Source: Rhodococcus rhodochrous
GTDB taxonomy: Bacteria; Actinomycetota; Actinomycetes; Mycobacteriales; Mycobacteriaceae
Direction: 5' to 3'
NCBI RefSeq assembly: GCF_900187265.1
Contig: NZ_LT906450.1
Span: forward strand, 5,137,444 to 5,201,443
Length of the DNA: 64,000 nucleotides
Below the pieces are notes generated by a model that was given only the letters and a program-made list of their open reading frames with translations, made no database searches and was not told the DNA's origin. The translations under genes were made by a program, and so were the position numbers. Positions 1 through 64,000 of this stretch are shown here, in pieces (the first letter of the stretch is position 1; the number at the start of each line of letters is the position of its first letter).

Positions 1-207
1 GACCCGGAATCGGTCTTCGGAGCCCAGAACGTGACCCCGCTGGTGCATCGCGCCGATCTCGACGACGACGACGTCGCGAAGATCGACGCCGTGTCCGAGA
101 AGCTCACCACCGACACCCTCGTCGTCCTGGTCGGACAGGTGGTCACCGACGGCCGCGACATCGATGTCGTCGCCGAGGAGTGGTTGCAGCAGAACGATCT
201 GAACTGA
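1..207 (+). CDS. Osmoprotectant ABC transporter substrate-binding protein, C-terminal end (partial)
   Basis: Only the last 68 codons are in the window, open from base 1 to TGA at 205-207. The visible end (AQNVTPLVHRADL, then a helix ending in EEWLQQNDLN) resembles the C-terminus of OpuC/ProX/OsmF-type binding proteins, which capture glycine betaine, choline or related solutes outside the membrane and deliver them to the permease. Assignment rests mainly on context: an ATPase and two permease genes of the same transporter type follow immediately on the same strand, the first only 16 bases downstream. The substrate cannot be read from this fragment. Confidence 0.75.
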   Translation, partial: DPESVFGAQNVTPLVHRADLDDDDVAKIDAVSEKLTTDTLVVLVGQVVTDGRDIDVVAEEWLQQNDLN

Positions 208-223
208 CGGAAGTCGGTGCCGC

Positions 224-1333
224 GTGATCACATTCGACAACGTCGAGAAGCGTTATCCCGACGGGACCGTCGCCGTCGACGGGCTCTCGCTGGAGGTCCC
301 GACGGGCACCCTGACGGTGTTCGTCGGCCCGTCGGGGTGCGGGAAGACCACCTCGCTGCGCATGATCAACCGGATGGTCGAACCCTCGGGCGGGCGTGTG
401 CTCGTCGGGGGCCGCGACGTCCGGGACGAGGATCCCCGGATCCTGCGCCGCGGCATCGGATACGTCATCCAGCACGCCGGACTGTTCCCCCATCGCACGG
501 TGGTCGACAACGTCGCCACCGTTCCCCGATTGCTCGGCGCGAGTCGTAAGGAGGCCCGCGCGACCGCGATGGACGTGCTCACCCGGGTCGGACTCGGAAA
601 CGAACTGGCGCAACGTTATCCGTCGCAGTTGTCCGGCGGGCAGCAGCAGCGTGTCGGTGTGGCCCGCGCGTTGGCCGCCGACCCCCCGATCCTGTTGATG
701 GACGAGCCGTTCTCCGCGGTCGATCCCGTGGTCCGCAAGGATCTGCAGGACGAACTCCTGCGCCTGCAATCGGTGCTGGCCAAGACGATCGTGCTCGTCA
801 CCCACGACATCGACGAGGCGATCAAGCTCGGCGACCGCGTGGCCGTCCTGCGGCCGGGTGGGGTGCTCGCCCAGTACGCGACCCCGGAGGAGCTTCTCAC
901 CTCCCCCGCCGACGATTTCGTCGCCGGATTCCTCGGCGTCGACCGCGGAGTGCGGCTCATGTCGTTCTTCTCGTCCGCCGACCTGCCGCTGCGCACCGAT
1001 CCGATCGTCACCCGCGATGCCGCCGAACTCGCCGTCGGCGACGGCTGGCTTCTCGTCGTCGACGACGACGGACGCCCGACGGGGTGGCGCGACGGCAGTG
1101 CCGATGCGGAATTTCTGTCGGCCGGAAGACCGTTCGTTCCCGGACGGGATCCGCTGCGCGTCGTGCTCGACGCGGCCGTGCTCTCACCGTCGGGCCATGC
1201 CGTGGCGGTGGACGACGACGGACGTGCGCTCGGGGTGATCAGTGGCGAAGAGGTGGCCGCGGCGGTCCGTGCGGCGCACAACAACCGGGAGGCCGGCACC
1301 CCGTCTCCGCTCGAGATGCGGAAGTCGCGGTGA
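224..1333 (+). CDS. Osmoprotectant (glycine betaine/choline-type) ABC transporter ATP-binding protein
   Basis: A 369-aa ATPase that powers uptake of a compatible solute. Visible motifs are the P-loop GPSGCGKTT near residue 37, the Q-loop, the signature LSGGQQQR near residue 140, Walker B ILLMDEPF and a switch His in VTHDIDEA. The segment beyond about residue 235 is the C-terminal extension typical of OpuCA/ProV subunits (CBS-like region), although it is short and divergent. GTG at 224 is taken as start because it lies 16 bases after the binding-protein stop and the protein begins MITFDNVEKRYPDG, as the family does. It overlaps the next gene by four bases (GTGA), so the four genes form one operon. 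The exact solute is unknown. Confidence 0.9.
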   Translation: MITFDNVEKRYPDGTVAVDGLSLEVPTGTLTVFVGPSGCGKTTSLRMINRMVEPSGGRVLVGGRDVRDEDPRILRRGIGYVIQHAGLFPHRTVVDNVATVPRLLGASRKEARATAMDVLTRVGLGNELAQRYPSQLSGGQQQRVGVARALAADPPILLMDEPFSAVDPVVRKDLQDELLRLQSVLAKTIVLVTHDIDEAIKLGDRVAVLRPGGVLAQYATPEELLTSPADDFVAGFLGVDRGVRLMSFFSSADLPLRTDPIVTRDAAELAVGDGWLLVVDDDGRPTGWRDGSADAEFLSAGRPFVPGRDPLRVVLDAAVLSPSGHAVAVDDDGRALGVISGEEVAAAVRAAHNNREAGTPSPLEMRKSR

Positions 1334-1974
1334 GCCTGCGGATTCCCGGCTATCTCGGGACGTTCTGGGAACTGCTCGGCGATCACCTCGTCATGGCCCT
1401 CGGCGCGTCGTTGCTCGGCCTCGTCCTCGCTCTGCCGCTGGGCCTGGCGTGCGTGCGGTGGCCACGGGTGTACGCCCCGGTGCTCGCGGTCTGCAGTGTC
1501 CTGTATTCGATTCCGTCGCTTGCCTTCTTCGTCCTGCTCATCGCGTTCACCGGGATCAGCCGGACCACCGTGATCCTTCCGCTGGCCGTCTACGCGCTGG
1601 CGGGCCTCGTCCCGAACGTCGTCGACGGATTGCGCGCTGTGCCCGACAGTGTCCGCCAGTCGGCTGTGGCGATGGGATTCTCGACGCCGCGCCGGTTGCT
1701 CACCGTCGACCTGCCGCTGGCGATCCCCGCGGTCATCGCGGGGTTGCGGGTCGCGACGGTCGCGAACATCAGCATGGTGAGCGTCGGAGCGCTCATCGGC
1801 ATGGGCGCCTTCGGGGCATTGTTCACCGCCTCGGTGCAACTCGACCGGCTCGATCTGGCGATCATCGGCATCATCGCGACCGTCGTGATGGCACTGGTCG
1901 TCGACGCGGTGCTCGTGCTCGTCCAGCGTCTGTCCACACCGTGGATGCGCCGCAGCTCGAAGGTGCGCCGATGA
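1330..1974 (+). CDS. Osmoprotectant ABC transporter permease 1
   Basis: A 214-aa inner-membrane permease of the OpuCB/OpuCD (ProW-like) family. GTG at 1330 overlaps the TGA of the ATPase gene, so the longer upstream open frame is rejected. The protein begins with a short segment (SLRIPGYLGTFWELLGDHL) before several hydrophobic helices. The cytoplasmic loop around residues 115-135 (AVPDSVRQSAVAMGFSTPRRLLTVDLPLAIP) carries the EAA-like coupling motif that docks on the ATPase. The small size and the pairing with a second permease are usual for betaine/choline/carnitine importers, in which two different permeases form a heterodimer. The end overlaps the next gene by four bases. Confidence 0.88.
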   Translation: MSLRIPGYLGTFWELLGDHLVMALGASLLGLVLALPLGLACVRWPRVYAPVLAVCSVLYSIPSLAFFVLLIAFTGISRTTVILPLAVYALAGLVPNVVDGLRAVPDSVRQSAVAMGFSTPRRLLTVDLPLAIPAVIAGLRVATVANISMVSVGALIGMGAFGALFTASVQLDRLDLAIIGIIATVVMALVVDAVLVLVQRLSTPWMRRSSKVRR

Positions 1975-2645
1975 CGACGCTGCTGAACTATCTGGCCGAG
2001 TACTTCGGCGACTCCGCGAACTGGTCGGGCGCTTCCGGGATCCCGACGCGACTGGCCCAGCACTTCGGTTACACCCTGCTCGCGTTCGTGATCTCCGTGC
2101 TCCTCGCGTTGCCGCTCGGTCTGTGGACGGGTCACACGGGCCGCGGCGGTGTGCTCGTGTCCCTCACGGCGAACGCCGCACGCGCTCTCCCCACCTACGG
2201 CCTGCTCGTGTTGCTGGTCGTGCTGTACGGGATCGGGCTGGTTCCGGTGATGGTGCCGCTGGTGGCACTCGCGATCCCACCCATCCTGTTGAACTCCTAC
2301 GAAGGGATCCGCGGGGTCGACCCGGCGCTGACCGACGCCGCCCGCGGGATGGGGATGACCTCGTCCCAGATCCTGCTGCGGGCCCAGCTGCCGGTGGCCT
2401 TGCCGCTGATCCTCGTCGGCCTGCGCACCGCCGCCGTGCAGATCGTCGCGACCGCCACGATCGCCGCGGCAGTGAGCTTCGGCGGGGTGGGAAGGCCCAT
2501 CGTGGATGGTCTCGCGCGCAGCGACTACGCCCTGGTCGTGGGCGGTGCCGCCCTCGCCGGGATCTGCTCGCTGGTGATCCTCGCGCTCTTCGCGGTCCTC
2601 GGCCGACTGCTCGTCTCACCCGGCGTCCGGGCCTCGCGCGACTAG
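1971..2645 (+). CDS. Osmoprotectant ABC transporter permease 2
   Basis: The 224-aa second permease of the importer. ATG at 1971 overlaps the TGA of the previous gene. Hydrophobic helices flank a coupling loop (GVDPALTDAARGMGMTSSQILLRAQLPVALPLIL), and the sequence is clearly paralogous to the preceding permease. The TAG stop at 2643-2645 is part of the CTAG that borders the 29-kb mobile island. An empty site with a single CTAG would give the same stop codon, so the insertion appears to have spared this gene exactly. Confidence 0.88.
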   Translation: MTTLLNYLAEYFGDSANWSGASGIPTRLAQHFGYTLLAFVISVLLALPLGLWTGHTGRGGVLVSLTANAARALPTYGLLVLLVVLYGIGLVPVMVPLVALAIPPILLNSYEGIRGVDPALTDAARGMGMTSSQILLRAQLPVALPLILVGLRTAAVQIVATATIAAAVSFGGVGRPIVDGLARSDYALVVGGAALAGICSLVILALFAVLGRLLVSPGVRASRD

Positions 2646-3026
2646 GGTATGTCTGACAAATGCTTTGTCCAGGCGACGACGGCGTTCAGCACTACGGCAG
2701 CGCGGTAGACGGTCGCGAGTTTGTCATATCGCGTGGCCAATCCACGCCACTGCTTGAGATGGCAGAACCGGCGTTCAACCACATTGCGGCCGCGATAGTC
2801 AGCCGAATCGAATGCCGGCGGTCTGCCACCACCTGATCCGCGTCGGCGACGATGTCCGGCCTGATCGGACGGTTCGGCGATGACCGCGCCGATGCGGCGC
2901 CGCCGCAGCAGCGCACGGTGGGCGCGCGAGGAGTATGCCTTGTCACCGCGGACCCGGTCCGGCCTGGTGCGCGGACGTCCACCGGCCAGACGGGGGACTC
3001 GCAATTGGTCGAGCAGATGCGGGAAG
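2646..3026 (-). repeat. Left copy of the 381-bp inverted repeat (3' part of an IS5-family transposase gene)
   Basis: This is identical, in inverse orientation, to 31444-31824. On the minus strand it encodes the C-terminal 126 residues of an IS5-family (IS427-like) DDE transposase, including the segments RVRGDKAYSSRAHRALLRRR, the catalytic-Glu region GRNVVERRFCHLKQWRGLAT and the end KHLSDIP. Perfect identity over 381 bp implies recent duplication or gene conversion, and the pair could support inversion of the whole island by homologous recombination. Confidence 0.9.
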
Positions 3027-3226
3027 TGATCCTTCTCCGACAATGCGTTCTGATCGAAATCGACGTCACTCGTCTTCTGCCCAGGAAAGCTCGGATCGGG
3101 GATGAACCTCACCCGCGCATAGCTCGAATATCCGACTGGGCCGCGACCTGCCAATCGGTACCACGGAAGTCTCTGCTCGACGAGCCAATCGGCGGCCGAT
3201 GCATCGTGGCACAGTTCGAAACTCAC
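3027..3226 (-). pseudogene. N-terminal fragment of an actinobacterial protein of unknown function, fused to IS5 transposase
   Basis: Reading leftward from a GTG at 3226 gives VSFELCHDASAADWLVEQ and then a stretch with GPVGYSSYARVRFIPDP and a Gln/Asp-rich end. This resembles the start of a small conserved protein common in Streptomyces and relatives, recalled from memory and without a known function. At 3027 the frame runs directly into the transposase sequence shared with the right end of the island. The gene is truncated, and the joint is a rearrangement scar. Confidence 0.45.
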
Positions 3227-3441
3227 CCAGCCAGTATCTACGTGGTCGGCCCGCGCCGGCCCCGCGCGATCCCGACAGCAGTGTCTTGTGTGGCGATCGT
3301 CCAACAGGAGACCACTCGCGCCCCCGATCTGCTCCAATGAGTCGGAGACCGTAGGAACGCTCCATAGCAGCCGGGACCGGGCCTCACGACGGTGTCCCCC
3401 ACGCCCGTCGCCGGAAACCCGCAATTGTCAGACACGACCTA

Positions 3442-4669
3442 GTGCCGCACCCGTGAACCTTTGCCCGTTCTGGCCGACACGCCGACCGGTTGCGGCGTGT
3501 CGGCCACGGGATCGGTCAGCCTGGTCGAGTGGCAGAACGAGTACGCGTGCGAGAGATCGGTGACGACGAAGGCAGACGGCTGGTACGGATCATCCGCCGC
3601 GGCACCGGATCGGTGGTGACCTGGCGGCGCGCCCAGATGGTCCTGCTCTCGGCCCAGGGCATGCCGGTACCGAAGATCGCCGAGGTCAGCTTCACCAGCG
3701 CCGACCGGGTCCGTGATGTCATCCACAACTTCAACGCCGACGGATTCGACTCGCTGTACCCGAAGTACGCCGGCGGCCGGCCGAAAAAGTTCACCCTGCC
3801 GGAGCGCCGGGAGATCAAGAAGATCGCCAAGTCCGCCCCCGCCGAGCACGATCTGCCGTTCTCGACCTGGAGTCTGACCAAACTCGCCGAGTTCCTGGTC
3901 GCCGAGGGGGTGGTCGACGACATCAGCCACGAGGGTCTGCGCGTGCTGCTCCGCGAGGAGGGTGTCTCCTTTCAAAAAGTGAAGACCTGGAAGAGATCTC
4001 GGGACCCCGATTACGCGGTGAAGAAGGCTCGGGTCGAACACCTGTATGCCATCGCCGATGGCGATGTCGTGTCCGATCCCGATGAGCCACAGGCGATCTT
4101 CTGTCTCGACGAGTTCGGTCCCTTGAATCTGCAGCCGCATCCGGGCCGGCAGTGGGCGCAGCGTGGCGGCAGGCACAAGGACCCGGACCGGGAGCCGCGG
4201 CGCCGGCGGCGGGCGACCTACACCCGTCCGAACGGGGTGCGGCATCTGTTCGCCGCGTACGACCTGGGCAAGGACAAGCTGTACGGGCACGTCAAGACGA
4301 CGAAGAACCGCTCCACGTTCCTCGAGTTCTGCCGTTACCTGCGCACTCTTTACCCGGCGGAGGTTCGTATCGCGATCGTGTGCGACAACTTCTCGCCGCA
4401 CCTGACCACGAGGAAGTGCCAACGGGTCGGTCTGTGGGCAGAGGCGAACAACGTCGAGATCGCGTACACCCCGACGAACAGTTCGTGGCTCAACCGGATC
4501 GAGGCGCAGTTCACCGCGCTGCGGTACTTCGCGCTCGATGGCACCGACCACGGCAGTCACCGGGAGCAAGCGTCGATGATCCGTCGCTACATCATCTGGC
4601 GCAACAAGCACGCCGAGGATCAACAGCTACGGGAGATCGTCGACAGGGCAAACGTTGCGTGACACGACC
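3442..4669 (+). mobile_element. IS630-family insertion sequence, complete
   Basis: This 1.23-kb unit sits between TA dinucleotides at 3440-3441 and 4670-4671, the target of the IS630/Tc1-mariner group. The inner parts of the ends agree in inverted orientation (AACCTTTGCCC at left; AACGTTTGCCC reading in from the right), while the outer bases are poorly conserved. It has landed in the CTAG beside the chimeric IS5 element. One intact transposase gene fills it. Confidence 0.7.
3529..4662 (+). CDS. IS630-family transposase
   Basis: A DDE transposase of about 377 aa. An N-terminal helix-turn-helix region (RRAQMVLLSAQGMPVPKIAEV) binds DNA. The catalytic core shows the family's signatures: FCLDEFGPLNL with the first Asp, IVCDNFSPH with the second, and TPTNSSWLNRIE with the third acidic residue. 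GTG at 3529 (VAERVRVREIGDD) is preferred over the more upstream GTG at 3490 because homologues begin close to this point; this choice is tentative. The frame is intact, so the element may be active. Confidence 0.85.
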   Translation: MAERVRVREIGDDEGRRLVRIIRRGTGSVVTWRRAQMVLLSAQGMPVPKIAEVSFTSADRVRDVIHNFNADGFDSLYPKYAGGRPKKFTLPERREIKKIAKSAPAEHDLPFSTWSLTKLAEFLVAEGVVDDISHEGLRVLLREEGVSFQKVKTWKRSRDPDYAVKKARVEHLYAIADGDVVSDPDEPQAIFCLDEFGPLNLQPHPGRQWAQRGGRHKDPDREPRRRRRATYTRPNGVRHLFAAYDLGKDKLYGHVKTTKNRSTFLEFCRYLRTLYPAEVRIAIVCDNFSPHLTTRKCQRVGLWAEANNVEIAYTPTNSSWLNRIEAQFTALRYFALDGTDHGSHREQASMIRRYIIWRNKHAEDQQLREIVDRANVA

Positions 4670-4671
4670 TA

Positions 4672-5215
4672 GTCGGTACCCGACATGACACGAGGACAGC
4701 AGTGGGACGCCCCGGCTTCGGAGGTCGGGCGATCCGTCATCCCCATACCCGCCGAGCGTCTGCCTCATCCACGATATCTTGAGCTTCACCACCAGATCGG
4801 TGGATGGAGGATAAGGGCCTTAACTATCCACATTTTCCCAGGTGGGATCGCGTTTTCCTTGTGTCCGACACACGGTCTCGCTCCGCTCACCGAGAAAGCG
4901 CGTTAAGCGTCCGGCGCCTCGGGAAGCTCGACCTCGAGATTCTGTGCCTACTCGTGGCCGGTGCGTGCGCGATCGAGAATCTTTACGGGGTGCAGTCCGC
5001 TACTCAACTCCTTGTCAAGCAGGTCGAGAAAGTCACGCCGGGTCGCTGGATACTCGCGGATCGTGCGCGGTGACGAACGCGATCTCGGCGAGCGGTCCGC
5101 GCCCCGCCGCGTGGGCCATATAGCCCATGTGTACGATGCAAAAAATCTTGATTCAACCGACCGGATCTAGTTGCGCTCGTGCCGCTGTCCGGGCCACTCA
5201 GGGAGGTGTGCTGAC
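4672..5215. other. Intergenic stretch between IS630 and the biosynthetic cluster
   Basis: About 540 bp with no open frame that looks like a gene: the short frames here have no recognisable motif, and their composition does not match neighbouring genes. The sequence GGGAGG just before 5216 is the ribosome-binding site of the next gene. A promoter for that gene must lie here or upstream, but no clear -35/-10 pair stands out. Confidence 0.5.
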
Positions 5216-6370
5216 ATGCTGGCTGCAGCCCCACAGGGCTTCCTTAGCGTGACTATGAACATGGGACTCAAGGACGTCGATGACGACTTCGCCGTCGTTG
5301 TCTCTGAGGTACCCGCCCGATCGGCGGCGGTGTTCACGCGTTCGCGTTTCGCGGGCCCAAGCGTAGTGCTCAGCCGTGACTCGGCACCCCTTCAGCGCAG
5401 CCGTGGCATGGTCGTGCTCTCACGCAATGCCAACGTGGCGACCGGCCAAGCCGGGGCCGCACACGCCGCCGAGGTACGCCGCAGGGTTGCCGAGGCCGTG
5501 GGGATCGCCCCCGAAGAACTTGTCATCGGCTCCACTGGCGTGATCGGCCGACCGTACCCCATGGAGAGTATTCGGGCGGGTTTGTCCACCCTGGCCTGGC
5601 CGTTCCCCGAGGCGGACTACGTCGCGGCCGCCAAGGCAATCATGACGACCGATACCCGGCATAAGTGTTTCACCGTCTCCTGCGGTGACTCGGTGCTTAC
5701 CGGCATCGCTAAGGGGGTGGGCATGATCGAGCCGAACATGGCCACCCTGCTGACCTTCTTCTTCACTGACGCGGACATCCCCGCCCCCGAACTCGACGCT
5801 CTCTTCCGGCGCGTGATGGACAAGACTTTCAACGCGCTGAGCATCGATACGGACACCTCGACGAGCGATACCGCGGCGATCTTCGCCAATGGTCTTGCGG
5901 GCCCTGTCGACCTGGAAGCATTCGAGCAGGCGCTGTACGAGTGCGCCCTCCACCTCGTACGCGATATTGCCTCGGATGGCGAAGGCGCGACCAAACTCCT
6001 TGAGGTCCATGTCACTGGGGCCCGTGACGACGCCCAGGCCAAGCGGGTCGGTAAGAGCGTTGTCAACTCTCCTCTGGTCAAGGCGGCCGTCCATGGCGCC
6101 GACCCGAACTGGGGCCGAATTGCGATGGCCATCGGCAAGCTCCACGACGAGGAAGACATCGAGCCGCACCGAGTCCGCATCCAGTTCGCCGATCTCGTTA
6201 TGCATCCCGAAGAACCTAGCGACGCACTGCTGGAAGACGCCAGCCAGTACCTCACGGGCAACGAAGTGGTCATCCGAATCGATCTCGGGATTGCCGACGG
6301 AACATTCACCGTCTATGGCTGCGACCTCACCGAGGGATACGTGAAAATCAACGCCGACTACACAACCTGA
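5216..6370 (+). CDS. ArgJ/OAT-family glutamate N-acetyltransferase (ornithine acetyltransferase) paralogue
   Basis: This 384-aa enzyme belongs to the self-cleaving ornithine acetyltransferase family, which moves an acetyl group between N-acetylornithine and glutamate. The cleavage and nucleophile site is visible: GMIEPNMATLLTF, with Thr177 as the expected N-terminal nucleophile of the beta chain. Other family blocks include GVIGRPYPM, TTDTRHK, SIDTDTSTSDT and DPNWGRI. ATG at 5216 follows GGGAGG by a good distance, and the longer frame is rejected. No other arginine-biosynthesis gene is nearby, so it is probably not the housekeeping ArgJ. Clavulanic acid and clavam clusters carry OAT paralogues (oat1/oat2), which fits the beta-lactam genes downstream. 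Its substrate here is unknown; provision or protection of an ornithine/glutamate-derived building block is inference. Confidence 0.85.
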   Translation: MLAAAPQGFLSVTMNMGLKDVDDDFAVVVSEVPARSAAVFTRSRFAGPSVVLSRDSAPLQRSRGMVVLSRNANVATGQAGAAHAAEVRRRVAEAVGIAPEELVIGSTGVIGRPYPMESIRAGLSTLAWPFPEADYVAAAKAIMTTDTRHKCFTVSCGDSVLTGIAKGVGMIEPNMATLLTFFFTDADIPAPELDALFRRVMDKTFNALSIDTDTSTSDTAAIFANGLAGPVDLEAFEQALYECALHLVRDIASDGEGATKLLEVHVTGARDDAQAKRVGKSVVNSPLVKAAVHGADPNWGRIAMAIGKLHDEEDIEPHRVRIQFADLVMHPEEPSDALLEDASQYLTGNEVVIRIDLGIADGTFTVYGCDLTEGYVKINADYTT

Positions 6371-6371
6371 A

Positions 6372-6424
<53 letters not shown>

Positions 6425-6870
6425 AAAAGTCTTATCGGAGTTTGCGCGGACGCTGGCCGTGCTAACCGCCATGGGACTCGTTGGTGCCGGGAGCCAAAGA
6501 ACGAGGATATGAACGGACACGGATAGGGAGCTATAGGTGTCGTCTGTCGGCAGGCTCAAGGCCACCGCAATGGCCCCCGACCCCTGAGAAGGTTCTCCGC
6601 ACGGGGCCCGACGATAGCTGAAGGCAGCGTTGAGGATCCGGCAAGCACGATCGTGATCCCATACTGAATCTCTCAGCGACGACGTCTCGATGGGCTTGCG
6701 TGTCAATCAGTGAACCCCGCTCGGACTGCAGCGCACGACTACGACCCTAGAGCCCACCCTTGGTGGTGCTGGCCGATCAGACTCCGCCGGATGCCAAGAC
6801 CGGAGCGCTGTCCGCACAGCAGCAGGCGCCCTCGGAACACCCACCAACCTGACATATGAAGGAGTTCACC
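6425..6870. other. Upstream region of the main NRPS operon
   Basis: About 445 bp without a credible gene. It separates the acetyltransferase from the tightly overlapping run that starts at 6871, so it probably contains that operon's promoter. The Shine-Dalgarno AAGGAG is at 6859-6864. No operator or regulator gene could be recognised. Confidence 0.5.
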
Positions 6871-8370
6871 GTGACTCAGCGAGTCCGCGCGGACACCGTC
6901 GGGAAAGCCCCGGAAGATCACGGTGACTTGTACGCTGGCTTCCAGACCGTCGCGCTCGCCGCACCGCACGCGCCTGCGGTGATCAGGCACGACGGGACGA
7001 CTTCGTCATATGAAGCGTTGCTCGACGCGGTGGACGCCGCGGCCGAGCGCCTGACGGCGGAGCTTCACCACGGTGATGTACTAGGTCTCGCGGTCGAAGA
7101 CCCATTCACCTTCGTCGCCCTCTATTTGGCCGCCGCAAAGCTGAACGTGGTGACAGTTCTCCTGGACAGTCAACTCTCCGCCCAGGAGAGGGAGCACAGC
7201 GCCGCCAAGTACGACCTGGGCATGCTGGCCGTGGATCATGGTCGGCTGGGCCGTCCCGGTTCCTTTCTGTTGGAGCCGGTTCCTGACGCGGACCTGCACC
7301 GCGCCAGGAGCGGCTACGCACCCGAGGACTTCGTGGTGCACTGCACGTCCGGCTCGACGGGCAAACCCAAGGGCATTGTGATGAGCCAGGAGGCCATCAC
7401 GGCCCGGATCCGCCTGTGGGGCAGCGAATTGGATTTGACCCACGCAGACGTGGTTCTATGCGCGCTGCCGTTGTCCCATTGTCACGGCATTGACGTCCTA
7501 ACGCTGCCGACGCTGCTGAGTGGTGCGACGGTGGTCTTTGCTCAGGGTAGTCAGCTGACGGGCAGGGGACTGGCTCGGTGTATCGAGACGCATGGCATTA
7601 CGGTGATGAGCGGGCTTCCGGTCATGTACCAGATGCTCACCGCGGCCCGCGGTGTGCCCGCGATGGCGCTGCGCACACTTCGGCTGGCCATCTCTGGTAG
7701 CGCACCGCTGAGGGAAAGCACCCAGAAGAAGTTCCTGGAACAGTACGGACTGCCCTTGCGCCAGGTGTACGGTCTGTCCGAAATCGCCATCATCTGTTTC
7801 GACAAGGCGTACGTCGGCAACGGTTCCATCGGCCTGCCCATTGCCGGCGTTGAGTATCGGCTGGAGTCAGTGTCAGACGACGATGCCGAGTCCGACCACG
7901 TTCACGAGCTCTACGTACGTGGGCCCGGACTCGCTCGCGGCTACTACCGTGACCCCGATGCCACCGCGGAGATGTTCGAGGATGGCTGGCTGAGAACACG
8001 TGACCTCGTCCTGGCGGAACCCGACGGCTGGTACATACTTGGCCGGCAATCGACCTTCATCAACGTAGCCGGGAACAAGGTCGGGCCGCTTGAGGTCGAG
8101 GCAGCACTGCGTCAGTGCTCCGGGGTACTGGATTGCGCGGTGGTCGGGGTCACGGACTCCAGAAGCACCGAACAGATCGCCGCCCTGCTCGTCACCGGAC
8201 AGAGGTTCGACCTCAGCACCGTGCGGCGGCAGCTCGGCGAACTGCTGCTCTCCTACCAGCTTCCGCAGCGGTACGAGATCGCGGCGGCGTTGCCACGGAC
8301 GCCGCTCGGCAAAACCGACTACGCCGCAGTGAGGCAGCGCATGCACACCGATTACGGGGAGGGCAAGTGA
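6871..8370 (+). CDS. Free-standing AMP-dependent acyl/aminoacyl ligase (adenylation enzyme)
   Basis: A 499-aa member of the ANL (acyl-CoA synthetase/NRPS adenylation) superfamily, which activates a carboxylic acid with ATP and passes it to CoA or a carrier-protein thiol. The ATP loop reads CTSGSTGKPKGIVMS. Further core motifs are ISGSAPL, VYGLSE, GWLRTRDLV, and the C-terminal catalytic Lys in TPLGKTDY. GTG at 6871 is chosen because AAGGAG lies six bases before it; an ATG at 6856 overlaps that site. Within the class it looks more like acyl/aryl-CoA ligases than amino-acid A domains. It overlaps the next gene by four bases, so the two are likely co-translated. A plausible role is loading a starter acid onto the free carrier protein at 18227 or onto CoA, for the flavoprotein next door to oxidise. 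Confidence 0.85.
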   Translation: MTQRVRADTVGKAPEDHGDLYAGFQTVALAAPHAPAVIRHDGTTSSYEALLDAVDAAAERLTAELHHGDVLGLAVEDPFTFVALYLAAAKLNVVTVLLDSQLSAQEREHSAAKYDLGMLAVDHGRLGRPGSFLLEPVPDADLHRARSGYAPEDFVVHCTSGSTGKPKGIVMSQEAITARIRLWGSELDLTHADVVLCALPLSHCHGIDVLTLPTLLSGATVVFAQGSQLTGRGLARCIETHGITVMSGLPVMYQMLTAARGVPAMALRTLRLAISGSAPLRESTQKKFLEQYGLPLRQVYGLSEIAIICFDKAYVGNGSIGLPIAGVEYRLESVSDDDAESDHVHELYVRGPGLARGYYRDPDATAEMFEDGWLRTRDLVLAEPDGWYILGRQSTFINVAGNKVGPLEVEAALRQCSGVLDCAVVGVTDSRSTEQIAALLVTGQRFDLSTVRRQLGELLLSYQLPQRYEIAAALPRTPLGKTDYAAVRQRMHTDYGEGK

Positions 8371-9512
8371 CCAGTGATGTGAGCGAAGAGGTGCTCATCC
8401 GCAACGCCCATGCCCGGCTCGACGATGTTGCGAGTGGCCTGCACGCCGCGCTGGCGGCCAGGTCGGCCATGGAGCATGAGCAAGCGACGGGCACCGTGTT
8501 CGCGCTTCTCAAGGAGACTCGCGCTACGACGATGCTTATCCCGTCGGCCTGGGGGGGCCGCGGAGCATCAGCGGCCGACGCGGTGCGCTTCCAGGTCGCG
8601 CTCGGATCAATGGCTCCCTCCGCAGCCATCGCCACGACCATGCATCATTACAAGATTGCCGCGCTCGGTCAGGTGGCAACCTCCGGAGACGAGCGCGCCC
8701 AGACGATCCTCAGGGACATCGCCCGCGGCGCCAAACTTATTGCCTCCGGTGGTGCGGAGTCGACCCCCGGCCGGGATCTGCGAAACCTGAGAAGCCAAGC
8801 GGTACGCGACGCCGACGGCTATCGCGTCACAGGTATGAAGCAGCCCTGCTCCCTCTCCACCAGTATGGACCTGATGTCGCTAATGGTCGAGCTGTGCACT
8901 TCCGATGGCTCGCCAGACGGGTACGCCCAGGCGTTTGTGGACGCCCGCGCAGAGGGGGTTGAACGCGAACCGTTCTGGCACAGCCCGGTATTCCTCGCGG
9001 CGGAGAGCCACGCCGTGCGCCTGTGCGACGTCCCGGTGCCACAGGAGCAGGTCTTCCCGCTCCGCGGCGAGACCGGCGGGCGCTTCGCCACCGACTGCTA
9101 CATCTGGTTCCAGCTGCTGATCAGCGCCTCATATCTCGGCATCGCCTGCTGTCTGGCAGAGGCCACACCGCGGGACCGGCGGGTTGGCTCGCGCGGCTGG
9201 ACCGAGGCGGCGGCAGGGATCCGCCATCTCGAAGCTAGCCTGCTCGATGCGGCACGCGCGGTCGACGCCGGCGCACCCGCCAGGGAGCAACTCAACCTTG
9301 CGGTACGGGCGCGCGACTGGGTCGAGGACGAGATAGGTGCCATCGGCGTCCAACTGCTGCGGGCAGCGGGTGGCGGAACCTTCGCCCGCACCGGCTTCTA
9401 CACCATGATTGCCGGCGGGCTGAATGCGATCGCGTTCCACCCGCCGCAGCGCGGCGCACGTGAGGGCGTCGGCCTGGAACTACTGGACCCGGACGTGAAG
9501 GACCGCGATTAA
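8367..9512 (+). CDS. Acyl-CoA dehydrogenase-like flavoprotein
   Basis: A 381-aa FAD-dependent dehydrogenase of the acyl-CoA dehydrogenase fold. An N-terminal helical domain (TTMLIPSAWGGRGAS), a middle beta domain (IASGGAESTPG, RVTGMKQPCSLST) and a C-terminal four-helix region (LLRAAGGGTFAR) can be followed. The usual catalytic Glu context near the C-terminus is not recognisable, so the chemistry may differ from simple beta-oxidation. GTG at 8367 overlaps the TGA of the ligase gene. In natural-product clusters such enzymes act on carrier-bound acyl or aminoacyl groups (for example PltE-type oxidation of prolyl-PCP), so desaturation of a tethered intermediate is a reasonable guess. Confidence 0.75.
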   Translation: MTSDVSEEVLIRNAHARLDDVASGLHAALAARSAMEHEQATGTVFALLKETRATTMLIPSAWGGRGASAADAVRFQVALGSMAPSAAIATTMHHYKIAALGQVATSGDERAQTILRDIARGAKLIASGGAESTPGRDLRNLRSQAVRDADGYRVTGMKQPCSLSTSMDLMSLMVELCTSDGSPDGYAQAFVDARAEGVEREPFWHSPVFLAAESHAVRLCDVPVPQEQVFPLRGETGGRFATDCYIWFQLLISASYLGIACCLAEATPRDRRVGSRGWTEAAAGIRHLEASLLDAARAVDAGAPAREQLNLAVRARDWVEDEIGAIGVQLLRAAGGGTFARTGFYTMIAGGLNAIAFHPPQRGAREGVGLELLDPDVKDRD

Positions 9513-9514
9513 TC

Positions 9515-10156
9515 ATGTACACCAGAGAACATTTCAGCCTTCCCCTGCCGGCCATGCGTGACTTCGTACGGGCAAAGTCGTTCGGGGTCCTCGCCACATA
9601 CCACGACGGCGAGGTCTTAACCTCGCCCCTCCCCGTCGACCTGCGCGGTGCCGCAGACGACGAGCTGTTCGTCGCCGGACATGTCGCCCGGGCCAATGAG
9701 ATGGCGGCGGCCTTCGGGGCAAAGGCCCCTGCCACGATCACCGTTCTTGGTCCGGACACCTACGTACCCGCTGAGTGGTTCGGTACCCGCAGCCGCATCC
9801 CGACCTGGTTGTACTGCGCCGTGGAGATGAGCGGTCGTCTCGAGCTCAGCGATGCCGACCGGATGCGCGATGACGTCGAGGCATTGATCGCTCGGCTCCA
9901 GAAACGCACAATCGAGGACTCGACCTGGACACTCGACGAGATACCGGCGCACCTGACTGACGAATACCTGAAGAACATCGTTGGCTTCCGCCTGCGCGAT
10001 CTCCGGTTCAAGTCGTGCTTCCGGCTGAACCAGCGCAAGGGCGGCATGGAAAGCCTGGCCGCCGCGCTGGAGGCCGGTGACGACAGCGCCCGCCTGGAGC
10101 TGGCAAGGCTGGTTCTTGAGCCCCCGACCTCCGCACCCGAATGTCCGGCCTCTTGA
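9515..10156 (+). CDS. PaiB-like FMN-binding split-barrel protein
   Basis: A 213-aa protein of the FMN-binding negative transcriptional regulator (PaiB) family. It begins MYTREHFSLPLPAMRDFV, a typical start, and shows the split-barrel segments FGVLATYHDGEVLTSPLP and FVAGHVARANEMAAAF. A C-terminal stretch LKNIVGFRLRDLRFKSCFRLNQRK also fits the family. Despite the name, members are flavin-reductase-fold proteins and have no helix-turn-helix. It starts two bases after the dehydrogenase stop and overlaps the next gene by 16 bases, so it belongs to the operon. A flavin-dependent oxidoreductase step in the pathway is more likely here than regulation; that is inference. Confidence 0.8.
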   Translation: MYTREHFSLPLPAMRDFVRAKSFGVLATYHDGEVLTSPLPVDLRGAADDELFVAGHVARANEMAAAFGAKAPATITVLGPDTYVPAEWFGTRSRIPTWLYCAVEMSGRLELSDADRMRDDVEALIARLQKRTIEDSTWTLDEIPAHLTDEYLKNIVGFRLRDLRFKSCFRLNQRKGGMESLAAALEAGDDSARLELARLVLEPPTSAPECPAS

Positions 10157-13100
10157 GCGAACAGGACGGTCTCAGCCGCCTGCTCACGCTCAACCTCAGT
10201 GACCGAACTGCCATCGAGTGGCGCGGCCGCCAGCTGACCTACTGCGAACTCGCCGCAGCCGTCGACGAGCTCTCGCGCACACTCGGGGAGCGCGGTGCGA
10301 CGCGGAGCAACGTGCTGGTGCTTGGCCCGCTGTGCCCGGCCTATGTCGTCGGACTGCTGGCGACTCTTCGCAGCGGCGCAGTCCCGGTGCCAGTCGATGC
10401 CGGTATGTCCGTCGAGCAGTACGCTTGGGCCGAGGGCATCGCCCAGCCGTCGACAGTCCTGACCAGCGATGTCTCTACGGTGGCGCAGTATCAAGGAACC
10501 AGCGGCGCGGACGAGTTGGTGCTCGACGCTGTGACTGGCCGAGTCGTCCTAGACATCGCGTCCCGGCGCAGGTCCAAAATCATCCGGCGCTACCCTGTGC
10601 CCGACGTTGGCTACCTCATCCCGACGTCAGGATCGACGGGTGCCCCGAAGGCGATCGTGGGCAGCCGCACCGGTCTTCATGGATTCCTGTCGTGGTTCGT
10701 GGCGGAATTCGGGCTCGATCGCGGAGATGTCTGCGCTGCTGTCACCCGCGTGAACTTCGATCCGTCGCTGCGCGAACTTCTGGCCGTGCTGGCCGTCGGC
10801 GGCAAGCTGAGCCTGCCCGAGGTCGACGCCCAGCTAGACTTCCAGGCGCTCGCTGACCACCTAATAACGAGCAAGGCCACGATCGCCTTCCTCGTTCCCT
10901 CGCTCTCGCGGCGGATCGCGGACGTTCTGAGTACCGAATCCGCGCGACTCGACCATCTGAGACTGGGGTTCTTCGCCGGCGAGGTGCTTCCGCCACGGGT
11001 GGTTGAACAGTGGACCGCACTCGCCCCAGATGCCGAGTTCGTGAATCTATACGGGATGACCGAAGGAACCCTGGCACAACTGTTTAAGCGCGACATTCGC
11101 GGGGTCGGCGACAGCCGATTGCCGGGCATGCCGGTTGGGCGCCCCCGTCCGGGGGTGTCTGTGACCATCGACCAGCCGGACAGCGCCGGGCGCGGCGAAG
11201 TGCTCATCGCCTCTTCAACGCCGGCCCTGGGGACCCTTATTGACGGCCCCGGACCGGAGCCCGGCACGTTCCACGTCGAGCCGATGGCGGCGACCCTCCG
11301 GACCGGTGACAGTGGATTCCTCACCGAACAGAGTGAGTTGGTGATCTCGGGCAGGCTTGGCAACGATCTGAAGGTGTCCGGTAGGCGTGTCTCCTTTCAC
11401 AGGTTCGTGGACGAGGTAGAGGAGGTTCCCGGCGTACGGCAGTGCGTGGTGGTGGATTGGCAGGGCCCACAGGCCTTCATCTCCGTTGCAGAGCCCGCTG
11501 ACGCGCAACAGAACGTGCTGCGCGCGGCCGTGCACGGGATCGCGCAGCGTCTGGGTCTGCCCCGGCCAGCCGTCCATGTACGGGGGGACCTGCCGCTGTT
11601 GCGCAGCGGTAAGGTCGACCGGGTCACCCTGGCCTCGTCCGTCGCCGACACCCCGAACTTCGCCGACACCACAGCATGCCCGGACGCCGGTGTCGCCGAG
11701 ACCATGCGCGGGTTCCTAGGCCTCGATTCCGATACCACGTCCTTCGTCGACGCGGGCCTCACGTCGTTGGATATGATCCAGTTCATCCTGGAGGTCAACA
11801 AGCGTTTCCGGGTGAACCTTTCGGTCCAGGATTGCTTTGGCCACCGCGACGTCGCCTCCCTTGCACGGGTGATTGAGCGCGCGACCGTGCCGACCGCGCC
11901 CGCGACAACTCCCTCCGCTGCCCGCGATTACATCCCCGGCGAGTCCGACACATATCCGCTGTCGACCCGGCAACAGGCGTACATGGCAATCTGCATGACA
12001 GACGGAAACGCCAACTGGTGCAACATCTCCCGGGAGATACGGATCGAGCGGACCGTAATCCCGGCCGAGGCGGCGGCCGCCGTCGATGCGCTCATCGCCC
12101 GCCACGACGCACTCAGACTTTCGCTCACGGCGGACTGGACACGGCAGATCCATACTGAGGCCTCCGACCTGAGCTGTCCCATCACGGTCCACGATGGGAC
12201 CGGAGTCGAGGGCACCACCGATGTGGCCCACCGTGCACGGGTCCAGCAGGCGCGTGTCCTGGCCGTGTCAGAACTACTCGACCCTTCCATCGCGCCGCCC
12301 TTCAGAGTCGTCCTGGTCCAGGGCAGCGGCACGACCTCCCTCCTCGTCGTCGCGCACCACCTTTTTATCGATGGGTTGAGTTTGGATCTGATCGCCACCG
12401 AACTGCGTTCCCTACTGCTGGGACAGCCGATCGGCGACGCGCCACCGTCCCACGGCTATCGCGACTACTGCCTGGCGACCGAGCGAGTCCCGGAGGCATA
12501 CACGCCCGACGCCCTATATTGGCGCGATCTCCTCAAGGGCGCCGCTCAGGTAGAACTTCCGGAGACGAGCGGCGAAGATGCGCGCGTCGGTGTGCTGGTT
12601 TCACGGCCGTTCGGGGTCACCGGTACCAGAGCCGCCAACCGGCTCGCGGCGGCGAGCGGAGTCTCAGTCTTCTCAGTCGTACTGGCCGCCTTCGAGATGG
12701 CCGTCTCCCGGACCTTCGGGCTCGGTCCGCTCACCGTCGTTGTCCCCGTCCAGGTACGGCAAGGGATGGGTGCCGCGAGCGCAGGGATGTTCACGAGTCA
12801 ACTCGTCGTCCGCAGCAAGGGATTGACTTCGTTGCCGGACAGCGCGCGGGAGTTCGCCCGTCAGCTGGAAGCGGGTACAACGAAGAGCTCGTGGGAATTC
12901 GACCAGCGGGTCACGGAGCTCGGCCTCGTTGATGCGGACTGCTTCCCCCTCTCGACCGTGCTGTTCAACCAGCACCCCCGGCAGCGCGGCCTGCGTGTCC
13001 GCGAGCTCGGGGAGTGGCAGCCGCGGTCGCTGGGGCGGGCGCTGCGGTACCAGCTGCAGGGCGAACTGCAGGTATCGGCGGCGGAGATGGTGTTGACCTA

Positions 13101-13209
13101 CTACTACCGACGGGGGATTGCCATGGAGAGGGCAAATGTGATCGACCGGCTCCACGCGAGCGTTCTGGCGACACTGTGCGAAATGGGAGGGACTCTGCGT
13201 GCGGAATGA
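10141..13209 (+). CDS. Nonribosomal peptide synthetase, domains A-PCP-C
   Basis: A 1022-aa synthetase. The adenylation domain is at about 15-500: PTSGSTGAPKA (162-171), VNFDPSLRE (A4, 204-212), YGMTEGT (304-310) and the catalytic Lys491 in RSGKVDR. The carrier domain is at about 515-580, with Ser542 in AGLTSLDM for phosphopantetheine. The condensation domain is at about 600-1015, with an intact HHLFIDG at 739-745. The residues lining the A pocket read D-P-R-F-F-A-L-L-A-K, which I do not recognise as a known specificity. With no condensation domain before A, this looks like a starting module whose C domain hands the residue onward. It overlaps its neighbours by 16 and 11 bases. The partner of the terminal C domain is unclear because the next synthetase begins with its own cyclisation-type domain. 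Confidence 0.9.
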   Translation: MSGLLSEQDGLSRLLTLNLSDRTAIEWRGRQLTYCELAAAVDELSRTLGERGATRSNVLVLGPLCPAYVVGLLATLRSGAVPVPVDAGMSVEQYAWAEGIAQPSTVLTSDVSTVAQYQGTSGADELVLDAVTGRVVLDIASRRRSKIIRRYPVPDVGYLIPTSGSTGAPKAIVGSRTGLHGFLSWFVAEFGLDRGDVCAAVTRVNFDPSLRELLAVLAVGGKLSLPEVDAQLDFQALADHLITSKATIAFLVPSLSRRIADVLSTESARLDHLRLGFFAGEVLPPRVVEQWTALAPDAEFVNLYGMTEGTLAQLFKRDIRGVGDSRLPGMPVGRPRPGVSVTIDQPDSAGRGEVLIASSTPALGTLIDGPGPEPGTFHVEPMAATLRTGDSGFLTEQSELVISGRLGNDLKVSGRRVSFHRFVDEVEEVPGVRQCVVVDWQGPQAFISVAEPADAQQNVLRAAVHGIAQRLGLPRPAVHVRGDLPLLRSGKVDRVTLASSVADTPNFADTTACPDAGVAETMRGFLGLDSDTTSFVDAGLTSLDMIQFILEVNKRFRVNLSVQDCFGHRDVASLARVIERATVPTAPATTPSAARDYIPGESDTYPLSTRQQAYMAICMTDGNANWCNISREIRIERTVIPAEAAAAVDALIARHDALRLSLTADWTRQIHTEASDLSCPITVHDGTGVEGTTDVAHRARVQQARVLAVSELLDPSIAPPFRVVLVQGSGTTSLLVVAHHLFIDGLSLDLIATELRSLLLGQPIGDAPPSHGYRDYCLATERVPEAYTPDALYWRDLLKGAAQVELPETSGEDARVGVLVSRPFGVTGTRAANRLAAASGVSVFSVVLAAFEMAVSRTFGLGPLTVVVPVQVRQGMGAASAGMFTSQLVVRSKGLTSLPDSAREFARQLEAGTTKSSWEFDQRVTELGLVDADCFPLSTVLFNQHPRQRGLRVRELGEWQPRSLGRALRYQLQGELQVSAAEMVLTYYYRRGIAMERANVIDRLHASVLATLCEMGGTLRAE

Positions 13210-14377
13210 AATCATCACGCCCACCGATCGCGAGGCACAGCTCCTCGTGCACCGGGCCGGCCGGACACCGGTATACACCTACAGCCGGGCAGCCCTGCGC
13301 GATGCCGTCGAGCGGGTCCGCGCGGCATCGGTTCTGGGGGCGGACATCTACTACTCGCTCAAGGCTAATCCATATGCCGGGGTCGTGAACGCGCTATCGA
13401 CGCTGGTTGACGGTTTCGACGTCTGTTCACTGGCGGAGATGGAGACTGCACTGAACGCCGGAATGCCGCCGGATAAGGTGCTGTTCACCGGTCCCGCAAA
13501 GTCGCGCGAGGAGGCAGCTGCGGCACTAGCAGCACAGGTCGCGGTGACCGTCGAATCACCAAGGCAGGCCCGCCTGTTCGCCGAGACAGCGGTTGAACTC
13601 GGTGTGAATGGGCGCACCGTCGTCCGACTGAACACGCCCTACCCGGGCCGGACTCCGGCCGCCGCCCCGTACCCGAACCAGTTCGGGGTATCGCAGGATG
13701 ACGTCGCCGAAGTAATGGATATCCTGCGTGCTTCGTCACTGTCGGTTGCCGGTCTGCAGCTTTTCTGGGGCTCGCAGTACTCTGATGCCGACGTCATCCT
13801 GGCCGCGCGGAAAGCTATGACGGAACAAGCTAGAGCGTGCGCAGACCAGTTCGGTCTGGAGCTTGACCTTGTGTCGATCGGTGGCGGCATCGCGATGCCG
13901 TGGTGTGACGCCGACCCTGCTGTCGACTGGGCGGGACTCAAGGCGGCCAACCTCGATCCCGGCCTGCCGAACGGCAACGACCCGCTACCCCTCGTATGTG
14001 AGTACGGTAGATCGATCGTCGGTCCGGCTGGCAGCCTGCTGACAACCGTGCTCGACACCAAGAGCATCGGTGACCGCAGGTACGTCCTGGTCGACGCCGG
14101 GATGAACCACGTACTCATCGCAAGCCGACTGGTGGCCGGAGCTGGCCGGGGCGAGCCCCGGGTCCGGGTTGTGGGTGCACAGGAACGCGCAATTACTAGC
14201 CGTGCCTGTGTCACGGGTCCCCTGTGCTCGCAGCTCGACATGCTCGCTGAAGACATTCAACTGCCCGAAGTGGAAACCGGTGACCTACTCCTGTTCTCGG
14301 GTCTGGGCGCCTATGGGCCGACGTTCAGCCCCAGCGGCTTCCTGAGCCGCGACAAAGTAAGAGAGATCATCTTCTGA
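13199..14377 (+). CDS. PLP-dependent fold-type III decarboxylase (Orn/DAP/Arg decarboxylase 2 family)
   Basis: A 392-aa enzyme with the alanine-racemase-like barrel. PLP is held by Lys55 (YYSLKANPY), the phosphate loop is SIGGG, and the C-terminal dimer site retains a Cys in TGPLCSQLDMLAED. CEYGRSIVGPAG replaces the usual EPGR block. The active-site His of the common HxGSQ motif is absent (LQLFWGSQ), a change also seen in specialised members that act on unusual or carrier-bound substrates, such as BtrK or siderophore decarboxylases. GTG at 13199, after GGGAGGG, overlaps the synthetase end by 11 bases. It may decarboxylate diaminopimelate, ornithine or an acyl-carrier-bound amino acid to give an amine. 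The substrate cannot be read from sequence. Confidence 0.85.
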   Translation: MRNEIITPTDREAQLLVHRAGRTPVYTYSRAALRDAVERVRAASVLGADIYYSLKANPYAGVVNALSTLVDGFDVCSLAEMETALNAGMPPDKVLFTGPAKSREEAAAALAAQVAVTVESPRQARLFAETAVELGVNGRTVVRLNTPYPGRTPAAAPYPNQFGVSQDDVAEVMDILRASSLSVAGLQLFWGSQYSDADVILAARKAMTEQARACADQFGLELDLVSIGGGIAMPWCDADPAVDWAGLKAANLDPGLPNGNDPLPLVCEYGRSIVGPAGSLLTTVLDTKSIGDRRYVLVDAGMNHVLIASRLVAGAGRGEPRVRVVGAQERAITSRACVTGPLCSQLDMLAEDIQLPEVETGDLLLFSGLGAYGPTFSPSGFLSRDKVREIIF

Positions 14378-17300
14378 TGATGCGCGACACTACGACAACG
14401 GCAACCGCGGCCTATCCGTCGCACGAGACGCTGAGCCCGATCCAACGCGCCTACCTGGTCGGAGGCCAGGACGGTCTGGAACTCAGCGGGCCCGCACGGT
14501 ACTACCTTGGCTGCGACCTCAACACGGAACGGGTTGCAGAGATTGGCACCCAACTACGCCGACTGGTTCGGTCCAACGACATCCTCCGCGTCAGCGCCGC
14601 CTCCGACCTGTCCCTGTCGACTCTGCCCGCCGACGTCGCTCGGGACATCGACGTCGACGTCCGCTGGGTCGACGATGCAGACTTCGACGCGGCGAACGAC
14701 GCGGTCCGCCGGGAATACTCGTCCGATACGTTCGCATTCGGCGATTGGCCGCAGTTCGAGATCACCGCGGTGCGCTCACCGCACCGAGCCCGGCTGCACC
14801 TGGTCTACGCCTTGTGGCTGATGGACGCGGCGTCGCTCGCCGTGTTCCTCACCGAGCTGGTCTCGCATCGCGACGACGCCGGGGACGCGGTCGGCCAGGA
14901 TCGCACCGCGGACATTCCGCCCATTCGGTTACGGGCACTAAACCATCCCCGACGCGACCGCTCCGTACGCGATGAACGGTTCTGGCGCGACAGGGCGACG
15001 GCACTTCCCGATCCGGCGGAACTGCCGCTGCGGCCCGAGTGGCGGCACGCCGGCCTAAACGTGACCCACCGTATGGTCACTATCAACTCGGCGACCGCAG
15101 GAAAGATCAACAAGCTGGCGAGCGCCCATGCGATCACCCCCTCGATGGTTTATCTCGCGGCCTATGGTGTCGTCCTCGGGCAGCTCGGTGGAGGACTAGC
15201 CCACACAGTCACAGTGCTGCACTCGCAGCAAACCGGGACCTTGACCCCCAATTCCCTCGGTAACCGCGGCAACACCATGCCACTGGCAATCCCCGCGACG
15301 ACAGGGCAGAGTTTCGTCGAGATCGCCCGAGTCGTGCAGGGCCGCTACCTCAGCCAGGCCATGCACGCCTCGCTCAGCGGTACGGAGATTGCGCGGCTCG
15401 CCAACCCCGCCGCCGACCTGCGTCGGCTCGCCCATCCCTTTGCCTTCACGGCACTGGAGGTCGATGGCCTGGGCGAAGTCGCCCTGGGGCTGCGACGTCG
15501 CTGGGACGAAGTCCAGCTGCGGGTGCCGCAGGTGCTGATGGACCATCAGGTGATCAGGGATTCCGACGGCAGCGTCCGGCTGGGTTTCGACTGGCGGACG
15601 GACGCCTTCGACATCGGTTTCGCAGAGGAATTCGTGGCGCGGTGCGCGAATTTCGTCCGGGAACTCGCCGAGTCCGACGAGCGCTGGACACGCCCGCCGA
15701 GCACGTACCCTCGTGCCCACACCGGTAAAGCCTCGGCGCAACACTCGACCGAGACGCTCCACGACCGTGTATTGCGGTGCGCGGCTGCCGCGCCCAAGGC
15801 ACCCGCAGTACACGATGCGCAGGGGACCCTGAGCTATGCCGAACTGGTGGGACGGGCCCGCGCGGTTGCAAGGCTGCTGCTCGACGCCGGTGCGCGGACC
15901 GGCGACCGGGTCGCCGTCCACCTGCCTCGTGGACGAGGCCAGGTCATCGCCATCCTCGGCAGCCTCCTCGCCGGCTGTGTGTACATCCCGCTTGACTACG
16001 GCACGCCGGAGGGCCGCCTCGACAGCATTGCGCGGCGTGGTGCTGTGCGGTTCGTGTTCACCGACGGGCAGCAGTCCGCCCGTAAACTCTGGACACGCAG
16101 CGGGGTCTACCCGCTGCAGCTGCCCGTCGGCGCGCCCCCACTTTCGGACCGACAGGCAGCTTCCACCCCAAGTCCCCCTAGTCCCACCGCCTACATCATC
16201 TTCACCTCAGGCTCGACCGGTGAACCGAAGGGCGTAGTGATTTCACACGCCGGGGCCATCAACACGATCGACGCAGTGAACGATGAGTTTGGTGTCACAG
16301 AGACGGACCGGGTGCTCTCGGTCTCCTCGATCGGCTTCGACCTTTCCGTGTACGACGTCTTCGGACCGCTTCTTCGCGGCGGATCCGTGGTGATGCTCAC
16401 GGAGGAGAGCGCCAAGAACCCCGCGGAGTGGGTCAAACTCATCGAACGGCACGGGGTGACGCTCTGGAACTCTGCCCCAGCATTGGCTTCCCTGCTGGAA
16501 GAAGAGGGGAGCGCCACACCGTCGGTGCGGGCCTTCTTGCTGAGCGGCGACTGGATTCCGCTGACGCTGCCAGGGGCGCTGCGACGACTGGCGCCTGGTT
16601 CGGAGGTCATCAGCCTGGGCGGCGCGACCGAGGGCTCCATCTGGTCCATCTTCCACCGCGTTAACGAGGCGGACTGCACGGGCCGTTCCATCCCCTACGG
16701 CAAGGCCCTGCCTGGCCAGGACATCCTTGTCCTCGACGCCGAGCGAAACGTGTGTCCGGACTGGCAGATCGGTGAGATCTATATCGCCGGAGCCGGAGTG
16801 GCCGACGGCTACGCAAACGACCAGTCGAAGACCGAGGCAGCGTTCCTCGACGACCCGGCGTTCGGACGGATCTACCGAACCGGTGACCGCGGCCGCCGCC
16901 ATCCCGGTGGAGTCGTCGAGTTCCTGGGACGCACAGACAACCAGATCAAACTGAACGGGCACCGGGTGGAACTGGGAGAGATCGAGCACCTCATCGAGAA
17001 CACTTCTGGCATCCGCCGCTGTGTCGTGTGTGTCCGGGGCAGCGGCCGCCGCAAGCAGGTCGTCGCTTACGTCACGCTCGCCGCGGACGTCTCGGACACC
17101 TGGCGGCAGGACGTGAATGCGGTGCTCAAGAACGCCCTGCCGTCCTACATGATTCCTGATGCGCTGGTCGAGCTGAACGAGATCCCGCTGAACGGCAACG
17201 GCAAGCTGGACCGCCGACGGCTGGAGTCGCTGCCGTTTCAGGAGACTCCGGCGCGCGAGGCATCCCCCGCACGGCAACAGGACCTCCACAGCCACGAGGT

Positions 17301-18240
17301 CGCCCGCTGCTGGCAGGACGTGCTGGGCGAAGCTCCGAGCAAGGGGAGTTTCTTCGAGGCCGGCGGCGGATCGTACGATGCGATCCGGCTACTCTCGCTG
17401 CTACGAAGCAGGTTCGGTTACGAAGTGTCGTTCGGTGACTTCATGGCTGACCCGACGGCCCCGGGCCTGGCCGCGCTCTGCCGCCGGACACGCACATCGG
17501 ACACCCGCGGGGTCTGGACGCACAAGCCGCGCTCCAGCGCCACCCCCCGGCTCCGGCTGGTCCTCTTCCCACCCGTAGGAGGTGGCGTGTCCTGCTACAC
17601 CGACCTGATCCAGGAACTCGGGGGAGACGTTGATGTACACGTCATCGGACTCGACGCGCCACTGGTCGATGGCGACGACGGCCGCGCGAACCTCACCGGA
17701 CTCGCCCGACGCTGTCTCCAGGAACTGCCCGAGCAAACCCTGTTAGACGGTGTGCCGCTCGTCTTCGCCGGGTGGTCGTTCGGCGGATCCTTGGCCTACG
17801 AGGCCGCCCGGGTCTGCGACTCGACCGTGGCACGCGTGGTGGTGGTCGACACCCCTGTCTCCGAGGCGGCCCGCCGCGGTGGCGGCGGTGTCGACGAACT
17901 GTCACTCAACGGGTTCCTCAGGGACATCCATGAGACCAGCGGCGTACGGATCGATGCCGAGCAGGCAGCGACGGACCCGGCGCTCAGCACCAGGTTCGAG
18001 GTTTACCGGCAGAACATGACGTTGCTGCGCGATTGGACTCCGTGCCCCTCGCCAGTGCCGCTTGTGGAGTTCCGAGCCGCCGTGGATCCCGCCGAGCCAG
18101 ACGCTGCCGCTTGGGGCCGGATCGCTCGCCGAGAAGAAGCCTCGGCGCTGGCCGGCGGACACTTCAGCGTGTTTGGCGGCGACAACACCCAGCGGATCAG
18201 AGATGCGATCGAAGGAGTGAAGAGCGATGACTGGCTCTGA
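14377..18240 (+). CDS. Nonribosomal peptide synthetase, domains Cy-A(Cys)-PCP-TE
   Basis: A 1287-aa synthetase. The cyclisation-type condensation domain (about 18-440) is recognised by LSPIQRAYLVGG and FAFTALEVDG. Its DxxxxDxxS motif is altered to ALWLMDAAS (145-153), so the first Asp is Ala. The adenylation domain (about 455-955) has FTSGSTGEPKGV and Lys943. Its pocket residues D655, L656, Y659, N698, L721, S723, L747, I755, W756 and K943 spell DLYNLSLIWK, a well-known cysteine code. The carrier domain has Ser999 in AGGGSYDAI. The thioesterase (about 1058-1280) has Ser1134 in GWSFGGS and His in GGHFSVF. Cy next to a Cys-specific A domain normally yields a thiazoline. The mutated Asp may weaken condensation or cyclisation. 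ATG at 14377 overlaps the decarboxylase stop. Confidence 0.93.
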   Translation: MMRDTTTTATAAYPSHETLSPIQRAYLVGGQDGLELSGPARYYLGCDLNTERVAEIGTQLRRLVRSNDILRVSAASDLSLSTLPADVARDIDVDVRWVDDADFDAANDAVRREYSSDTFAFGDWPQFEITAVRSPHRARLHLVYALWLMDAASLAVFLTELVSHRDDAGDAVGQDRTADIPPIRLRALNHPRRDRSVRDERFWRDRATALPDPAELPLRPEWRHAGLNVTHRMVTINSATAGKINKLASAHAITPSMVYLAAYGVVLGQLGGGLAHTVTVLHSQQTGTLTPNSLGNRGNTMPLAIPATTGQSFVEIARVVQGRYLSQAMHASLSGTEIARLANPAADLRRLAHPFAFTALEVDGLGEVALGLRRRWDEVQLRVPQVLMDHQVIRDSDGSVRLGFDWRTDAFDIGFAEEFVARCANFVRELAESDERWTRPPSTYPRAHTGKASAQHSTETLHDRVLRCAAAAPKAPAVHDAQGTLSYAELVGRARAVARLLLDAGARTGDRVAVHLPRGRGQVIAILGSLLAGCVYIPLDYGTPEGRLDSIARRGAVRFVFTDGQQSARKLWTRSGVYPLQLPVGAPPLSDRQAASTPSPPSPTAYIIFTSGSTGEPKGVVISHAGAINTIDAVNDEFGVTETDRVLSVSSIGFDLSVYDVFGPLLRGGSVVMLTEESAKNPAEWVKLIERHGVTLWNSAPALASLLEEEGSATPSVRAFLLSGDWIPLTLPGALRRLAPGSEVISLGGATEGSIWSIFHRVNEADCTGRSIPYGKALPGQDILVLDAERNVCPDWQIGEIYIAGAGVADGYANDQSKTEAAFLDDPAFGRIYRTGDRGRRHPGGVVEFLGRTDNQIKLNGHRVELGEIEHLIENTSGIRRCVVCVRGSGRRKQVVAYVTLAADVSDTWRQDVNAVLKNALPSYMIPDALVELNEIPLNGNGKLDRRRLESLPFQETPAREASPARQQDLHSHEVARCWQDVLGEAPSKGSFFEAGGGSYDAIRLLSLLRSRFGYEVSFGDFMADPTAPGLAALCRRTRTSDTRGVWTHKPRSSATPRLRLVLFPPVGGGVSCYTDLIQELGGDVDVHVIGLDAPLVDGDDGRANLTGLARRCLQELPEQTLLDGVPLVFAGWSFGGSLAYEAARVCDSTVARVVVVDTPVSEAARRGGGGVDELSLNGFLRDIHETSGVRIDAEQAATDPALSTRFEVYRQNMTLLRDWTPCPSPVPLVEFRAAVDPAEPDAAAWGRIARREEASALAGGHFSVFGGDNTQRIRDAIEGVKSDDWL

Positions 18241-18475
18241 TGTACGCGCCGCGATCTTCGCGGAGTTGGAGTCCCACGGATGCCCGCCACTTGAAGAGGC
18301 CGAGCCCGACCTGGATCTGATCAGCCGCGGCGTCAATTCAGCGACCCTGATTCAGGTCCTGTCCGCACTCGAGGACCGGTTCGACATCGATTTCGAGATG
18401 GAGCCCCTGTTCTCCGGGCCCATGACGGTGACCCGCTTGGAGGCGGAGATCATGCGCATCACCAGGATTCCCTGA
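18227..18475 (+). CDS. Free-standing peptidyl/acyl carrier protein
   Basis: An 82-aa helical carrier protein. The phosphopantetheine Ser is in SRGVNSATLIQVL, followed by ALEDRFDIDFEMEPLF as in PCP/ACP helix II-III. ATG at 18227 overlaps the synthetase end by 14 bases, so it is translationally coupled. It probably accepts the acid activated by the free ligase at 6871, or serves as acceptor for the terminal condensation domain of the A-PCP-C synthetase. Which of these applies cannot be told from sequence. Confidence 0.88.
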   Translation: MTGSDVRAAIFAELESHGCPPLEEAEPDLDLISRGVNSATLIQVLSALEDRFDIDFEMEPLFSGPMTVTRLEAEIMRITRIP

Positions 18476-18584
18476 CAGGCCAGCTGACCAGAGCCATACC
18501 ACGTCTGGACTGGCGTGCGGTCCGAGACCTGTGCCGTCGGCGTACAGCTTGCGTCAGCGCGGCAACCCACAGAAGGAACCACCT

Positions 18585-19409
18585 ATGTCTGAAAACAACG
18601 GATACCAGCAGCTGACCCCGTCCGGTATGGGCGCGGTTCTTACTTGGAACCCGGGAAGCTCCGTCGAGGATCTGGCCAAGCGGGCCAGACGGGCCGCACT
18701 GGAGAGCGGGTGCGCCCTGGTCCGGGGCGTCGAGCTGGACGAGGACGGTTTCAAGCTCCTCGTGCGCTCGCTCGGCGACACGGTCGACCACAAGTTCGGC
18801 GAGGGCCAGGCTGATCTACTCAAACTCAACGCCTCCCGCGACGAGGGGAAGGTGGTGACGGGACGCGGCCCTCTGCCCATCCACACGGACGGACTGTTGG
18901 TGGGCGAGCGTGTCGACCTAATCATTCTGTACGCGGCCGAGTTCTCCGATATTCCGGGCTCCGGTGCGACCTATGTCAGCGATCAACTGACCGCCTGGGA
19001 AGAGATGCCAGTACACCTTCGCCGGGTGCTAGACGAGCACGAGATCGAGTACCTGGTGAAGGAGCGTGGCTACTTTCCCACCGTTCCCGAGGACTGGTAC
19101 ACGATCCCGACAACCCGCGACTATGGCCGCGTGAAGTCTCTGAACCTTGCGACCGCCTTCCCCCTAGACGTCGCCCAGCGCTCCTGGGAGATCCGGGTCA
19201 AGGGCATGGACCAGGAGCGCTCCGACCGGTTCTTCGAAGAACTCGACACCTTCCTGCGCTCGGAACGTTATACCTACATACACTCCTGGCAGGTGGCAGA
19301 CCTGCTGATCATCGACAACCAGCGGACGCTGCACGGCCGTACCGCCATCAGCGAGGGCGGCACCCGTGTCCTGTTCCGGGGACAGTTGACCCTGTCCGGC
19401 GCCCCCTAG
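18585..19409 (+). CDS. Carbapenem synthase-like Fe(II)/2-oxoglutarate oxygenase (CarC homologue)
   Basis: A 274-aa oxygenase, the length of CarC, the enzyme that epimerises C5 and desaturates C2-C3 of carbapenam-3-carboxylate. Similarity is specific: GKVVTGRGPLPIHTDG parallels CarC's GKIVTGRG...FHADG, followed by LYAAEF where CarC has LYAAEI. The iron ligands are H100, D102 and H250 (DNQRTLHGR), nearly the numbering of CarC, and Arg261/Arg265 could bind the 2-oxoglutarate carboxylate. GAAGGA precedes ATG 18585. It is the first of three carbapenem-type genes in the locus (CarC, CarB, CarA order). Epimerase, desaturase or both remain possible. The substrate may not be the simple carbapenam. Confidence 0.85.
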   Translation: MSENNGYQQLTPSGMGAVLTWNPGSSVEDLAKRARRAALESGCALVRGVELDEDGFKLLVRSLGDTVDHKFGEGQADLLKLNASRDEGKVVTGRGPLPIHTDGLLVGERVDLIILYAAEFSDIPGSGATYVSDQLTAWEEMPVHLRRVLDEHEIEYLVKERGYFPTVPEDWYTIPTTRDYGRVKSLNLATAFPLDVAQRSWEIRVKGMDQERSDRFFEELDTFLRSERYTYIHSWQVADLLIIDNQRTLHGRTAISEGGTRVLFRGQLTLSGAP

Positions 19410-19554
19410 TGTCTCGGTACCGAGGGGCCCTCGAATTCCCGATCCGGTTTCCGTCTGTTCCCTCCCTCCGCCCTGCAAGTTGACTCAATCGCAAGACAGT
19501 TCAGATCCCCCGCACGACGCTTGATACCCGTTGTCTTCGTACAGGAGCCCTCAT

Positions 19555-20067
19555 ATGCTCAAGCCCCGACAGCCTGTGCCAACCCTCGATGTCCCTCTGG
19601 TCGGCGGCAGCCGGTGGGCCCTTGCAGACCAACACCCTGAGAACTTCAGCCTGGTGGTCTTCTACCGGGGCGTGCACTGTCCCATGTGCCGCTCTCATGT
19701 GACGGAACTCGACAGCCTCATGGACAAGTTCGCTGAGGTCGGAGTGACCTCAGTGGTGGCGGTGAGCGGGGATGACGAGGGCCGCGCTAAGCGGGCCGTC
19801 GAGGAATGGGATATCACCCGCGTGCCGATCGGCTACGGGCTTAGTATCGAATCGATGCGGGAGTGGGGCCTGCACGTCTCGAAGGCCATCAAGGAGGGCC
19901 AGCCAAACGAGTTCAGTGAGCCGGGCCTATTCATCATCCGACCGGACGGCACCCTGTACGCGGCGGTTCAGACCACGATGCCGTTCCTCCGACCGCACCT
20001 CGACGAGGTCGTTGAGACGATCCGCTGGATTAACGACAACAACTACCCTGCCCGAGGCGAATTGTGA
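19555..20067 (+). CDS. Peroxiredoxin/AhpC-TSA-like redoxin
   Basis: A 170-aa thioredoxin-fold protein. The motif FYRGVHCPMCRSHVTELD places Cys residues at the position used by peroxiredoxin-like proteins, here as a CxxC pair. ATG 19555 follows CAGGAG, and the longer frame is not needed. It lies between the CarC- and CarB-like genes and overlaps the following rhodanese remnant by four bases. It may protect against oxidants or handle a thiol or disulfide step in a sulfur-containing pathway. The family alone does not tell which. Confidence 0.8.
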   Translation: MLKPRQPVPTLDVPLVGGSRWALADQHPENFSLVVFYRGVHCPMCRSHVTELDSLMDKFAEVGVTSVVAVSGDDEGRAKRAVEEWDITRVPIGYGLSIESMREWGLHVSKAIKEGQPNEFSEPGLFIIRPDGTLYAAVQTTMPFLRPHLDEVVETIRWINDNNYPARGEL

Positions 20068-20429
20068 GCCGCAGTGAGCAGGCGCTGGCCGCCGTCGCCC
20101 GCTCCGCAATCACGCCCAGGGAGCTTCGGGAGAAGCTGCTCGCTTGGGACGCTCCCATCGACCTCATTGATATCCATGAACACCACGAACGGGAGATCGT
20201 CAACGTCCCCGGTGCTCGCATGGTGTCCCAGGGCGCGTGACGGCAAGACCGGTGTCCATACGCGCGCGGTCCTGGGCGTGGCACGGCAGGCCCGTTCGCC
20301 GATGCCGTCCATCTTGAGGGCGGCGTCATCGCCTGGATGAGGCAGATCGACCCAGCCCGCTGGAGTACTGAGCCACAGGGGCAGTTACGCCCCCTTGATT
20401 CTCTACGAACAGATCACTTTGTCCGCTAG
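20064..20429 (+). pseudogene. Broken rhodanese-like sulfurtransferase
   Basis: GTG at 20064 overlaps the redoxin stop and opens a rhodanese N-terminal half (LIDIHEHHEREIVNVPGARM). An in-frame TGA at 20238-20240 follows. The same frame then resumes after it with a good C-terminal half (FADAVHLEGGVIAWMRQIDP) and ends at TAG 20427-20429. Between them, the expected catalytic Cys loop is only seen in another frame (KTGVHTRAV) and lacks the Cys. At least one deletion plus frame changes are needed to explain this, so the gene is dead. The C-terminal part resembles single-domain rhodaneses used with sulfur-transfer systems. Confidence 0.7.
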
Positions 20430-20446
20430 TTGCATGAGGAGGAATT

Positions 20447-21226
20447 ATGTCGACGACTGAAGTCGGGACGACGAGCATGAAGTGCGAGATCCTGTCAGGA
20501 GGGGTTGCCCTGGTAGAGTTCTCGCAGGCACACGAGCAAAACCCGTTCAGTCGGGCGCGCATGCGCGAGCTGACCCAGCTGATGCTGGATCTCGACGGTA
20601 ACGACGAAGTGCGGTGTGTCGTCCTGTACGGCGGGGCGGGCCGGTCCTTCGGCGCTGGCGGTGACTTCAACGAGGTCTCGGAGTTCTCCGGCGGCGACGA
20701 GGTCGATGCATGGATCGACGACATCACAGACCTCTACAGCACCATCGCCGGGATATCCAAGCCCGTGGTGGCCGCCATCGACGGCTTCGCGATCGGTGTC
20801 GGTCTGCAGATCGCGCTCTGCTGCGATCTGCGCATTGGGAGCAGCGTATCGAAGCTCGTGATGCCGGAGTTCAAGGTTGGCATCGCCTGCAACTTCGGCG
20901 GCTACATGCTGGAGACGGTGGTCGGCCGCAGTGTGATGCAGGACATGCTCTACACGTGTGCCGAATGGCCCGCTGACCGAGCCCTCGCAGACCGACTTCT
21001 GCACGAAGTGACGGCCCCCGAAGAGCTCTTGGACCGTGCCGTGGAGCACGGCCGACGCATCGCCCGCTACACCGTGGCCGCGGTCCAGTCGACCCGAGCG
21101 CGAGTCAACGGCCCGTATGTCCAAGGCCTTCGACGGGTGCGCGAAGAGGGCAAGCGGTCCCACCGCACCGCCTTCTCCGCAGGCGAAGCGCAGCAGCGTA
21201 TGCGCCGCATCATCGGAAAGGGCTGA
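20447..21226 (+). CDS. Carboxymethylproline synthase-like crotonase (CarB homologue)
   Basis: A 259-aa crotonase. Its closest recognisable relative is CarB/ThnE, which joins malonyl-CoA to pyrroline-5-carboxylate and hydrolyses the thioester to give carboxymethylproline. Shared landmarks are NPFSR near the N-terminus, YGGAGRSFGAGGDFNEV (oxyanion-hole region), AWIDDITDLY, KPVVAAIDGFAIGVG and VMPEFKVGIACN. The last holds Glu141, aligned with the catalytic Glu of CarB. This pattern differs from ordinary enoyl-CoA hydratases. GAGGAGG lies five bases before ATG 20447. It is followed after two bases by the CarA homologue. A variant imine substrate is possible given the cysteine-specific synthetase in the cluster. 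Confidence 0.88.
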   Translation: MSTTEVGTTSMKCEILSGGVALVEFSQAHEQNPFSRARMRELTQLMLDLDGNDEVRCVVLYGGAGRSFGAGGDFNEVSEFSGGDEVDAWIDDITDLYSTIAGISKPVVAAIDGFAIGVGLQIALCCDLRIGSSVSKLVMPEFKVGIACNFGGYMLETVVGRSVMQDMLYTCAEWPADRALADRLLHEVTAPEELLDRAVEHGRRIARYTVAAVQSTRARVNGPYVQGLRRVREEGKRSHRTAFSAGEAQQRMRRIIGKG

Positions 21227-21228
21227 CC

Positions 21229-22689
21229 ATGCCTCCCGTCAGTAGATGGTGCGTCGTCACCAACACGTCCGCCCCGGCCCTGAACCACCTAGCACAGCAC
21301 GCCGACCTCGGCGACCTGCAGGTCTACTATCGGGGCCCCGGAGGGGCGGTTCTCCCCGACAACCCGCCGTTCGTACTCGACGTGGGCACCCTGTCAGTAC
21401 ACTCTGACAGCCAAGCCGCTATGACGTCCTCCGCGATCCGTATCGATCCGGATGCCGTCACGGTGCGCATCTCCGCGCTCAACGAAAACCCGGTCTACTA
21501 CGCAGTCAACCGGATGAAGGGCTTGTTCGCCTACTTCACGGATCTGATACTCGCGCCGCTCGTGCTGCCCGCTCTCGGGATGCCCGTCGAGTTCACCGGC
21601 GGCTCCACTGGGTATGAGCGTGGCACGCTGCTGCGCGAAGTGAACCGGCTGCAGCACAGTATCGTGTCGCGGACCCGGTATACCGGCGGTTACTGGCTCA
21701 TGGATGTCGGCGAGGAGTACGACCTGCTCGGGGACTTCTACAATCCGCACCGGAACGATCCGCTAGCCGCGGGCGAAGCCCAACTCGAGGCCCTGACCGC
21801 GGAAATCAATCGCATCGATGCGACCACTCCCGCGGGTACCAGCTACGCCACCCTACTGTCGGGCGGCATCGATTCGGGGACGGTGACCTATCTCGCGGCC
21901 ACTGCCGGACTGTCTGTCTCTCCATACAGCGTAGGAACTCCCTGGGGTGACGAACTCACCGATGCCGCCGAACTCTGTGCAGAGCTCGGGATCGACCTCG
22001 TGCCTGTCCACCTGACTGAAGATCAGATCATCTCGTCGATTCCGGAAACCATCCGGTGGCTGGGCATCGCTGACCCCGAGGTCGTTGAAGTCGCGCTGAC
22101 TGCCACAGCAGTGCAGCGGCTCGGTGCCATCCCTGCAGACGAGGTCTTGCTGACCGGCTACGGCAGCGATCTGATCAACGCTGGTCTCTATCGCCCCTTC
22201 GACCACCGTGGTGATCTGATCGAACAGGTCTTGTCGTCTGTCGACAGCACACGCCGCAGTAACGAGCTTTCAAACCGGATGCCGCTCGCGTATGGCACCA
22301 CCACCCATCATCCCTTCTGGTCATGGCCCGTGATGTGTGTGGCGTTGGAGACCGCACCCGAGTGCAAAGTCCGAGAGGGCCGGGAAAAGTACCACCTCCG
22401 TACCGCGATGAGCCGTCGCGTTTCCGAACCCATCGCCTGGCGAAAGAAGGTCGCCGTACACCACGGTGGAGGCCTCCAAGGCGGCGTGATGAGCCGACTA
22501 GAGAAGGAAACGGGCACGCCCGACCGACACGCGGTATACCTGGCCTGTTTCGCCGAACTCCTACACCGGGCCGCGGATGGGGAGTTAGAGCCCTCGGACC
22601 CTTGGTCTCTCTTCGAGCGAGCCCTACGCCGCGTGGCGCTTACTGACAGCGCCGCGCGGCTGGCCGCGCCGCGAGCCGCAGCAGGCTGA
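21229..22689 (+). CDS. Beta-lactam/carbapenam synthetase (CarA/BLS homologue)
   Basis: A 486-aa enzyme of the asparagine-synthetase-derived family that uses ATP to close a beta-lactam ring on a beta-amino acid. The C-terminal synthetase domain has the PPi loop LLSGGIDSG (209-217), LLTGYGSDL (307-315, as in CarA), HHPFWSWPVM, and WRKKVAVHHGG with the catalytic Lys. Tyr355 and Glu386 fall at the positions of the Tyr-Glu dyad of CarA. The N-terminal glutaminase-like domain is degenerate, without the Cys nucleophile, as expected for BLS/CarA rather than true asparagine synthetase. ATG 21229 lies two bases after the CarB-like gene, which supplies the presumed substrate. This is the last gene of the cluster before a strong terminator hairpin. 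Confidence 0.9.
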   Translation: MPPVSRWCVVTNTSAPALNHLAQHADLGDLQVYYRGPGGAVLPDNPPFVLDVGTLSVHSDSQAAMTSSAIRIDPDAVTVRISALNENPVYYAVNRMKGLFAYFTDLILAPLVLPALGMPVEFTGGSTGYERGTLLREVNRLQHSIVSRTRYTGGYWLMDVGEEYDLLGDFYNPHRNDPLAAGEAQLEALTAEINRIDATTPAGTSYATLLSGGIDSGTVTYLAATAGLSVSPYSVGTPWGDELTDAAELCAELGIDLVPVHLTEDQIISSIPETIRWLGIADPEVVEVALTATAVQRLGAIPADEVLLTGYGSDLINAGLYRPFDHRGDLIEQVLSSVDSTRRSNELSNRMPLAYGTTTHHPFWSWPVMCVALETAPECKVREGREKYHLRTAMSRRVSEPIAWRKKVAVHHGGGLQGGVMSRLEKETGTPDRHAVYLACFAELLHRAADGELEPSDPWSLFERALRRVALTDSAARLAAPRAAAG

Positions 22690-22781
22690 AAAGGCCTGCT
22701 ACCCGTTACTTTTCAGGGGACGGGACAGTTTTGCCCAGCTTTTTTGCCGTTGTCCGGATGGATCGGCCGGAATCTCGGGTG

Positions 22782-22818
22782 CATCCGCCAGGGGCTACGC
22801 CGTCGCCCCTGGCGGATG
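22782..22818 (+). terminator. Hairpin terminator at the end of the biosynthetic cluster
   Basis: A perfect 13-bp stem (CATCCGCCAGGGG and its complement) encloses an 11-base loop, about 90 bases after the carbapenam-synthetase-like gene. There is no U-tract, which is usual for actinobacteria. A smaller AGCAGG/CCTGCT hairpin overlaps the stop codon itself. Confidence 0.8.
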
Positions 22819-23225
22819 TTAACGGCCAAGTTGATGTGAATCTGGCGCGCTTTCGTTTTGCGCTGTGAGACGCCGTGATTCGAGTGGAGGCGAGAGGCCT
22901 TCACTGTTGGCCTGGTCGTAGCAGGTCGGTGGAGCTGAGGGCAGCCCGGGATCCGGGTGGTGCTGGAGAAGGCGGGAGCAGTCCTGACAACGCAGGGATA
23001 TGGCATGTACTGCCAGATAGTGCGGATGCGGCAAGCGAAGTATGGAGGAGTGCGCGAGGAACCAGCGTCGTTACGTCCCTCAATGCGCCACCTGCTCGAA
23101 CCTGGCGGATCTGGACAGGCCGCGGGGCGTGCTACCGAGATCGGTGGGAACTCCTGGGCGGTTTATTGAAGCCGGCCGGAAGGTCACGAGTAACATCTAC
23201 GATGTTCTCGTGGCACTGCCTCAAG
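22819..23225. other. Intergenic stretch between the cluster and the IS256 element
   Basis: About 400 bp in which no gene is recognised. Its short open frames have no motif and overlap each other in opposite directions. It seems to be leftover sequence between the terminator and the IS256 target site. Confidence 0.45.
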
Positions 23226-23235
23226 ACACAGTTGG
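23226..23235. repeat. Left target duplication of the IS256 element
   Basis: ACACAGTTGG here is repeated exactly at 26021-26030 on the other side of the IS256 unit. Confidence 0.8.
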
Positions 23236-23312
23236 TCAAGTCCCCAGAAGTGGTGTAGCGCTGCGTGACCCCGTCAGGGCCTTACCCCCAGCAAATGGAC
23301 ACGGGTGGTGGA

Positions 23313-24209
23313 TTACACCGCGGATGCCAGCGTAGCGATGTAGAGGGTCTCGTAGGTGTTCGGGGACCGGTGTCCGCACCAGGAATGTCGTCGTCGGGTG
23401 TTGTAGCGGGTGAGCCAACGGAACACCTGACGCCGGCACGTGGCTTCGTCCGACCAGACGTTCGCGTTCTGGAGGACTTCTCGTTTGAGGGCGGCGTTGA
23501 AGGATTCGGCGAGACTGTTGTCGGCGCTCGTGCCGACTTTACCCATCGACTGGGTGACGCCGAGGTCGGCGCAGAGGGAAGCGAAATCCTTCGAGGTGTA
23601 TTGCGCGCCGTGATCGGAGTGAAAGATAGACCCGGACAATCCATTACGATCTCCATGAGCAGCAAGGAGAGCGTCGGCGACGAGGTCGGTGCGCATATGG
23701 TCGGCGATCGCCCAGCCGGCGAGTTTGCGGGAGTAGCAATCGATCACCGTCGCCAGATACAGGTTGGCACCGCCCTCGATCGGTAAATATGTAATGTCGC
23801 CGACGTAGATACAGTTCGGTGCAGGGGCGGTGAAGTCCCGCTCGAGCAGGTCGGGCACCTTCTGGTCCGCAGGTTCTGGGACGGTGGTCGTGACCCGTCG
23901 TCGACGGCGGTAGCCGACAATGCTGTTCTGACGCATCACCCGGGCCACCCGCTTGTGGTTGACCCTCTCGTTCACGGTGACGCCATCGTTGAGTTCTGCG
24001 GTGATCCTGGGTGCTCCGTAGGTGTTGTCCTCGGTATGGATCGCCCGGATTCGTTCGGCCAGCTGCGCGTCGGCCGCGGCGCGAGCGGTCCTGTCCGGCT
24101 CGGCGGACTTCCAGGCGTAGTAGGACGAACGCTCGAGCTCGACGAGCTCGCACAACCGCTTCACCTGATAGGTGTCGGAGTGGTCGGCGACGAACTGGAA
24201 GCGGGTCAC
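23313..24209 (-). CDS. IS3-family transposase OrfB
   Basis: A 298-aa DDE integrase-like protein. The HTH_21-type region contains YGAPRITAEL. The rve core has VGDITYLPIEGG (first Asp), FHSDHGAQYTS (second Asp) and NSLAESFNAALKRE (Glu), then a typical RRRHSWCGHRSPNTYE end. Its ATG overlaps the stop of orfA (ATGA), so production by coupling or by the frameshift usual in this family is possible. The frame is intact. Confidence 0.9.
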   Translation of the reverse strand: MTRFQFVADHSDTYQVKRLCELVELERSSYYAWKSAEPDRTARAAADAQLAERIRAIHTEDNTYGAPRITAELNDGVTVNERVNHKRVARVMRQNSIVGYRRRRRVTTTVPEPADQKVPDLLERDFTAPAPNCIYVGDITYLPIEGGANLYLATVIDCYSRKLAGWAIADHMRTDLVADALLAAHGDRNGLSGSIFHSDHGAQYTSKDFASLCADLGVTQSMGKVGTSADNSLAESFNAALKREVLQNANVWSDEATCRRQVFRWLTRYNTRRRHSWCGHRSPNTYETLYIATLASAV

Positions 24210-24571
24210 CAGTTCGTCTCCCCGGCGAAATACTTGGCCGCCTTACGAAGGATCTCGCGTTCGGTGGTGAGCTTGGTTGCTTCCGCTCGTAGGGCGGCGT
24301 TCTCGGCTTCGAGACGGGCGAGTTTCTGCTCGACGGTCTCCGATTCGCTACCCGTGCCGGGGCTCGGGTTGTGGGGCCGTGCCGGAGTATGCACCCGGGT
24401 GCCGTCGACGTGGGTTTGGGTGCCGGTCCCGTACTGGTCGATCCAGCCTGTCAAGGTGCCGCGCACGACCCCGAGGTCAGCGGCGATACCTCGGATCGTC
24501 GCGCCCGGCGTGGACTCGTACAACTCGACCGCCTGGCGCCGGAACTCCTCCGAGTAGTTCTTTCGTGACAT
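24206..24571 (-). CDS. IS3-family transposase OrfA
   Basis: A 121-aa DNA-binding subunit. It starts MSRKNYSEEFRRQAVELY with a helix-turn-helix (IRGIAADLGVVRGTLTGWI) and ends in a leucine-zipper-like coiled coil (EQKLARLEAENAALRAEATKL), as in other OrfA proteins. It lies directly upstream of orfB on the same strand. Confidence 0.9.
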   Translation of the reverse strand: MSRKNYSEEFRRQAVELYESTPGATIRGIAADLGVVRGTLTGWIDQYGTGTQTHVDGTRVHTPARPHNPSPGTGSESETVEQKLARLEAENAALRAEATKLTTEREILRKAAKYFAGETNW

Positions 24572-24646
24572 GACTGAAGATCATCTCGCTTCCCCAGCAG
24601 ATGCTGGATTCAGCGTGTCCAAGAACCGGGGTCAAGGCCCTCAGTC

Positions 24647-25894
24647 TCAGGCGTTGAGTGCAGGCATGGTGTCCGCTCCCATCTCGCTGTCGGTGTCGGT
24701 GACGGTGTTCAGACGGCATCGAGCCAGCACGTCGAGGCCGAGATAACGTCGGCCTTCGAGCCATTCGTCGGTCTGTTCGGCCAACACCGCACCGACCAGA
24801 CGGACGATCGCGTCCCGATTCGGGAAGATCCCGACCGCGTCGGTGCGGCGCCGGATCTCCTTGTTCAGCCTCTCGGTGGGGTTGTTGGACCAGATCTGAC
24901 TCCACACGTCCTTCGGAAAGGCGGTGAACGCCAGGATGTCTTCTCGGGCCTGCCCGAGATGCTCGGCCACCGCGGGGAGTTTGTCGTCGACGTAGGCGAG
25001 CAGCCGGCCGAACTGGGCATGCACCGAGGCGGCGTCGGGCTGGTCGTAGACCGAATGCAACATCGCCTTCACTGCCGGCCACATGCTCTTCGGACAGATC
25101 GACATGAGATTGGCTGCGTAGTGCGTCCGGCAGCGTTGCCACACCGTGCCGGGCAGATTCGCCGCGATCGCCTCCCGCAGACCGACATGCGCATCGGAGG
25201 TCACCAGCCGGACCCCACCCAGGCCCCGGGCGACCAGGTCGGCGAAGAACTCGTTCCACGCCGGTCCGGTCTCACTGGTGGCCACCCGCATACCGAGCAC
25301 CTCACGGTGACCGTCCCCGTTCACACCGGTGGCCAGCAGCACGACGGCCCCCACGACACGGCCGCCTTCGCGCACCTTCATCGTCAGCGCATCGGCGGCG
25401 ACGAAGGTGAACGGCCCGGCGGTGTCCAGGCGCCGATGCCGAAAATCGTCGACGATCTCGTCGAGCTCGGTGGCCATGCGCGAGACCTGCGATTTCGACA
25501 ACGAGTCGATGCCGAGGGTCTTGACGAGTTTGTCCATCCGGCGGGTCGACACGCCTGCGAGGTAGCAGTCGGCAACCACGGTGATCAGGGCGGATTCGGC
25601 ACGCTTGCGGCGTTCGAGCAGCCATTCGGGAAAGTAGGTGCCCGTGCGCAGTTTGGGGATCGCGACGTCGACGGTGCCGACGCGGGTATCGAGGCTGCGG
25701 TGGCGGTAGCCGTTACGCCGGGTGGTGCGCTCCGATGAGCGCTGTCCCCATTCGGCGCCGACGACCGCGTCGGCATCGGCCGAGAGCAGGGCGTTGATGA
25801 TGGTCTGCAGCAACGTGCGCATCAGATCCGGGGAGGCTTCGGCCAAGGCCTCGCCAAGCAGGCCGGCAGGGTCGACAATGTACGGTGCGGTCAT
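24647..25894 (-). CDS. IS256-family (mutator-type) transposase
   Basis: A 415-aa transposase. Recognisable blocks are RNGYRHRSLDTRVGTVDVAIPKLR, YLAGVSTRRMDKLVKTLG, FVAADALTMKV (first Asp region), LVTSDAHVGLREA (second Asp), CRTHYAANLM and IWSNNPTERLNKEIRRRT (Glu region). The stop codon lies only four bases from the IS3 insertion, yet the product appears full length and so could be active. Confidence 0.9.
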   Translation of the reverse strand: MTAPYIVDPAGLLGEALAEASPDLMRTLLQTIINALLSADADAVVGAEWGQRSSERTTRRNGYRHRSLDTRVGTVDVAIPKLRTGTYFPEWLLERRKRAESALITVVADCYLAGVSTRRMDKLVKTLGIDSLSKSQVSRMATELDEIVDDFRHRRLDTAGPFTFVAADALTMKVREGGRVVGAVVLLATGVNGDGHREVLGMRVATSETGPAWNEFFADLVARGLGGVRLVTSDAHVGLREAIAANLPGTVWQRCRTHYAANLMSICPKSMWPAVKAMLHSVYDQPDAASVHAQFGRLLAYVDDKLPAVAEHLGQAREDILAFTAFPKDVWSQIWSNNPTERLNKEIRRRTDAVGIFPNRDAIVRLVGAVLAEQTDEWLEGRRYLGLDVLARCRLNTVTDTDSEMGADTMPALNA

Positions 25895-26020
25895 CGTGAT
25901 GCTCCGATCGAGAGTGCTGTGGAAGGTTCACTCGAAAGGATCACGCGGTGGCCGTGTCTCGTGGAGGCGAATCCGCCAACGAGACGAGGACCGCGTTACA
26001 CCACTATCCGGGACTCAACT

Positions 26021-26030
26021 ACACAGTTGG
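26021..26030. repeat. Right target duplication of the IS256 element
   Basis: ACACAGTTGG, identical to 23226-23235. Joining the two copies would restore the pre-insertion sequence. Confidence 0.8.
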
Positions 26031-26411
26031 GCTCTTACTTCATCGAGCGAATCACAGTGAACACGGGAACTACCCGTCACGGCTCCCGGCTTTGTGGGCA
26101 GTCGGTTCATCGAGGCGGGATAGATGCATCGCCCGTCGAGGGCCCCCGCGGGCGCCCGAGTAGTCCGAGGCCGGGAAAGCCGGTCACATGACGAAGGGCG
26201 CAGCGGTTCGAGATGTCGGAAACTGTAATTGCAATTACAGATGTTTCGGTAATTGAGTGAGTGGGGACTATGGAAAGTCCGGTGTGGTTGAGGAAACCGA
26301 GGCCCAGGTCGTAGCTCGAGCTGATCCGGGTCAGGCGGTTCTCGGTCGGGTGCGGACTTCGTCGAGGGTACCGGAACACAGGTGGGTCAGTTCGGTGGAT
26401 TTCATGTTCCC
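26031..26411. other. Intergenic stretch with an 18-bp palindrome
   Basis: About 380 bp with no recognisable gene. It includes the perfect palindrome at 26223-26240, listed separately. It is probably a remnant of the DNA that existed before the insertion sequences accumulated. Confidence 0.5.
26223..26240. promoter_or_regulatory. Perfect 18-bp palindrome, operator-like
   Basis: CTGTAATTGCAATTACAG reads the same on both strands and is much more AT-rich than its surroundings. Its size and symmetry suit a dimeric repressor such as a TetR, GntR or MarR protein. No regulator or regulated gene remains next to it, so it may be an orphan site. Confidence 0.5.
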
Positions 26412-26640
26412 TCAGACCTGTTCGATCGGATTGAGTTCGGGCGCATACGCCGGGAGGCGTTCGACGCGGAACCAGTTGCTTTGGGTCGCCAGCCAGGCGG
26501 TCATGCCCCGGGACCGGTGGGCCATGACCCGTCCCAGAGCGCGATGAGCTTCTAACCGGCGAAACGGCGGCGGACTACCGTGAGACACCGGTCCTCGCTG
26601 AGACCGGAACCAGATAGCCGAGCCTCCACCGAACTCGGGG
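26412..26640 (-). pseudogene. Fragment of an IS630-family transposase
   Basis: The leftward frame shows the C-terminal catalytic neighbourhood of an IS630-type transposase: AHRSRGMTAWLATQ, then RVERLPAYAPELNPIEQV, which holds the last acidic residue. The rest of the gene is absent, and the neighbouring IS5 element begins at 26647, so it is a decayed remnant. It is not the same sequence as the IS630 at 3442. Confidence 0.7.
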
Positions 26641-26646
26641 CGATTT

Positions 26647-27517
26647 AGAGCACGTCTCATTTGGTGAGTTTCTTGAAGCAGGTCAGCGCAGCGGCGAGTT
26701 GGAGAAAGGAAGCAAAGTTCTCACCGTGACGTTCGTAGCGCATCGTCAGCCGGCGATAGCCGCTCAGCCAAGCCAGGGTGCGTTCGATCTTCCACCGGTA
26801 ACGGCCGAGGCGTTCGCTGCTGTCGACGCCGCGGCGGGCGATCCGCGGAACGATGCCCCGGGCCCGCAGCCACCGGCGGTGCACGGGATAGTCGTAACCC
26901 TTGTCCGCCCGCAACCGGCCGGGTCGGCGGCGCCGCGGACCGCGAGGTGAGCGCACCGCCGGAATCGCAGCGACCATGGGTTGCAGCATGACACTGTCGT
27001 GGGTGTTCGCCGAGGTCACCGCCGTGACGAGGGGAATGCCGTCGGCATCGGAGAGGATGTGGATCTTCGAGCCGTTCTTGCCTCGATCGACCGGGCTGGG
27101 ACCGGTCAGAGAGCCCCCTTTTTCGCCCGCACGTGCGCTGCGTCCAGGATCGCGGCGGACCAGTCCAGGTCCCCACCGGCACCGAGCCGATCGAGGACCC
27201 GGCGGTGCAGCTCGTCGAACACCCCGGCCCGAACCCAGGTGGTGAAGCGGCGGTGTGCGGTCGGAACGCTGACCCCGAACGACGGTGGCAGGTGCCGCCA
27301 GGCACAGCCGCTGGTGAGCACGTAGACGATCGCGGTGAACACCGCCCGATCATCGATCGCCGCCCGGCCGCCGCCTTGGGGCCGCGCCCGGAATCCGGGC
27401 AGCAACGGTTCGACGATCTCCCACAACGCATCCGGTACCAGCCGGGAAGACAACGCATCGACCACGGCAGTGCATTATGCCGCACAAACGATCTAGGCCA
27501 TAAGAGACATGCTCTAA
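26647..27517 (-). mobile_element. IS5-family insertion sequence (second type, distinct from the island ends)
   Basis: The ends are AGAGCACGTCTCAT at left and its near-complement ATGAGACATGCTCT-type sequence at right (about 27504-27517), with TTA/TAA just outside. The 0.87-kb unit encodes a two-frame transposase. Its ends and protein differ from the IS5 copies that bound the island. Confidence 0.7.
26657..27465 (-). CDS. IS5-family transposase in two frames (probable programmed frameshift)
   Basis: The first frame (27106-27465) gives 119 aa starting MVDALSSRLVPDALWEIVEPLLPGF, with CAWRHLPPSFGVS and AILDAAHVRAKKG (first Asp). The second (26657 to about 27110) continues with LRADKGYDYPVHRRWL (second Asp) and RYRWKIERTLAWLSGYRRL (Glu). 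Many IS5-group elements make one transposase by frameshifting between such frames, so the split does not prove inactivity. The exact slip site was not determined. Confidence 0.75.
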
Positions 27518-27626
27518 AAGCCGCGTCCTACGAATGCGTGGAACGGGGAATACTGGACGCTCACGTCGAACACGCCGTCGTATCAAGCTGGGACTGTGTG
27601 GGTCCGCAGGTCGGTAGGGTCCGATC

Positions 27627-28217
27627 ATGAGCCTCGAAAGCAACTGGCAACGCCTGTATGACTGGTGCGTGAAGGAGGCGCCCGTGACAGCTTCTGCCAT
27701 CTCCCCTCCGGCAGAGGTATCCGTGCTCGTCACAGCAGAAACGGCGACCGGACGCCAGTGGCCGACAGAGCTCCGCACATGGTTCGGTCTCCACAACGGC
27801 ACCAATGAGGGAAAACCCTTTGCACAGATCCTGCCCTCGTTCGAGCCGCTTTCCCTGGATCGGGTGTCATCTGCATGGACATCGATGACGACCACCTGGG
27901 CGGACATGACCCAAGACCTCGGCGGAAGTGCGCTCCTCGACGAACCGGCAGGCACGATCTCGTTCACCTACTTGCCTGCCTATATCCCGATCGCTCAGAA
28001 CGATCAAGGGGACCTCCTCGTCGTCGACACGCGTGCCGGGGAAGAGAGCGGGTGTGTACGGGACTTCGCCGGCGAAGATGCCGATCAGAGCATGATGATG
28101 TGGTCCTCGATCGATGCGCTTATCGACGAGGTGGCCTCCGCGGTACAACACAGTGAACCGTGCTTCGGGTGGATGCCGGTGGTCAACGACGGGACGCTGG
28201 ACTGGGAATTGTCGTGA
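27627..28217 (+). CDS. SMI1/KNR4-family protein
   Basis: A 196-aa protein with the SMI1/KNR4 pattern: an acidic N-terminal helix region, LPTELRTWFGLHNGTNEG-like segment (here WPTELRTWFGLHNGTNEG), YIPIAQNDQGDLLVVD and a C-terminal helix before LIDEVASAVQ. Members are often immunity proteins for contact-dependent or polymorphic toxins, but many have other or unknown roles. No toxin gene accompanies it. It lies alone between IS elements inside the island and may be passenger DNA. Confidence 0.75.
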   Translation: MSLESNWQRLYDWCVKEAPVTASAISPPAEVSVLVTAETATGRQWPTELRTWFGLHNGTNEGKPFAQILPSFEPLSLDRVSSAWTSMTTTWADMTQDLGGSALLDEPAGTISFTYLPAYIPIAQNDQGDLLVVDTRAGEESGCVRDFAGEDADQSMMMWSSIDALIDEVASAVQHSEPCFGWMPVVNDGTLDWELS

Positions 28218-28264
28218 TCATCCCCGGTAGATAGCCTCCGACGAGCAGCACCGATGATGGTTGA

Positions 28265-28770
28265 GTGACGCGATTCCAGACTCTTTCCGACCAGCAGTGG
28301 GACGCAATCGCCGATCTTCTGCCGGCCCGGACCGGCCGCCGTGGCCGCCCGTTCTCCGATGCCAGAGCGATGGTCGAGGGAATCATCTATCGCTATCGAT
28401 GCGGCATTGCCTGGCGCGACGTGCCCGGGTGTTCGGGCCGTGGCAGACGATCTGGACCTGGCATCGACGCCTGGCCAGCGACGGCACCTGGGACCGCATC
28501 CTCGAACGACTGCTCACCATCGCCGACGCTGCGGGGATACTGGACTGGGTGGTCTCGGTGGACTCGACGATCGTCCGTGCGCATCAGCACGCCACCAACA
28601 TCGCCCGCCACACAGGGGGACCCATCGAATTACACGAATTTGCGAATCGAACCGCCTGACCACGCCGTCGGCCGTTCCCGAGGCGGTCTGTCGACAAAGA
28701 TCCATCAACTCGTCGACGGTCACGGACTGCCGCTGGTCGTGCTCGTCGCGCCGGGACAATTCGGCGATTC
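28265..28770 (+). pseudogene. 5' half of an IS5-family transposase, split by IS21
   Basis: GTG at 28265 starts MTRFQTLSDQQWDAIADLLP, a typical IS427-group N-terminus. The frame then shifts near 28430 to FGPWQTIWTWHRRL...VVSVDSTIVRAHQH (first Asp), and back to GGLSTKIHQLVDGHG. It is cut at GATTC (28766-28770) by IS21 and continues at 31433 into the sequence shared with the island's left end. No terminal repeat is visible upstream of 28265, so the left end is missing or diverged. Confidence 0.75.
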
Positions 28771-28936
28771 TGTCGTCTGCCATGAGCATGGGACCGGTGT
28801 GAGCTGATTTTGCCAGGGTGATGGGACCACCTGGATTGCCAGTTATGGGACCACCGGCGCGCCTTGCCGGTGATCTCGTCGTTTGCTCGTTCGATCGTCT
28901 GTGACAGCTCAAGCGAGGTCGCGGAGGTCGACGGGC

Positions 28937-30571
28937 ATGGCTTTTCGGGAGATCAGTGTGAACGAGATCAGAGAAGTACTGCGACTATGGCTCGGGACAG
29001 CCGCTCTGCCGGCGCCTGGGCTGCGCACCATCGCAGACCACGCCGGGGTGGACCGCAAGACCGTCCGACGCTACGTCGACGCCGCCCAGACTGCCGGGCT
29101 GAACAGGGACGGCACTGCAGCCGACATCGATGACGAGTTGATCGCTGCGGTCGTCGACACCGTGCGCCCCGACCGGCCTCATGGACACGGTGCGGCATGG
29201 GAACAGTTGGTTCCTCACGAGCAGCAGATCACCAGGTGGGTGGCCGGGGACGATGAGCACAAACCGCTGACGATCACCAAGATCCACGTGCTCCTCGCCC
29301 GCCAAGGCTGTGTGGTGCCGTACCGGACGCTGCACCGGTTCGCTACCGAGCGGTGCGGTTTCGGCCGCAAGGACCTCACCGTTCGGGTCGTCGACGGAGA
29401 TCCGGGTGTCGAATGCCAAATCGACTTCGGGTATCTGGGGATGCTCACCGACCCCGAGGACGGCCGATCCCGGAAAGTTCATGCCCTGATCTTCACCGCC
29501 GTGTACAGCCGGCACATGTTCGTGTGGTTGACCTATTCGCAGACGCTGGCGGCGGTGATCGCCGGATGCGAGGCGGCATGGAAGTTCTTCGGCGGGGTCT
29601 TCGCGGTCCTGATCCCCGACAACCTCAGACCCGTCGTCACCGCGGCGGACCCGATCACCCCGCGTTTCAGCGAGGGGTGGCTCGACTACAGCAGTCACGT
29701 CGGATTCATCACCGATCCCGCCCGGGTGCGGTCACCGAAGGACAAACCCCGCGTCGAACGCACCGTGCAGTACGTGCGCGGAAACTTCTGGGTCGGTGAA
29801 CGTTTCACCGATCTCGCCGAAGCTCAAGAGTCCGTCGTCCGCTGGTGCAGCACCACCGCGGGCATGCGTATCCACGGCACCACCTGCGCACGACCGCTGG
29901 AGGTCTTCGACACTGCCGAACGACCCATGTTGTTGCCGGTGCCGGCGGTCTACGATGTGCCGATCTTCAAGGACGTGAAAGTGCACCGTGATTTCCACGC
30001 AGAAGTCGGGCGGGCGTTGTATTCGTTGCCGCAACAGTGGATCGGATCGACGCTGTCGGTGCGCGCCGACACCGAACTGGTGAAGTTCTATCACCGCGGC
30101 ATCCTGGTGAAGATCCACCCCCGCACGCCGCCGGGTGGACGGAGCACCGACCGCGCTGACCTGCCCGAACACAGATCCGACTACGCGCTGCGTGATGTCA
30201 CCTCTCTGATCGCCAAGTGCACCGCGCACGGGCCGAACATCGGCATCTACGCCGAACGCATCCTCGACGATCCGCTGCCGTGGACGAGGATCCGCAGCGT
30301 CTACCGTCTGCAAGGACTGGTCCGCCGCTACGGAGCCGAACGGGTCGAGCAGGCCTGCACCCTGTCGCTCGACCTCGACGTCGTCTCGGTCACCAAGATC
30401 GCCTCGATGCTCGAGCGCGCCACCGAAAAGACCTCGCCGGATCTGCCGAAAGCAGTCGGACACACCGCATCACGATTCTCACGTGATCCATCCGAATTCA
30501 ACACTGCCGCAAATGCACCCACACTGTCAGTCGTCGGCGACAGCGCCGAGAACACGGAGATCCACCGATGA
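28937..30571 (+). CDS. istA: IS21 transposase IstA
   Basis: A 544-aa integrase-like transposase. An N-terminal helix-turn-helix (PGLRTIADHAGVDRKTVRRYV) is followed by a DDE core with CQIDFGYLGML (first Asp), LIPDNLRPVV (second Asp) and the Glu in KPRVERTVQYVRGNF. ATG 28937 is preferred over an upstream in-frame start because the protein then begins MAFREISVNEI next to the HTH. The stop overlaps istB by four bases. Confidence 0.9.
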   Translation: MAFREISVNEIREVLRLWLGTAALPAPGLRTIADHAGVDRKTVRRYVDAAQTAGLNRDGTAADIDDELIAAVVDTVRPDRPHGHGAAWEQLVPHEQQITRWVAGDDEHKPLTITKIHVLLARQGCVVPYRTLHRFATERCGFGRKDLTVRVVDGDPGVECQIDFGYLGMLTDPEDGRSRKVHALIFTAVYSRHMFVWLTYSQTLAAVIAGCEAAWKFFGGVFAVLIPDNLRPVVTAADPITPRFSEGWLDYSSHVGFITDPARVRSPKDKPRVERTVQYVRGNFWVGERFTDLAEAQESVVRWCSTTAGMRIHGTTCARPLEVFDTAERPMLLPVPAVYDVPIFKDVKVHRDFHAEVGRALYSLPQQWIGSTLSVRADTELVKFYHRGILVKIHPRTPPGGRSTDRADLPEHRSDYALRDVTSLIAKCTAHGPNIGIYAERILDDPLPWTRIRSVYRLQGLVRRYGAERVEQACTLSLDLDVVSVTKIASMLERATEKTSPDLPKAVGHTASRFSRDPSEFNTAANAPTLSVVGDSAENTEIHR

Positions 30572-31371
30572 GCACCCACACCCGCACCGCAGCCACCGAA
30601 CCTGTCGGTACCGACATGGTCCGACTGCTCAAAGCTCTCAAACTCGGGGCGCTGGCCGACACGCTGCCCGAACGCGCCGCCCTGGCCCGTCAACACAAAC
30701 TCAGCCACATCGGGTTCCTCGAAGTGCTCCTCGCCGACGAAGTGAACCGGCGTGAATCACGTTCGGCGACACTACGAGCCACCAAGGCAGGACTCGACCC
30801 GGCGATGGTGTTCGATACCTGGAATGCGCTCGATGATCTGCGCTACGACCGGACACTCCTCGCAGATCTGACCTCATTGCGGTTCCTCGACAACCAGCAG
30901 TGCGCGATCGTTCTCGGCCCGGTCGGGGTCGGCAAGACCCATCTGGCAACAGCATTAGGGCACATGGCAATCCGGCGGCGACACAGTGCTCTGTTCGCGC
31001 GATCGGACAAGCTGTTCACCCGGCTCCGCGCAGCCCGATTGGATAACACCGTCGACGCCGAGATCCGCAGGTTGACCGCGATCGACGTGCTCATCATCGA
31101 CGACTTCGCGCTGCGACCGCTCGATGCCACCGAAACCAACGACTTCTACGAACTCATCGTAGAACGGCACAAGAAGAAGACCACGATCGTCACATCAAAT
31201 CGGGAGCCGTCGGAGTGGCTGACGATGACCGCAGACACCCTCCTCGCCCAATCCGCGATCGACCGGCTGACCTCCAGCGCCCACACCCTCGTCGTCGAAG
31301 GACCGTCCTACCGTCAACGCACCCGGCCCGGAGCAGTTGACGCCGCCACCGACAACACGCATCCTCAATAA
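30568..31371 (+). CDS. istB: IS21 helper ATPase IstB
   Basis: A 267-aa AAA+ ATPase that assists IstA in target choice and strand transfer. P-loop GPVGVGKTHLA, Walker B VLIIDDFALRPL and sensor ATSNREPSEW are visible (the last as TIVTSNREPSEW). It overlaps istA by four bases, the invariant arrangement in this family. Confidence 0.92.
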   Translation: MSTHTRTAATEPVGTDMVRLLKALKLGALADTLPERAALARQHKLSHIGFLEVLLADEVNRRESRSATLRATKAGLDPAMVFDTWNALDDLRYDRTLLADLTSLRFLDNQQCAIVLGPVGVGKTHLATALGHMAIRRRHSALFARSDKLFTRLRAARLDNTVDAEIRRLTAIDVLIIDDFALRPLDATETNDFYELIVERHKKKTTIVTSNREPSEWLTMTADTLLAQSAIDRLTSSAHTLVVEGPSYRQRTRPGAVDAATDNTHPQ

Positions 31372-31432
31372 CGCGCCACGGTGGTCCCTACCCTCTGGCA
31401 ATCAGGTGGTCCCATCAACCTGGCAAGCGACA

Positions 31433-31828
31433 GATTCGCCTGCCTTCCCGCATCTGCTCGACCAATTGCGAGTCCCCCGTCTGGCCGGTGGACGTCCGCG
31501 CACCAGGCCGGACCGGGTCCGCGGTGACAAGGCATACTCCTCGCGCGCCCACCGTGCGCTGCTGCGGCGGCGCCGCATCGGCGCGGTCATCGCCGAACCG
31601 TCCGATCAGGCCGGACATCGTCGCCGACGCGGATCAGGTGGTGGCAGACCGCCGGCATTCGATTCGGCTGACTATCGCGGCCGCAATGTGGTTGAACGCC
31701 GGTTCTGCCATCTCAAGCAGTGGCGTGGATTGGCCACGCGATATGACAAACTCGCGACCGTCTACCGCGCTGCCGTAGTGCTGAACGCCGTCGTCGCCTG
31801 GACAAAGCATTTGTCAGACATACCCTAG
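31433..31828 (+). pseudogene. 3' half of the IS5-family transposase split by IS21; right end of the island
   Basis: Resumes with GATTC and DSPAFPHLLDQLRVPRLAGG and runs to KHLSDIP and TAG. From 31444 to 31824 it is identical to the left end of the island in reverse orientation. Joined to 28265-28770 it would rebuild most of an IS427-group transposase, apart from the frame changes noted for the 5' half. Confidence 0.85.
31444..31824 (+). repeat. Right copy of the 381-bp inverted repeat
   Basis: This is the exact reverse complement of 2646-3026. It is followed by CTAG (31825-31828), as the left copy is preceded by CTAG. Confidence 0.9.
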
Positions 31829-31924
31829 CTCCTACGACCCCTCCCTTCGGAACCGACAAACGTGTCGGTGGCCCGGAGCACACTGGAGGTAGAGACGAAG
31901 TCCTATCGAGGAGGCGCAGGTGCG

Positions 31925-32398
31925 ATGTATGCGCAACGCGAAACCTACTTCGGCTGGACGTCTCGGCGCGTACCCCTGTACGCAGCCGCGCAGCCCACGG
32001 CATCCCCGGCCACACCGGCCGCATCCGGCCCGAGCATCCGTCCAGAGGACGAGCGCGTTCCCTCGGGCGTAACGCTCGACCGCATCCTGCCCGAGTCCGT
32101 ACTGCACGGCCGTCTGGTCGCGTATCACGACGCGGACGAGGACAGGGACTACGTGGCCGTGGCGGTCGGCGCGGTGGCGGGTGAGAACGATGTGCCGGTC
32201 CGGGTGGCCGAGGAGGAGACTCTCGTCGTCTCCGCGGCCCGCAGCGTGATCAACGGGATCCTCGTCGGCACGGAGGACGACGACCTCGACGAACTGGAGG
32301 TCGCCCGTCAGCTCCGCTTCGGCGGACCGGTCCGCGACCTGCTGGAGTACATCGGTGCCCGGTCGGTCGTGGTCGACTGGAGTCCCGCTGTGGCGTGA
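31925..32398 (+). CDS. Protein of unknown function
   Basis: A 157-aa protein that I do not recognise. ATG 31925 is chosen because GAGGAGG lies ten bases upstream; the frame opens earlier without such a site. The N-terminal half is Ala/Pro-rich and looks disordered. The C-terminal half (about 60-157) is acidic with alternating hydrophobic residues (DYVAVAVGAVAGENDVPVRV), suggesting a small beta-rich fold. No signal peptide or membrane segment is evident. It is the first chromosomal gene to the right of the island. Confidence 0.6.
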   Translation: MYAQRETYFGWTSRRVPLYAAAQPTASPATPAASGPSIRPEDERVPSGVTLDRILPESVLHGRLVAYHDADEDRDYVAVAVGAVAGENDVPVRVAEEETLVVSAARSVINGILVGTEDDDLDELEVARQLRFGGPVRDLLEYIGARSVVVDWSPAVA

Positions 32399-32553
32399 TC
32401 CGGCAGAGCCGTGGCGTGATGTGACCGAGTCCCCGTGATCGCGGATGTGTGACGCGCCGACACACACATCTGCAACGACTCGGCATTCAGGTGGTACGGT
32501 CGTAGGTGTCCCCGTGACCAAAACGTAATAATTCGGGGATTATCGCAGCCCTG

Positions 32554-32666
32554 GTGTGGGTACCCGAGCCTTCGGGTTCCACTGGGAGGGTGACCGGAAG
32601 TGGCGATGCCGGACTGATAGCTACGCCCGTCGGGGGCAGCCCGGCATCGCCACTTCCGACCCACAC
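32554..32666. ncRNA. Candidate structured RNA: three-helix junction
   Basis: Three perfect helices nest here. An 8-bp closing stem pairs GTGTGGGT (32554-32561) with 32659-32666. A 6-bp hairpin pairs ACCCGA (62-67) with TCGGGT (72-77) of the same segment. A long 18-bp arm pairs CGGAAGTGGCGATGCCGG (32595-32612) with 32641-32658. The structure lies in noncoding DNA between convergent genes. It could be a small RNA, a riboswitch-like element or an elaborate bidirectional terminator. The strand is undecided because perfect helices look alike on both strands. It matches no RNA family I can name. Confidence 0.55.
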
Positions 32667-32699
32667 TCTCCGGGACCGGATTCTTCCGAGCCCCGGTTC

Positions 32700-33575
32700 T
32701 CAGTTCTCCGTTACCGCTACGGCTGCGGCCGTCGCCGCGAGAGCGGCCGGCGCCTCGACCGCGAGGAGATGACCCACCTCGGGAAGCGCCACGAAATGCG
32801 CACCCATGTCGTCGGCCAGCTTGTTCAGCGCGTCGACCTGCACGAGGGGATCCTTGCTTCCCACGACGACCTCGACCGGGCGCCCGCGCCAGCGGCGCAG
32901 CACGGCCCGCTCGATGCGGGGCATGTTCGTCAGCGACGTGCAGTACGCGCCGACACGGCAGGACCACCGCAGGGTCTGTTCGTCGGGCCGGTAGTCGCAT
33001 CCCGCGAGTGCTCGAAGGTACCGCTCGGTGTTCTCGAAGTTGGGCTCGTTGCGCCACTGCAGGCCGGGAATGAGGGCGCGGTTCCACCGGACGCGCGGGA
33101 CGAGACCCAGCGGCGCGGCGATCACCAGCTTCTCGATGCGGTCGGGATCCTCCACCGCAGCAGCCACGGAGGCCGACCAGCCGAGACCGATCACGGGAAC
33201 CCGCTCGACGCCGAGTGCATCGAGCACCTCGACGAGCCAGTGGCCGTAGACGCTGTGGATCCGGCTGTCGGGCCGGCTGCCGGCGCTCGCACCGGGAAGG
33301 CCCGGCACATCCACGAGCACCACCCGGTGATGCTCGCCGAACTGCTCGGCGAGCAGACGCAGCCCCGCCGCCGGGAGGTCGCCACCCGCGAGCACCACGA
33401 TCGGCGGTGCGGTCGCAGGACCCGTGGTGAGCACGTAGGTGTCGCCCAGCGAGGTGCGGGCGACGTGCTCCTCGACGGGACGCTCCCAGTAGGTCAGCAG
33501 TCCTGCGCACGCGTGGTGGATCACGCTGCCGTCTCCGGGGCAGCGGTAGGGCGAACGTGTCAGCAACGCCATCAT
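32700..33575 (-). CDS. Alpha/beta hydrolase
   Basis: A 291-aa alpha/beta-fold hydrolase. VVLVDVPGLPG and the nucleophile elbow GLGWSASVAAAV place the catalytic Ser. The elbow is GWSAS instead of the usual GxSxG. A C-terminal His is in LPEVGHLLAVEAP, and Asp is probably in VGSKDPLVQ. Substrate unknown. The gene ends close to the structured-RNA candidate and converges on the preceding gene. Confidence 0.75.
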   Translation of the reverse strand: MMALLTRSPYRCPGDGSVIHHACAGLLTYWERPVEEHVARTSLGDTYVLTTGPATAPPIVVLAGGDLPAAGLRLLAEQFGEHHRVVLVDVPGLPGASAGSRPDSRIHSVYGHWLVEVLDALGVERVPVIGLGWSASVAAAVEDPDRIEKLVIAAPLGLVPRVRWNRALIPGLQWRNEPNFENTERYLRALAGCDYRPDEQTLRWSCRVGAYCTSLTNMPRIERAVLRRWRGRPVEVVVGSKDPLVQVDALNKLADDMGAHFVALPEVGHLLAVEAPAALAATAAAVAVTEN

Positions 33576-33783
33576 CCTCCTACCCGGACGATTCCGGGGA
33601 CGACGAGGGATTCACGGGTGAACGGCATGAATGGATCTTCTTTCGTGGGGTACGAGCGTCTTTCGCCGACCAGCCTCGGGCACACCGCACGACACCGTAG
33701 CCCAGTGCTCGGTGTGGACGCCACCCGTGGTTCCGGAAAATTTCACAGCCGTCCCTCACGTCACTTTCGTGCCGAATGCCCTT

Positions 33784-35058
33784 TCACCCCTGCGCCTCCA
33801 GCTCCTCCCACGAGGCGTGGACCTGCGGTCGGAAGCCGTAGCCGGTGTCGGGCTCGGGCAGATGCCCTTCGGGGTCGATCACGACGACCTCCACGCCGTC
33901 CCGGTGGAGCCGACCGATCATCTCCAGCAACATCCTTCGGCCGACCGGCAGGATGGTGCGGACGAGGGACAGGTCGAAGACCAGGCGTTTCGTCTCCACC
34001 GGCTCGTCGACCACGGCCGTCACGAGACCCTCGGAACTGGTGAACTGGAGGTCGCCCTGCAACTCGAGGAGGGTGAGAGACTCATCACCATCACCGATGA
34101 CATGTCTTCTGCGCAACACCGAGTGTGCGACCATCGGCGCGTCCATCAGATGCAGGTTCATATCGCGGGAGAGACGACCGAAGGCGGCGACCCCCTGGAC
34201 GCTGGTGCCGTGGTCGTCGAGGCGCGGCGAGTACGCAGCAATACCCAACTGTCCCGGTAGGATTCCTATGATTCCTCCGGACACGCCGCTCTTGGCGGGG
34301 ATGCCGACGGTGGAGAGCCAGTCCCCCGCCGCGTCGTACATCCCACAGGTCGCCATCACCGACAGCACCTGACGCACCACGTCCCGCGAGAAGATCTCCT
34401 CGCACGTCACGGGTTGCACACCGCCCGCCGCGAGCGTCGCGGCCATCATCGCGAGATCCTTGGTCGTCACCGTCACCGAGCACTGCCGGATGTACCCCTC
34501 GACGATCTCGTCGGGATCGTCCTCGAAAACCTCGTACCCCCGAAGGAGATTGGCGATGGCGACATTGCGATAGGAGTTCTCGAGCTCCGACGACGCGACC
34601 TTCTCGTCGATCGTCAGCTCGCGGCCGGCCAGGGACGACAACAGGGAACGGATGTCCTCCACCGAGGCCTCGGGTTGCCGGCCGTCGAGTACCAGGGCGT
34701 GTGCGGCGAGCGCACCGGCATTGATCATCGGGTTGAGCGGACGGCCCGTGTTGCGTTCGAGCGAGACCTCGTTGAACGCCTCCCCGGAGGGTTCGACGTC
34801 GATCACGTCGAGCACGGCGTCGAAGCCTCTCTGCTGCAGTGCGAGACCGTAGACGAAGGGCTTCGAGATCGACTGGATCGTGAACTCGGTGTCGTCGTCG
34901 CCCACGGAGTACATCGCACCTTCGGCTGTCACGAGGGTGAGGGCGAACCGGTCCGGGTCGGCCCTCGCCAGTTCCGGGATGTAGTCGGCGAGGGCACCCG
35001 AACTGTCGGCACATCCTCGGAGCACTTCGGTCAGATAATCCGGCAACGGTGAACGCAT
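33784..35058 (-). CDS. glsA: Glutaminase A with C-terminal STAS domain
   Basis: A 424-aa protein. The N-terminal part (about 10-310) is a serine-dependent beta-lactamase-fold glutaminase that turns glutamine into glutamate and ammonia. It shows FTIQSISKPFVY (SxxK nucleophile), PMINAGALA, SELENSYRN and GIPAKSGVSGG. The C-terminal 100 residues (LQGDLQFTSSEGLV, VVIDPEGHLP) resemble a STAS domain, an architecture seen in some actinobacterial and proteobacterial glutaminases. ATG at 35058 (MRSPLPDYLTEVL) matches where homologues start; the much longer open frame upstream is rejected. Confidence 0.88.
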   Translation of the reverse strand: MRSPLPDYLTEVLRGCADSSGALADYIPELARADPDRFALTLVTAEGAMYSVGDDDTEFTIQSISKPFVYGLALQQRGFDAVLDVIDVEPSGEAFNEVSLERNTGRPLNPMINAGALAAHALVLDGRQPEASVEDIRSLLSSLAGRELTIDEKVASSELENSYRNVAIANLLRGYEVFEDDPDEIVEGYIRQCSVTVTTKDLAMMAATLAAGGVQPVTCEEIFSRDVVRQVLSVMATCGMYDAAGDWLSTVGIPAKSGVSGGIIGILPGQLGIAAYSPRLDDHGTSVQGVAAFGRLSRDMNLHLMDAPMVAHSVLRRRHVIGDGDESLTLLELQGDLQFTSSEGLVTAVVDEPVETKRLVFDLSLVRTILPVGRRMLLEMIGRLHRDGVEVVVIDPEGHLPEPDTGYGFRPQVHASWEELEAQG

Positions 35059-35143
35059 GTATTCATCGTGACCGAATCGGACGCTGCCCGGGTGGGGAGT
35101 GACGAAGGCGATTGAACCGGCGGATCGCGGGTATGCCATCCCT

Positions 35144-35827
35144 ATGACTGCTCTGTCGTCGGCGCTGTCCGTGCCGTTCCGAGTGGGATCCGCGCTGCGC
35201 GGAGCACGCGTGTTCCACCCGCGCGGTGCGACCTTCGAAGGGGTCGCCGAACTCGAGTCGTCCTGGTGGCCGCGGCAGATTCCCCGTCCTACCCCTGTCG
35301 TCGCCCGGGTGTCGCGGGCCATCGGCACACCGGACGGGATGCCGGACGTGCTCGGTCTCGCGGTGCGCTTCGCCACGAAGACCGGACCGTGGGACGTCCT
35401 GCTCGCATCGGCCCATCTGCCGGCCCGGGTGGCGTTGCTGCCGGCCCGTTCGTGGTCGAGTGCCCGCTACAGCACACTCATGGCCTATCGGACCGACAGC
35501 GATCCCACGCCGCGGTGGATCACCGCCGTTCCGCGCGGACGACAACCGTCCTCGACGACCTCCGTGCAGGCACTCGAGGTACCGATCGAGTTCTCCCTCC
35601 TGGTGGGTTCCGCCCGCGGGCCTCTGGAAGCGGCGGGACGTCTGACGCTGACCCGCCGCCTGCCCGAGAAGGATTCGGAGCAGCCGTCATTCGATCCGAC
35701 CGTCCACTGCCCCGGATTCGTCGATCCGTGGCCGGGATGGCTCGTCGAGACGCGGCGCGACGCCTACCGGGCGAGCCGGGCCGGACGAGGCGCCTCCCTC
35801 GCCCGACCGCAGCACACCGTCAGCTGA
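35144..35827 (+). CDS. Catalase-fold-like protein of unknown function
   Basis: About 227 aa. The stretch ARVFHPRGATFEGVAELE, followed by VVARVSRAIGTPDGMPDVLG and VRFATKTGPWDVLL, follows the order of blocks in heme catalases (distal His, then the ARFS and GNWDL-like regions). The protein is too short for a full catalase, and the proximal Tyr motif is not evident. It may be a small heme protein or a diverged relative. The start is uncertain: ATG at 35144 or an in-frame codon at 35099. It overlaps the end of the convergent hemerythrin gene by eight bases. Confidence 0.55.
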   Translation: MTALSSALSVPFRVGSALRGARVFHPRGATFEGVAELESSWWPRQIPRPTPVVARVSRAIGTPDGMPDVLGLAVRFATKTGPWDVLLASAHLPARVALLPARSWSSARYSTLMAYRTDSDPTPRWITAVPRGRQPSSTTSVQALEVPIEFSLLVGSARGPLEAAGRLTLTRRLPEKDSEQPSFDPTVHCPGFVDPWPGWLVETRRDAYRASRAGRGASLARPQHTVS

Positions 35828-36314
35828 TCACCGCGTCGATCGTCTTCTTCAGCGCGGACGGCTGCGCCGGTGACCGCGGGGCGTCCTTCTTCATCTCGAG
35901 CATGCGGGCACCGATGTCCTGCAACTGCTTACGGCCGAGCGCCTCGCGCACCTTGGGGAACCACTCGTCCTCCTCCTCGTCGATGTGATGCTCGACGTTC
36001 TCGATGAGGACCGTCGTCTTCGCATCGAAACGCTCTGCGTCGGGCTTCATCCCGGCCAGTTCGATGACGAGCACGTCGGCGACGTGGTGTTCCTCGTACG
36101 ATTCGAGGATGTCGTCCTCGAGATCGGGGAGCAGGGAACGCACCTCGGGGTACATGCACTCGTTCTCGAGATAGGTGTGCACGGTGAGGGCTTCGATGAT
36201 CCTGTCGACGATCTTGCCCTTCTCCTTCTCCCCCTCGGCCTTCCGGAAGTCGCGGAAGAGTTTCTTGATCTCCTTGTGGTCTTCCTTCAGCAACACGATC
36301 GCGTCTGTGGACAC
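35820..36314 (-). CDS. Hemerythrin HHE-domain protein
   Basis: A 164-aa four-helix-bundle protein expected to bind a di-iron centre and sense or handle oxygen, nitric oxide or peroxide. Ligand-bearing segments are LLKEDHKEIKKLF, HTYLENECMYPEV, YEEHHVADVL and ENVEHHIDEEEDEWFPKV. GTG at 36314 is chosen because AGGAGG lies just upstream; the longer frame is noncoding in character. Such proteins are common in mycobacteria and rhodococci. Confidence 0.85.
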   Translation of the reverse strand: MSTDAIVLLKEDHKEIKKLFRDFRKAEGEKEKGKIVDRIIEALTVHTYLENECMYPEVRSLLPDLEDDILESYEEHHVADVLVIELAGMKPDAERFDAKTTVLIENVEHHIDEEEDEWFPKVREALGRKQLQDIGARMLEMKKDAPRSPAQPSALKKTIDAVIS

Positions 36315-36384
36315 GGTTCCTCCTGCGGCGTGAACATTGCCGCCCCCAGCGGGCGTGGCAGAGGAATACCCATCCGCGACACCG

Positions 36385-37251
36385 TCACACGCGCACGCGA
36401 TCCGCATTCGCGAGGATGGCCGACCGCAGGGCCGCCTCCGGACCGCTGAGCACGGAACGACGCGCCATGAGCACGAACTCGATCTCCCCCGCATCGGGAA
36501 GCAGTCGCTGGGGATCGCGCACCGGGACGAGACCGGGCGGAGGGAGCCGTTCGGCATGCAACACCACGCCCAGTCCGGCGAGCGCCGCGGCGCGCAGGCC
36601 GTTGAGACTGTCGGTCGTGCATGCGACGCGGACACCGCGCCCACTGCGCTGGAGGACCTCGAGCGCGATGTCGCGGGTCAGGGCCGGCGACGGATAGGAC
36701 ACCAGCGGTGTCGGCTCGTCCGGATCGAGGACGTAATCGGGGGCGGAGAGGAAGACGAGGCGCTCGCGGAAGATCATCTCGCCGTGGCGGCTGCCGGGCC
36801 GGCGCTTGCCGAAGACCAGATCGAGCTCGTTGTCGTCGAGCCGGCGCTGCAGGTCCTCGCTCAGATCCACCGTGAGTTCGAGATCGATGCGGGGATGACT
36901 ACGCCGGAACTCGGCGAGGATCGACGGCAGCTCGTAGAGCACCAGGTCCTCGGAGACCCCGAAACGCAGCCGGCCGCTGAGCGGCGACTCCGAGAAGTGT
37001 CTGCGCGCGGCATCGTGGCGATCGAGGATCTCGCGGGCGAAGGCGACCATGTCGGCACCGTCCGCCGTGAGCTCGACATTGTGCGTGTCGCGTACGAACA
37101 GGCGGCGTCCGATCTCCTTCTCGAGCCGCGCGACGTGCTGACTGACCGTCGACTGTCGCAGGCCGAGGCGGTGGGCGGCCGCGGTGAAGCCGCGTTCCCG
37201 CTCGACGGCGAGGAAGCTCTTCAGATGTACCGGATCGAACACGACCTCCAT
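36385..37251 (-). CDS. LysR-type transcriptional regulator
   Basis: A 288-aa regulator with an N-terminal winged helix (FLAVERERGFTAAAHRLGLRQSTVSQHVARLE) and a C-terminal effector-binding domain. It is divergent from the transporter gene at 37328 with 76 bases between, the classic arrangement for a LysR protein controlling its neighbour. The effector may be a substrate of that transporter. Confidence 0.88.
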   Translation of the reverse strand: MEVVFDPVHLKSFLAVERERGFTAAAHRLGLRQSTVSQHVARLEKEIGRRLFVRDTHNVELTADGADMVAFAREILDRHDAARRHFSESPLSGRLRFGVSEDLVLYELPSILAEFRRSHPRIDLELTVDLSEDLQRRLDDNELDLVFGKRRPGSRHGEMIFRERLVFLSAPDYVLDPDEPTPLVSYPSPALTRDIALEVLQRSGRGVRVACTTDSLNGLRAAALAGLGVVLHAERLPPPGLVPVRDPQRLLPDAGEIEFVLMARRSVLSGPEAALRSAILANADRVRV

Positions 37252-37327
37252 TTCATCATGAATCGCGATTACAGAAAACGTGGTGACCGTCTTCTGTAAT
37301 GACCTCAGGCTGCCGTACCGTCGATTC

Positions 37328-38317
37328 GTGCTCTCCAAGATCCCCGTGCTCGGACGACTCGACCCGTTCCTGCTCGCCATCCTCGCCACCGTCGCCGTCG
37401 CTGCCCTGCTGCCCGCCGACGGGGTCGTACTCGACGGCGTGAACTGGGCCGCCAAGATCGCCATCGGGCTGCTGTTCTTCCTGTACGGCGCGCGCCTGTC
37501 CACGCAGGAGGCCATCGAGGGTCTCAAGCACTGGCGTCTGCACCTGACGATCCTCGCCACGACCTTCGTCGTCTTCCCGCTGCTCGGCCTGGCCGCGAAG
37601 GTGCTCGTGCCGTCGATCCTGACCGACCCGCTCTATCTCGGCGTCCTCTATCTGTGCCTGTTGCCGTCCACGGTGCAGTCCGCCATCGCGCTCGTCTCGG
37701 TGGCGCGCGGCAACATCCCCGGCTCGATCGTCTCGGCCAGTGCCTCGAGTCTCATCGGAATCTTTGCGACGCCACTGCTCGTCGCGCTGACGATGTCCAC
37801 CCAGGGCGTCACCTTCAGCGGGTCGGCCGTGCTCGACATCGTGCTGATGCTGCTCGTGCCGTTCGTCGCCGGTCAGCTCCTGCGGCGCTGGATCGGCGGC
37901 TGGGTGAAGGCCCACGGAAAGCCGCTCAAGCTCGTCGACCGCGGATCGATCATGCTGGTCGTGTACGTGGCGTTCAGCCGCGGCATGAACGAAGGAATCT
38001 GGTCGATGATCTCGGTGGGCCGCCTGCTCGCCCTCGTCGGTGTGTGCGCGGTGCTGCTCGTGATCGTGCTCGCACTGACCTGGTACTCGTCGCGCGGACT
38101 CGGTTTCGAATACCAGGACCGTGTCGCGATCCTCTTCTGCGGCTCCACGAAGTCCCTCGCCACCGGTCTGCCCATGGCGATCGTGCTCTTCCCCGGCCAG
38201 CCCATCGGCCTGATCGTGCTGCCGCTCATGCTGTTCCACCAGATGCAGCTCCTGGTGTGCGCGGCCCTCGCCGGCCGGTTGGCGAAGAAGGCACCGGATG
38301 GGCTCGTAGCCGTATAG
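37328..38317 (+). CDS. SBF-like (bile acid:sodium symporter superfamily) transporter
   Basis: About 329 aa with nine or ten hydrophobic helices. Landmarks are FFLYGARLSTQEAIEGLKHWRLHL, LCLLPSTVQSAIALVSVARGNIPGSI and FCGSTKSLATGLPMA, as in the SBF/YfeH-type subgroup. Members carry organic anions across the membrane, usually with sodium. GTG at 37328 starts close to the first helix and is preferred to one at 37280. It is probably regulated by the divergent LysR gene. Confidence 0.82.
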   Translation: MLSKIPVLGRLDPFLLAILATVAVAALLPADGVVLDGVNWAAKIAIGLLFFLYGARLSTQEAIEGLKHWRLHLTILATTFVVFPLLGLAAKVLVPSILTDPLYLGVLYLCLLPSTVQSAIALVSVARGNIPGSIVSASASSLIGIFATPLLVALTMSTQGVTFSGSAVLDIVLMLLVPFVAGQLLRRWIGGWVKAHGKPLKLVDRGSIMLVVYVAFSRGMNEGIWSMISVGRLLALVGVCAVLLVIVLALTWYSSRGLGFEYQDRVAILFCGSTKSLATGLPMAIVLFPGQPIGLIVLPLMLFHQMQLLVCAALAGRLAKKAPDGLVAV

Positions 38318-38451
38318 GAGAGCGAAGCCGAAGCTCCTGTTAGACGAAATCGAGGGTGAAATCCGCTGATTCCGGTAGCGGTGACGTCGTCGTGCCGTCA
38401 CCGTGCAGGGAGAACCCCGATTCGCGAACCTCGGCTCGAAGGAGCACCGGC

Positions 38452-39669
38452 ATGGGTCTGCTCTTCCACGATCATCTGCACGACGAGTTCGGAACCTGGC
38501 CACTGGCCTACATCCCCTACGGCGGCGCCGACTTCGGCGAGATCGCCGCAGTGGCCCGGCAGGTGGGGGAGGGTGACGACGCGGACTTCTACCGGGCGTG
38601 GGTCGAGGCCGGGGACCGTCTCGTCACCGAAGCGGAGACCTGCGCGGCCGCCGGACACGACGATTCGGCACGCGAGTTGTTCCTGCGGGCGAGCGCCTAC
38701 TACGCGACCGCCTACCACCCGCTGTACGGCTCCCCGGTCGACCCGCGTCTGATCGCCGCCTTCGACAAGCAGGTGGCGGCCTTCGATGCCGGGCTGGCGA
38801 TCGGGGAGACGCCCGTGACTCCCGACAGGATTCCGTTCGAGGACACCACGCTGCCGGGCTACCTGATTCCCGCACCCGGTCACGAGAACAGCGTGCGGCC
38901 GCTCGTCGTCTTCACCAACGGATACGACGCCACGATCACCGACATGTACTTCGCATCGGCCGTGGCAGCGCTGCGGCGCGGCTACCACTGTCTCCTGTTC
39001 GACGGACCGGGCCAGGGCGAGATGCTCTACAAGCAGAAGATGCCGATGCGTCCGGACTGGGAAGTGGTCGTGCGCGCGGTGATCGATCATGCGACGGCCT
39101 CCCCCATCGTCGACCCCGAACGCATCGTCCTGAGCGGATGGAGTCTCGGTGGGTATCTCGCGCCGCGCGCAGCATCCGGTGAGCATCGTCTGGCCGCGGT
39201 GGTCGCCGATCCCGGTCAGTGGAGCGTCGCGGCCGGCACTCGGGCCCTCGGGGCAGCATTCGGCCTCTCCCCCGAGGTCCTCGACGATCCTCTCTCGATG
39301 AGCGAGCAGGACGCCGACGCGATCATGGCTGCGGTGGAGTCGGATCCGTCGCTGCGCTGGAAGATCGTCTCCCGTGGATTCTGGGTCAACGGGGTCTCCG
39401 ACATCCGGGAACTGTTCGCGGAGATGAACAAGTACACACTCGACGAGGTCGGTGAGCGTATCTCGTGCCCGGTCGTGGTGACGGCAGCCGAGAACGATGT
39501 CCTCGCGCGGGGAGCAGGAACATTCGGAGATCGGCTCGGCGACAAGGTGACTCTCATCCCGTTCACCGATGCCGAGGGTGCGGGTGGGCACTGCGAGATG
39601 ACCAACCGCACCCTGCTCAACAGGCGGGTTCTCGATCGACTCGACGAACTCCTGAAGCACTCTCCCTGA
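38452..39669 (+). CDS. Alpha/beta hydrolase, FrsA/dihydropseudooxynicotine-hydrolase-like
   Basis: A 405-aa hydrolase. A helical N-terminal region (about 1-130) precedes the catalytic domain. The nucleophile elbow is LSGWSLGGYLAP, the oxyanion region is VVFTNGYDATITDMYF, and C-terminal AGGHCEMTNRTLLNRRV holds the His. The length and the N-terminal cap match the group that contains 2,6-dihydropseudooxynicotine hydrolase and related C-C or amide hydrolases. ATG 38452 follows GAAGGAGC. It converges on pobA with three bases between them. Confidence 0.78.
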   Translation: MGLLFHDHLHDEFGTWPLAYIPYGGADFGEIAAVARQVGEGDDADFYRAWVEAGDRLVTEAETCAAAGHDDSARELFLRASAYYATAYHPLYGSPVDPRLIAAFDKQVAAFDAGLAIGETPVTPDRIPFEDTTLPGYLIPAPGHENSVRPLVVFTNGYDATITDMYFASAVAALRRGYHCLLFDGPGQGEMLYKQKMPMRPDWEVVVRAVIDHATASPIVDPERIVLSGWSLGGYLAPRAASGEHRLAAVVADPGQWSVAAGTRALGAAFGLSPEVLDDPLSMSEQDADAIMAAVESDPSLRWKIVSRGFWVNGVSDIRELFAEMNKYTLDEVGERISCPVVVTAAENDVLARGAGTFGDRLGDKVTLIPFTDAEGAGGHCEMTNRTLLNRRVLDRLDELLKHSP

Positions 39670-39672
39670 CGT

Positions 39673-40869
39673 TCAGCGGTCGGGCCAGCCCGTGTACGCC
39701 TCCGCGAGATACTGCTGCCCGTACCGGGAGCCGACGACCGCGGCGAGTTCACCCAGTGCCCGCTTGTTCTCGAACGACGTTGCGTCCTCACGGGTGTGGA
39801 GCATCGAGGTCATCCAGTACGAGAAGTTCTGCGCCTTCCACACGCGCTCCAGCGCCGTGTCGCTGTAGGCGTCGAGCAGATCGGACGAACCGGTGGAGAA
39901 GAACGAGTCGAGCGCGCGGAAGAGCACCCGGACGTCGGCCAGGGCGAGATTGAGCCCCTTCGCACCGGTCGGCGGGACGGTGTGCCCGGCATCGCCTGCC
40001 AGGAACAGGTTTCCGTGCCGCATCGGTTCGCACACATACGAGCGGAAGGGCAGGACCATCTGCTCGAAGATCCGGCCGCGCTCCAGCTCGAAACCGTCGG
40101 GGCCGTCGACACGCCTCTGCAGCTCGTCCCAGATCCGCTCCTCGCTCCACGTCGACGCGTCCTCGGACGGATCGCACTGGAAGTACATCCGCTGCACCGA
40201 CTCGTTGCGTTGACTGATGAGGGCGAATCCATGATCCGAACGCGCATAGATCAATTCGGGTGCGCTCGGCGGAGCCTCTGTGAGGATCCCGAACCATGCG
40301 AAGGGGTACTCGATGAAGTGGTCGGTGCGGACGTCGCCCGGAATCGCCTTGCGGCAGATGCTCTGTGATCCGTCGGCTCCGACGAGGATGCGGCACCGGA
40401 TCTCGACCGGCGTGCCGTCGGATTCGGTGAACCGGATCTTCGGTGTGTCGGTGGTGATGTCGAGAACCTCTGTGTCGCAAGAGCTGTAGCGCACATCACC
40501 ACCGTCGCGTTCGCGCGAGGCGGCCAGGTCGACGAAGACCTCGTTCTGCGGATACAACCACACCGACTCACCCACGAGGTCCCGGAAATCGATACGGTGA
40601 CTCTCGCCTCCGAAGCGCAGATCGATGCCGTCGTGGCGGTGCCCTTCGTTCAGGACACGGGTGTCGACTCCACTCTCGGTGAGCAGCGACACCGAGCCGT
40701 GCTCGAGGATGCCCGCACGGTGGGTGGTCCGGATGGTCTCGTGATCACGCTTCTCGACGACGATGTTGTCGATCCCCGCCTTCGCGAGGAGGTGGGAGAG
40801 CATGAGACCTGCCGGGCCGCCGCCGACGATGCCGACTTCGGTGGTGACGACCGTGCGGGTTGCGTTCAT
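39673..40869 (-). CDS. pobA: 4-hydroxybenzoate 3-monooxygenase
   Basis: A 398-aa FAD aromatic hydroxylase that converts 4-hydroxybenzoate to protocatechuate with NAD(P)H and oxygen. FAD-binding GIVGGGPAGLMLSHLL, the DG motif CRILVGADGSQSICRK and GDAGHTVPPTGAKGLNLALAD are visible. THRAGILEHGSVSLL and the GFALISQRNESVQRMYFQC region match PobA specifically. ATG 40869 starts MNATRTVVTTEVGIVGGG. The IclR gene 103 bases upstream on the same strand is its probable regulator. Confidence 0.9.
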   Translation of the reverse strand: MNATRTVVTTEVGIVGGGPAGLMLSHLLAKAGIDNIVVEKRDHETIRTTHRAGILEHGSVSLLTESGVDTRVLNEGHRHDGIDLRFGGESHRIDFRDLVGESVWLYPQNEVFVDLAASRERDGGDVRYSSCDTEVLDITTDTPKIRFTESDGTPVEIRCRILVGADGSQSICRKAIPGDVRTDHFIEYPFAWFGILTEAPPSAPELIYARSDHGFALISQRNESVQRMYFQCDPSEDASTWSEERIWDELQRRVDGPDGFELERGRIFEQMVLPFRSYVCEPMRHGNLFLAGDAGHTVPPTGAKGLNLALADVRVLFRALDSFFSTGSSDLLDAYSDTALERVWKAQNFSYWMTSMLHTREDATSFENKRALGELAAVVGSRYGQQYLAEAYTGWPDR

Positions 40870-40972
40870 GTGTTCGTCCTTCGCTGCGCGTATCCGATTC
40901 GCGTCGCATCGAGTGTCGTGCGCCTCTCCCACCGCACACGTCGACTTCTCGTTCAATGAGAAAACGACCTGG

Positions 40973-41731
40973 TCAGTCCGGGGGACGCTCGCCCACTCCG
41001 CGCGCGATGCCGCGGGCAGCGGCCATGAGGACAGGCACGACGGCCTGCTGCCGGGACGCGCCGGTGGGCACCACCACGCCGAGCGCCGCCAGTGCATGAC
41101 CCGACCGTGCGAGGACGGGCACCGCGATGCCCGTGGTGCCCTCGTCGAGCACACCGTCGAAGCGCGCATAACCCCGTCGGCGGACCTCCGCGAGCGCGCG
41201 ACGGAAATCTCTCGTCGTCGCAGCGAAACGCTTCTCCACCTCGGGATGTCGTCGCCGATAGGCTTCCTGCACCTCCGCAGGTGAGAACGCGAGCATCGAC
41301 ATGCCCAGCGACGTGTCGTGGACGGGGAGCCGACGCGCGACCGAGGCCTGGTTGACCACCGAATCGGACGCCGACAGCCGTTCGAGGACGAGGACCTCGT
41401 CGTCCTGCAGGACCGCGAGCTGGGTGTGCTGGTGCACCACCGACTGCACGTCCTGCAGGAAGGGCAGTGCCGCCTCCCGCAGATCGCGCGCGGGTGCGCT
41501 GCGCGCGACGAGTTCCCACAGGCGCAGACCGAGCCGCACCCGCCCGTCGTCGTCCCGGGTGAGCAGACCGTGCTGCACCAACTCGCCGACGAGCCGATAG
41601 GCCGTGGCCTGCGGGATGCCGGACCTGCGGGCAAGACTCCCGACCGTCAGGCGGGGTTGGGTGTCGTCGAACGACTCGAGGATGCGAACGACGCGATCGA
41701 GCATCGAGTCACCGGACGGCGAGTTGGCCAT
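40973..41731 (-). CDS. IclR-family regulator (probable pobA regulator)
   Basis: A 252-aa regulator. The winged helix is at about 10-70 (LTVGSLARRSGIPQATAYRLVGEL). The effector domain includes LPVHDTSLGMSMLAF and GYARFDGVLDEGTTGIAVPV. PobR/PcaR-type IclR proteins govern 4-hydroxybenzoate catabolism, and the gene sits directly upstream of pobA on the same strand. The effector is likely 4-hydroxybenzoate or protocatechuate, by inference. Confidence 0.85.
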   Translation of the reverse strand: MANSPSGDSMLDRVVRILESFDDTQPRLTVGSLARRSGIPQATAYRLVGELVQHGLLTRDDDGRVRLGLRLWELVARSAPARDLREAALPFLQDVQSVVHQHTQLAVLQDDEVLVLERLSASDSVVNQASVARRLPVHDTSLGMSMLAFSPAEVQEAYRRRHPEVEKRFAATTRDFRRALAEVRRRGYARFDGVLDEGTTGIAVPVLARSGHALAALGVVVPTGASRQQAVVPVLMAAARGIARGVGERPPD

Positions 41732-41788
41732 GCCGCCATTGTTGCGTGTCCGATCCGGACGGCCTCACCACCCGGATCCGTGGACGGC

Positions 41789-41820
41789 TTCGACATCTGT
41801 CAATATAGACGTGTGTCGAA
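41789..41820. promoter_or_regulatory. ArsR operator overlapping the start of arsR-acr3-arsC
   Basis: The perfect arms TTCGACA (41789-41795) and TGTCGAA (41814-41820) bracket an AT-rich centre (CAATATAGAC). They cover the GTG start at 41813, so bound repressor would block initiation. The core resembles the sites at 45866-45920 before arsI. Confidence 0.65.
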
Positions 41821-42172
41821 TCAAGATCTCGTGAGTGACGACGCGTGTTGCTCTCCGCTCGTGCGCGAACCCCTGACGGGCGATCGCGCCGTCGGCCTCG
41901 CCCGGATGTTCAAGGCCCTCGGCGATCCGGTGCGTCTGCGGTTGCTGTCGCTCGTCGCGAGTCATGCCGGCGGTGAGGCGTGCGTATGCGATATCTCGGG
42001 ATCGTTCGATCTGTCCCAACCGACGATCTCGCACCACCTCAGAGTTCTGCGCGAGGCAGGCCTGCTCGAGTGCGAGCGTCGCGGCACCTGGGTGTACTAC
42101 TGGGTGGTTCCGGCTGCACTACGGCAACTCTCCGATGTACTCGGGATCGAGTCGATCGAGGTACCCGCATGA
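41813..42172 (+). CDS. arsR: ArsR-family arsenic-responsive repressor
   Basis: A 119-aa winged-helix repressor. The metalloid site is probably formed by Cys residues in DACCSPLV near the N-terminus and ACVCDI before the recognition helix SQPTISHHLRVLREAGL. GTG at 41813 has no ribosome-binding site and lies within the operator palindrome, which suggests a leaderless or nearly leaderless mRNA. It overlaps acr3 by four bases and should repress the operon until arsenite or antimonite binds. Confidence 0.88.
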   Translation: MSNQDLVSDDACCSPLVREPLTGDRAVGLARMFKALGDPVRLRLLSLVASHAGGEACVCDISGSFDLSQPTISHHLRVLREAGLLECERRGTWVYYWVVPAALRQLSDVLGIESIEVPA

Positions 42173-43248
42173 GTGAGCGAACTGCGGTGGACACTCCCGT
42201 GATGGGCAGGATGTCGACACTCGACCGCTTCCTTCCCGTGTGGATCGGCACCGCCATCGTCGTCGGCCTGCTGCTCGGCCGCATGATTCCCGGACTCGGA
42301 GAAGCCCTGGGTTTCATCGAGATCGACGGGATCTCGCTGCCGATCGCCCTCGGCTTGCTGATCATGATGTACCCGGTGCTGGCGAAGGTGCGCTACGACC
42401 GTCTCGACACGGTCACCGGCGACCGCACCCTGTTGATCTCGTCGCTGATCCTCAACTGGATCGTCGGTCCCGCACTGATGTTCGCGCTCGCGTGGCTGAT
42501 GTTGCCGGATCTGCCCGAATACCGCACCGGTCTGATCATCGTCGGCCTCGCGCGCTGCATCGCGATGGTGATCATCTGGAACGACCTCGCGTGCGGCGAC
42601 CGGGAAGCCGCAGCCGTGCTGGTCGCGATCAACTCGGTCTTCCAGGTGATCATGTTCGCCGCTCTCGGCTGGTTCTACCTGTCGGTGCTGCCCGGATGGC
42701 TCGGCCTCGAGCAGACCGGTCTCGACGTCTCCCCGTGGGAGATCGCGAAATCCGTGCTGATCTTCCTCGGGATCCCGCTCGTCGCCGGTTTCCTCACTCG
42801 TCGATTCGGCGAGAAGGCCAAGGGCCGCAGCTGGTACGAGCAGACCTTCCTGCCGCGCATCGGACCGTGGGCGCTGTACGGACTGCTGTTCACCATCGTG
42901 GTCCTGTTCGCGCTGCAGGGTGAACAGATCACCTCGCGACCACTCGACGTCGTACGCATCGCGCTGCCCCTGCTGGCGTACTTCGCGATCATGTGGGGGA
43001 GCGGGTATCTGTTCGGCGCTGCAGTAGGACTCGGCTACGAACGCACCACCACACTCGCCTTCACCGCCGCGGGCAACAACTTCGAGCTCGCCATCGCCGT
43101 CGCGATCGGCACGTTCGGGGTCGCGTCCGGGCAGGCACTGGCGGGAGTCGTCGGCCCCCTCATCGAAGTGCCCGTCCTCGTCGCACTCGTGTACGTGGCT
43201 CTGGCTCTGCGCACACGTTTCGCCGCACGCGCCGGAGGTGCGTCGTGA
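42169..43248 (+). CDS. acr3: Arsenite efflux permease Acr3
   Basis: A 359-aa membrane protein with about ten helices that exports arsenite. Family blocks include RFLPVWIGTAIVVGLLLGR, RCIAMVIIWNDLACGD (conserved Cys of the transport path) and FTAAGNNFELAIAVAI. ATG 42169 overlaps the arsR stop, and the end overlaps arsC, so the three genes are translationally coupled. Confidence 0.93.
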   Translation: MSERTAVDTPVMGRMSTLDRFLPVWIGTAIVVGLLLGRMIPGLGEALGFIEIDGISLPIALGLLIMMYPVLAKVRYDRLDTVTGDRTLLISSLILNWIVGPALMFALAWLMLPDLPEYRTGLIIVGLARCIAMVIIWNDLACGDREAAAVLVAINSVFQVIMFAALGWFYLSVLPGWLGLEQTGLDVSPWEIAKSVLIFLGIPLVAGFLTRRFGEKAKGRSWYEQTFLPRIGPWALYGLLFTIVVLFALQGEQITSRPLDVVRIALPLLAYFAIMWGSGYLFGAAVGLGYERTTTLAFTAAGNNFELAIAVAIGTFGVASGQALAGVVGPLIEVPVLVALVYVALALRTRFAARAGGAS

Positions 43249-43652
43249 CCACGGTCCCGTCGGTGTTGTTCGTGTGTGTGCACAATGCCGGTCGGTCCCA
43301 GATGGCCGCCGGGTTCCTGAGCCGTCTCGCGGGGGACCGCATCACAGTCCGTTCCGCCGGGTCCGCACCCGCCGAGGAGGTGAACCCTGCTGCGGTCGCG
43401 GCGATGGCCGAGGTCGGAATCGACATCTCCGGCGAGAACCCGAAGATCCTCACCGCCGACGCCGTGCAGGCCTCCGACGTCGTGATCACGATGGGATGCG
43501 GCGACACCTGCCCGGTATTCCCCGGTACGTCCTACCGGGACTGGGTGCTCGACGACCCGGCCGGACGAGGAATCGACGCCGTGCGTCCGATCCGTGACGA
43601 GATCCGGGCGAAGGTCGAGGCGTTGATCGCCGAACTGACGTCGCCGGCATGA
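43245..43652 (+). CDS. arsC: Arsenate reductase, LMW-phosphatase type
   Basis: A 135-aa enzyme that reduces arsenate to arsenite for export by Acr3. It carries the P-loop CVHNAGRS (CX5R) near the N-terminus. ITMGCGDTCPVFPG holds two further Cys, and DWVLDDPAG the catalytic Asp. In mycolic-acid actinobacteria such enzymes commonly couple to mycothiol/mycoredoxin or thioredoxin; the partner cannot be read here. GTG 43245 overlaps the acr3 stop. Confidence 0.92.
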   Translation: MTTVPSVLFVCVHNAGRSQMAAGFLSRLAGDRITVRSAGSAPAEEVNPAAVAAMAEVGIDISGENPKILTADAVQASDVVITMGCGDTCPVFPGTSYRDWVLDDPAGRGIDAVRPIRDEIRAKVEALIAELTSPA

Positions 43653-43856
43653 TCGAGTTCGGTAACCGCATCCACCGGGTACCCACAGGCCTGTCACGCC
43701 GGGCGTCCGCGTAGGGCGCTCGGTGTGGACGAAGTCGTCCCCGACATGCTCCGGACACCGCGTTGCACGTCATCGCAGGTCCGGTAGCGTTCCGAGACGA
43801 CTCGTAATCGCGTGTCGGTCGATCGGCTCGGTGCAGCCGAACTGTGGGAGGTTCCC

Positions 43857-44807
43857 GTGGCTGGTGGTCTCGTCGCCCTTCTGGACGACGTCGCGGTACT
43901 TGCGAAGGCAGCCGCGGCATCCATAGACGACATCGGCGCCGCAGCCGGCAGGGCGAGCGTCAAGGCAGCGGGCGTGGTGGTCGACGACACGGCCGTCACC
44001 CCCCGCTACGTGCACGGGTTCACCCCCGATCGCGAACTGCCGATCATCCGCAAGATCGCGATCGGGTCGATCCGCAACAAGCTCCTGATCATCCTGCCGG
44101 TCGCGATGATCCTGAGTCAGTTCCTCCCGCAGGCCCTGCCGTATCTGCTCATCGCCGGTGGTCTGTTCCTCTGCTACGAGGGCGCCGAGAAGGTCTACGA
44201 AGCGCTCACCGGCGGCCACCACGAAGAAGAGGCCACCGCAGCGGAGAAGGGTCCCGAGTTCGAGAAGGCCATGATCGGCGGCGCGATCCGCACCGACCTG
44301 ATCCTGTCCGCCGAGATCATGGTGATCTCGCTGGCCTCGGTCGAGGACGAACCCTTCCTGACCCGCCTGCTCGTCCTCATCGTCGTCGCCGTCCTCATTA
44401 CCGTCCTGGTGTACGGCGTGGTCGCCCTGATCGTGAAGATGGATGACGTCGGCCTGGCGCTCGCGAAACGGAAGTCCACTTTCGCTCAGCGCGTCGGTCG
44501 CGGTCTCGTGACGGCGATGCCGAAGCTGATGACCGTTCTCACCGTGGTCGGCATCGCCGCCATGCTGTGGGTCGGTGGGCACATCCTGCTCGTCAACGTC
44601 GGCGAGGCCGGATTCCATTGGCCTGCGGATCGTCTGCACGATCTCGAGCACTGGTTCGGCGAGCTCGTGCACGGCGGATTCGGCGGCGTGCTGTCGTGGA
44701 CCGCGGGGACCGTGGCATCCGCTCTGGTGGGCCTGGTCGTCGGTGCGATCGTCGTGCTGATCATGCACCTGATCCCGCGGCGGAAGAAGGCCGACGCCGC
44801 GCACTGA
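43857..44807 (+). CDS. DUF808 (YedI-type) membrane protein
   Basis: A 316-aa membrane protein. The start (VAGGLVALLDDVAVLAKAAAASIDDI) and the AYEALTGG-type segment (here VYEALTGGHHEEE), followed by IRTDLILSAEIMVISL, define the DUF808 family. Several hydrophobic helices follow. GTG 43857 is placed six bases after GGGAGG. Its function is unknown. It lies between the two arsenic loci but has no known link to arsenic. Confidence 0.85.
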   Translation: MAGGLVALLDDVAVLAKAAAASIDDIGAAAGRASVKAAGVVVDDTAVTPRYVHGFTPDRELPIIRKIAIGSIRNKLLIILPVAMILSQFLPQALPYLLIAGGLFLCYEGAEKVYEALTGGHHEEEATAAEKGPEFEKAMIGGAIRTDLILSAEIMVISLASVEDEPFLTRLLVLIVVAVLITVLVYGVVALIVKMDDVGLALAKRKSTFAQRVGRGLVTAMPKLMTVLTVVGIAAMLWVGGHILLVNVGEAGFHWPADRLHDLEHWFGELVHGGFGGVLSWTAGTVASALVGLVVGAIVVLIMHLIPRRKKADAAH

Positions 44808-44830
44808 CGCCGCCGGATCCCCCGGACGGG

Positions 44831-45439
44831 TCACTCCGAGGCGTTTCTCCGGACCGCCTGCGCGAACGCCCGCATGAGACCCGGATCCTTGACGCCGCGC
44901 TCGGCCTCGATGCCGCTGGAGACGTCGACACCCCACGCCCCGGACGTGGAAAGTGCCCTCTCGACGTTGTCGGGGTTCAGCCCGCCCGCAAGGACCCACC
45001 GGCCGGACGGCAGGGCACTGCGGTCCTGCCAGTCCCATGTCTTCCCGGCACCGGCGACTGCGCCGTCGACGAGCAACAGGTCGGCGCCGAAGTCCTCCGA
45101 CAGCGCCTCGGCTCCTCCGGTGTTGATCGCGCGGATCACCGTGAATCCCGCGTCGTGCAGCACGCGCACGTCGTCGGGCGATCGCAGGTCGTGCACCTGG
45201 ACGTGATCGAGATTCGCAGCCCGGGCCGTCGCAATGATCTCGTCGAGGGACGCATTCACATAGACGCCGACGGCGAGTGTTCCCGCCGGCACGCGGGTGC
45301 GGAGCGTCGCGGCCCGGTCGGGAGAGATGCGACGAGGGCTCTTCACGAGGACGAAACCGACCGCGTCGACGCCCAGTTCGACGGCGAGATCGACCGTCGC
45401 CTCGTCCTGCAGTCCGCACATCTTGATGAACGTCATCAC
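44831..45439 (-). CDS. trpF: Phosphoribosylanthranilate isomerase
   Basis: A 202-aa TIM barrel that catalyses the isomerisation step of tryptophan biosynthesis. The N-terminal catalytic Cys is in FIKMCGLQ. AVGFVLVKSPRRI, VGVYVNAS, VQVHDL, LLVDG with the general acid Asp, and VLAGGLNPDNV follow, ending in GVDVSSGIEAERGVKD. All key blocks are present. It is far from other trp genes and lies among arsenic genes. Mycobacteria and relatives generally use the dual-function PriA instead, so a separate TrpF is unexpected. Confidence 0.9.
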   Translation of the reverse strand: MMTFIKMCGLQDEATVDLAVELGVDAVGFVLVKSPRRISPDRAATLRTRVPAGTLAVGVYVNASLDEIIATARAANLDHVQVHDLRSPDDVRVLHDAGFTVIRAINTGGAEALSEDFGADLLLVDGAVAGAGKTWDWQDRSALPSGRWVLAGGLNPDNVERALSTSGAWGVDVSSGIEAERGVKDPGLMRAFAQAVRRNASE

Positions 45440-45484
45440 TACCTTCCTCGCCGCTTCTCCATCTCGAGGATATGTCTGCGACCG

Positions 45485-45844
45485 TCAGCGGCAGCAGTTC
45501 GGATCCAGGACGACCCTGAGCGCCTCGAGGGACTCGGAGCAGGCACGGTGATAGACGTTCATCCCGCGCCGCTCGGATTCGACCATGCCCGCCTTGCGCA
45601 GTTGTCCGAGGTGATGACTCACCGTGGATTCCGCCAGATCCACACCGGCGGCGAGATCGCACGTGCACACCGCACCTTCGTCGGCGGTGAGCAGGATCGA
45701 CATGAGCTTGATGCGCACCGGGTCGGCCAGGGCCTTCAGCCGCAACGCGACCTCGAGGGCGGCGTCGTCGCTCATCGGCGCGGCCGATACCGGCTCGCAG
45801 CAGATCGGGGCGCGGACATCGATCACGGGCAATGCTTTCGGCAT
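45485..45844 (-). CDS. ArsR/SmtB-family metalloregulator
   Basis: A 119-aa winged-helix repressor with Cys residues in ICCEPV at the N-terminus, CTCDL before the recognition helix (ESTVSHHLGQLRKAGM) and a C-terminal NCCR. This arrangement suits arsenite or cadmium sensing. It is divergent from the arsI gene across a region with two facing operator-like half sites. Confidence 0.88.
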   Translation of the reverse strand: MPKALPVIDVRAPICCEPVSAAPMSDDAALEVALRLKALADPVRIKLMSILLTADEGAVCTCDLAAGVDLAESTVSHHLGQLRKAGMVESERRGMNVYHRACSESLEALRVVLDPNCCR

Positions 45845-45865
45845 GATTCGAGCCTAACTACCTTC

Positions 45866-45920
45866 TTGACATATGTCGAAATACAGGAGCATCCTGTGAG
45901 CGGTAATTCGATATATGTCA
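45866..45920. promoter_or_regulatory. Paired ArsR operator half-sites between divergent arsR and arsI
   Basis: TTGACATATGTCGAAAT (45866-45882) and ATTCGATATATGTCA (45906-45920) are near-complements facing each other across 23 bases. Each contains the ATATGTC core. They lie where both divergent promoters must be, so the regulator at 45485-45844 probably controls both directions. Confidence 0.65.
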
Positions 45921-45934
45921 CACAGGAGGAAGTC

Positions 45935-46432
45935 ATGTCACGCATCCAGTTCGCCCTCAACGTCGAGGACCTGCCCGAAGCGGTCGCCTTCTACTCGACA
46001 CTGTTCGGCACCGAACCGGCCAAGCTCGAACCGGGCTACGCCAACTTCGCGATCGCCGATCCGCCGTTGAAGCTGGTGCTGTTCGAGAACCCCGGCAAGG
46101 GCGGCACGATCAACCACCTCGGGGTCGAGGTCGACTCGTCCGAGAAGGTGCACACCGAGATCGCCCGATTGACCGAGGCGGGCCTGTTCGCCGACGAGGA
46201 GATGGGCACGACCTGTTGCTACGCCACGCAGGACAAGGCGTGGGTGACGGGTCCGGCAGGGGAGAAGTGGGAGGTGTCCACCGTCCTGGCAGATTCGGAG
46301 ACCTTCGGGTCGAGCCCGCAGCATCTCGACGGCCCGCGAGAGACCGGCGACGTGGCGTGCTGCACCGCGGGCACGGCAGACGAGCGCCAGAACGAACCTT
46401 CGACGACAGGAGTCGCACCTACCTGCTGCTGA
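45935..46432 (+). CDS. arsI: ArsI/CadI-family vicinal-oxygen-chelate metalloenzyme
   Basis: A 165-aa protein starting MSRIQFALNVEDLPEAVAFYSTLFG, the usual start of the ArsI/CadI family. A glyoxalase-like fold, the vicinal Cys pair in GTTCCYATQDKAWVTGP and a Cys-rich tail ending PTCC are visible. ArsI is a C-As lyase that demethylates trivalent methylarsenicals, while CadI is induced by cadmium; sequence alone does not separate them. AGGAGGA precedes ATG 45935. Confidence 0.85.
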   Translation: MSRIQFALNVEDLPEAVAFYSTLFGTEPAKLEPGYANFAIADPPLKLVLFENPGKGGTINHLGVEVDSSEKVHTEIARLTEAGLFADEEMGTTCCYATQDKAWVTGPAGEKWEVSTVLADSETFGSSPQHLDGPRETGDVACCTAGTADERQNEPSTTGVAPTCC

Positions 46433-46473
46433 ACGTCGTTCGCCGAAGGTTCCACGTCCTCGGGACTCGATCT

Positions 46474-46499
46474 GTCGCCCCGCCGACGGGCGGGGCGAC
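46474..46499. terminator. Hairpin terminator between arsI and dnaB
   Basis: A perfect 11-bp GC-rich stem (GTCGCCCCGCC and its complement) with a GACG tetraloop. It lies between two convergent genes and could serve both. Confidence 0.85.
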
Positions 46500-46507
46500 G
46501 ACTCGTA

Positions 46508-49500
46508 TCAGCCGCGCGCCATGTCCACGAACCGCGACAGGTGCAGCTGGTGCGCGACGGTGATGGTCGCGGTCGGGCCGTTACGGTGCTTGCCGACGAT
46601 GAGGTCGGCCTCGCCACCACGCGGGTCGTCGCGCTCGAACGCGTCGGGGCGGTGCAGCAGGATGACCATGTCGGCGTCCTGCTCGAGGCTGTTGTGCACC
46701 GCGATACCGTCGGCGACGAAATTGTGTGTGCCGGGCACCGTTCCGTCGTAGACGTCCTGCTCGCCGAGACTCGTGACGGAGACGATCTCGTCCCAGAACA
46801 CGTTGTTGGTGGCGACCATGTCGATGTCGGCCGTGTCGAGGACATCGGCGACCCGGGCGAGCCGCGAGCGTGCACCCTCGGTGGTGCGCGGGGTGGCGGA
46901 CGCGACCGGCCCGATCGGAGCGAGCTGCTCGACGGCGAGCAATTCGCCGAGCTCGGCTTCGATCTCGGGGGTGACGGTGTCGGGGCTGTGCTTGACGAGC
47001 TTCGGTCCGAGCTGCGCCAGGACCCACTGCGCCGCGGTTCCGTGCTTGCCCACGTCGTGGAGGAAGACCGCCTGGTTCTCCGCCCCGGTGACCGTGAGGT
47101 CACAGCCCTCGCCGGCATCGGTGATCCGCGCGAACACGCCGATGCGCAGGAGCAGGCGCGCGAGGTCGTCGGCGAGACGACGATCCGCCGACCGGTAGCG
47201 GACGACGGCGGCGGCAGCGCCTGCGTCCCATGCGACCTCACCGCTGTCTTCCCAGATGTGGCAGACGAGCTCGGCGACCTGCTCCTTGGGGAGCGAGAAC
47301 GCGCGGGTGGGGATCAGTCGGCCGGCCACGGCGGTGTCCGCGAGAGCTGCCACCTCGTCGTCGGATGCGGGTATCACGTCGAGGGGTGCGGGCACCGCAC
47401 GCGGCACTGCGACACGCTCACCGGCGACCAACTCGCCCAACGGCATCCAGCCGTCGATGGTGAGGAAGGGATGGTTCGCGGTGGCTTCGACACGACGCCC
47501 CGAGGCCAGCTCCAACCGGAAGACTTCCTTACGGCCGCTGGGGAAGACCTTCACCATCGGCCGGACGACCATCCGCATGCGTTCGTCGAGCGACCACACG
47601 AGGGGCTGTTCGCCCGACTCGAGCAGCTCGCCGAGCGTGACCTCGGCACCGGTGTCGGCACGCATGATGCGCGTGGACGCCGGCAGGCAGCCCGACTCAC
47701 GGAGGTCGGAGACCTGCGGCCGCTTGTCGGTGCGCTGCTCGGGACCACGGTTGAGCTGACACACCGCGACGACCGGAACCTCGAGTTCCTTCGCGAGAAG
47801 CTTGAGGCTACGCGAGAATTCGGAGACCTCCTGCTGACGCGACTCGACCTTCTTGCCGGACGACATGAGCTGCAGGTAGTCGATGACGATGAGACGGATG
47901 TCGTGTTTCTGCTTGAGCCGCCGCGCTTTTGCGCGGATCTCCATCATCGTGAGGTTCGGCGAGTCGTCGATGAACAACGGCGCTTCGCTGATCTCGCTCA
48001 TGCGACGGGCGAGACGCGTCCAGTCGTCGTCGGTCATCCGTCCGGATCGCATGTCGCCGAGCTTGATCTTCGCCTCCGCGGACAGCAGACGCATGACGAT
48101 CTCGGTCTTGCCCATCTCGAGCGAGAAGATGACCGACGCCATGCCGTGCTTGATGGAACACGACCGCATGAAATCCATGCTCAGCGTGGAGTTGTGCGTG
48201 GGCACCATCGCGCGACCCGCGAGGTACATGTGGTCGCCGTCGACCTCGACGCACCGCACCGGGACCGAGGGGACCGGGCGGACGGCGACGATGCGGCGTT
48301 CGCGCGGCACGGTGGCGCGGCATTCCTTGTGCCGCACGGCCTTACTGGGCAGGACGAAGACGTCGTCGTCGGTGGTGAAGGCGACCTCGGTGCCGTCGAG
48401 CACCGGTGCGTAACCGAGGCCCGACAGGAGTTCGGCGACGCCCTGCGCCAGTCGCTCGGACGAGCCGACGAACCGGATGGTGCCGTCGTCGTCGATCTCT
48501 CCACCGGCGTCGAGCAGACCCGCGAGAAGTTCGCGACGCTGCGGTTCGGATGCCCGCTGGTATTCGGCGGGGATGTGGGCGCCGAGCGCGACGAGGGCGC
48601 TGGTGAAGCCACCTTCGCCGTCGATACGCATGTGCAGTTCGGGATCGGACGACGGGCCGCCGAGCCACGCACCGAGCGTGAAGGGGGAGACGGGCAGCTC
48701 GGTTGCCGGGAACGACAGTGCCTCGGTGTTCGCGACGGTGTGCCTGGCGTCGGCGGTGGCGGCGAGTTCGCCCGTGGTGCGGATCGCGCCGTCGCCGGTG
48801 CGCCACTGGTGCTGCTCGTCGGCGACGATCACGGTGCCGTCGGAGAACACGACGTCGAAGCACGGACGGCCGTGCATGACCTCGGTGGCGGCGAGGACGC
48901 GGGTGGGGCGGCCGTCGGCGCCGAGGAGTTCGTCGCCCACCCCGACCTCGCCCATCGTGGTCCAGCCGGTGGGGGTGGGCAGGGGAGTGTCGAGCGCGAG
49001 GGCCTTACCCACACCGGGACGTGCGGCGACGATGATCATCTGGCCGGCGTGCAGCCCGTTGGTGAGCTCGTCGAGTTCGGCGAAGCCGGTGGGCACGCCG
49101 AGGGAGATACCGCCGCGGCTGGCGATGGAGTCGATCTCGTCCATCGTGGGCTGCAGGAGTTCTTCGAGCGGCACGAAGTCTTCGGTGGTGCGTCGTTCGG
49201 CGACCTCGAAGACCTCCGCCTGCGCGCGGTCGACGATCTCGGCGACGTCCTGGCCGTCGGCGCCGGCGTAGCCGTACTGGACGATGCGGGTGCCCGCCTC
49301 GACGAGACGACGCAGGACGGCCTTCTCAGCGACGATCTCGGCGTAGTAGCCGGCGTTGGCCGCGGTGGGGACGGTCTGGGTGAGCGTGACGAGGTAGGCG
49401 GCTCCGCCGAGACGCTTGAGTTCGCCGCGCCGGTCGAGTTCGGCCGACACGGTGACCGGGTCGGCGGGTTCGCCTCGGCTGTAGAGATCGAGGATCGCGT

Positions 49501-49708
49501 CGTACACGGCCTGGTGGGCCGGACGGTAGAAGTCGCCGGGCCTCAGCACTTCGAGGACGTCGGCGATGGCGTCCTTGCTCAGCAGCATGCCGCCGAGCAC
49601 GGACTGCTCGGCCACGAGATCCTGAGGGGGCTGCCGACCGAAGTCTCCACTCGGTTCCTCGGGAGGTCCCGAATATTCGGGATTTCCACGATCGTCAACG
49701 ACGGCCAC
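46508..49708 (-). CDS. dnaB: Replicative DNA helicase DnaB with two inteins
   Basis: The 1066-aa precursor contains a 462-aa helicase once two inteins are removed. DnaB unwinds DNA at the replication fork. The N-terminal domain begins at QPPQDLVAEQSVLGGMLLS. The P-loop PGVGK|STLS is split after Lys235 by intein 1. Walker B is LIVIDYLQLMS. Intein 2 follows DLRESG at the junction with SLEQDADMVILLHRP. GTG at 49708 (VAVVDDRGNPEYSGPPEEP) is chosen because GGAGGAAGG lies upstream and homologues start there; the frame opens further. It is transcribed in the same direction as rplI, rpsR, ssb and rpsF, but lies more than 400 bp away and has its own upstream region. Confidence 0.95.
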   Translation of the reverse strand: MAVVDDRGNPEYSGPPEEPSGDFGRQPPQDLVAEQSVLGGMLLSKDAIADVLEVLRPGDFYRPAHQAVYDAILDLYSRGEPADPVTVSAELDRRGELKRLGGAAYLVTLTQTVPTAANAGYYAEIVAEKAVLRRLVEAGTRIVQYGYAGADGQDVAEIVDRAQAEVFEVAERRTTEDFVPLEELLQPTMDEIDSIASRGGISLGVPTGFAELDELTNGLHAGQMIIVAARPGVGKALALDTPLPTPTGWTTMGEVGVGDELLGADGRPTRVLAATEVMHGRPCFDVVFSDGTVIVADEQHQWRTGDGAIRTTGELAATADARHTVANTEALSFPATELPVSPFTLGAWLGGPSSDPELHMRIDGEGGFTSALVALGAHIPAEYQRASEPQRRELLAGLLDAGGEIDDDGTIRFVGSSERLAQGVAELLSGLGYAPVLDGTEVAFTTDDDVFVLPSKAVRHKECRATVPRERRIVAVRPVPSVPVRCVEVDGDHMYLAGRAMVPTHNSTLSMDFMRSCSIKHGMASVIFSLEMGKTEIVMRLLSAEAKIKLGDMRSGRMTDDDWTRLARRMSEISEAPLFIDDSPNLTMMEIRAKARRLKQKHDIRLIVIDYLQLMSSGKKVESRQQEVSEFSRSLKLLAKELEVPVVAVCQLNRGPEQRTDKRPQVSDLRESGCLPASTRIMRADTGAEVTLGELLESGEQPLVWSLDERMRMVVRPMVKVFPSGRKEVFRLELASGRRVEATANHPFLTIDGWMPLGELVAGERVAVPRAVPAPLDVIPASDDEVAALADTAVAGRLIPTRAFSLPKEQVAELVCHIWEDSGEVAWDAGAAAAVVRYRSADRRLADDLARLLLRIGVFARITDAGEGCDLTVTGAENQAVFLHDVGKHGTAAQWVLAQLGPKLVKHSPDTVTPEIEAELGELLAVEQLAPIGPVASATPRTTEGARSRLARVADVLDTADIDMVATNNVFWDEIVSVTSLGEQDVYDGTVPGTHNFVADGIAVHNSLEQDADMVILLHRPDAFERDDPRGGEADLIVGKHRNGPTATITVAHQLHLSRFVDMARG
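46691..47689 (-). other. DnaB intein 2: class-1 intein, mycobacterial-type site
   Basis: 333 residues from Cys1 (CLPASTRIMRADTGAEV) to VHN before Ser+1. Block B is ATANHPFLTIDGW, and block F is DVYDGTVPGTHNFVADGIAVHN. It sits after DLRESG, the same place as the well-known Synechocystis and Mycobacterium tuberculosis DnaB inteins, and its start resembles the mycobacterial one closely. The middle part has weak endonuclease-like features. All residues needed for standard splicing are visible. Confidence 0.93.
48191..49003 (-). other. DnaB intein 1: class-3-type intein inside the P-loop
   Basis: 271 residues. It begins with Ala (ALALDTPLPTPTG) instead of Cys or Ser and ends PTHN before Ser+1. 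The class-3 hallmarks are present: Trp67 in DEQHQW, Cys251 in VPVRCVEVDGDHMYLAG, and Thr269 in PTHN. In class 3 the internal Cys forms the first branched intermediate, bypassing the missing residue 1. A degenerate LAGLIDADG pair (TLGAWLGGPSSD and LLAGLLDAGGEI) remains, so the homing endonuclease is probably inactive. It interrupts the ATP-binding loop, so splicing is essential for helicase activity. Confidence 0.88.
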
Positions 49709-49890
49709 TGCAGTGCCTGCCTTCCTCCGCATGTCCCCGTCCGGCGCGCTGTGCTCCGGCGGATACCTGCACGCACTCCCGGTGTCGGTACCCGGGGTTT
49801 CGTGTCCGGTTCTACTCGCCCCTACCGACATCCTGTGTGTGGAGTCGTGCGCCCGACGTTAGGGATCCGGATGACCCTCCACAACTCGGG

Positions 49891-50137
49891 TTGTGCACAC
49901 AGCTGGGGATGAATTGTGGAAAGAGGAGGACAGCCTTGTGCACCGGATGTGCACAACCTGGGGACAACACATCTCACATCTCCCATAACTGCAGGTAGGA
50001 GCGGAAAAATGCCTGTTCACACCTGTGGAGAAAAAGAATCTCGGCGTGTCGGAGGGCCGGGCGTGTTCACCCATTCGTTCCCCGAACGACATTCCGAGGA
50101 GTCACAACGGTGTGGTTTACCCCCCGGTTTATCCACA
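49891..50137. promoter_or_regulatory. DnaA-box-like cluster upstream of dnaB
   Basis: Between dnaB and rplI there are three perfect matches to TTRTNCACA: TTGTGCACA at 49891-49899, its complement TGTGCACAA at 49948-49956, and TTATCCACA at 50129-50137. Several one-mismatch versions lie nearby (TTGTGCACC at about 49935, TGTGGAGAA at about 50024, TGTGCACAG just after 50137). The 446-bp gap otherwise has no gene. It may be a DnaA-responsive control region for dnaB or a DnaA-binding reservoir. The true oriC is expected at dnaA-dnaN, outside this window. Confidence 0.55.
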
Positions 50138-50154
50138 GGCTGTGCACAGACGAC

Positions 50155-50189
50155 GAGGAGCCCCACGCCGACCAGGCGCGGGGCTCCTC
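50155..50189 (-). terminator. Terminator hairpin after rplI
   Basis: A perfect 10-bp stem (GAGGAGCCCC and its complement) with a 15-base loop, twelve bases after the rplI stop. It ends the rpsF-ssb-rpsR-rplI operon. Confidence 0.85.
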
Positions 50190-50201
50190 GAGGGGCCGGA
50201 A

Positions 50202-50657
50202 TCAGGCAGCCACGACGTTCAGCGTGAACTTCGCGGTGACATCCGGGTGCAGCTTCACGACGATCTGGTGCTTACCGGTCGCCTTGATATGAGCCTTGGG
50301 CAGCTCGACGATGCGCTTGTCGACAACCGGGCCACCGGCAGCCTTGAGAGCACCGGCGACATCGGCAGCGGTGACCGAGCCGAACAGCTTGCCCGAGTCG
50401 CTCGAGGTCTTGACGCTCAGCGAGACGTCCTCGAGGCCCTCGATCGCGGCCTTGAGCTCCTGGGCGTGCTCGAGGCCACGCACGGCGCGAGCCTCCTGAG
50501 CACGGCGGATGCCCTCGACCTGCTTCTGGGCACCACGGGTGGCGACGATCGCCAGGCCGCGGGGCAGCAGGTAGTTGCGGCCGTAGCCGTCCTTGACCTC
50601 AACGGTGTCGCCAGGCGCACCGAGGTTGTCCACGTCAGCAGTAAGGATGAGCTTCAT
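50202..50657 (-). CDS. rplI: 50S ribosomal protein L9
   Basis: A 151-aa protein. It starts [30 protein letters not shown], the hallmark N-domain of L9. The long connecting helix ([19 protein letters not shown]) and the C-domain ([16 protein letters not shown]) are complete. It is the last gene of the rpsF operon. Confidence 0.97.
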
Positions 50658-50674
50658 CGTGTCCCTCCCTTTCC

Positions 50675-50917
50675 TCAGCGAGTCGTCGAGACGTAAGGGA
50701 GCAGAGCCACCTCACGAGAGTTCTTGACAGCAACAGCGACGTCGCGCTGGTGCTGCACGCAGTTGCCGGTGACGCGGCGAGCGCGGATCTTGCCGCGATC
50801 GCTGACGTACTTGCGCAGCAGCGTCGTGTCCTTGTAATCGATCTGCACGTTCTTTTCCTTGCAGAAGGTGCAGACCTTCTTCTTCAAAACCTTCTCGCGC
50901 GCGGGCGACTTAGGCAT
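50675..50917 (-). CDS. rpsR: 30S ribosomal protein S18
   Basis: An 80-aa protein from [19 protein letters not shown] to YVSTTR. The Cys residues of CTFC and GNCVQHQ identify the zinc-binding (C+) form. Actinobacteria often have a Cys-less paralogue elsewhere that replaces it under zinc limitation. ATG 50917 is the family start; the longer frame is rejected. Confidence 0.96.
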
Positions 50918-50958
50918 GGTCGTTCTCCGTAATTTTGGATGTTCCGATCGAGGTCGGA

Positions 50959-51477
50959 TCAGAACGGAGGCTCGTCGTCCCCGGAACCACCGAAGGAGCC
51001 CGACTGCGGGGCGTCGCCCCACGGGTCGTCTCCGCCGACGTTCGTGTTCTGAGCGGGACGGCCACCGCCCGATCCACCGGAGGAACCACCGAAGCCTCCG
51101 CCACCGCCACCGCGACCGGCCTTGGTGACCTTGGCCGTGGCGTAACGGAGCGAGGGGCCGATCTCGTCGACCTCGAGCTCCACGACAGTGCGCTTCTCGC
51201 CTTCACGCGTCTCGTAGCTGCGCTGCTTGAGCCGGCCCTGCACGATCACACGCGAGCCGCGAGTCAAGCTCTCGGCCACGTTCTCCGCTGCCTCACGCCA
51301 GATGTTGCAGCGCAGGAACAGAGCCTCGCCGTCCTTCCATTCGTTGGACTGACGGTCGAACACGCGGGGCGTGGATGCAACGGTGAAGTTCGCAACCGCA
51401 GCACCCGCGGGGGTGAAACGCAGTTCGGGGTCGGCGGTCAGATTGCCGACCACGGTGATGACGGTGTCGCCTGCCAT
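50959..51477 (-). CDS. ssb: Single-stranded DNA-binding protein
   Basis: A 172-aa protein. The OB fold spans about residues 1-115 ([56 protein letters not shown]). It is followed by a Gly-rich linker and the acidic tip DDEPPF that recruits replication partners. It lies between rpsF and rpsR as in mycobacteria. Confidence 0.96.
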
Positions 51478-51541
51478 GTGGTTCCTCCTGCAGTGTGGGG
51501 AGTCCTGATGCGCCAGAGCCTACGGCCCGGCGCCGACAGGC

Positions 51542-51829
51542 TCACTTGCCGTGGCGCAGAACCTTGGTGCGGAGCACCGACTCGTTCAGGCCGAGCTGGC
51601 GATCCAGCTCTGCAACGGCAGCAGGCGTCGCGCTGATGTCGATCACCGCGTAGATGCCTTCGCTGTTCTTGGCGATCTCGTAGGCGAGACGGCGCTTACC
51701 CCACACGTCGACCTTGTCGACCTTGCCGCCTTCCTGGCGAATGACGTTGAGGAACGTCTCCAGCGAGGGAGCGACGGTGCGCTCGTCCAGGCTGGGGTCC
51801 AGGATGATCATCAATTCGTAATGACGCAT
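51542..51829 (-). CDS. rpsF: 30S ribosomal protein S6
   Basis: A 95-aa protein starting [19 protein letters not shown], with [14 protein letters not shown]. First gene of the rpsF-ssb-rpsR-rplI operon, which reads leftward. The promoter should lie in 51830-51983, shared with the divergent glycosyltransferase gene. Confidence 0.96.
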
Positions 51830-51983
51830 AAGACCTCATCACCTCCTATGGACTGTGAACGGTCACGGACGTTCCGTGACAGGAGGGTCGTTGCGTCAGC
51901 AACCCATGAAGGGTACACGACGGCCCGGCGACCAGCGAAATCGCCGACCGTCGCGGGCAGGGGTTTTGTCCTAGGGTGAGGAC

Positions 51984-53327
51984 ATGCGCACGAGCTCCGG
52001 GACCGTCTCGCTCGTCGCCGTCCTGACGTGCGCGGTGATGATGTGGTTCGGCTACCTGAACAAGGCCCGGTGCGCCGGCCCCACCTTCGACGCCGAGGGC
52101 CGCACGCTGCGGTTCGAGGACATCAAGGACGCCGACGTCTGTTATTCCGACATCCAGCAGTTGTGGATCGGCCGCGGCATCAACCTCCACGTCTTCCCCT
52201 TCGTCGACGGGGGCATCACCTCGTCGGGAGCGCTGACCGGGGGCACCGTCGAGTACCCCGTGCTCAGCGGGGTGCTCATGTGGATCGGGGCCATCGGCGC
52301 CCACACCGACGCGGAGTTCCTCCTGCAGTCGGCGCTGTTGCTCGCCCCCTTCGGGCTGGTCACCGCGTGGTTGCTCGCCCGGATGGCGGGGTGGGCGGCG
52401 CTGTTGTGGTCGCTCACGCCGCCGCTCGTGCTCTACGCCTTCCTCAACTGGGACCTGCCGGTCGTGGCGGTCACCGTCGCCGCCGTCGCGGTGCTGACGA
52501 TCGAACGCTGGTCGCTGCGGACTCGAGGAGTGGTCGCGGCGGTGCTGCTGGGCGTGGGCTTCTGTCTCAAGCTCTATCCGGGCATCTTCGTGCTGCCGCT
52601 CATCGCCTACGTCCTCACCGGCGGGAGCTCGCCCGATCGGAAACGGGACGTCCCCGGCGCCCTCGCCGTCGCGGGCGCGGCGGCAGCGACGGTCGCCGCG
52701 ATCAACCTGCCCTTCGCGGTCCTCGGTTACGAGGGCTGGCGGGCGTCGTTCGCCTTCCAGCAGAACCGGGAAGCGGACGGGACCAGCAACTCCATCTGGT
52801 ACTGGGGTCTGCGGCCACTGATGGGCGGCTACCAGGAATACGAGAACACTCCGCAGTACAACGACCTGGTGGCCCAGTTGTCGCCGGCGCTGGTCGCGCT
52901 GTCGTTCGCACTCGCCCTGTGGCTCGGATGGCGCCGATATCTCCGCGACGGCATCTACCCGTGGCTCGGCGCCGGGGCCGCGATGCTGTGCGGTTTCATG
53001 CTCTTCCACAAGGTGCACTCACCGCAGTACACGCTCTGGCTGCTGCCGATGCTGATCCTGCTGCGCGTGCCGTGGGGTCTCGTCGCCGCCTATCTCCTCG
53101 CCGACCTCGCCATCGGCATCGGCATCTTCCGGTGGTTCGCCGCGACCGCCGGCGAAACAGACATGGCCCTGCCGCTCACGCTCGTCCACATCGGCGTGTG
53201 GGGACGTGCGGTTTTGCTGGTCGTGCTGTTCTTCGTCTTCCTGCGCGTCCCGCCCAGAACTCCGTGGCAGCCGGCCGAACGAACGGGCTACGCTCGCCGT
53301 CCGACGACGACCGGGAGAGCGCGATGA
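51984..53327 (+). CDS. GT87-family polyprenol-phosphate-dependent mannosyltransferase-like membrane protein
   Basis: A 447-aa protein with about ten membrane helices. DICYSDI-like DADVCYSDIQQLW in the first loop, a VEYPVLSG segment, LKLYPGIFVLPL and FHKVHSPQYTLWLLPM are typical of the GT-C (GT87, DUF2029) glycosyltransferases. It corresponds in position to the membrane gene between ponA1 and rpsF in mycobacteria. Such enzymes use lipid-linked sugars in cell-envelope glycan synthesis. A second paralogue is at 59997. Confidence 0.8.
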   Translation: MRTSSGTVSLVAVLTCAVMMWFGYLNKARCAGPTFDAEGRTLRFEDIKDADVCYSDIQQLWIGRGINLHVFPFVDGGITSSGALTGGTVEYPVLSGVLMWIGAIGAHTDAEFLLQSALLLAPFGLVTAWLLARMAGWAALLWSLTPPLVLYAFLNWDLPVVAVTVAAVAVLTIERWSLRTRGVVAAVLLGVGFCLKLYPGIFVLPLIAYVLTGGSSPDRKRDVPGALAVAGAAAATVAAINLPFAVLGYEGWRASFAFQQNREADGTSNSIWYWGLRPLMGGYQEYENTPQYNDLVAQLSPALVALSFALALWLGWRRYLRDGIYPWLGAGAAMLCGFMLFHKVHSPQYTLWLLPMLILLRVPWGLVAAYLLADLAIGIGIFRWFAATAGETDMALPLTLVHIGVWGRAVLLVVLFFVFLRVPPRTPWQPAERTGYARRPTTTGRAR

Positions 53328-53911
53328 ACGACGACTGGACGGACCATCCCGTCCTCGAGGGTCCCCGTATCCGACTCGAGCCCCTCGCCGACGCGCATGC
53401 CGAAGGGTTACTGAAGGCCGCCGACGATCCCGGCGCGATCTTCGCCTGGTCGCACCTCGTGATCCGCGACCTCGACGACGCGCGGACGTTCGTGCGCGAG
53501 GCCGTGGCCGATCCGTCCCGGCTGCCCTACGCGATCGTCGACAGGGCGACCGGCGAGGTACTGGGATCGACGTCCTACTACCTGATCGAACCGGCTTACC
53601 GCACGCTGGTGATCGGTTACACCTGGTTGTCGACACGAGTGCAGCGGACCCACGTGAACAGCGAGTCGAAACTGCTTCTGCTGCAGCGCGCATTCGACGA
53701 CCTCGGAGCCGTGCGCGTGACCTGGCACGCCGACGAACGCAACACCCGCTCGCGCGATGCCCTGCGCCGGCTCGGCGCCACCGAGGAAGGCCTGCTCCGC
53801 AAGCACCGCAGACGCCGCGACGGCAGCTGGCGCACCACCGCGCTGTTCTCCCTCACGGACGACGAATGGCCCGGGGTACGCGCCCGGCTCGAGGAACGCC
53901 GGGTGCGATGA
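53324..53911 (+). CDS. GNAT-family N-acetyltransferase (RimJ/RimL-like)
   Basis: A 195-aa acetyltransferase. It begins with PRIRLEPLADAHAEGLLKA, then has VLGSTSYYLIEPAYRTLVIGYTWL and HADERNTRSRDALRRLGATEEG, the acetyl-CoA-binding end typical of the RimJ/RimL subgroup. ATG 53324 overlaps the glycosyltransferase stop, so the two are co-translated. The substrate is unknown. Confidence 0.85.
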   Translation: MNDDWTDHPVLEGPRIRLEPLADAHAEGLLKAADDPGAIFAWSHLVIRDLDDARTFVREAVADPSRLPYAIVDRATGEVLGSTSYYLIEPAYRTLVIGYTWLSTRVQRTHVNSESKLLLLQRAFDDLGAVRVTWHADERNTRSRDALRRLGATEEGLLRKHRRRRDGSWRTTALFSLTDDEWPGVRARLEERRVR

Positions 53912-54318
53912 GGACGAGGCGCGCGCTCGCAGCCCCCATGGCGGTCGCCGTGGGCGCGGTCGCGTTGTGTGCGGCGGTAACGTGGGCCGACCCGACCACG
54001 CCGGGCGGGATCATTCCGCCGTGCCCCACCTATTCGCTGTTCGGAATCCTGTGTCCCGGTTGCGGTTCGTCACGGATGCTGTACTCGCTCGTCCATCTCG
54101 ACGTGCCGGCAGCGTTGCATTACAACGCCCTCGGTCTCGTCGCGCTGGTCGTGCTGACCGTGGTCTTCGGTCTGTGGACGTGGAGCCGGGTGCGGGGCAC
54201 ACCGATGCCGCGGTGGACGCGATACCGGTGGACCCCGCACCTCGTGCTGGCCCTGACGGCGGTGTGGTTCGTCGTACGCAACATCCCGGTCGCGCCGTTC
54301 ACCGCCCTACGGATCTGA
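53908..54318 (+). CDS. DUF2752 small membrane protein
   Basis: A 136-aa protein. The segment CPTYSLFGILCPGCGSSRMLYSLVHLDVPAALHYN carries the CPxCGxTR-like signature of DUF2752 (CPGCGSSR here). There are three hydrophobic helices. ATG 53908 overlaps the preceding stop. The function is unknown. Confidence 0.82.
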   Translation: MRTRRALAAPMAVAVGAVALCAAVTWADPTTPGGIIPPCPTYSLFGILCPGCGSSRMLYSLVHLDVPAALHYNALGLVALVVLTVVFGLWTWSRVRGTPMPRWTRYRWTPHLVLALTAVWFVVRNIPVAPFTALRI

Positions 54319-54321
54319 CCG

Positions 54322-54879
54322 TCAGAGGATCGGGCAGTTGACCGTGTACTCCCACGCCGTCCCGGGCTCACCGGTCACTCGGACGAGAACCGAGGACGCA
54401 CTCCCGGCCGGCACGTTCACCACAGCCGATCCGGTGCCTTCGTTGATGCTGTCACCGATACGACCGGTGTCGTGGATCTGGGAACCACCGTAGAACACCT
54501 GGATTCGGTCGGGAACGTCGAAGGTCTCCCAGTCCAGCAGGAACGACGTGGGACCACTGCGACCCAGCTCGTGGTAGGTGCTGGTGACACCTTCCCCTCC
54601 CGACTGCCGCGACTGATTGCACTGCTGGGTCGACGGCAAGGACGATCCGTTGCCCAGGATCGCGCTACCCAGATCGATCGCTCGTCCACCCAGATCCACC
54701 ACGCTGCCGGGCAGTTCGGACACGCTGCCGGGCAGATCGGCGACACTGCCCGGCAGATCGTTGCTGCCGGCGCTGCCCGTGGGAGCGGCCGAAGCGGCAA
54801 CGGGCGCACCGAATGCGACCACCGCCACCGTAACGGCCGTCAGAACCGCGCGCAGACCCGACCTACGATTACGAGACAT
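54322..54879 (-). CDS. Secreted protein with LPGSV repeats
   Basis: A 185-aa exported protein. It has a signal peptide (RRSGLRAVLTAVTVAVVAFG, cleavage near ASA-AP). A short heptad-like repeat DLPGSVADLPGSVSELPGSV follows, then DLGGRAIDLGSAILG. The rest (about 95-185) looks like a small beta-sandwich (SFLLDWETFDVPDRIQVFYGG, SVLVRVTGEPGTAWEYTVNCP), with two Cys that may form a disulfide. I do not recognise the family. Confidence 0.75.
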   Translation of the reverse strand: MSRNRRSGLRAVLTAVTVAVVAFGAPVAASAAPTGSAGSNDLPGSVADLPGSVSELPGSVVDLGGRAIDLGSAILGNGSSLPSTQQCNQSRQSGGEGVTSTYHELGRSGPTSFLLDWETFDVPDRIQVFYGGSQIHDTGRIGDSINEGTGSAVVNVPAGSASSVLVRVTGEPGTAWEYTVNCPIL

Positions 54880-54999
54880 GCTTCCTCCGATGATCGATGC
54901 GTTGAACCCCCGTCAGGACGTTCTCACGCCGTGCGACGCGTGCGCATCCTGCAATCGGATGAATCCGGCTCGGTCGGAACATCTTCCGTGCCGCCCGAT

Positions 55000-57900
55000 T
55001 CACGCCGTGCCGCCGCACGGCGGCCGGTAGGGCACACCGGGCAGGTGCCGTTCCCATTCGTCCTCGGTCACCGGAGTGCCGACGGTGGAACACAGTGTCG
55101 CCGAGACGGCCTCGGGATCGAGTTGCCACAGCCGCACGGAACGGTCCGGGCCGCCTCCGACGAGCACTGTTCCGTCGTGCGCGAAGGTGGCGTCGTAGAC
55201 CCGGCTTCCGTAGGCGGTGAGCACCGCGTGGGTGGTGGGGGAGTCCGGTCGGGTGACATCCCAGATCCATGCCGCGCCGTCGCCGACGCCGGCCGCGAGA
55301 CGGTCTCCGTCGGGGGAGAAGTGCAGCGAGTACACCGCGTCCGCCGGCCCGGTGATCCGCGCCAGTTCGCGTGGAGCAGCGGGGTTCGCGACGTTCCACA
55401 GGCGCACACTGCGGTCGGCGCTCGCCGCGGCCAGGATCTCTCCGTCACCACCGAACGCGACCGTCTGCGCCTGACTCTCGAATCCGGACAGCTCGGAAAT
55501 CCGCGTCGGATCGGTGGGATCCGAGAGATCCCACAGTTCGACGAGACCACCGGCGCTCGCCACGGCCACGATGTCGGCAGAGGGATGCCACGACAGCATG
55601 TACGGATAGTCGTCGGCCTCGAAGGTTCCGACGACGCGCGGAGCCGTCGGATCGGAGACGTCGACGAGCGCGACCTTCTCGTCCTCCGTCGCCGCTACTG
55701 CCACGACGGGCCGGCCGGGAGCGAACTCGACCACTCCGACGACGCCCGTGACGACGCTCTCGGCCGTCCCTGCGAACTGCGGTACCGCAGGGTCCGCCAG
55801 ATCCCACAGGTGCACGGATCCGCCGGATGTTCCTGCAACAGCGAGCGATCCGGTCTTCGACAATGCTGCGGCACCGCTGAAGCGGTCCTCGACGGGCGGA
55901 CTCAGGGACGGCAGTTCCACCGCCGCACCGGGATCGGTGATGTCCCACAGCGGCAGGGAATTCGAGCGTCCCTGACCGAAGAGGACGAGGGTGCCGTCCG
56001 CATCGACGGGAGTGACGTAGACGGCCTCCTCCGCGGGCAGGACCGGGCCGGGCACCGGCCACCACCCGACCGAACCGTCCAGTGCCGCGGTGAGCACCGC
56101 ACGGCCCCCGTCGGCGAAGTCGACGGAGGTCACGGGATTCGAACCGGGCAGTGTCGTGATCGATTCCGCGGCCTCGGGAGTCGCTCCGTCCGCCCAGATG
56201 CGGACCGTGTTGTCGGAACTGCCCGCGACCAGGTGACGTCCGTCCGGGGCGAACGCGACGGCGTTGACATAGCTGGTGAAACCCTCGAGAGCGGCCAGCG
56301 GAGCGGGTTCCGCGGGATCGGTCGTGTCCCAACGCAGTACGTGACGTCCGGTGGTGCCGGCCGCGACCGTGCGGCCGTCGGGCGAGAATGCCACCGACAG
56401 GAGATGTTCGGTGCCCCCGTCCGGCAGCGTCTCGAACACCGGTCGCGCGCCGGCATCCTGCGCCTGCGCATCCCACACGCGCATCGACATCTGCCTACCG
56501 GCCACGACGAGCCACCGGTTGTCGGGCGAGAAGACCGGATACACAGCGCCTTCGGCCGGATGATCGAGCGGGGGCAGTTCCGTCACCTCGTCGGCATCCG
56601 TATCCCATCGCAGGACCGTGCCGGAGCCCGTCCCGGCCACGAGTCGACGTCCGTCCGGGGAGAATTCGAGCGAGTAGGCGGTGTGGTCGGAGTTCGCGAG
56701 CACCGCCCGCTGCCGCGGGGAGGTGCGATCACGGATGTCCCACAGCCAGATTCCGCCCTGACCGCCCACCGCGACGGCGTCGCCGTCCGGTGACACCGCG
56801 AGCGCATAGAGTTCGGCGGCGCCGTCTCCCGCGCCGAATTCCGCGGTCGGGGTGGTCGACGGTCCGGTCTCACCCACCGCCCACAATCGCACCGTGCCGT
56901 CGGATGCAGCACCGACCACAGTGCCCCCGTCCGGTGTGCTGCGTGCCTGGAGGGGGCCGGCCGGTCCTGCCAGACGCACGGGGGTACGTACACCGGTGGT
57001 GTCCAGCAGTGCCGAGCGCGCCTCCACGGTGTCGGCGACCCGGTAACCGGCCAAGGCGAGTTGGGCGGCGACAGCGGGTTCGGTGGCCGACAACTGCGAC
57101 GAGACGGTCGCGATCTGGCGCGACATCGCGTCGTCGCGTGCGCGCTGGGCGTCGGCGCGTTCGGTGCGCGCTGATTCCGGCTGCGGTGGCGACGATCACG
57201 AGCACGAGGGCGATCACCGCCGTCGCGGTGAGGGCGCCCACGAGCCGCCGGAGCACCCTGGTCCGGCGACGTTCCGCCTCGACCTCGGCGTCCCGGTGCG
57301 CGACGCTCCGGGCGAGGAATTCCCGTTCCGTGTCGTTGAGCGCGTCGGCGTTGTCGTCGACGCGACTCCAGTCGTCGTGGAGGACGAGCCGGCCACCGCC
57401 GAGCAGGGTGGTGTCGTCTCGGTCGCTGTCCTCCCACACCTGTGCGGCACGGGTGAGTTCGCGATGGACGGCGAGGCCCGCCCGGTCGGCGTCGATCCAT
57501 CCGCGCAGCCGGTCCCATGCGGTGAGGAGAACCTCGTGGCTCAGCTGGACGGAATCCTCGTCGACCGTCAGCAGGCGAGCGTCGGCGAAACGGTCGACGA
57601 TCTCGTCCACGGCGTCGACGTCCCCGAAGGACAGTTCGTTGCGGGGAGTGCGTCGACGCGTCTGGGTGTCGTCGTCGACATTGACGAGACGCAGGAACAC
57701 CCGGCGCGTGAGTCGTTGCTGTTCGGGCGTCAGTTCCGAGTACAGCTCCTCGGCGGTCTGCTGGACCGCGCCGGAGATACCGCCGACCGCGGTGTAGTCG
57801 GCGACGGTGAGAGTCCGGCGCTCGGCCCGTTGCCACAAACGCAGCAACGCGTGGGAGAGCAGTGGGAGTGTGCCGGGCTCGTCCTTCGTCCGCGACGCGC

Positions 57901-58816
57901 GGGGAGCGAGGTCGGTCAGCAGCACCTTCACCAGTTCCGGTGGGACGGTCACCCCCGCCTTGGCCGCCGGTTGCACGATGACGGATTCGAGTTCGGCTGC
58001 CGACATGGGTGCGACGACGACGGGCCCGGACTCGAGGATCGGCACGAGGTGCGGTTCCCGTGCGGCGAGTCCGTAGAAGTCGGCCCGGAGTCCGAGGACC
58101 ACGACGATGTCGTCGGCCGGCTGCGCGAGGTGTTCGAGGAAGTCGTGGCGGTCCTCTTCCTCCCCGGCCGTCCACAGTTCCTCGAACTGGTCGACGACGA
58201 GAACGGTCGGGTGATCGACCTCGAGGGCGTCGGAGAGCGTGTCCGGTCCTGCCGTCGCGGGGGTCAGAACGACGGGTGTCCAGTCGCGGAGATCGGTCTC
58301 GTCGGAAGCGACGGCGGCGGCGACACCGGCCCGCAGCAGAGACGACTTGCCCGCGCCGGAAGGACCGACGACGAGGATCACCCGCGGGCCCTGCCCGGCG
58401 ACGGCGGCGCGGATCCGGCGGAGAACGTCGTCGGTGATGTCGTCGCGGCCGAAGAACCACTCGGCGTCGTCCTCCTCGAAGGAGGACAGACCGCGATAGG
58501 GGACCGGACCGGTGTCCCGGCGCTTGGTCCGTGCCTGCCGGGCGCGACGCGCAGCCGCGATCCAGGTGTCCGCCCCGGTCTCGTCGGTGACCCCGCACGC
58601 CGCGAGCACGGCGCGGAAGGACGGCTCGCTGGCGCGGGTGGGCAGATGCTGTCCGGAGAACCATCCGGCAACCGTGCCGTGCAGTGCTCCGGACGCGTCG
58701 ACGACGTCGCGGATGGACAGTCCCGCTCGGGTTCGCAGGGCGGTCAGGGCCCGGCCGAACTCGGCCCGGGAGGTGATCGAGGCCGGATCTGCCGCCTCCA
58801 CAGTTGTTTCCGTCAT
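55000..58816 (-). pseudogene. nSTAND NTPase with N-terminal HTH and C-terminal WD40 repeats, split by a frameshift
   Basis: Two frames together make one roughly 1270-aa protein. The upstream frame (from 58816) has an XRE-like helix-turn-helix (AEFGRALTALRTRAGLSIRDV), YRGLSSFEEDDAEWFFGRDD, P-loop VVGPSGAGKSSLLRAG, Walker B VLVVDQFEEL and a predicted membrane helix (ALTATAVIALVLVIVATAAG). The downstream frame resumes near 57165 with ERADAQRARDDA and carries at least ten WD40 blades (SPDGRRLVAGTGSGTVLRWD and similar), to 55000. A one-base indel in the GCGCGC run around 57165-57172 accounts for the split. It may be a real mutation or a sequencing error. STAND proteins act as signalling or defence switches. 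Confidence 0.8.
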
Positions 58817-58989
58817 CTACGGTTCCCTCGGGAAGAATCTGCGTTTCCGCAGTTCAGCGATGTATGGCTGTACGGAGTTCGTACGGGATCACGCGCGGGC
58901 GTAGGCCTTCGCATCGACCGCGACGAGGATTCGGGGTGGCGCATTCGCGCCGGTTCCCAGACTCTTCGTCAGCCGAGAGGCGGTTCGCC

Positions 58990-59271
58990 GTGAACGCTCA
59001 GCACCGTTCGCCCTCGTTCCACGGAATGCGTGTCGGCGGCCTCGTGCGGCCTCTGCTCAGTGCCCGCGAGAAGGAAGTTCTGCTCACCTGGCTGGCAGCG
59101 GATTCGAAGACCGAAGCAGCGAGGCGGCTGTTCATCTCGGTGGGCACGCTGAACACGCACCTGCAGCGGATCCGCCTCAAGTACGCGGCAGCCGGACGGG
59201 ACGCCTCGACGAAGGCGAGTCTGCTGGCACGCGCGCTCCAGGACGGCCTGACGACGTTGGACGAGTGGTGA
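58990..59271 (+). CDS. Small LuxR-type HTH protein
   Basis: A protein of about 93 aa that is almost entirely a LuxR/GerE helix-turn-helix: LSAREKEVLLTWLAADSKTEAARRLFISVGTLNTHLQRIR. There is no receiver or other sensor domain. GTG at 58990 is a plausible start; the open frame extends upstream but with atypical sequence. It is divergent from the nSTAND gene. It could be a stand-alone regulator. Confidence 0.7.
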   Translation: MNAQHRSPSFHGMRVGGLVRPLLSAREKEVLLTWLAADSKTEAARRLFISVGTLNTHLQRIRLKYAAAGRDASTKASLLARALQDGLTTLDEW

Positions 59272-59486
59272 TACCGCACGAGGGTGGTGCCGTGCGAATG
59301 GTGACGCGCCGGCGCGCGTGAGGTCAGGGGTCGTCGGAAGTGCAGGGCACGGCGAACCTCCAAGGCGCGGTCGACAGGCCCCCGACAGTCCCGTAGCAGA
59401 AATGGCAAATCGGATATTAGCGACAAATCACCCGGGATGTGTAGTTCGTCCGTTCGCCTGTCGGTATGGACTCCGCCGGCCCGGTC

Positions 59487-59969
59487 TCAGGCTGCGCGCA
59501 GGGAACTCAACGCGGCGTGCTGCTCGACACCGACCCGCCCCGGCGCCACGGCGAGAGCCACCGCGGTCTGCCGCGAGTCGAGGCCCACAATGGTGCGGAG
59601 GATGAGGATCTCCTGCTGGAGCCGGGTCAGAGGGAAGGCCCGCGGGTTCGTGAACGCGGCATCGGCCGCGTCGACGACCACCGTGTAGGCCAACCGCAGG
59701 AAGGGTCGGTCGGCCCCGGACGGGGCGGTGAGTTCGGCGAGGATCGCCCGGCAGGCGGCCAGGGCGAGACGATCGGCGTCGGCGAAGGTGCCTCCGGCGG
59801 CCTTCGCGCGGGCCCGGAAGTAGGCGATCACGAGCGGATGCAGGTCGTGCAGGAGTCGTGGGATCACGGTGGCGTCGCCGGCCGCGACCGTCCACGCCAG
59901 CTCACACGTCGTGAACTGTGATGCGGTGACATCCGTCCCCGCTCCGAATCTCCGTCCGCCGGTCGCCAT
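59487..59969 (-). CDS. Degenerate ECF-sigma-factor-like protein
   Basis: A 160-aa protein that follows actinobacterial SigD-type ECF factors in outline: AWTVAAGDATVIPRLLHDLHPLVIAYFRAR (region 2), RPFLRLAYTVVVDAADAA (region 2.3-2.4), then FPLTRLQQEILILRTIVGLDSRQTAVALAV (region 4). The linker is short, and several DNA-contact positions are replaced by Ala or small residues. It may be a working but divergent sigma factor or a decoy. Start is ATG 59969. Confidence 0.55.
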   Translation of the reverse strand: MATGGRRFGAGTDVTASQFTTCELAWTVAAGDATVIPRLLHDLHPLVIAYFRARAKAAGGTFADADRLALAACRAILAELTAPSGADRPFLRLAYTVVVDAADAAFTNPRAFPLTRLQQEILILRTIVGLDSRQTAVALAVAPGRVGVEQHAALSSLRAA

Positions 59970-59996
59970 TCTCCCCCCTCGTACTCGTCTCCGAGC

Positions 59997-61589
59997 CTAG
60001 GGCGCCGACGAAGCCTCCGACATACATCGTTCGGATGATTCTTCTCTCGTGACCCGATGGTGAGCAGGTCGCAACCTGGCGGGCAACCAGCGCGGCGGAC
60101 GGTCGGGAGCCTGATCGAGCACCCCACCCACCGGATCGTCGACGAAGCCGTATCGCACGGGATCCCGCACCGGACGCCGGATCTGCCACAACACGACCGC
60201 GCACAGCGCCACGACGGCGACATCGCGCAGGAAAACCGTGGCGGTGAACCACTGCTCCGGCAGCCCCTTCTGATCGGGACCGAGGTAGTAGTACATGCGC
60301 GGAACCCACACCAACGCATCGATCGTCATCCAGGCGACCAGTGCGCGCCGGTGGGGTACGGCCAGCACGGCCAGCGGCACGAGCCACAACGAGTACTGCG
60401 GACTCCACACCTTGTTCGTGAGCAGGAATGCCGCGACGAGGAGGAAACACAGCTGCGCGAGGCGGGGGCGACGCGGCGCGGTGAGCGCGATCCACCCGAT
60501 CGCGGCGCAGGCCGCGGCGAACAACACGAGCGAGACCCCGTTGAAGGTCGAGGCCGACCAGGCCGGCCAGCCCACGAACGAGTGCAGCACGTTGTAGATC
60601 GAATCCGGATCCGCTCCGCGATCGGAGTTCAGCCGGAAGAACTCCGCCCATCCGCGCGGGTACAGCACCATGATCGGCAGGTTCACCACCAGCCACGCCG
60701 CGGCGGCCGCTCCCGCAGTGCGGACGAACGACCGCAGATGGCCGGTCCGCAGGCACAGCACCAGCAGCGGACCGAGCAACAACAACGGATACAACTTCGT
60801 CGCCGCGCCGAGGCCGAGCAGGGCGCCGGCGAGAACCGGTCGACGGCGTGCCCACGCCAGCAGGCCACCGGCGGCGAAGGCCGTGGCCAGGGCGTCGAAG
60901 TTCGTGAAGGCGTGCACCACGACCAGCGGTGACGCCGCGACGAGCGCGGCATCCCAGATCCTGCGGCCCGCCGACATCGCGGTGGCCCACACCGTGACGA
61001 GCCAGGCGAGCGCGAGACCGACAGCGACGACGGCGAAGTAGATCGCGACCTGCAGTGCGTCGGGGAGCCACGGTGTGGCGTCCCACGCCTTCGCGATGCG
61101 CATCGAGCCGTACTGGTAGAGACCGGCGAGCACCGGATACTCCATGTACCGGGTCTGCATCTGCCCGTCGGGGCCGGGTTCCTCCCACGACGTCCGGTAC
61201 GGGAAGGCGCCCTCGGCGAGCCGTTCGGCACCGTAGAGCGGAACGATGTCGGAATAACACATCGCCACGTACTGCCGGTTACCGCTCCAGTCCAGGCCGA
61301 GCGCGCCGTCGGGACCGACGGGCCCTTGCTGCACACAGGCCGCCTTCGTGAACCAGCCGAAGGCGAGGAAGACGACCGCGAGCAGCAACATCGCCCGCAG
61401 GGGAGTGAAGAAGCGGGTGCGCCCGAGCACGGCGTGCCGGCCCACCGGACCGCCGATGACGGCGGTCAGGCGCGACACCGTCGGGTCGGTGCGCCCGGGG
61501 GTGTCGCGCCAGTCCAGGGAACGACGCTCCTCGGCCGGTGGTGCAGGGGACACCACCGGCCGGGCGTCGGATCCCCGGTCGTCGCTCAC
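59997..61589 (-). CDS. GT87-family membrane glycosyltransferase (mycobacterial Rv0051-like)
   Basis: A 530-aa integral membrane protein with a soluble N-terminal tail and about ten helices. YVAMCYSDIVPLYG, MEYPVLAGLYQYG, ATKLYPLLLLGPLLV and TNKVWSPQYSLWLVPLAVL align block by block with the paralogue at 51984. It lies nine bases after ponA1 on the same strand, so it is probably co-transcribed with that peptidoglycan synthase. A role in cell-wall polymer glycosylation is inferred. Confidence 0.82.
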   Translation of the reverse strand: MSDDRGSDARPVVSPAPPAEERRSLDWRDTPGRTDPTVSRLTAVIGGPVGRHAVLGRTRFFTPLRAMLLLAVVFLAFGWFTKAACVQQGPVGPDGALGLDWSGNRQYVAMCYSDIVPLYGAERLAEGAFPYRTSWEEPGPDGQMQTRYMEYPVLAGLYQYGSMRIAKAWDATPWLPDALQVAIYFAVVAVGLALAWLVTVWATAMSAGRRIWDAALVAASPLVVVHAFTNFDALATAFAAGGLLAWARRRPVLAGALLGLGAATKLYPLLLLGPLLVLCLRTGHLRSFVRTAGAAAAAWLVVNLPIMVLYPRGWAEFFRLNSDRGADPDSIYNVLHSFVGWPAWSASTFNGVSLVLFAAACAAIGWIALTAPRRPRLAQLCFLLVAAFLLTNKVWSPQYSLWLVPLAVLAVPHRRALVAWMTIDALVWVPRMYYYLGPDQKGLPEQWFTATVFLRDVAVVALCAVVLWQIRRPVRDPVRYGFVDDPVGGVLDQAPDRPPRWLPARLRPAHHRVTREESSERCMSEASSAP

Positions 61590-61598
61590 GCGGCGAGG

Positions 61599-64000
61599 CT
61601 ACCCGGCCGGAGCGTATTCGAACGCGCCCTGAGGGCTACCGCCCTGCGCGCCCTGGAATCCGCCTCCCTGCGCGCCCGGGATCGCGGGGCTCTCGAGCCC
61701 CGGGATGCGGTTCTGCGGAGGCGATCCACCCTCGTCGGAGTCGTCACCGGTACCACCGCCGCCGGTTCCGCCACCGGTGTCCCCGCTCTCATCCTGCTGA
61801 CCACCGGGACCGGGACGGGTGGGCGCGTTCTGGGTGGTCGTCTGCGGGGCGACACCCGGGACAGGAATCGTGACGCCGGGGAAGATCTCCACGTTCTGCG
61901 TGGTGATCTCCGGAACCTCGGGAAGGCTCGGCACGACACGCGAGGTGGTGGTCTCCTCACGGGTGGCCGGAGCCGTCGTCGTCGCGGTCCACGCCGGCAC
62001 GCCGGACACACCGGCGATCGGCTCCGGCTTCGGGAACGACTCGACCTCGGTGCCCTCGAGAGCGCCGTCCATCGTGTCCTTCCAGATGTCCGACGGGATA
62101 CCCGAGCCGTAGATCATGCCGCCCCAGCTGTTCTCGAGGGGCAGGCCCTCCTCGGTGCCGACCCACACCGCCGTCGCCAGCGACGGGGTGTAACCGACCA
62201 TCCACGCGTCCTTGTTGGAGCCGGTGTCGCCGAGCTGGGCGGTACCGGTCTTCGCAGCGGACGGGCGGCCGCCGGCCAGGGCGTGACCGTTCGAATACGC
62301 GGCGATCGGGATCATCGCGGAGGTGGTGTTGTCGGCCACCGCCGCATCGACGACCTGCTCACCCGCAGGGGTGCCGCGGTCGAGGAGAACCTCACCGTCG
62401 GACGTCACGACCTTCTGCACGAAGTACGGCTCGTGATGACGGCCGGACGCCGCGAGCGTCGCATACGCCGAGGCCATGTCGAGCACACGCGACTGGTACT
62501 GGCCCAGCACGATGCCGTAGTTGGGACCGATGCCACCCGGCTCGGTGAGCGTCTCACCGATGCCCGGCAGTTCCTTCGCGATACCCAGCTTGTGCGCCAT
62601 GTCGGCGATGGCCTGCGGACCGTTGTCCATCTCGAGCATCATCCGGTAGAAGCTCGTGTTCAAAGACCGCTTGAGTGCTTCGGCGATGGTGCACTGCCCG
62701 CACGACTCGCCCTCGACGTTGCCGATCTTGATGCCGTTGACCGTCAGCGGACCGCTGTCGTAGGTCTTCGACAACGGCACACCCTGGTCGAGGTTGGCAG
62801 CCAGGCCGAACACCTTGAACGACGAACCCGTCTGCAGACCGGACTGGGCGAAGTCGTAACCGACACCGCTCTCACCGCCGTAGTAGGCGCGGATCGCCCC
62901 CGACCGGGGATCGACCGACACCACCGCGGTACGCAACTCCTCGGGTTCACCCTCGAGATTGCTCTGCGCCGCCTCGACCGCCGACTGCTGGGCCTGCGCG
63001 TCGATCGTCGTGGTGATCTGCAGACCGGCCGTGTTGAGGAGGTTCTCGTCGATGCCCTCGCGGGACAGCTCGGCCAGCACCTGGTTCTTGATCAGGCCTT
63101 CGGGGCCGGACGACTGGTCGCCGTTGTCGAGCTCCGCGATCGGCACGTAGGCCGGGTACTTCATGCCCGCCCGCTCGGCCGCATCGAGCGTGCCGGCGGC
63201 GACCATGCCGTCGAGCACGTAATTCCAGCGCGCCTCCGCGCCCTCGGGGTTCTGCTCGGGATCGAGCAGCGACGGCAGCTGGATCGACGACGCGAGCACG
63301 GCGCCTTCCTCGACGGTGAGCTCACCGACGGGCTTGCCGAAGTACGCATTCGACGCGGCAGCGATGCCGTAGGCACCGCGACCGAAGTAGATGGTGTTGA
63401 GATAGGCCGCGAGGATGTCGTCCTTGGCCCACTGGTTCGCCATCTTCGTCGACAGCACCAGCTCCTTGAGCTTTCGCGTCAACGTCCGCTCGGAACCGAC
63501 GACAGCGACCTTCACGTACTGCTGGGTGATGGTCGAACCACCACCGGCGCTGTCTCGGCCGAGCACGTTGTCGCGGGCGGCACGCGCGAAACCGGTGACC
63601 GAGAAGCCCGGATTGCTGTAGAAGTCGCGGTCCTCGGCGGCGAGCACGGCGTTGCGGACGTGCACGGGAATCGCGTCGAGTTCGACCTCGCTGCGGTTGC
63701 CCTCCGGCGGGATCACCTTCGTGATGACGCCCTCGCCGTCGGAGTTGAAGATGGTCGCGGCCTGGTTCGTCTGCAGCTCACCGGGGCGCGGCACGTCCTG
63801 GACGATGTACGCCAGCATGAACGTGAGGATCGGGACGAGGATGCCGGCGGCGACCACGACGTAACCGATCCGACGGATCGTGCGCCAGCGGTTGCTCTTG
63901 CCGCCACCCTTTCCGCCTCCGGCGCCGCCACCCGAACCTCCACCGGGCGGAACGGTGGGAGGTCCGCCTGCGGGCGGGCCGCCGGCGACGCGCGTCGTGG
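61599..64000 (-). CDS. ponA1: Class A penicillin-binding protein PonA1-like, partial at the N-terminus
   Basis: Open to the right edge; about 800 codons are visible. A Gly-rich cytoplasmic tail and one membrane helix (YVVVAAGILVPILTFMLAYI) precede a GT51 transglycosylase domain (AAEDRDFYSNPGFSVTGFAR, GGSTITQQYVK, YFGRGAYGIAAAS). The transpeptidase domain follows, with SSFK (TGSSFKVFGL), SLN and KTGTAQ motifs. A Pro/Thr/Gly-rich tail ends the protein. It polymerises and cross-links peptidoglycan. The true start lies beyond the window. Confidence 0.92.
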   Translation of the reverse strand, partial: TTRVAGGPPAGGPPTVPPGGGSGGGAGGGKGGGKSNRWRTIRRIGYVVVAAGILVPILTFMLAYIVQDVPRPGELQTNQAATIFNSDGEGVITKVIPPEGNRSEVELDAIPVHVRNAVLAAEDRDFYSNPGFSVTGFARAARDNVLGRDSAGGGSTITQQYVKVAVVGSERTLTRKLKELVLSTKMANQWAKDDILAAYLNTIYFGRGAYGIAAASNAYFGKPVGELTVEEGAVLASSIQLPSLLDPEQNPEGAEARWNYVLDGMVAAGTLDAAERAGMKYPAYVPIAELDNGDQSSGPEGLIKNQVLAELSREGIDENLLNTAGLQITTTIDAQAQQSAVEAAQSNLEGEPEELRTAVVSVDPRSGAIRAYYGGESGVGYDFAQSGLQTGSSFKVFGLAANLDQGVPLSKTYDSGPLTVNGIKIGNVEGESCGQCTIAEALKRSLNTSFYRMMLEMDNGPQAIADMAHKLGIAKELPGIGETLTEPGGIGPNYGIVLGQYQSRVLDMASAYATLAASGRHHEPYFVQKVVTSDGEVLLDRGTPAGEQVVDAAVADNTTSAMIPIAAYSNGHALAGGRPSAAKTGTAQLGDTGSNKDAWMVGYTPSLATAVWVGTEEGLPLENSWGGMIYGSGIPSDIWKDTMDGALEGTEVESFPKPEPIAGVSGVPAWTATTTAPATREETTTSRVVPSLPEVPEITTQNVEIFPGVTIPVPGVAPQTTTQNAPTRPGPGGQQDESGDTGGGTGGGGTGDDSDEGGSPPQNRIPGLESPAIPGAQGGGFQGAQGGSPQGAFEYAPAG

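Follow-up and report, generated by a model that had tools for sequence, protein, structure and literature searches.

A conserved carABC-NRPS gene cluster on a transposon-like island of Rhodococcus rhodochrous, predicted to encode a carbapenem-type bicycle joined to a cysteine peptide

Do the car-like genes that lie beside two NRPS genes in Rhodococcus rhodochrous work with them in one pathway, and what would that pathway make? The question is raised by the window analyzed here (the whole stretch of 64,000 nucleotides from contig NZ_LT906450.1), in which a sequence-only reading had placed a complete carbapenem core, made up of three adjacent CarC, CarB, and CarA homologues at 18585-22689, within an NRPS cluster. 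We favor, with a probability of roughly 0.65, a single pathway whose predicted product is a carbapenem-type bicycle with a Cys peptide attached. Known carbapenem pathways lack such a combination of a bicycle with a small cysteine peptide, and the literature searched, which covered few of the subscription journals, did not describe a carABC cluster linked to NRPSs. A passage of a 2025 paper states that the clavam and carbapenem pathways do not involve NRPSs (PMC12482188); if our reading is true, a conserved carABC-NRPS cluster would break this rule for carbapenems and would point to a new β-lactam scaffold in a clinically vital class.

The NRPS context proposed by the sequence-only reading held, and the cluster is larger than was thought, with 12 genes spanning 5216-22689, among them an ArgJ homologue and a stand-alone ACP that had not been listed. 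The three car genes belong to this same cluster, but they are not strictly adjacent, as a peroxiredoxin gene separates carC from carB. The gene order is as follows.

5216..6370, + strand, ArgJ-like acyltransferase of the cluster type (Pfam ArgJ, 2e-124)
6856..8370, + strand, LIG, class I adenylate-forming ligase (Pfam AMP-binding, 2e-56)
8367..9512, + strand, ACAD, acyl-CoA dehydrogenase-like protein with a weak likeness to RedW/PigA
9515..10156, + strand, FMN-binding protein (FMN_bind_2; Pfam, 3.7e-32)
10141..13209, + strand, NRPS1, A-PCP-C, code DPRFFALLAK
13199..14377, + strand, DEC, PLP fold-III decarboxylase, like DAP decarboxylase and BtrK
14377..18240, + strand, NRPS2, Cy-like, A (DLYNLSLIWK, a Cys code), PCP, TE
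18227..18475, + strand, stand-alone acyl/peptidyl carrier protein (Pfam PP-binding, 1.4e-5)
18585..19409, + strand, CarC-like Fe/2OG oxygenase with Phe at CarC position 165, inside a frame opening at 18531
19531..20067, + strand, PRX, AhpC/TSA-type peroxiredoxin (Pfam, 3.2e-13)
20447..21226, + strand, CarB, by sequence a ThnE-type carboxymethylproline synthase
21229..22689, + strand, CarA-like β-lactam synthetase, Tyr-Glu-Lys retained
22782..22818, no strand, inverted repeat with 18-nt arms 3′ of carA, a possible terminator without a T-run that the promoter/terminator scan did not report

All 12 genes have open frames, with the catalytic motifs retained where inspected. The matches of ACAD to Pfam Acyl-CoA_dh_M and to the NCBIfam RedW model (2.8e-12) were both under their cut-offs; its start at 8367 was chosen manually, and this version was used in the comparison with the Streptomyces clusters.

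One alternative is that the three Car proteins are merely an ordinary crotonase, asparagine synthetase, and taurine-dioxygenase-type enzyme, as might be thought from the general Pfam and NCBIfam models, which returned just ECH, Asn_synthase, TauD, or weak matches. This is barely conceivable given the scores against solved structures, which were far better to the car enzymes. CarC matched 1nx4 (CarC) with an E-value of 1.3e-49 and the next other TauD-type protein with 4.2e-6; CarB matched 5o34 (a CarB homologue that, judged by its +45 numbering, appears to be ThnE) with 2.8e-120, CarB itself (2a7k) with 5.1e-56, and the best other crotonase with 6.9e-27; and CarA matched 1q15 (CarA) with 1.2e-20, 1jgt (β-lactam synthetase) with 1.4e-19, and asparagine synthetase B with 6.8e-5. 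The trees, a check that had been set beforehand, agreed. CarB fell in a 14-row clade (SH-aLRT 99) that includes a Streptomyces cattleya protein which we take to be ThnE (like ThnM below, our own assignment, as the record carries no annotation), and this clade is nested in a 51-row clade (SH-aLRT 100) separate from six crotonases. CarA belonged to a 23-row clade (SH-aLRT 99), separate from CarA of the known carbapenem clusters and from the ThnM-like (100) and BLS (100) clades, the last of these containing one CoH27 gene twice. Because that tree has a single AsnB row, serving as the outgroup, it tests AsnB weakly, and the exclusion of AsnB is carried by the Tyr-Glu-Lys residues and the PDB scores. 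CarC was placed in a 12-row clade (SH-aLRT 95), whose branching order next to a nine-row proteobacterial CarC clade is not fixed by this tree, which also contains a weak row from L091, probably part of a clavaminate synthase.

The residues point the same way. The Tyr-Glu dyad has a catalytic role in carbapenam synthetase, and the Tyr (TGYGSD), Glu (SNE or TGE), and Lys of CarA are retained in all seven rows of this cluster type, the Glu and Lys being taken from context strings as those reference columns were offset. CarB keeps Gly62, Trp79, Gln111, Glu131, and His229. CarC keeps the iron ligands His101, Asp103, and His251 that had been claimed for it, together with Arg263 (2-His-1-Asp and the 2OG Arg; ligand numbering after the relevant part of PMC6097109). 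The motifs quoted from the letters alone (NPFSR, GAGGDFNEV, and VMPEFKVGI in CarB; LLTGYGSDL, HHPFWSW, and WRKKVAVHHGG in CarA; GKVVTGRG...HTDG in CarC) are likewise present. Judged by structure-database scores, trees, and residues, the intact window proteins are genuine relatives of CarC, CarB, and CarA. CarB has the tree placement and residues, CarA the Tyr-Glu-Lys residues, and CarC the iron ligands and 2OG Arg that would be expected for CarABC-type carbapenem biosynthesis; tree placement does not by itself prove the substrate of a Car enzyme.

For CarC, however, "complete carbapenem core" is too strong, because the epimerization tyrosine is replaced. Tyr165 of enterobacterial CarC has been proposed to donate the hydrogen in C5 inversion. 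This position is Tyr in 9/9 proteobacterial CarC rows but Phe in the window protein, as in all seven rows of its cluster type, so that oxidation without inversion is predicted for the window CarC. A Y165F variant of CarC was reported, in the part of the source consulted, to catalyze substrate oxidation (PMC6097109). Phe is not a clade-wide trait, as Streptomyces flavidovirens has Tyr165 in the same CarC clade.

Relatives were sought with a CarB alignment search of genome contigs, whose locus counts are lower bounds; it took the place of a single-sequence CarA search that found no relative there. Among the matches listed, all 12 genes, the stand-alone ACP included, are present in 6/6 extended Streptomyces clusters with differing orders and strands; the matching clusters that were to be looked for in other actinobacteria as a check do exist. 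The recurrence of the 12 genes, partly reshuffled, in six Streptomyces genomes suggests that their linkage is probably selected. From the window by itself, one could not tell this from an NRPS cluster that lies next to carABC by chance, the two not working together; the latter has become very improbable, as the same genes stay together despite rearrangement, and as the ligase and both NRPSs (47-59% identity) are paired again with CarA and CarB in at least six more distant Nocardia/Streptomyces clusters. No match was present in the window for some genes that the Streptomyces clusters also contain, namely those for ArgG/ArgH, formyltransferase, and permease-like proteins. ArgG/ArgH were also considered as core genes and dropped, having neither a match in the window nor an SA15 partner that could be found.

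The whole cluster lies on an inserted island, with the following features.

2646..31824, no strand, inserted island of 29,179 bp
2642..3026, - strand, terminal repeat on the left side, including the CTAG target duplication; by eye, it contains the tail of a transposase frame
3490..4662, + strand, IS transposase (HTH and DDE_3; Pfam)
23313..24571, - strand, IS3-type transposase pair (family by eye)
24647..25894, - strand, Mutator (IS256-type) transposase (Pfam, 8.7e-132)
28883..31371, + strand, IS21-type istA/istB pair (Pfam)
31444..31828, + strand, terminal repeat on the right side, likewise including the CTAG target duplication

The island is missing from four genomes of the same genus, where the flanks of the empty site join exactly at window 2645/31825 (two genomes) or within about 35 bp (two genomes). 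Its terminal repeats (385 nt, inverted, 100% complementary) are the only two perfect copies in the genome, and the IS3-type pair has a second 100% copy elsewhere in it. Inverted terminal repeats, a target duplication, and an empty site in relatives, all of them present here, are the marks of a composite transposon; the repeats look by eye to be IS fragments, so that any present-day mobility is at best putative. On these sequence grounds, the cluster is intact and horizontally acquired.

The precise 29-kb insertion, with several IS elements inside, also raises the possibility that the cluster is a decayed or silent passenger, brought in by transposition and without a product in this host. None of the 12 cluster proteins of the window was recognized as a transporter, a regulator, or a self-resistance factor, and this, together with the accessory genes that have no match, means that the cluster may be silent or incomplete here. 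No sigma-70-like promoter was found in 4600-23400 (0 versus 2.6 expected in shuffles), and the yield of the promoter/terminator scan was not above that of shuffles, but such a scan is a weak test in an actinobacterium. With all 12 frames open and catalytic motifs retained where inspected, we regard a passenger that makes nothing as possible but doubtful. It is compatible with the best explanation, which concerns what the cluster encodes.

What the NRPSs would load can be read in part from their codes. Among the matches listed, DPRFFALLAK of NRPS1 is found in 12/12 rows, and NRPS2 has DLYNLSLIWK, DLYNMSLIWK, or DLWNLSLIWK in 12/12 rows, in a table that omits CC208A. All three NRPS2 codes appear as Cys codes in the consulted part of PMC12283262, and NRPS2 reads as Cys-specific by code. 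Its heterocyclization motif is altered in the window, with the first Asp replaced by Ala; the Cy motif is visible in 11/12 rows, because the SA15 row is only the second part of the protein. NRPS1 is probably specific for an amino-diacid: its code is identical at 8/10 positions to DPRHLALLAK, which is assigned to α-aminoadipate in the same part of PMC12283262 and predicted for it in a passage of PMC3547906. The DPR-type code remains uncertain, since a close code, DPRHVSLLAK, is listed there for Asn (PMC12283262) and at least one of the aminoadipate calls is itself a prediction. DEC matched BtrK (7ru7, which the PDB list gives as L-glutamyl-[BtrI ACP] decarboxylase) with 8.2e-35 and DAP decarboxylase (3c5q) slightly better, with 7.9e-40.

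As had been claimed, CarD has no match in the window, which has ArgJ instead. The cluster ArgJ is 31% identical to the housekeeping ArgJ and 75-88% identical to the Streptomyces cluster copies. Among the matches listed for 53 CarB loci, which are stretches of limited length partly from related genomes, ArgJ is found in 20, CarD in 9, and both in none, suggesting that ArgJ supplies the substrate of CarB. This table counts two places in a single genome (L016 and L018) and leaves out L024 and L040 (whose regions are those of two joined clusters), L033-L035 (R. fascians-type copies), L050, host-genome pieces, and L060-L088, taken as ordinary crotonases.

The sequence supports the family identities, the retained catalytic residues, the A-domain codes, the gene linkage, and the insertion; the following scheme would accommodate them. 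The cluster ArgJ may provide L-glutamate semialdehyde/P5C in place of CarD. From family knowledge, CarB would couple P5C with malonyl-CoA to give carboxymethylproline, CarA would close the β-lactam to carbapenam-3-carboxylate, and the Phe165 CarC would oxidize or desaturate the carbapenam without Tyr-dependent C5 inversion. NRPS1 might load an amino-dicarboxylic acid via its side-chain carboxyl, the BtrK-like decarboxylase might trim it on the carrier, and NRPS2 would add cysteine. The ligase and the stand-alone ACP could then activate the bicycle carboxylate for coupling to the peptide, with ACAD, the FMN protein, and the peroxiredoxin conceivably doing redox work. More tentatively, the clusters may form a transposable family making an NRPS-coupled 5S carbapenem (by virtue of the Phe165 CarC) whose carboxylate is joined to an omega-aminoacyl-cysteine and which is perhaps aimed at a target other than penicillin-binding proteins, with its core fed by an ArgJ paralogue and not by a proline oxidase. 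Through this cluster, the possible replacement of CarD by ArgJ outside enterobacteria and the action of a natural Phe165 CarC could be tested.

The CarB, CarA, and CarC homologues may instead make a modified proline or another bicycle, ligated to the peptide, so that the product is not a β-lactam, maybe as in the R. fascians att locus. The att locus and an Acinetobacter plasmid cluster keep the CarB-CarA-CarC-ligase-ArgJ set even though their CarA-like proteins carry Leu or Met at the position of the catalytic Tyr and lack a Glu in the corresponding, loosely aligned position, and the window CarC, which lacks the Tyr67/165/191 set, shares their H67/F165/A191 pattern. Against this stands the retention of the CarA Tyr-Glu-Lys in the window and in 6/6 Streptomyces clusters of its type among the matches listed, and we consider a product other than a β-lactam unlikely.

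Several known systems resemble this cluster in part. With the enterobacterial carABC clusters (Pectobacterium, Pantoea, and kin), it has in common CarA, CarB, and CarC homologues (CarC 35-37% and CarB 33-41% identical to those of nine enterobacterial-type loci), to which it adds NRPS1/2, the ligase, DEC, ACP, and redox genes, with ArgJ and no CarD match, and with a CarC that lacks the Tyr67/165/191 set. With the S. cattleya thn cluster, it shares a CarB with 72% identity to the ThnE-like protein there, but a thienamycin-type cluster was rejected, as the window CarA lies outside the ThnM-like clade and no radical-SAM family was found by Pfam among the 12 cluster proteins, while a CarC-type oxygenase and NRPSs are present. 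ACV synthetase of the penicillin and cephamycin pathways has a Cys module and a first A domain whose code is presumably of the DPR type, like the window NRPSs. Its first module activates the aminoadipate side chain, according to a passage of PMC7147772. In place of three modules with epimerization and an IPNS partner, the window has two proteins (A-PCP-C and Cy-A-PCP-TE) with no valine or epimerization module, and its β-lactam would come from CarA, not IPNS. The clusters that we call type D (L003, L053, L055, L056, L058, and L059 of Nocardia/Streptomyces) combine the ligase, NRPS1, and NRPS2, with the codes of the window, with CarB and CarA; these are only 34-36% (CarB) and 33-40% (CarA) identical to those of the window, the catalytic Tyr of CarA is Val in 5/6, the oxygenase is from another clade, and neither ArgJ nor DEC was matched in the stretches examined. 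The R. fascians att locus, finally, has CarB, CarA, CarC, ligase, and ArgJ homologues together, as in the window, and its ArgG (66%) and ArgH (53%) are akin to the copies of the Streptomyces CoH27 cluster, although the CoH27 formyltransferase and the one annotated in the att locus do not match at 1e-10. Unlike in the window, the annotated genes of the att stretch include no NRPS, and the CarA-like protein is without the catalytic Tyr. The consulted part of PMC12130866 says no more of the att product than that it is an autoregulatory compound, and the common genes bear on what that autoregulator may be.

The window covers bases 5,137,444-5,201,443 of the host's complete genome (5.27 Mb), and a frame survey found the CarC, CarB, and CarA open frames in it to be intact. 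The sequence-only reading had taken these for homologues of the carbapenem enzymes, and a structure-database search agreed, returning carbapenem enzymes as the best structural relatives of all three. It had also placed the three genes side by side; CarB and CarA are indeed neighbours, with a gap of 2 bp, but a peroxiredoxin gene separates CarC from CarB. As had been noted as well, two NRPS genes (NRPS1 and NRPS2) lie upstream of CarC. Also upstream are genes for a ligase (LIG), an acyl-CoA-dehydrogenase-like protein, an FMN protein, and a PLP decarboxylase (DEC); ArgJ and a stand-alone ACP were detected as further members. With the starts that we chose, which also define the CarB-CarA gap, every neighbouring pair from LIG through ACP overlaps or lies no more than 2 bp apart. 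Of the 12 cluster proteins, none was recognised as serving self-resistance or export. The cluster's last gene, carA, is followed by an inverted repeat:

22782-22818, near-perfect inverted repeat 3′ of carA

The glutaminase and ABC-transporter genes that flank the insert were sought in the host genome and in 17 relatives. They were approximately 3.2 to 3.3 kb apart in four same-genus genomes (G002, G004, G006, and G008); in the remaining relatives, one or both genes were not detected at the cut-off, or the two were on separate contigs or distant from each other. All four aligned genomes had an empty site, the flanks joining exactly at 2645/31825 in two and within about 35 bp in the other two. 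The 29,179-bp insert is flanked by a 4-bp direct repeat, CTAG, and by 385-nt perfect inverted repeats that by eye encode a transposase tail, presumably IS5-like; its GC content is 64.5%, against 67.5 to 69.0% in the flanks. The empty sites, the direct and inverted repeats, and the GC shift together show that the host gained the cluster in the form of a composite-transposon-like unit. The 385-nt repeat had no further perfect copy in the genome, the third match being 66%. The island also carries an orphan SUKH-1 (SMI1/KNR4) immunity-like gene (27627-28217) and an IS3-type element (23277-24640), a second, 100% identical copy of which lies at genome positions 3,494,002-3,495,365. Elsewhere in the window, 61599-63857 encodes a 752-residue protein that by eye resembles a penicillin-binding protein and has 74% identity to its R. 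fascians counterpart, 63% to those of two Nocardia, and 61% to that of a Mycolicibacterium (eight genomes compared); such identities suggest that the host is probably a Rhodococcus-like bacterium within the Nocardiaceae.

Scanning genome contigs with a CarB alignment profile yielded at least 80 loci. Matching clusters in other actinobacteria, which had been suggested as a check, were found: among the matches listed, all 12 genes were present in extended stretches of six Streptomyces (S. pseudovenezuelae, CoH27, S. diastatochromogenes, CC208A, SA15, and HPF1205). Identities to the window were 83 to 89% for CarB, 75 to 88% for ArgJ, 75 to 84% for CarC, 69 to 84% for the peroxiredoxin, 67 to 76% for DEC, and 63 to 77% for CarA. 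Gene order and strand differ among the six: CarA and CarB are about 22 kb apart in CC208A, and in S. pseudovenezuelae about 14 kb separates LIG from the ArgJ gene upstream of it. Conservation of the set despite this reshuffling argues for joint function of the 12 genes. NRPS2 is split into two pieces in SA15, and in HPF1205 the rest of the cluster is divergent from CarB-CarA; S. flavidovirens has a reduced set, with no NRPS match within its 39.9-kb stretch. ArgG and ArgH homologues occur in five of the six Streptomyces clusters, a formyltransferase homologue in three, and a permease-like gene in some, these families being assigned from CoH27 proteins alone; none had a window match at 1e-10. 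With CarC as query, the host was the sole match both in 101 relatives (E 1e-15) and in 394 genomes of the host's class (E 1e-25); CarB, searched in 397 genomes of the order (E 1e-40), matched the host plus a single homologue at 57%. In the class and order searches, up to six candidates were scored per genome.

Several related loci were observed. In the type D clusters of Nocardia and Streptomyces (L003, L053, L055, L056, L058, and L059), this ligase and both NRPSs recur, paired with a different oxygenase and with CarA and CarB that have diverged. Clavam-type genes, encoding an acetolactate-synthase-like enzyme, a BLS-clade synthetase, and an agmatinase-like protein, adjoin the cluster in S. 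pseudovenezuelae and CoH27 (L091 and L096); we take the first to be CeaS-like. A single 671-residue frame in CoH27 joins an agmatinase-like part to clavaminate synthase (NF043003, 1.1e-155). In Streptomyces L024, L040, L025, and L037, a second protein of the CarB type, which lacks the catalytic Glu131, has homologues of ArgG, ArgH, and the formyltransferase nearby; in CoH27 and S. diastatochromogenes it shares a region with a window-type cluster.

Quick trees, with SH-aLRT (in brackets) as the sole support measure, were built for CarB (57 rows), CarA (48 rows), and CarC (39 rows), the CarB and CarC trees carrying long-branch warnings. Grouping with ordinary crotonases had been named as the outcome that would undo the CarB assignment; window CarB instead fell in a 51-row clade (100) separate from six crotonases. 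Within it, an 8-row clade (98) held the window, its cluster type, and S. flavidovirens, and a 14-row clade (99) added the S. cattleya ThnE-like protein and Catellatospora. Window CarA was nested in clades of 7 (98), 8 (98), 12 (99), and 23 rows (99), the outer ones taking in Catellatospora, Micromonospora, the R. fascians att locus, Acinetobacter, Anaerobacterium, and type D. The ThnM-like (3 rows, 100) and BLS (5 rows, 100) clades were distinct from the window clade, and the tree, with one AsnB row as outgroup, gives no order for the joining of the three. Window CarC lay within 6 rows (97), themselves within 12 (95) that also included HPF1205, Micromonospora, S. flavidovirens, R. fascians, and Acinetobacter; nine proteobacterial CarC rows formed their own clade (99), and the fork linking these two clades and other oxygenases is unordered.

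NRPS1 has an A-PCP-C architecture with an HHxxxDG motif, and NRPS2 comprises a Cy-family domain, which matches EpoB (7.9e-19), followed by A, PCP, and TE. Adenylation codes, with columns that we positioned against known motifs, were compared in 12 rows (the window, five other window-type clusters, and six of type D). All 12 had DPRFFALLAK in NRPS1 and DLYNLSLIWK, or a variant one residue off, in NRPS2. The codes listed in PMC12283262 suggest that NRPS2 is Cys-specific and that NRPS1, by likeness to DPRHLALLAK (also in Table 2 of PMC3547906), takes a diacid, with Asn an alternative by the former list. Heterocyclisation by NRPS2 is doubtful because its Cy motif is altered: of the 11 rows showing it, 10 have Ala in place of the first Asp and the S. 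pseudovenezuelae row has Ser there, and the final Ser is Gly in two Nocardia rows. ACV synthetase is described in PMC7147772 as activating aminoadipate via its side chain. With the BtrK-like DEC adjoining NRPS1, it is an attractive though unproved idea that the NRPS1 substrate is loaded by its side chain and then decarboxylated on the carrier.

ArgJ was found in 20 of 53 listed CarB loci, and 9, which all belong to Enterobacterales or Vibrio, had CarD; none had both and 24 had neither, although absence is weak evidence because the stretches were of limited length. Cluster ArgJ would deacetylate N-acetylglutamate semialdehyde to yield glutamate semialdehyde (P5C). It shares 47 to 88% identity with its counterparts in the other ArgJ-bearing clusters that were compared (34% in the exception, Anaerobacterium), 45% with a protein encoded close to the beta-lactam synthetase of S. 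clavuligerus, and 31% with a second ArgJ elsewhere in the host genome. Paraburkholderia acidicola and Caballeronia (L036, L043, and L044) have CarABC with ArgJ, CarD being unmatched in the stretches examined.

Window CarB keeps Gly62, Trp79, Gln111, Glu131, and His229 in the alignment, and shares Val108 with the S. cattleya protein. The CarA Tyr, Glu, and Lys are kept in all seven window-type rows; elsewhere the Tyr position is Leu in R. fascians, Met in Acinetobacter, and Val in five of six type D clusters. The R. fascians att locus (L004, 14920-20293) retains CarB, CarC, ligase, and ArgJ alongside its Tyr-less CarA-like protein, and its compound may not be a beta-lactam. The Acinetobacter set (CarB-CarA-CarC-ligase and ArgJ) is on A. 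indicus plasmid pB18-1 (L005), matched by a second record, NZ_CP039144.1. S. pseudovenezuelae has an extra CarA-like gene (L093, 6994-8412), about 10 kb away from its first one; the encoded protein is 64% identical to window CarA and carries Leu at the catalytic Tyr position.

The iron ligands claimed for CarC (His101, Asp103, and His251) are in place, as are Arg263 and Thr130. Positions 67/165/191 are His/Phe/Ala or Thr in seven window-type rows, the His67 and Phe165 being common also to two Micromonospora rows, R. fascians, and Acinetobacter; they are Tyr/Tyr/Ser in S. flavidovirens and Tyr/Tyr/Tyr in nine proteobacterial rows. Tyr67 and Tyr191 have been further candidates for the hydrogen donor, besides Tyr165. 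PMC6097109 gives Tyr165 as the likely donor for C5 inversion and reports substrate oxidation by the Y165F enzyme. From this residue pattern and that account of CarC, we predict that the window-type enzyme catalyses oxidation or desaturation without C5 inversion.
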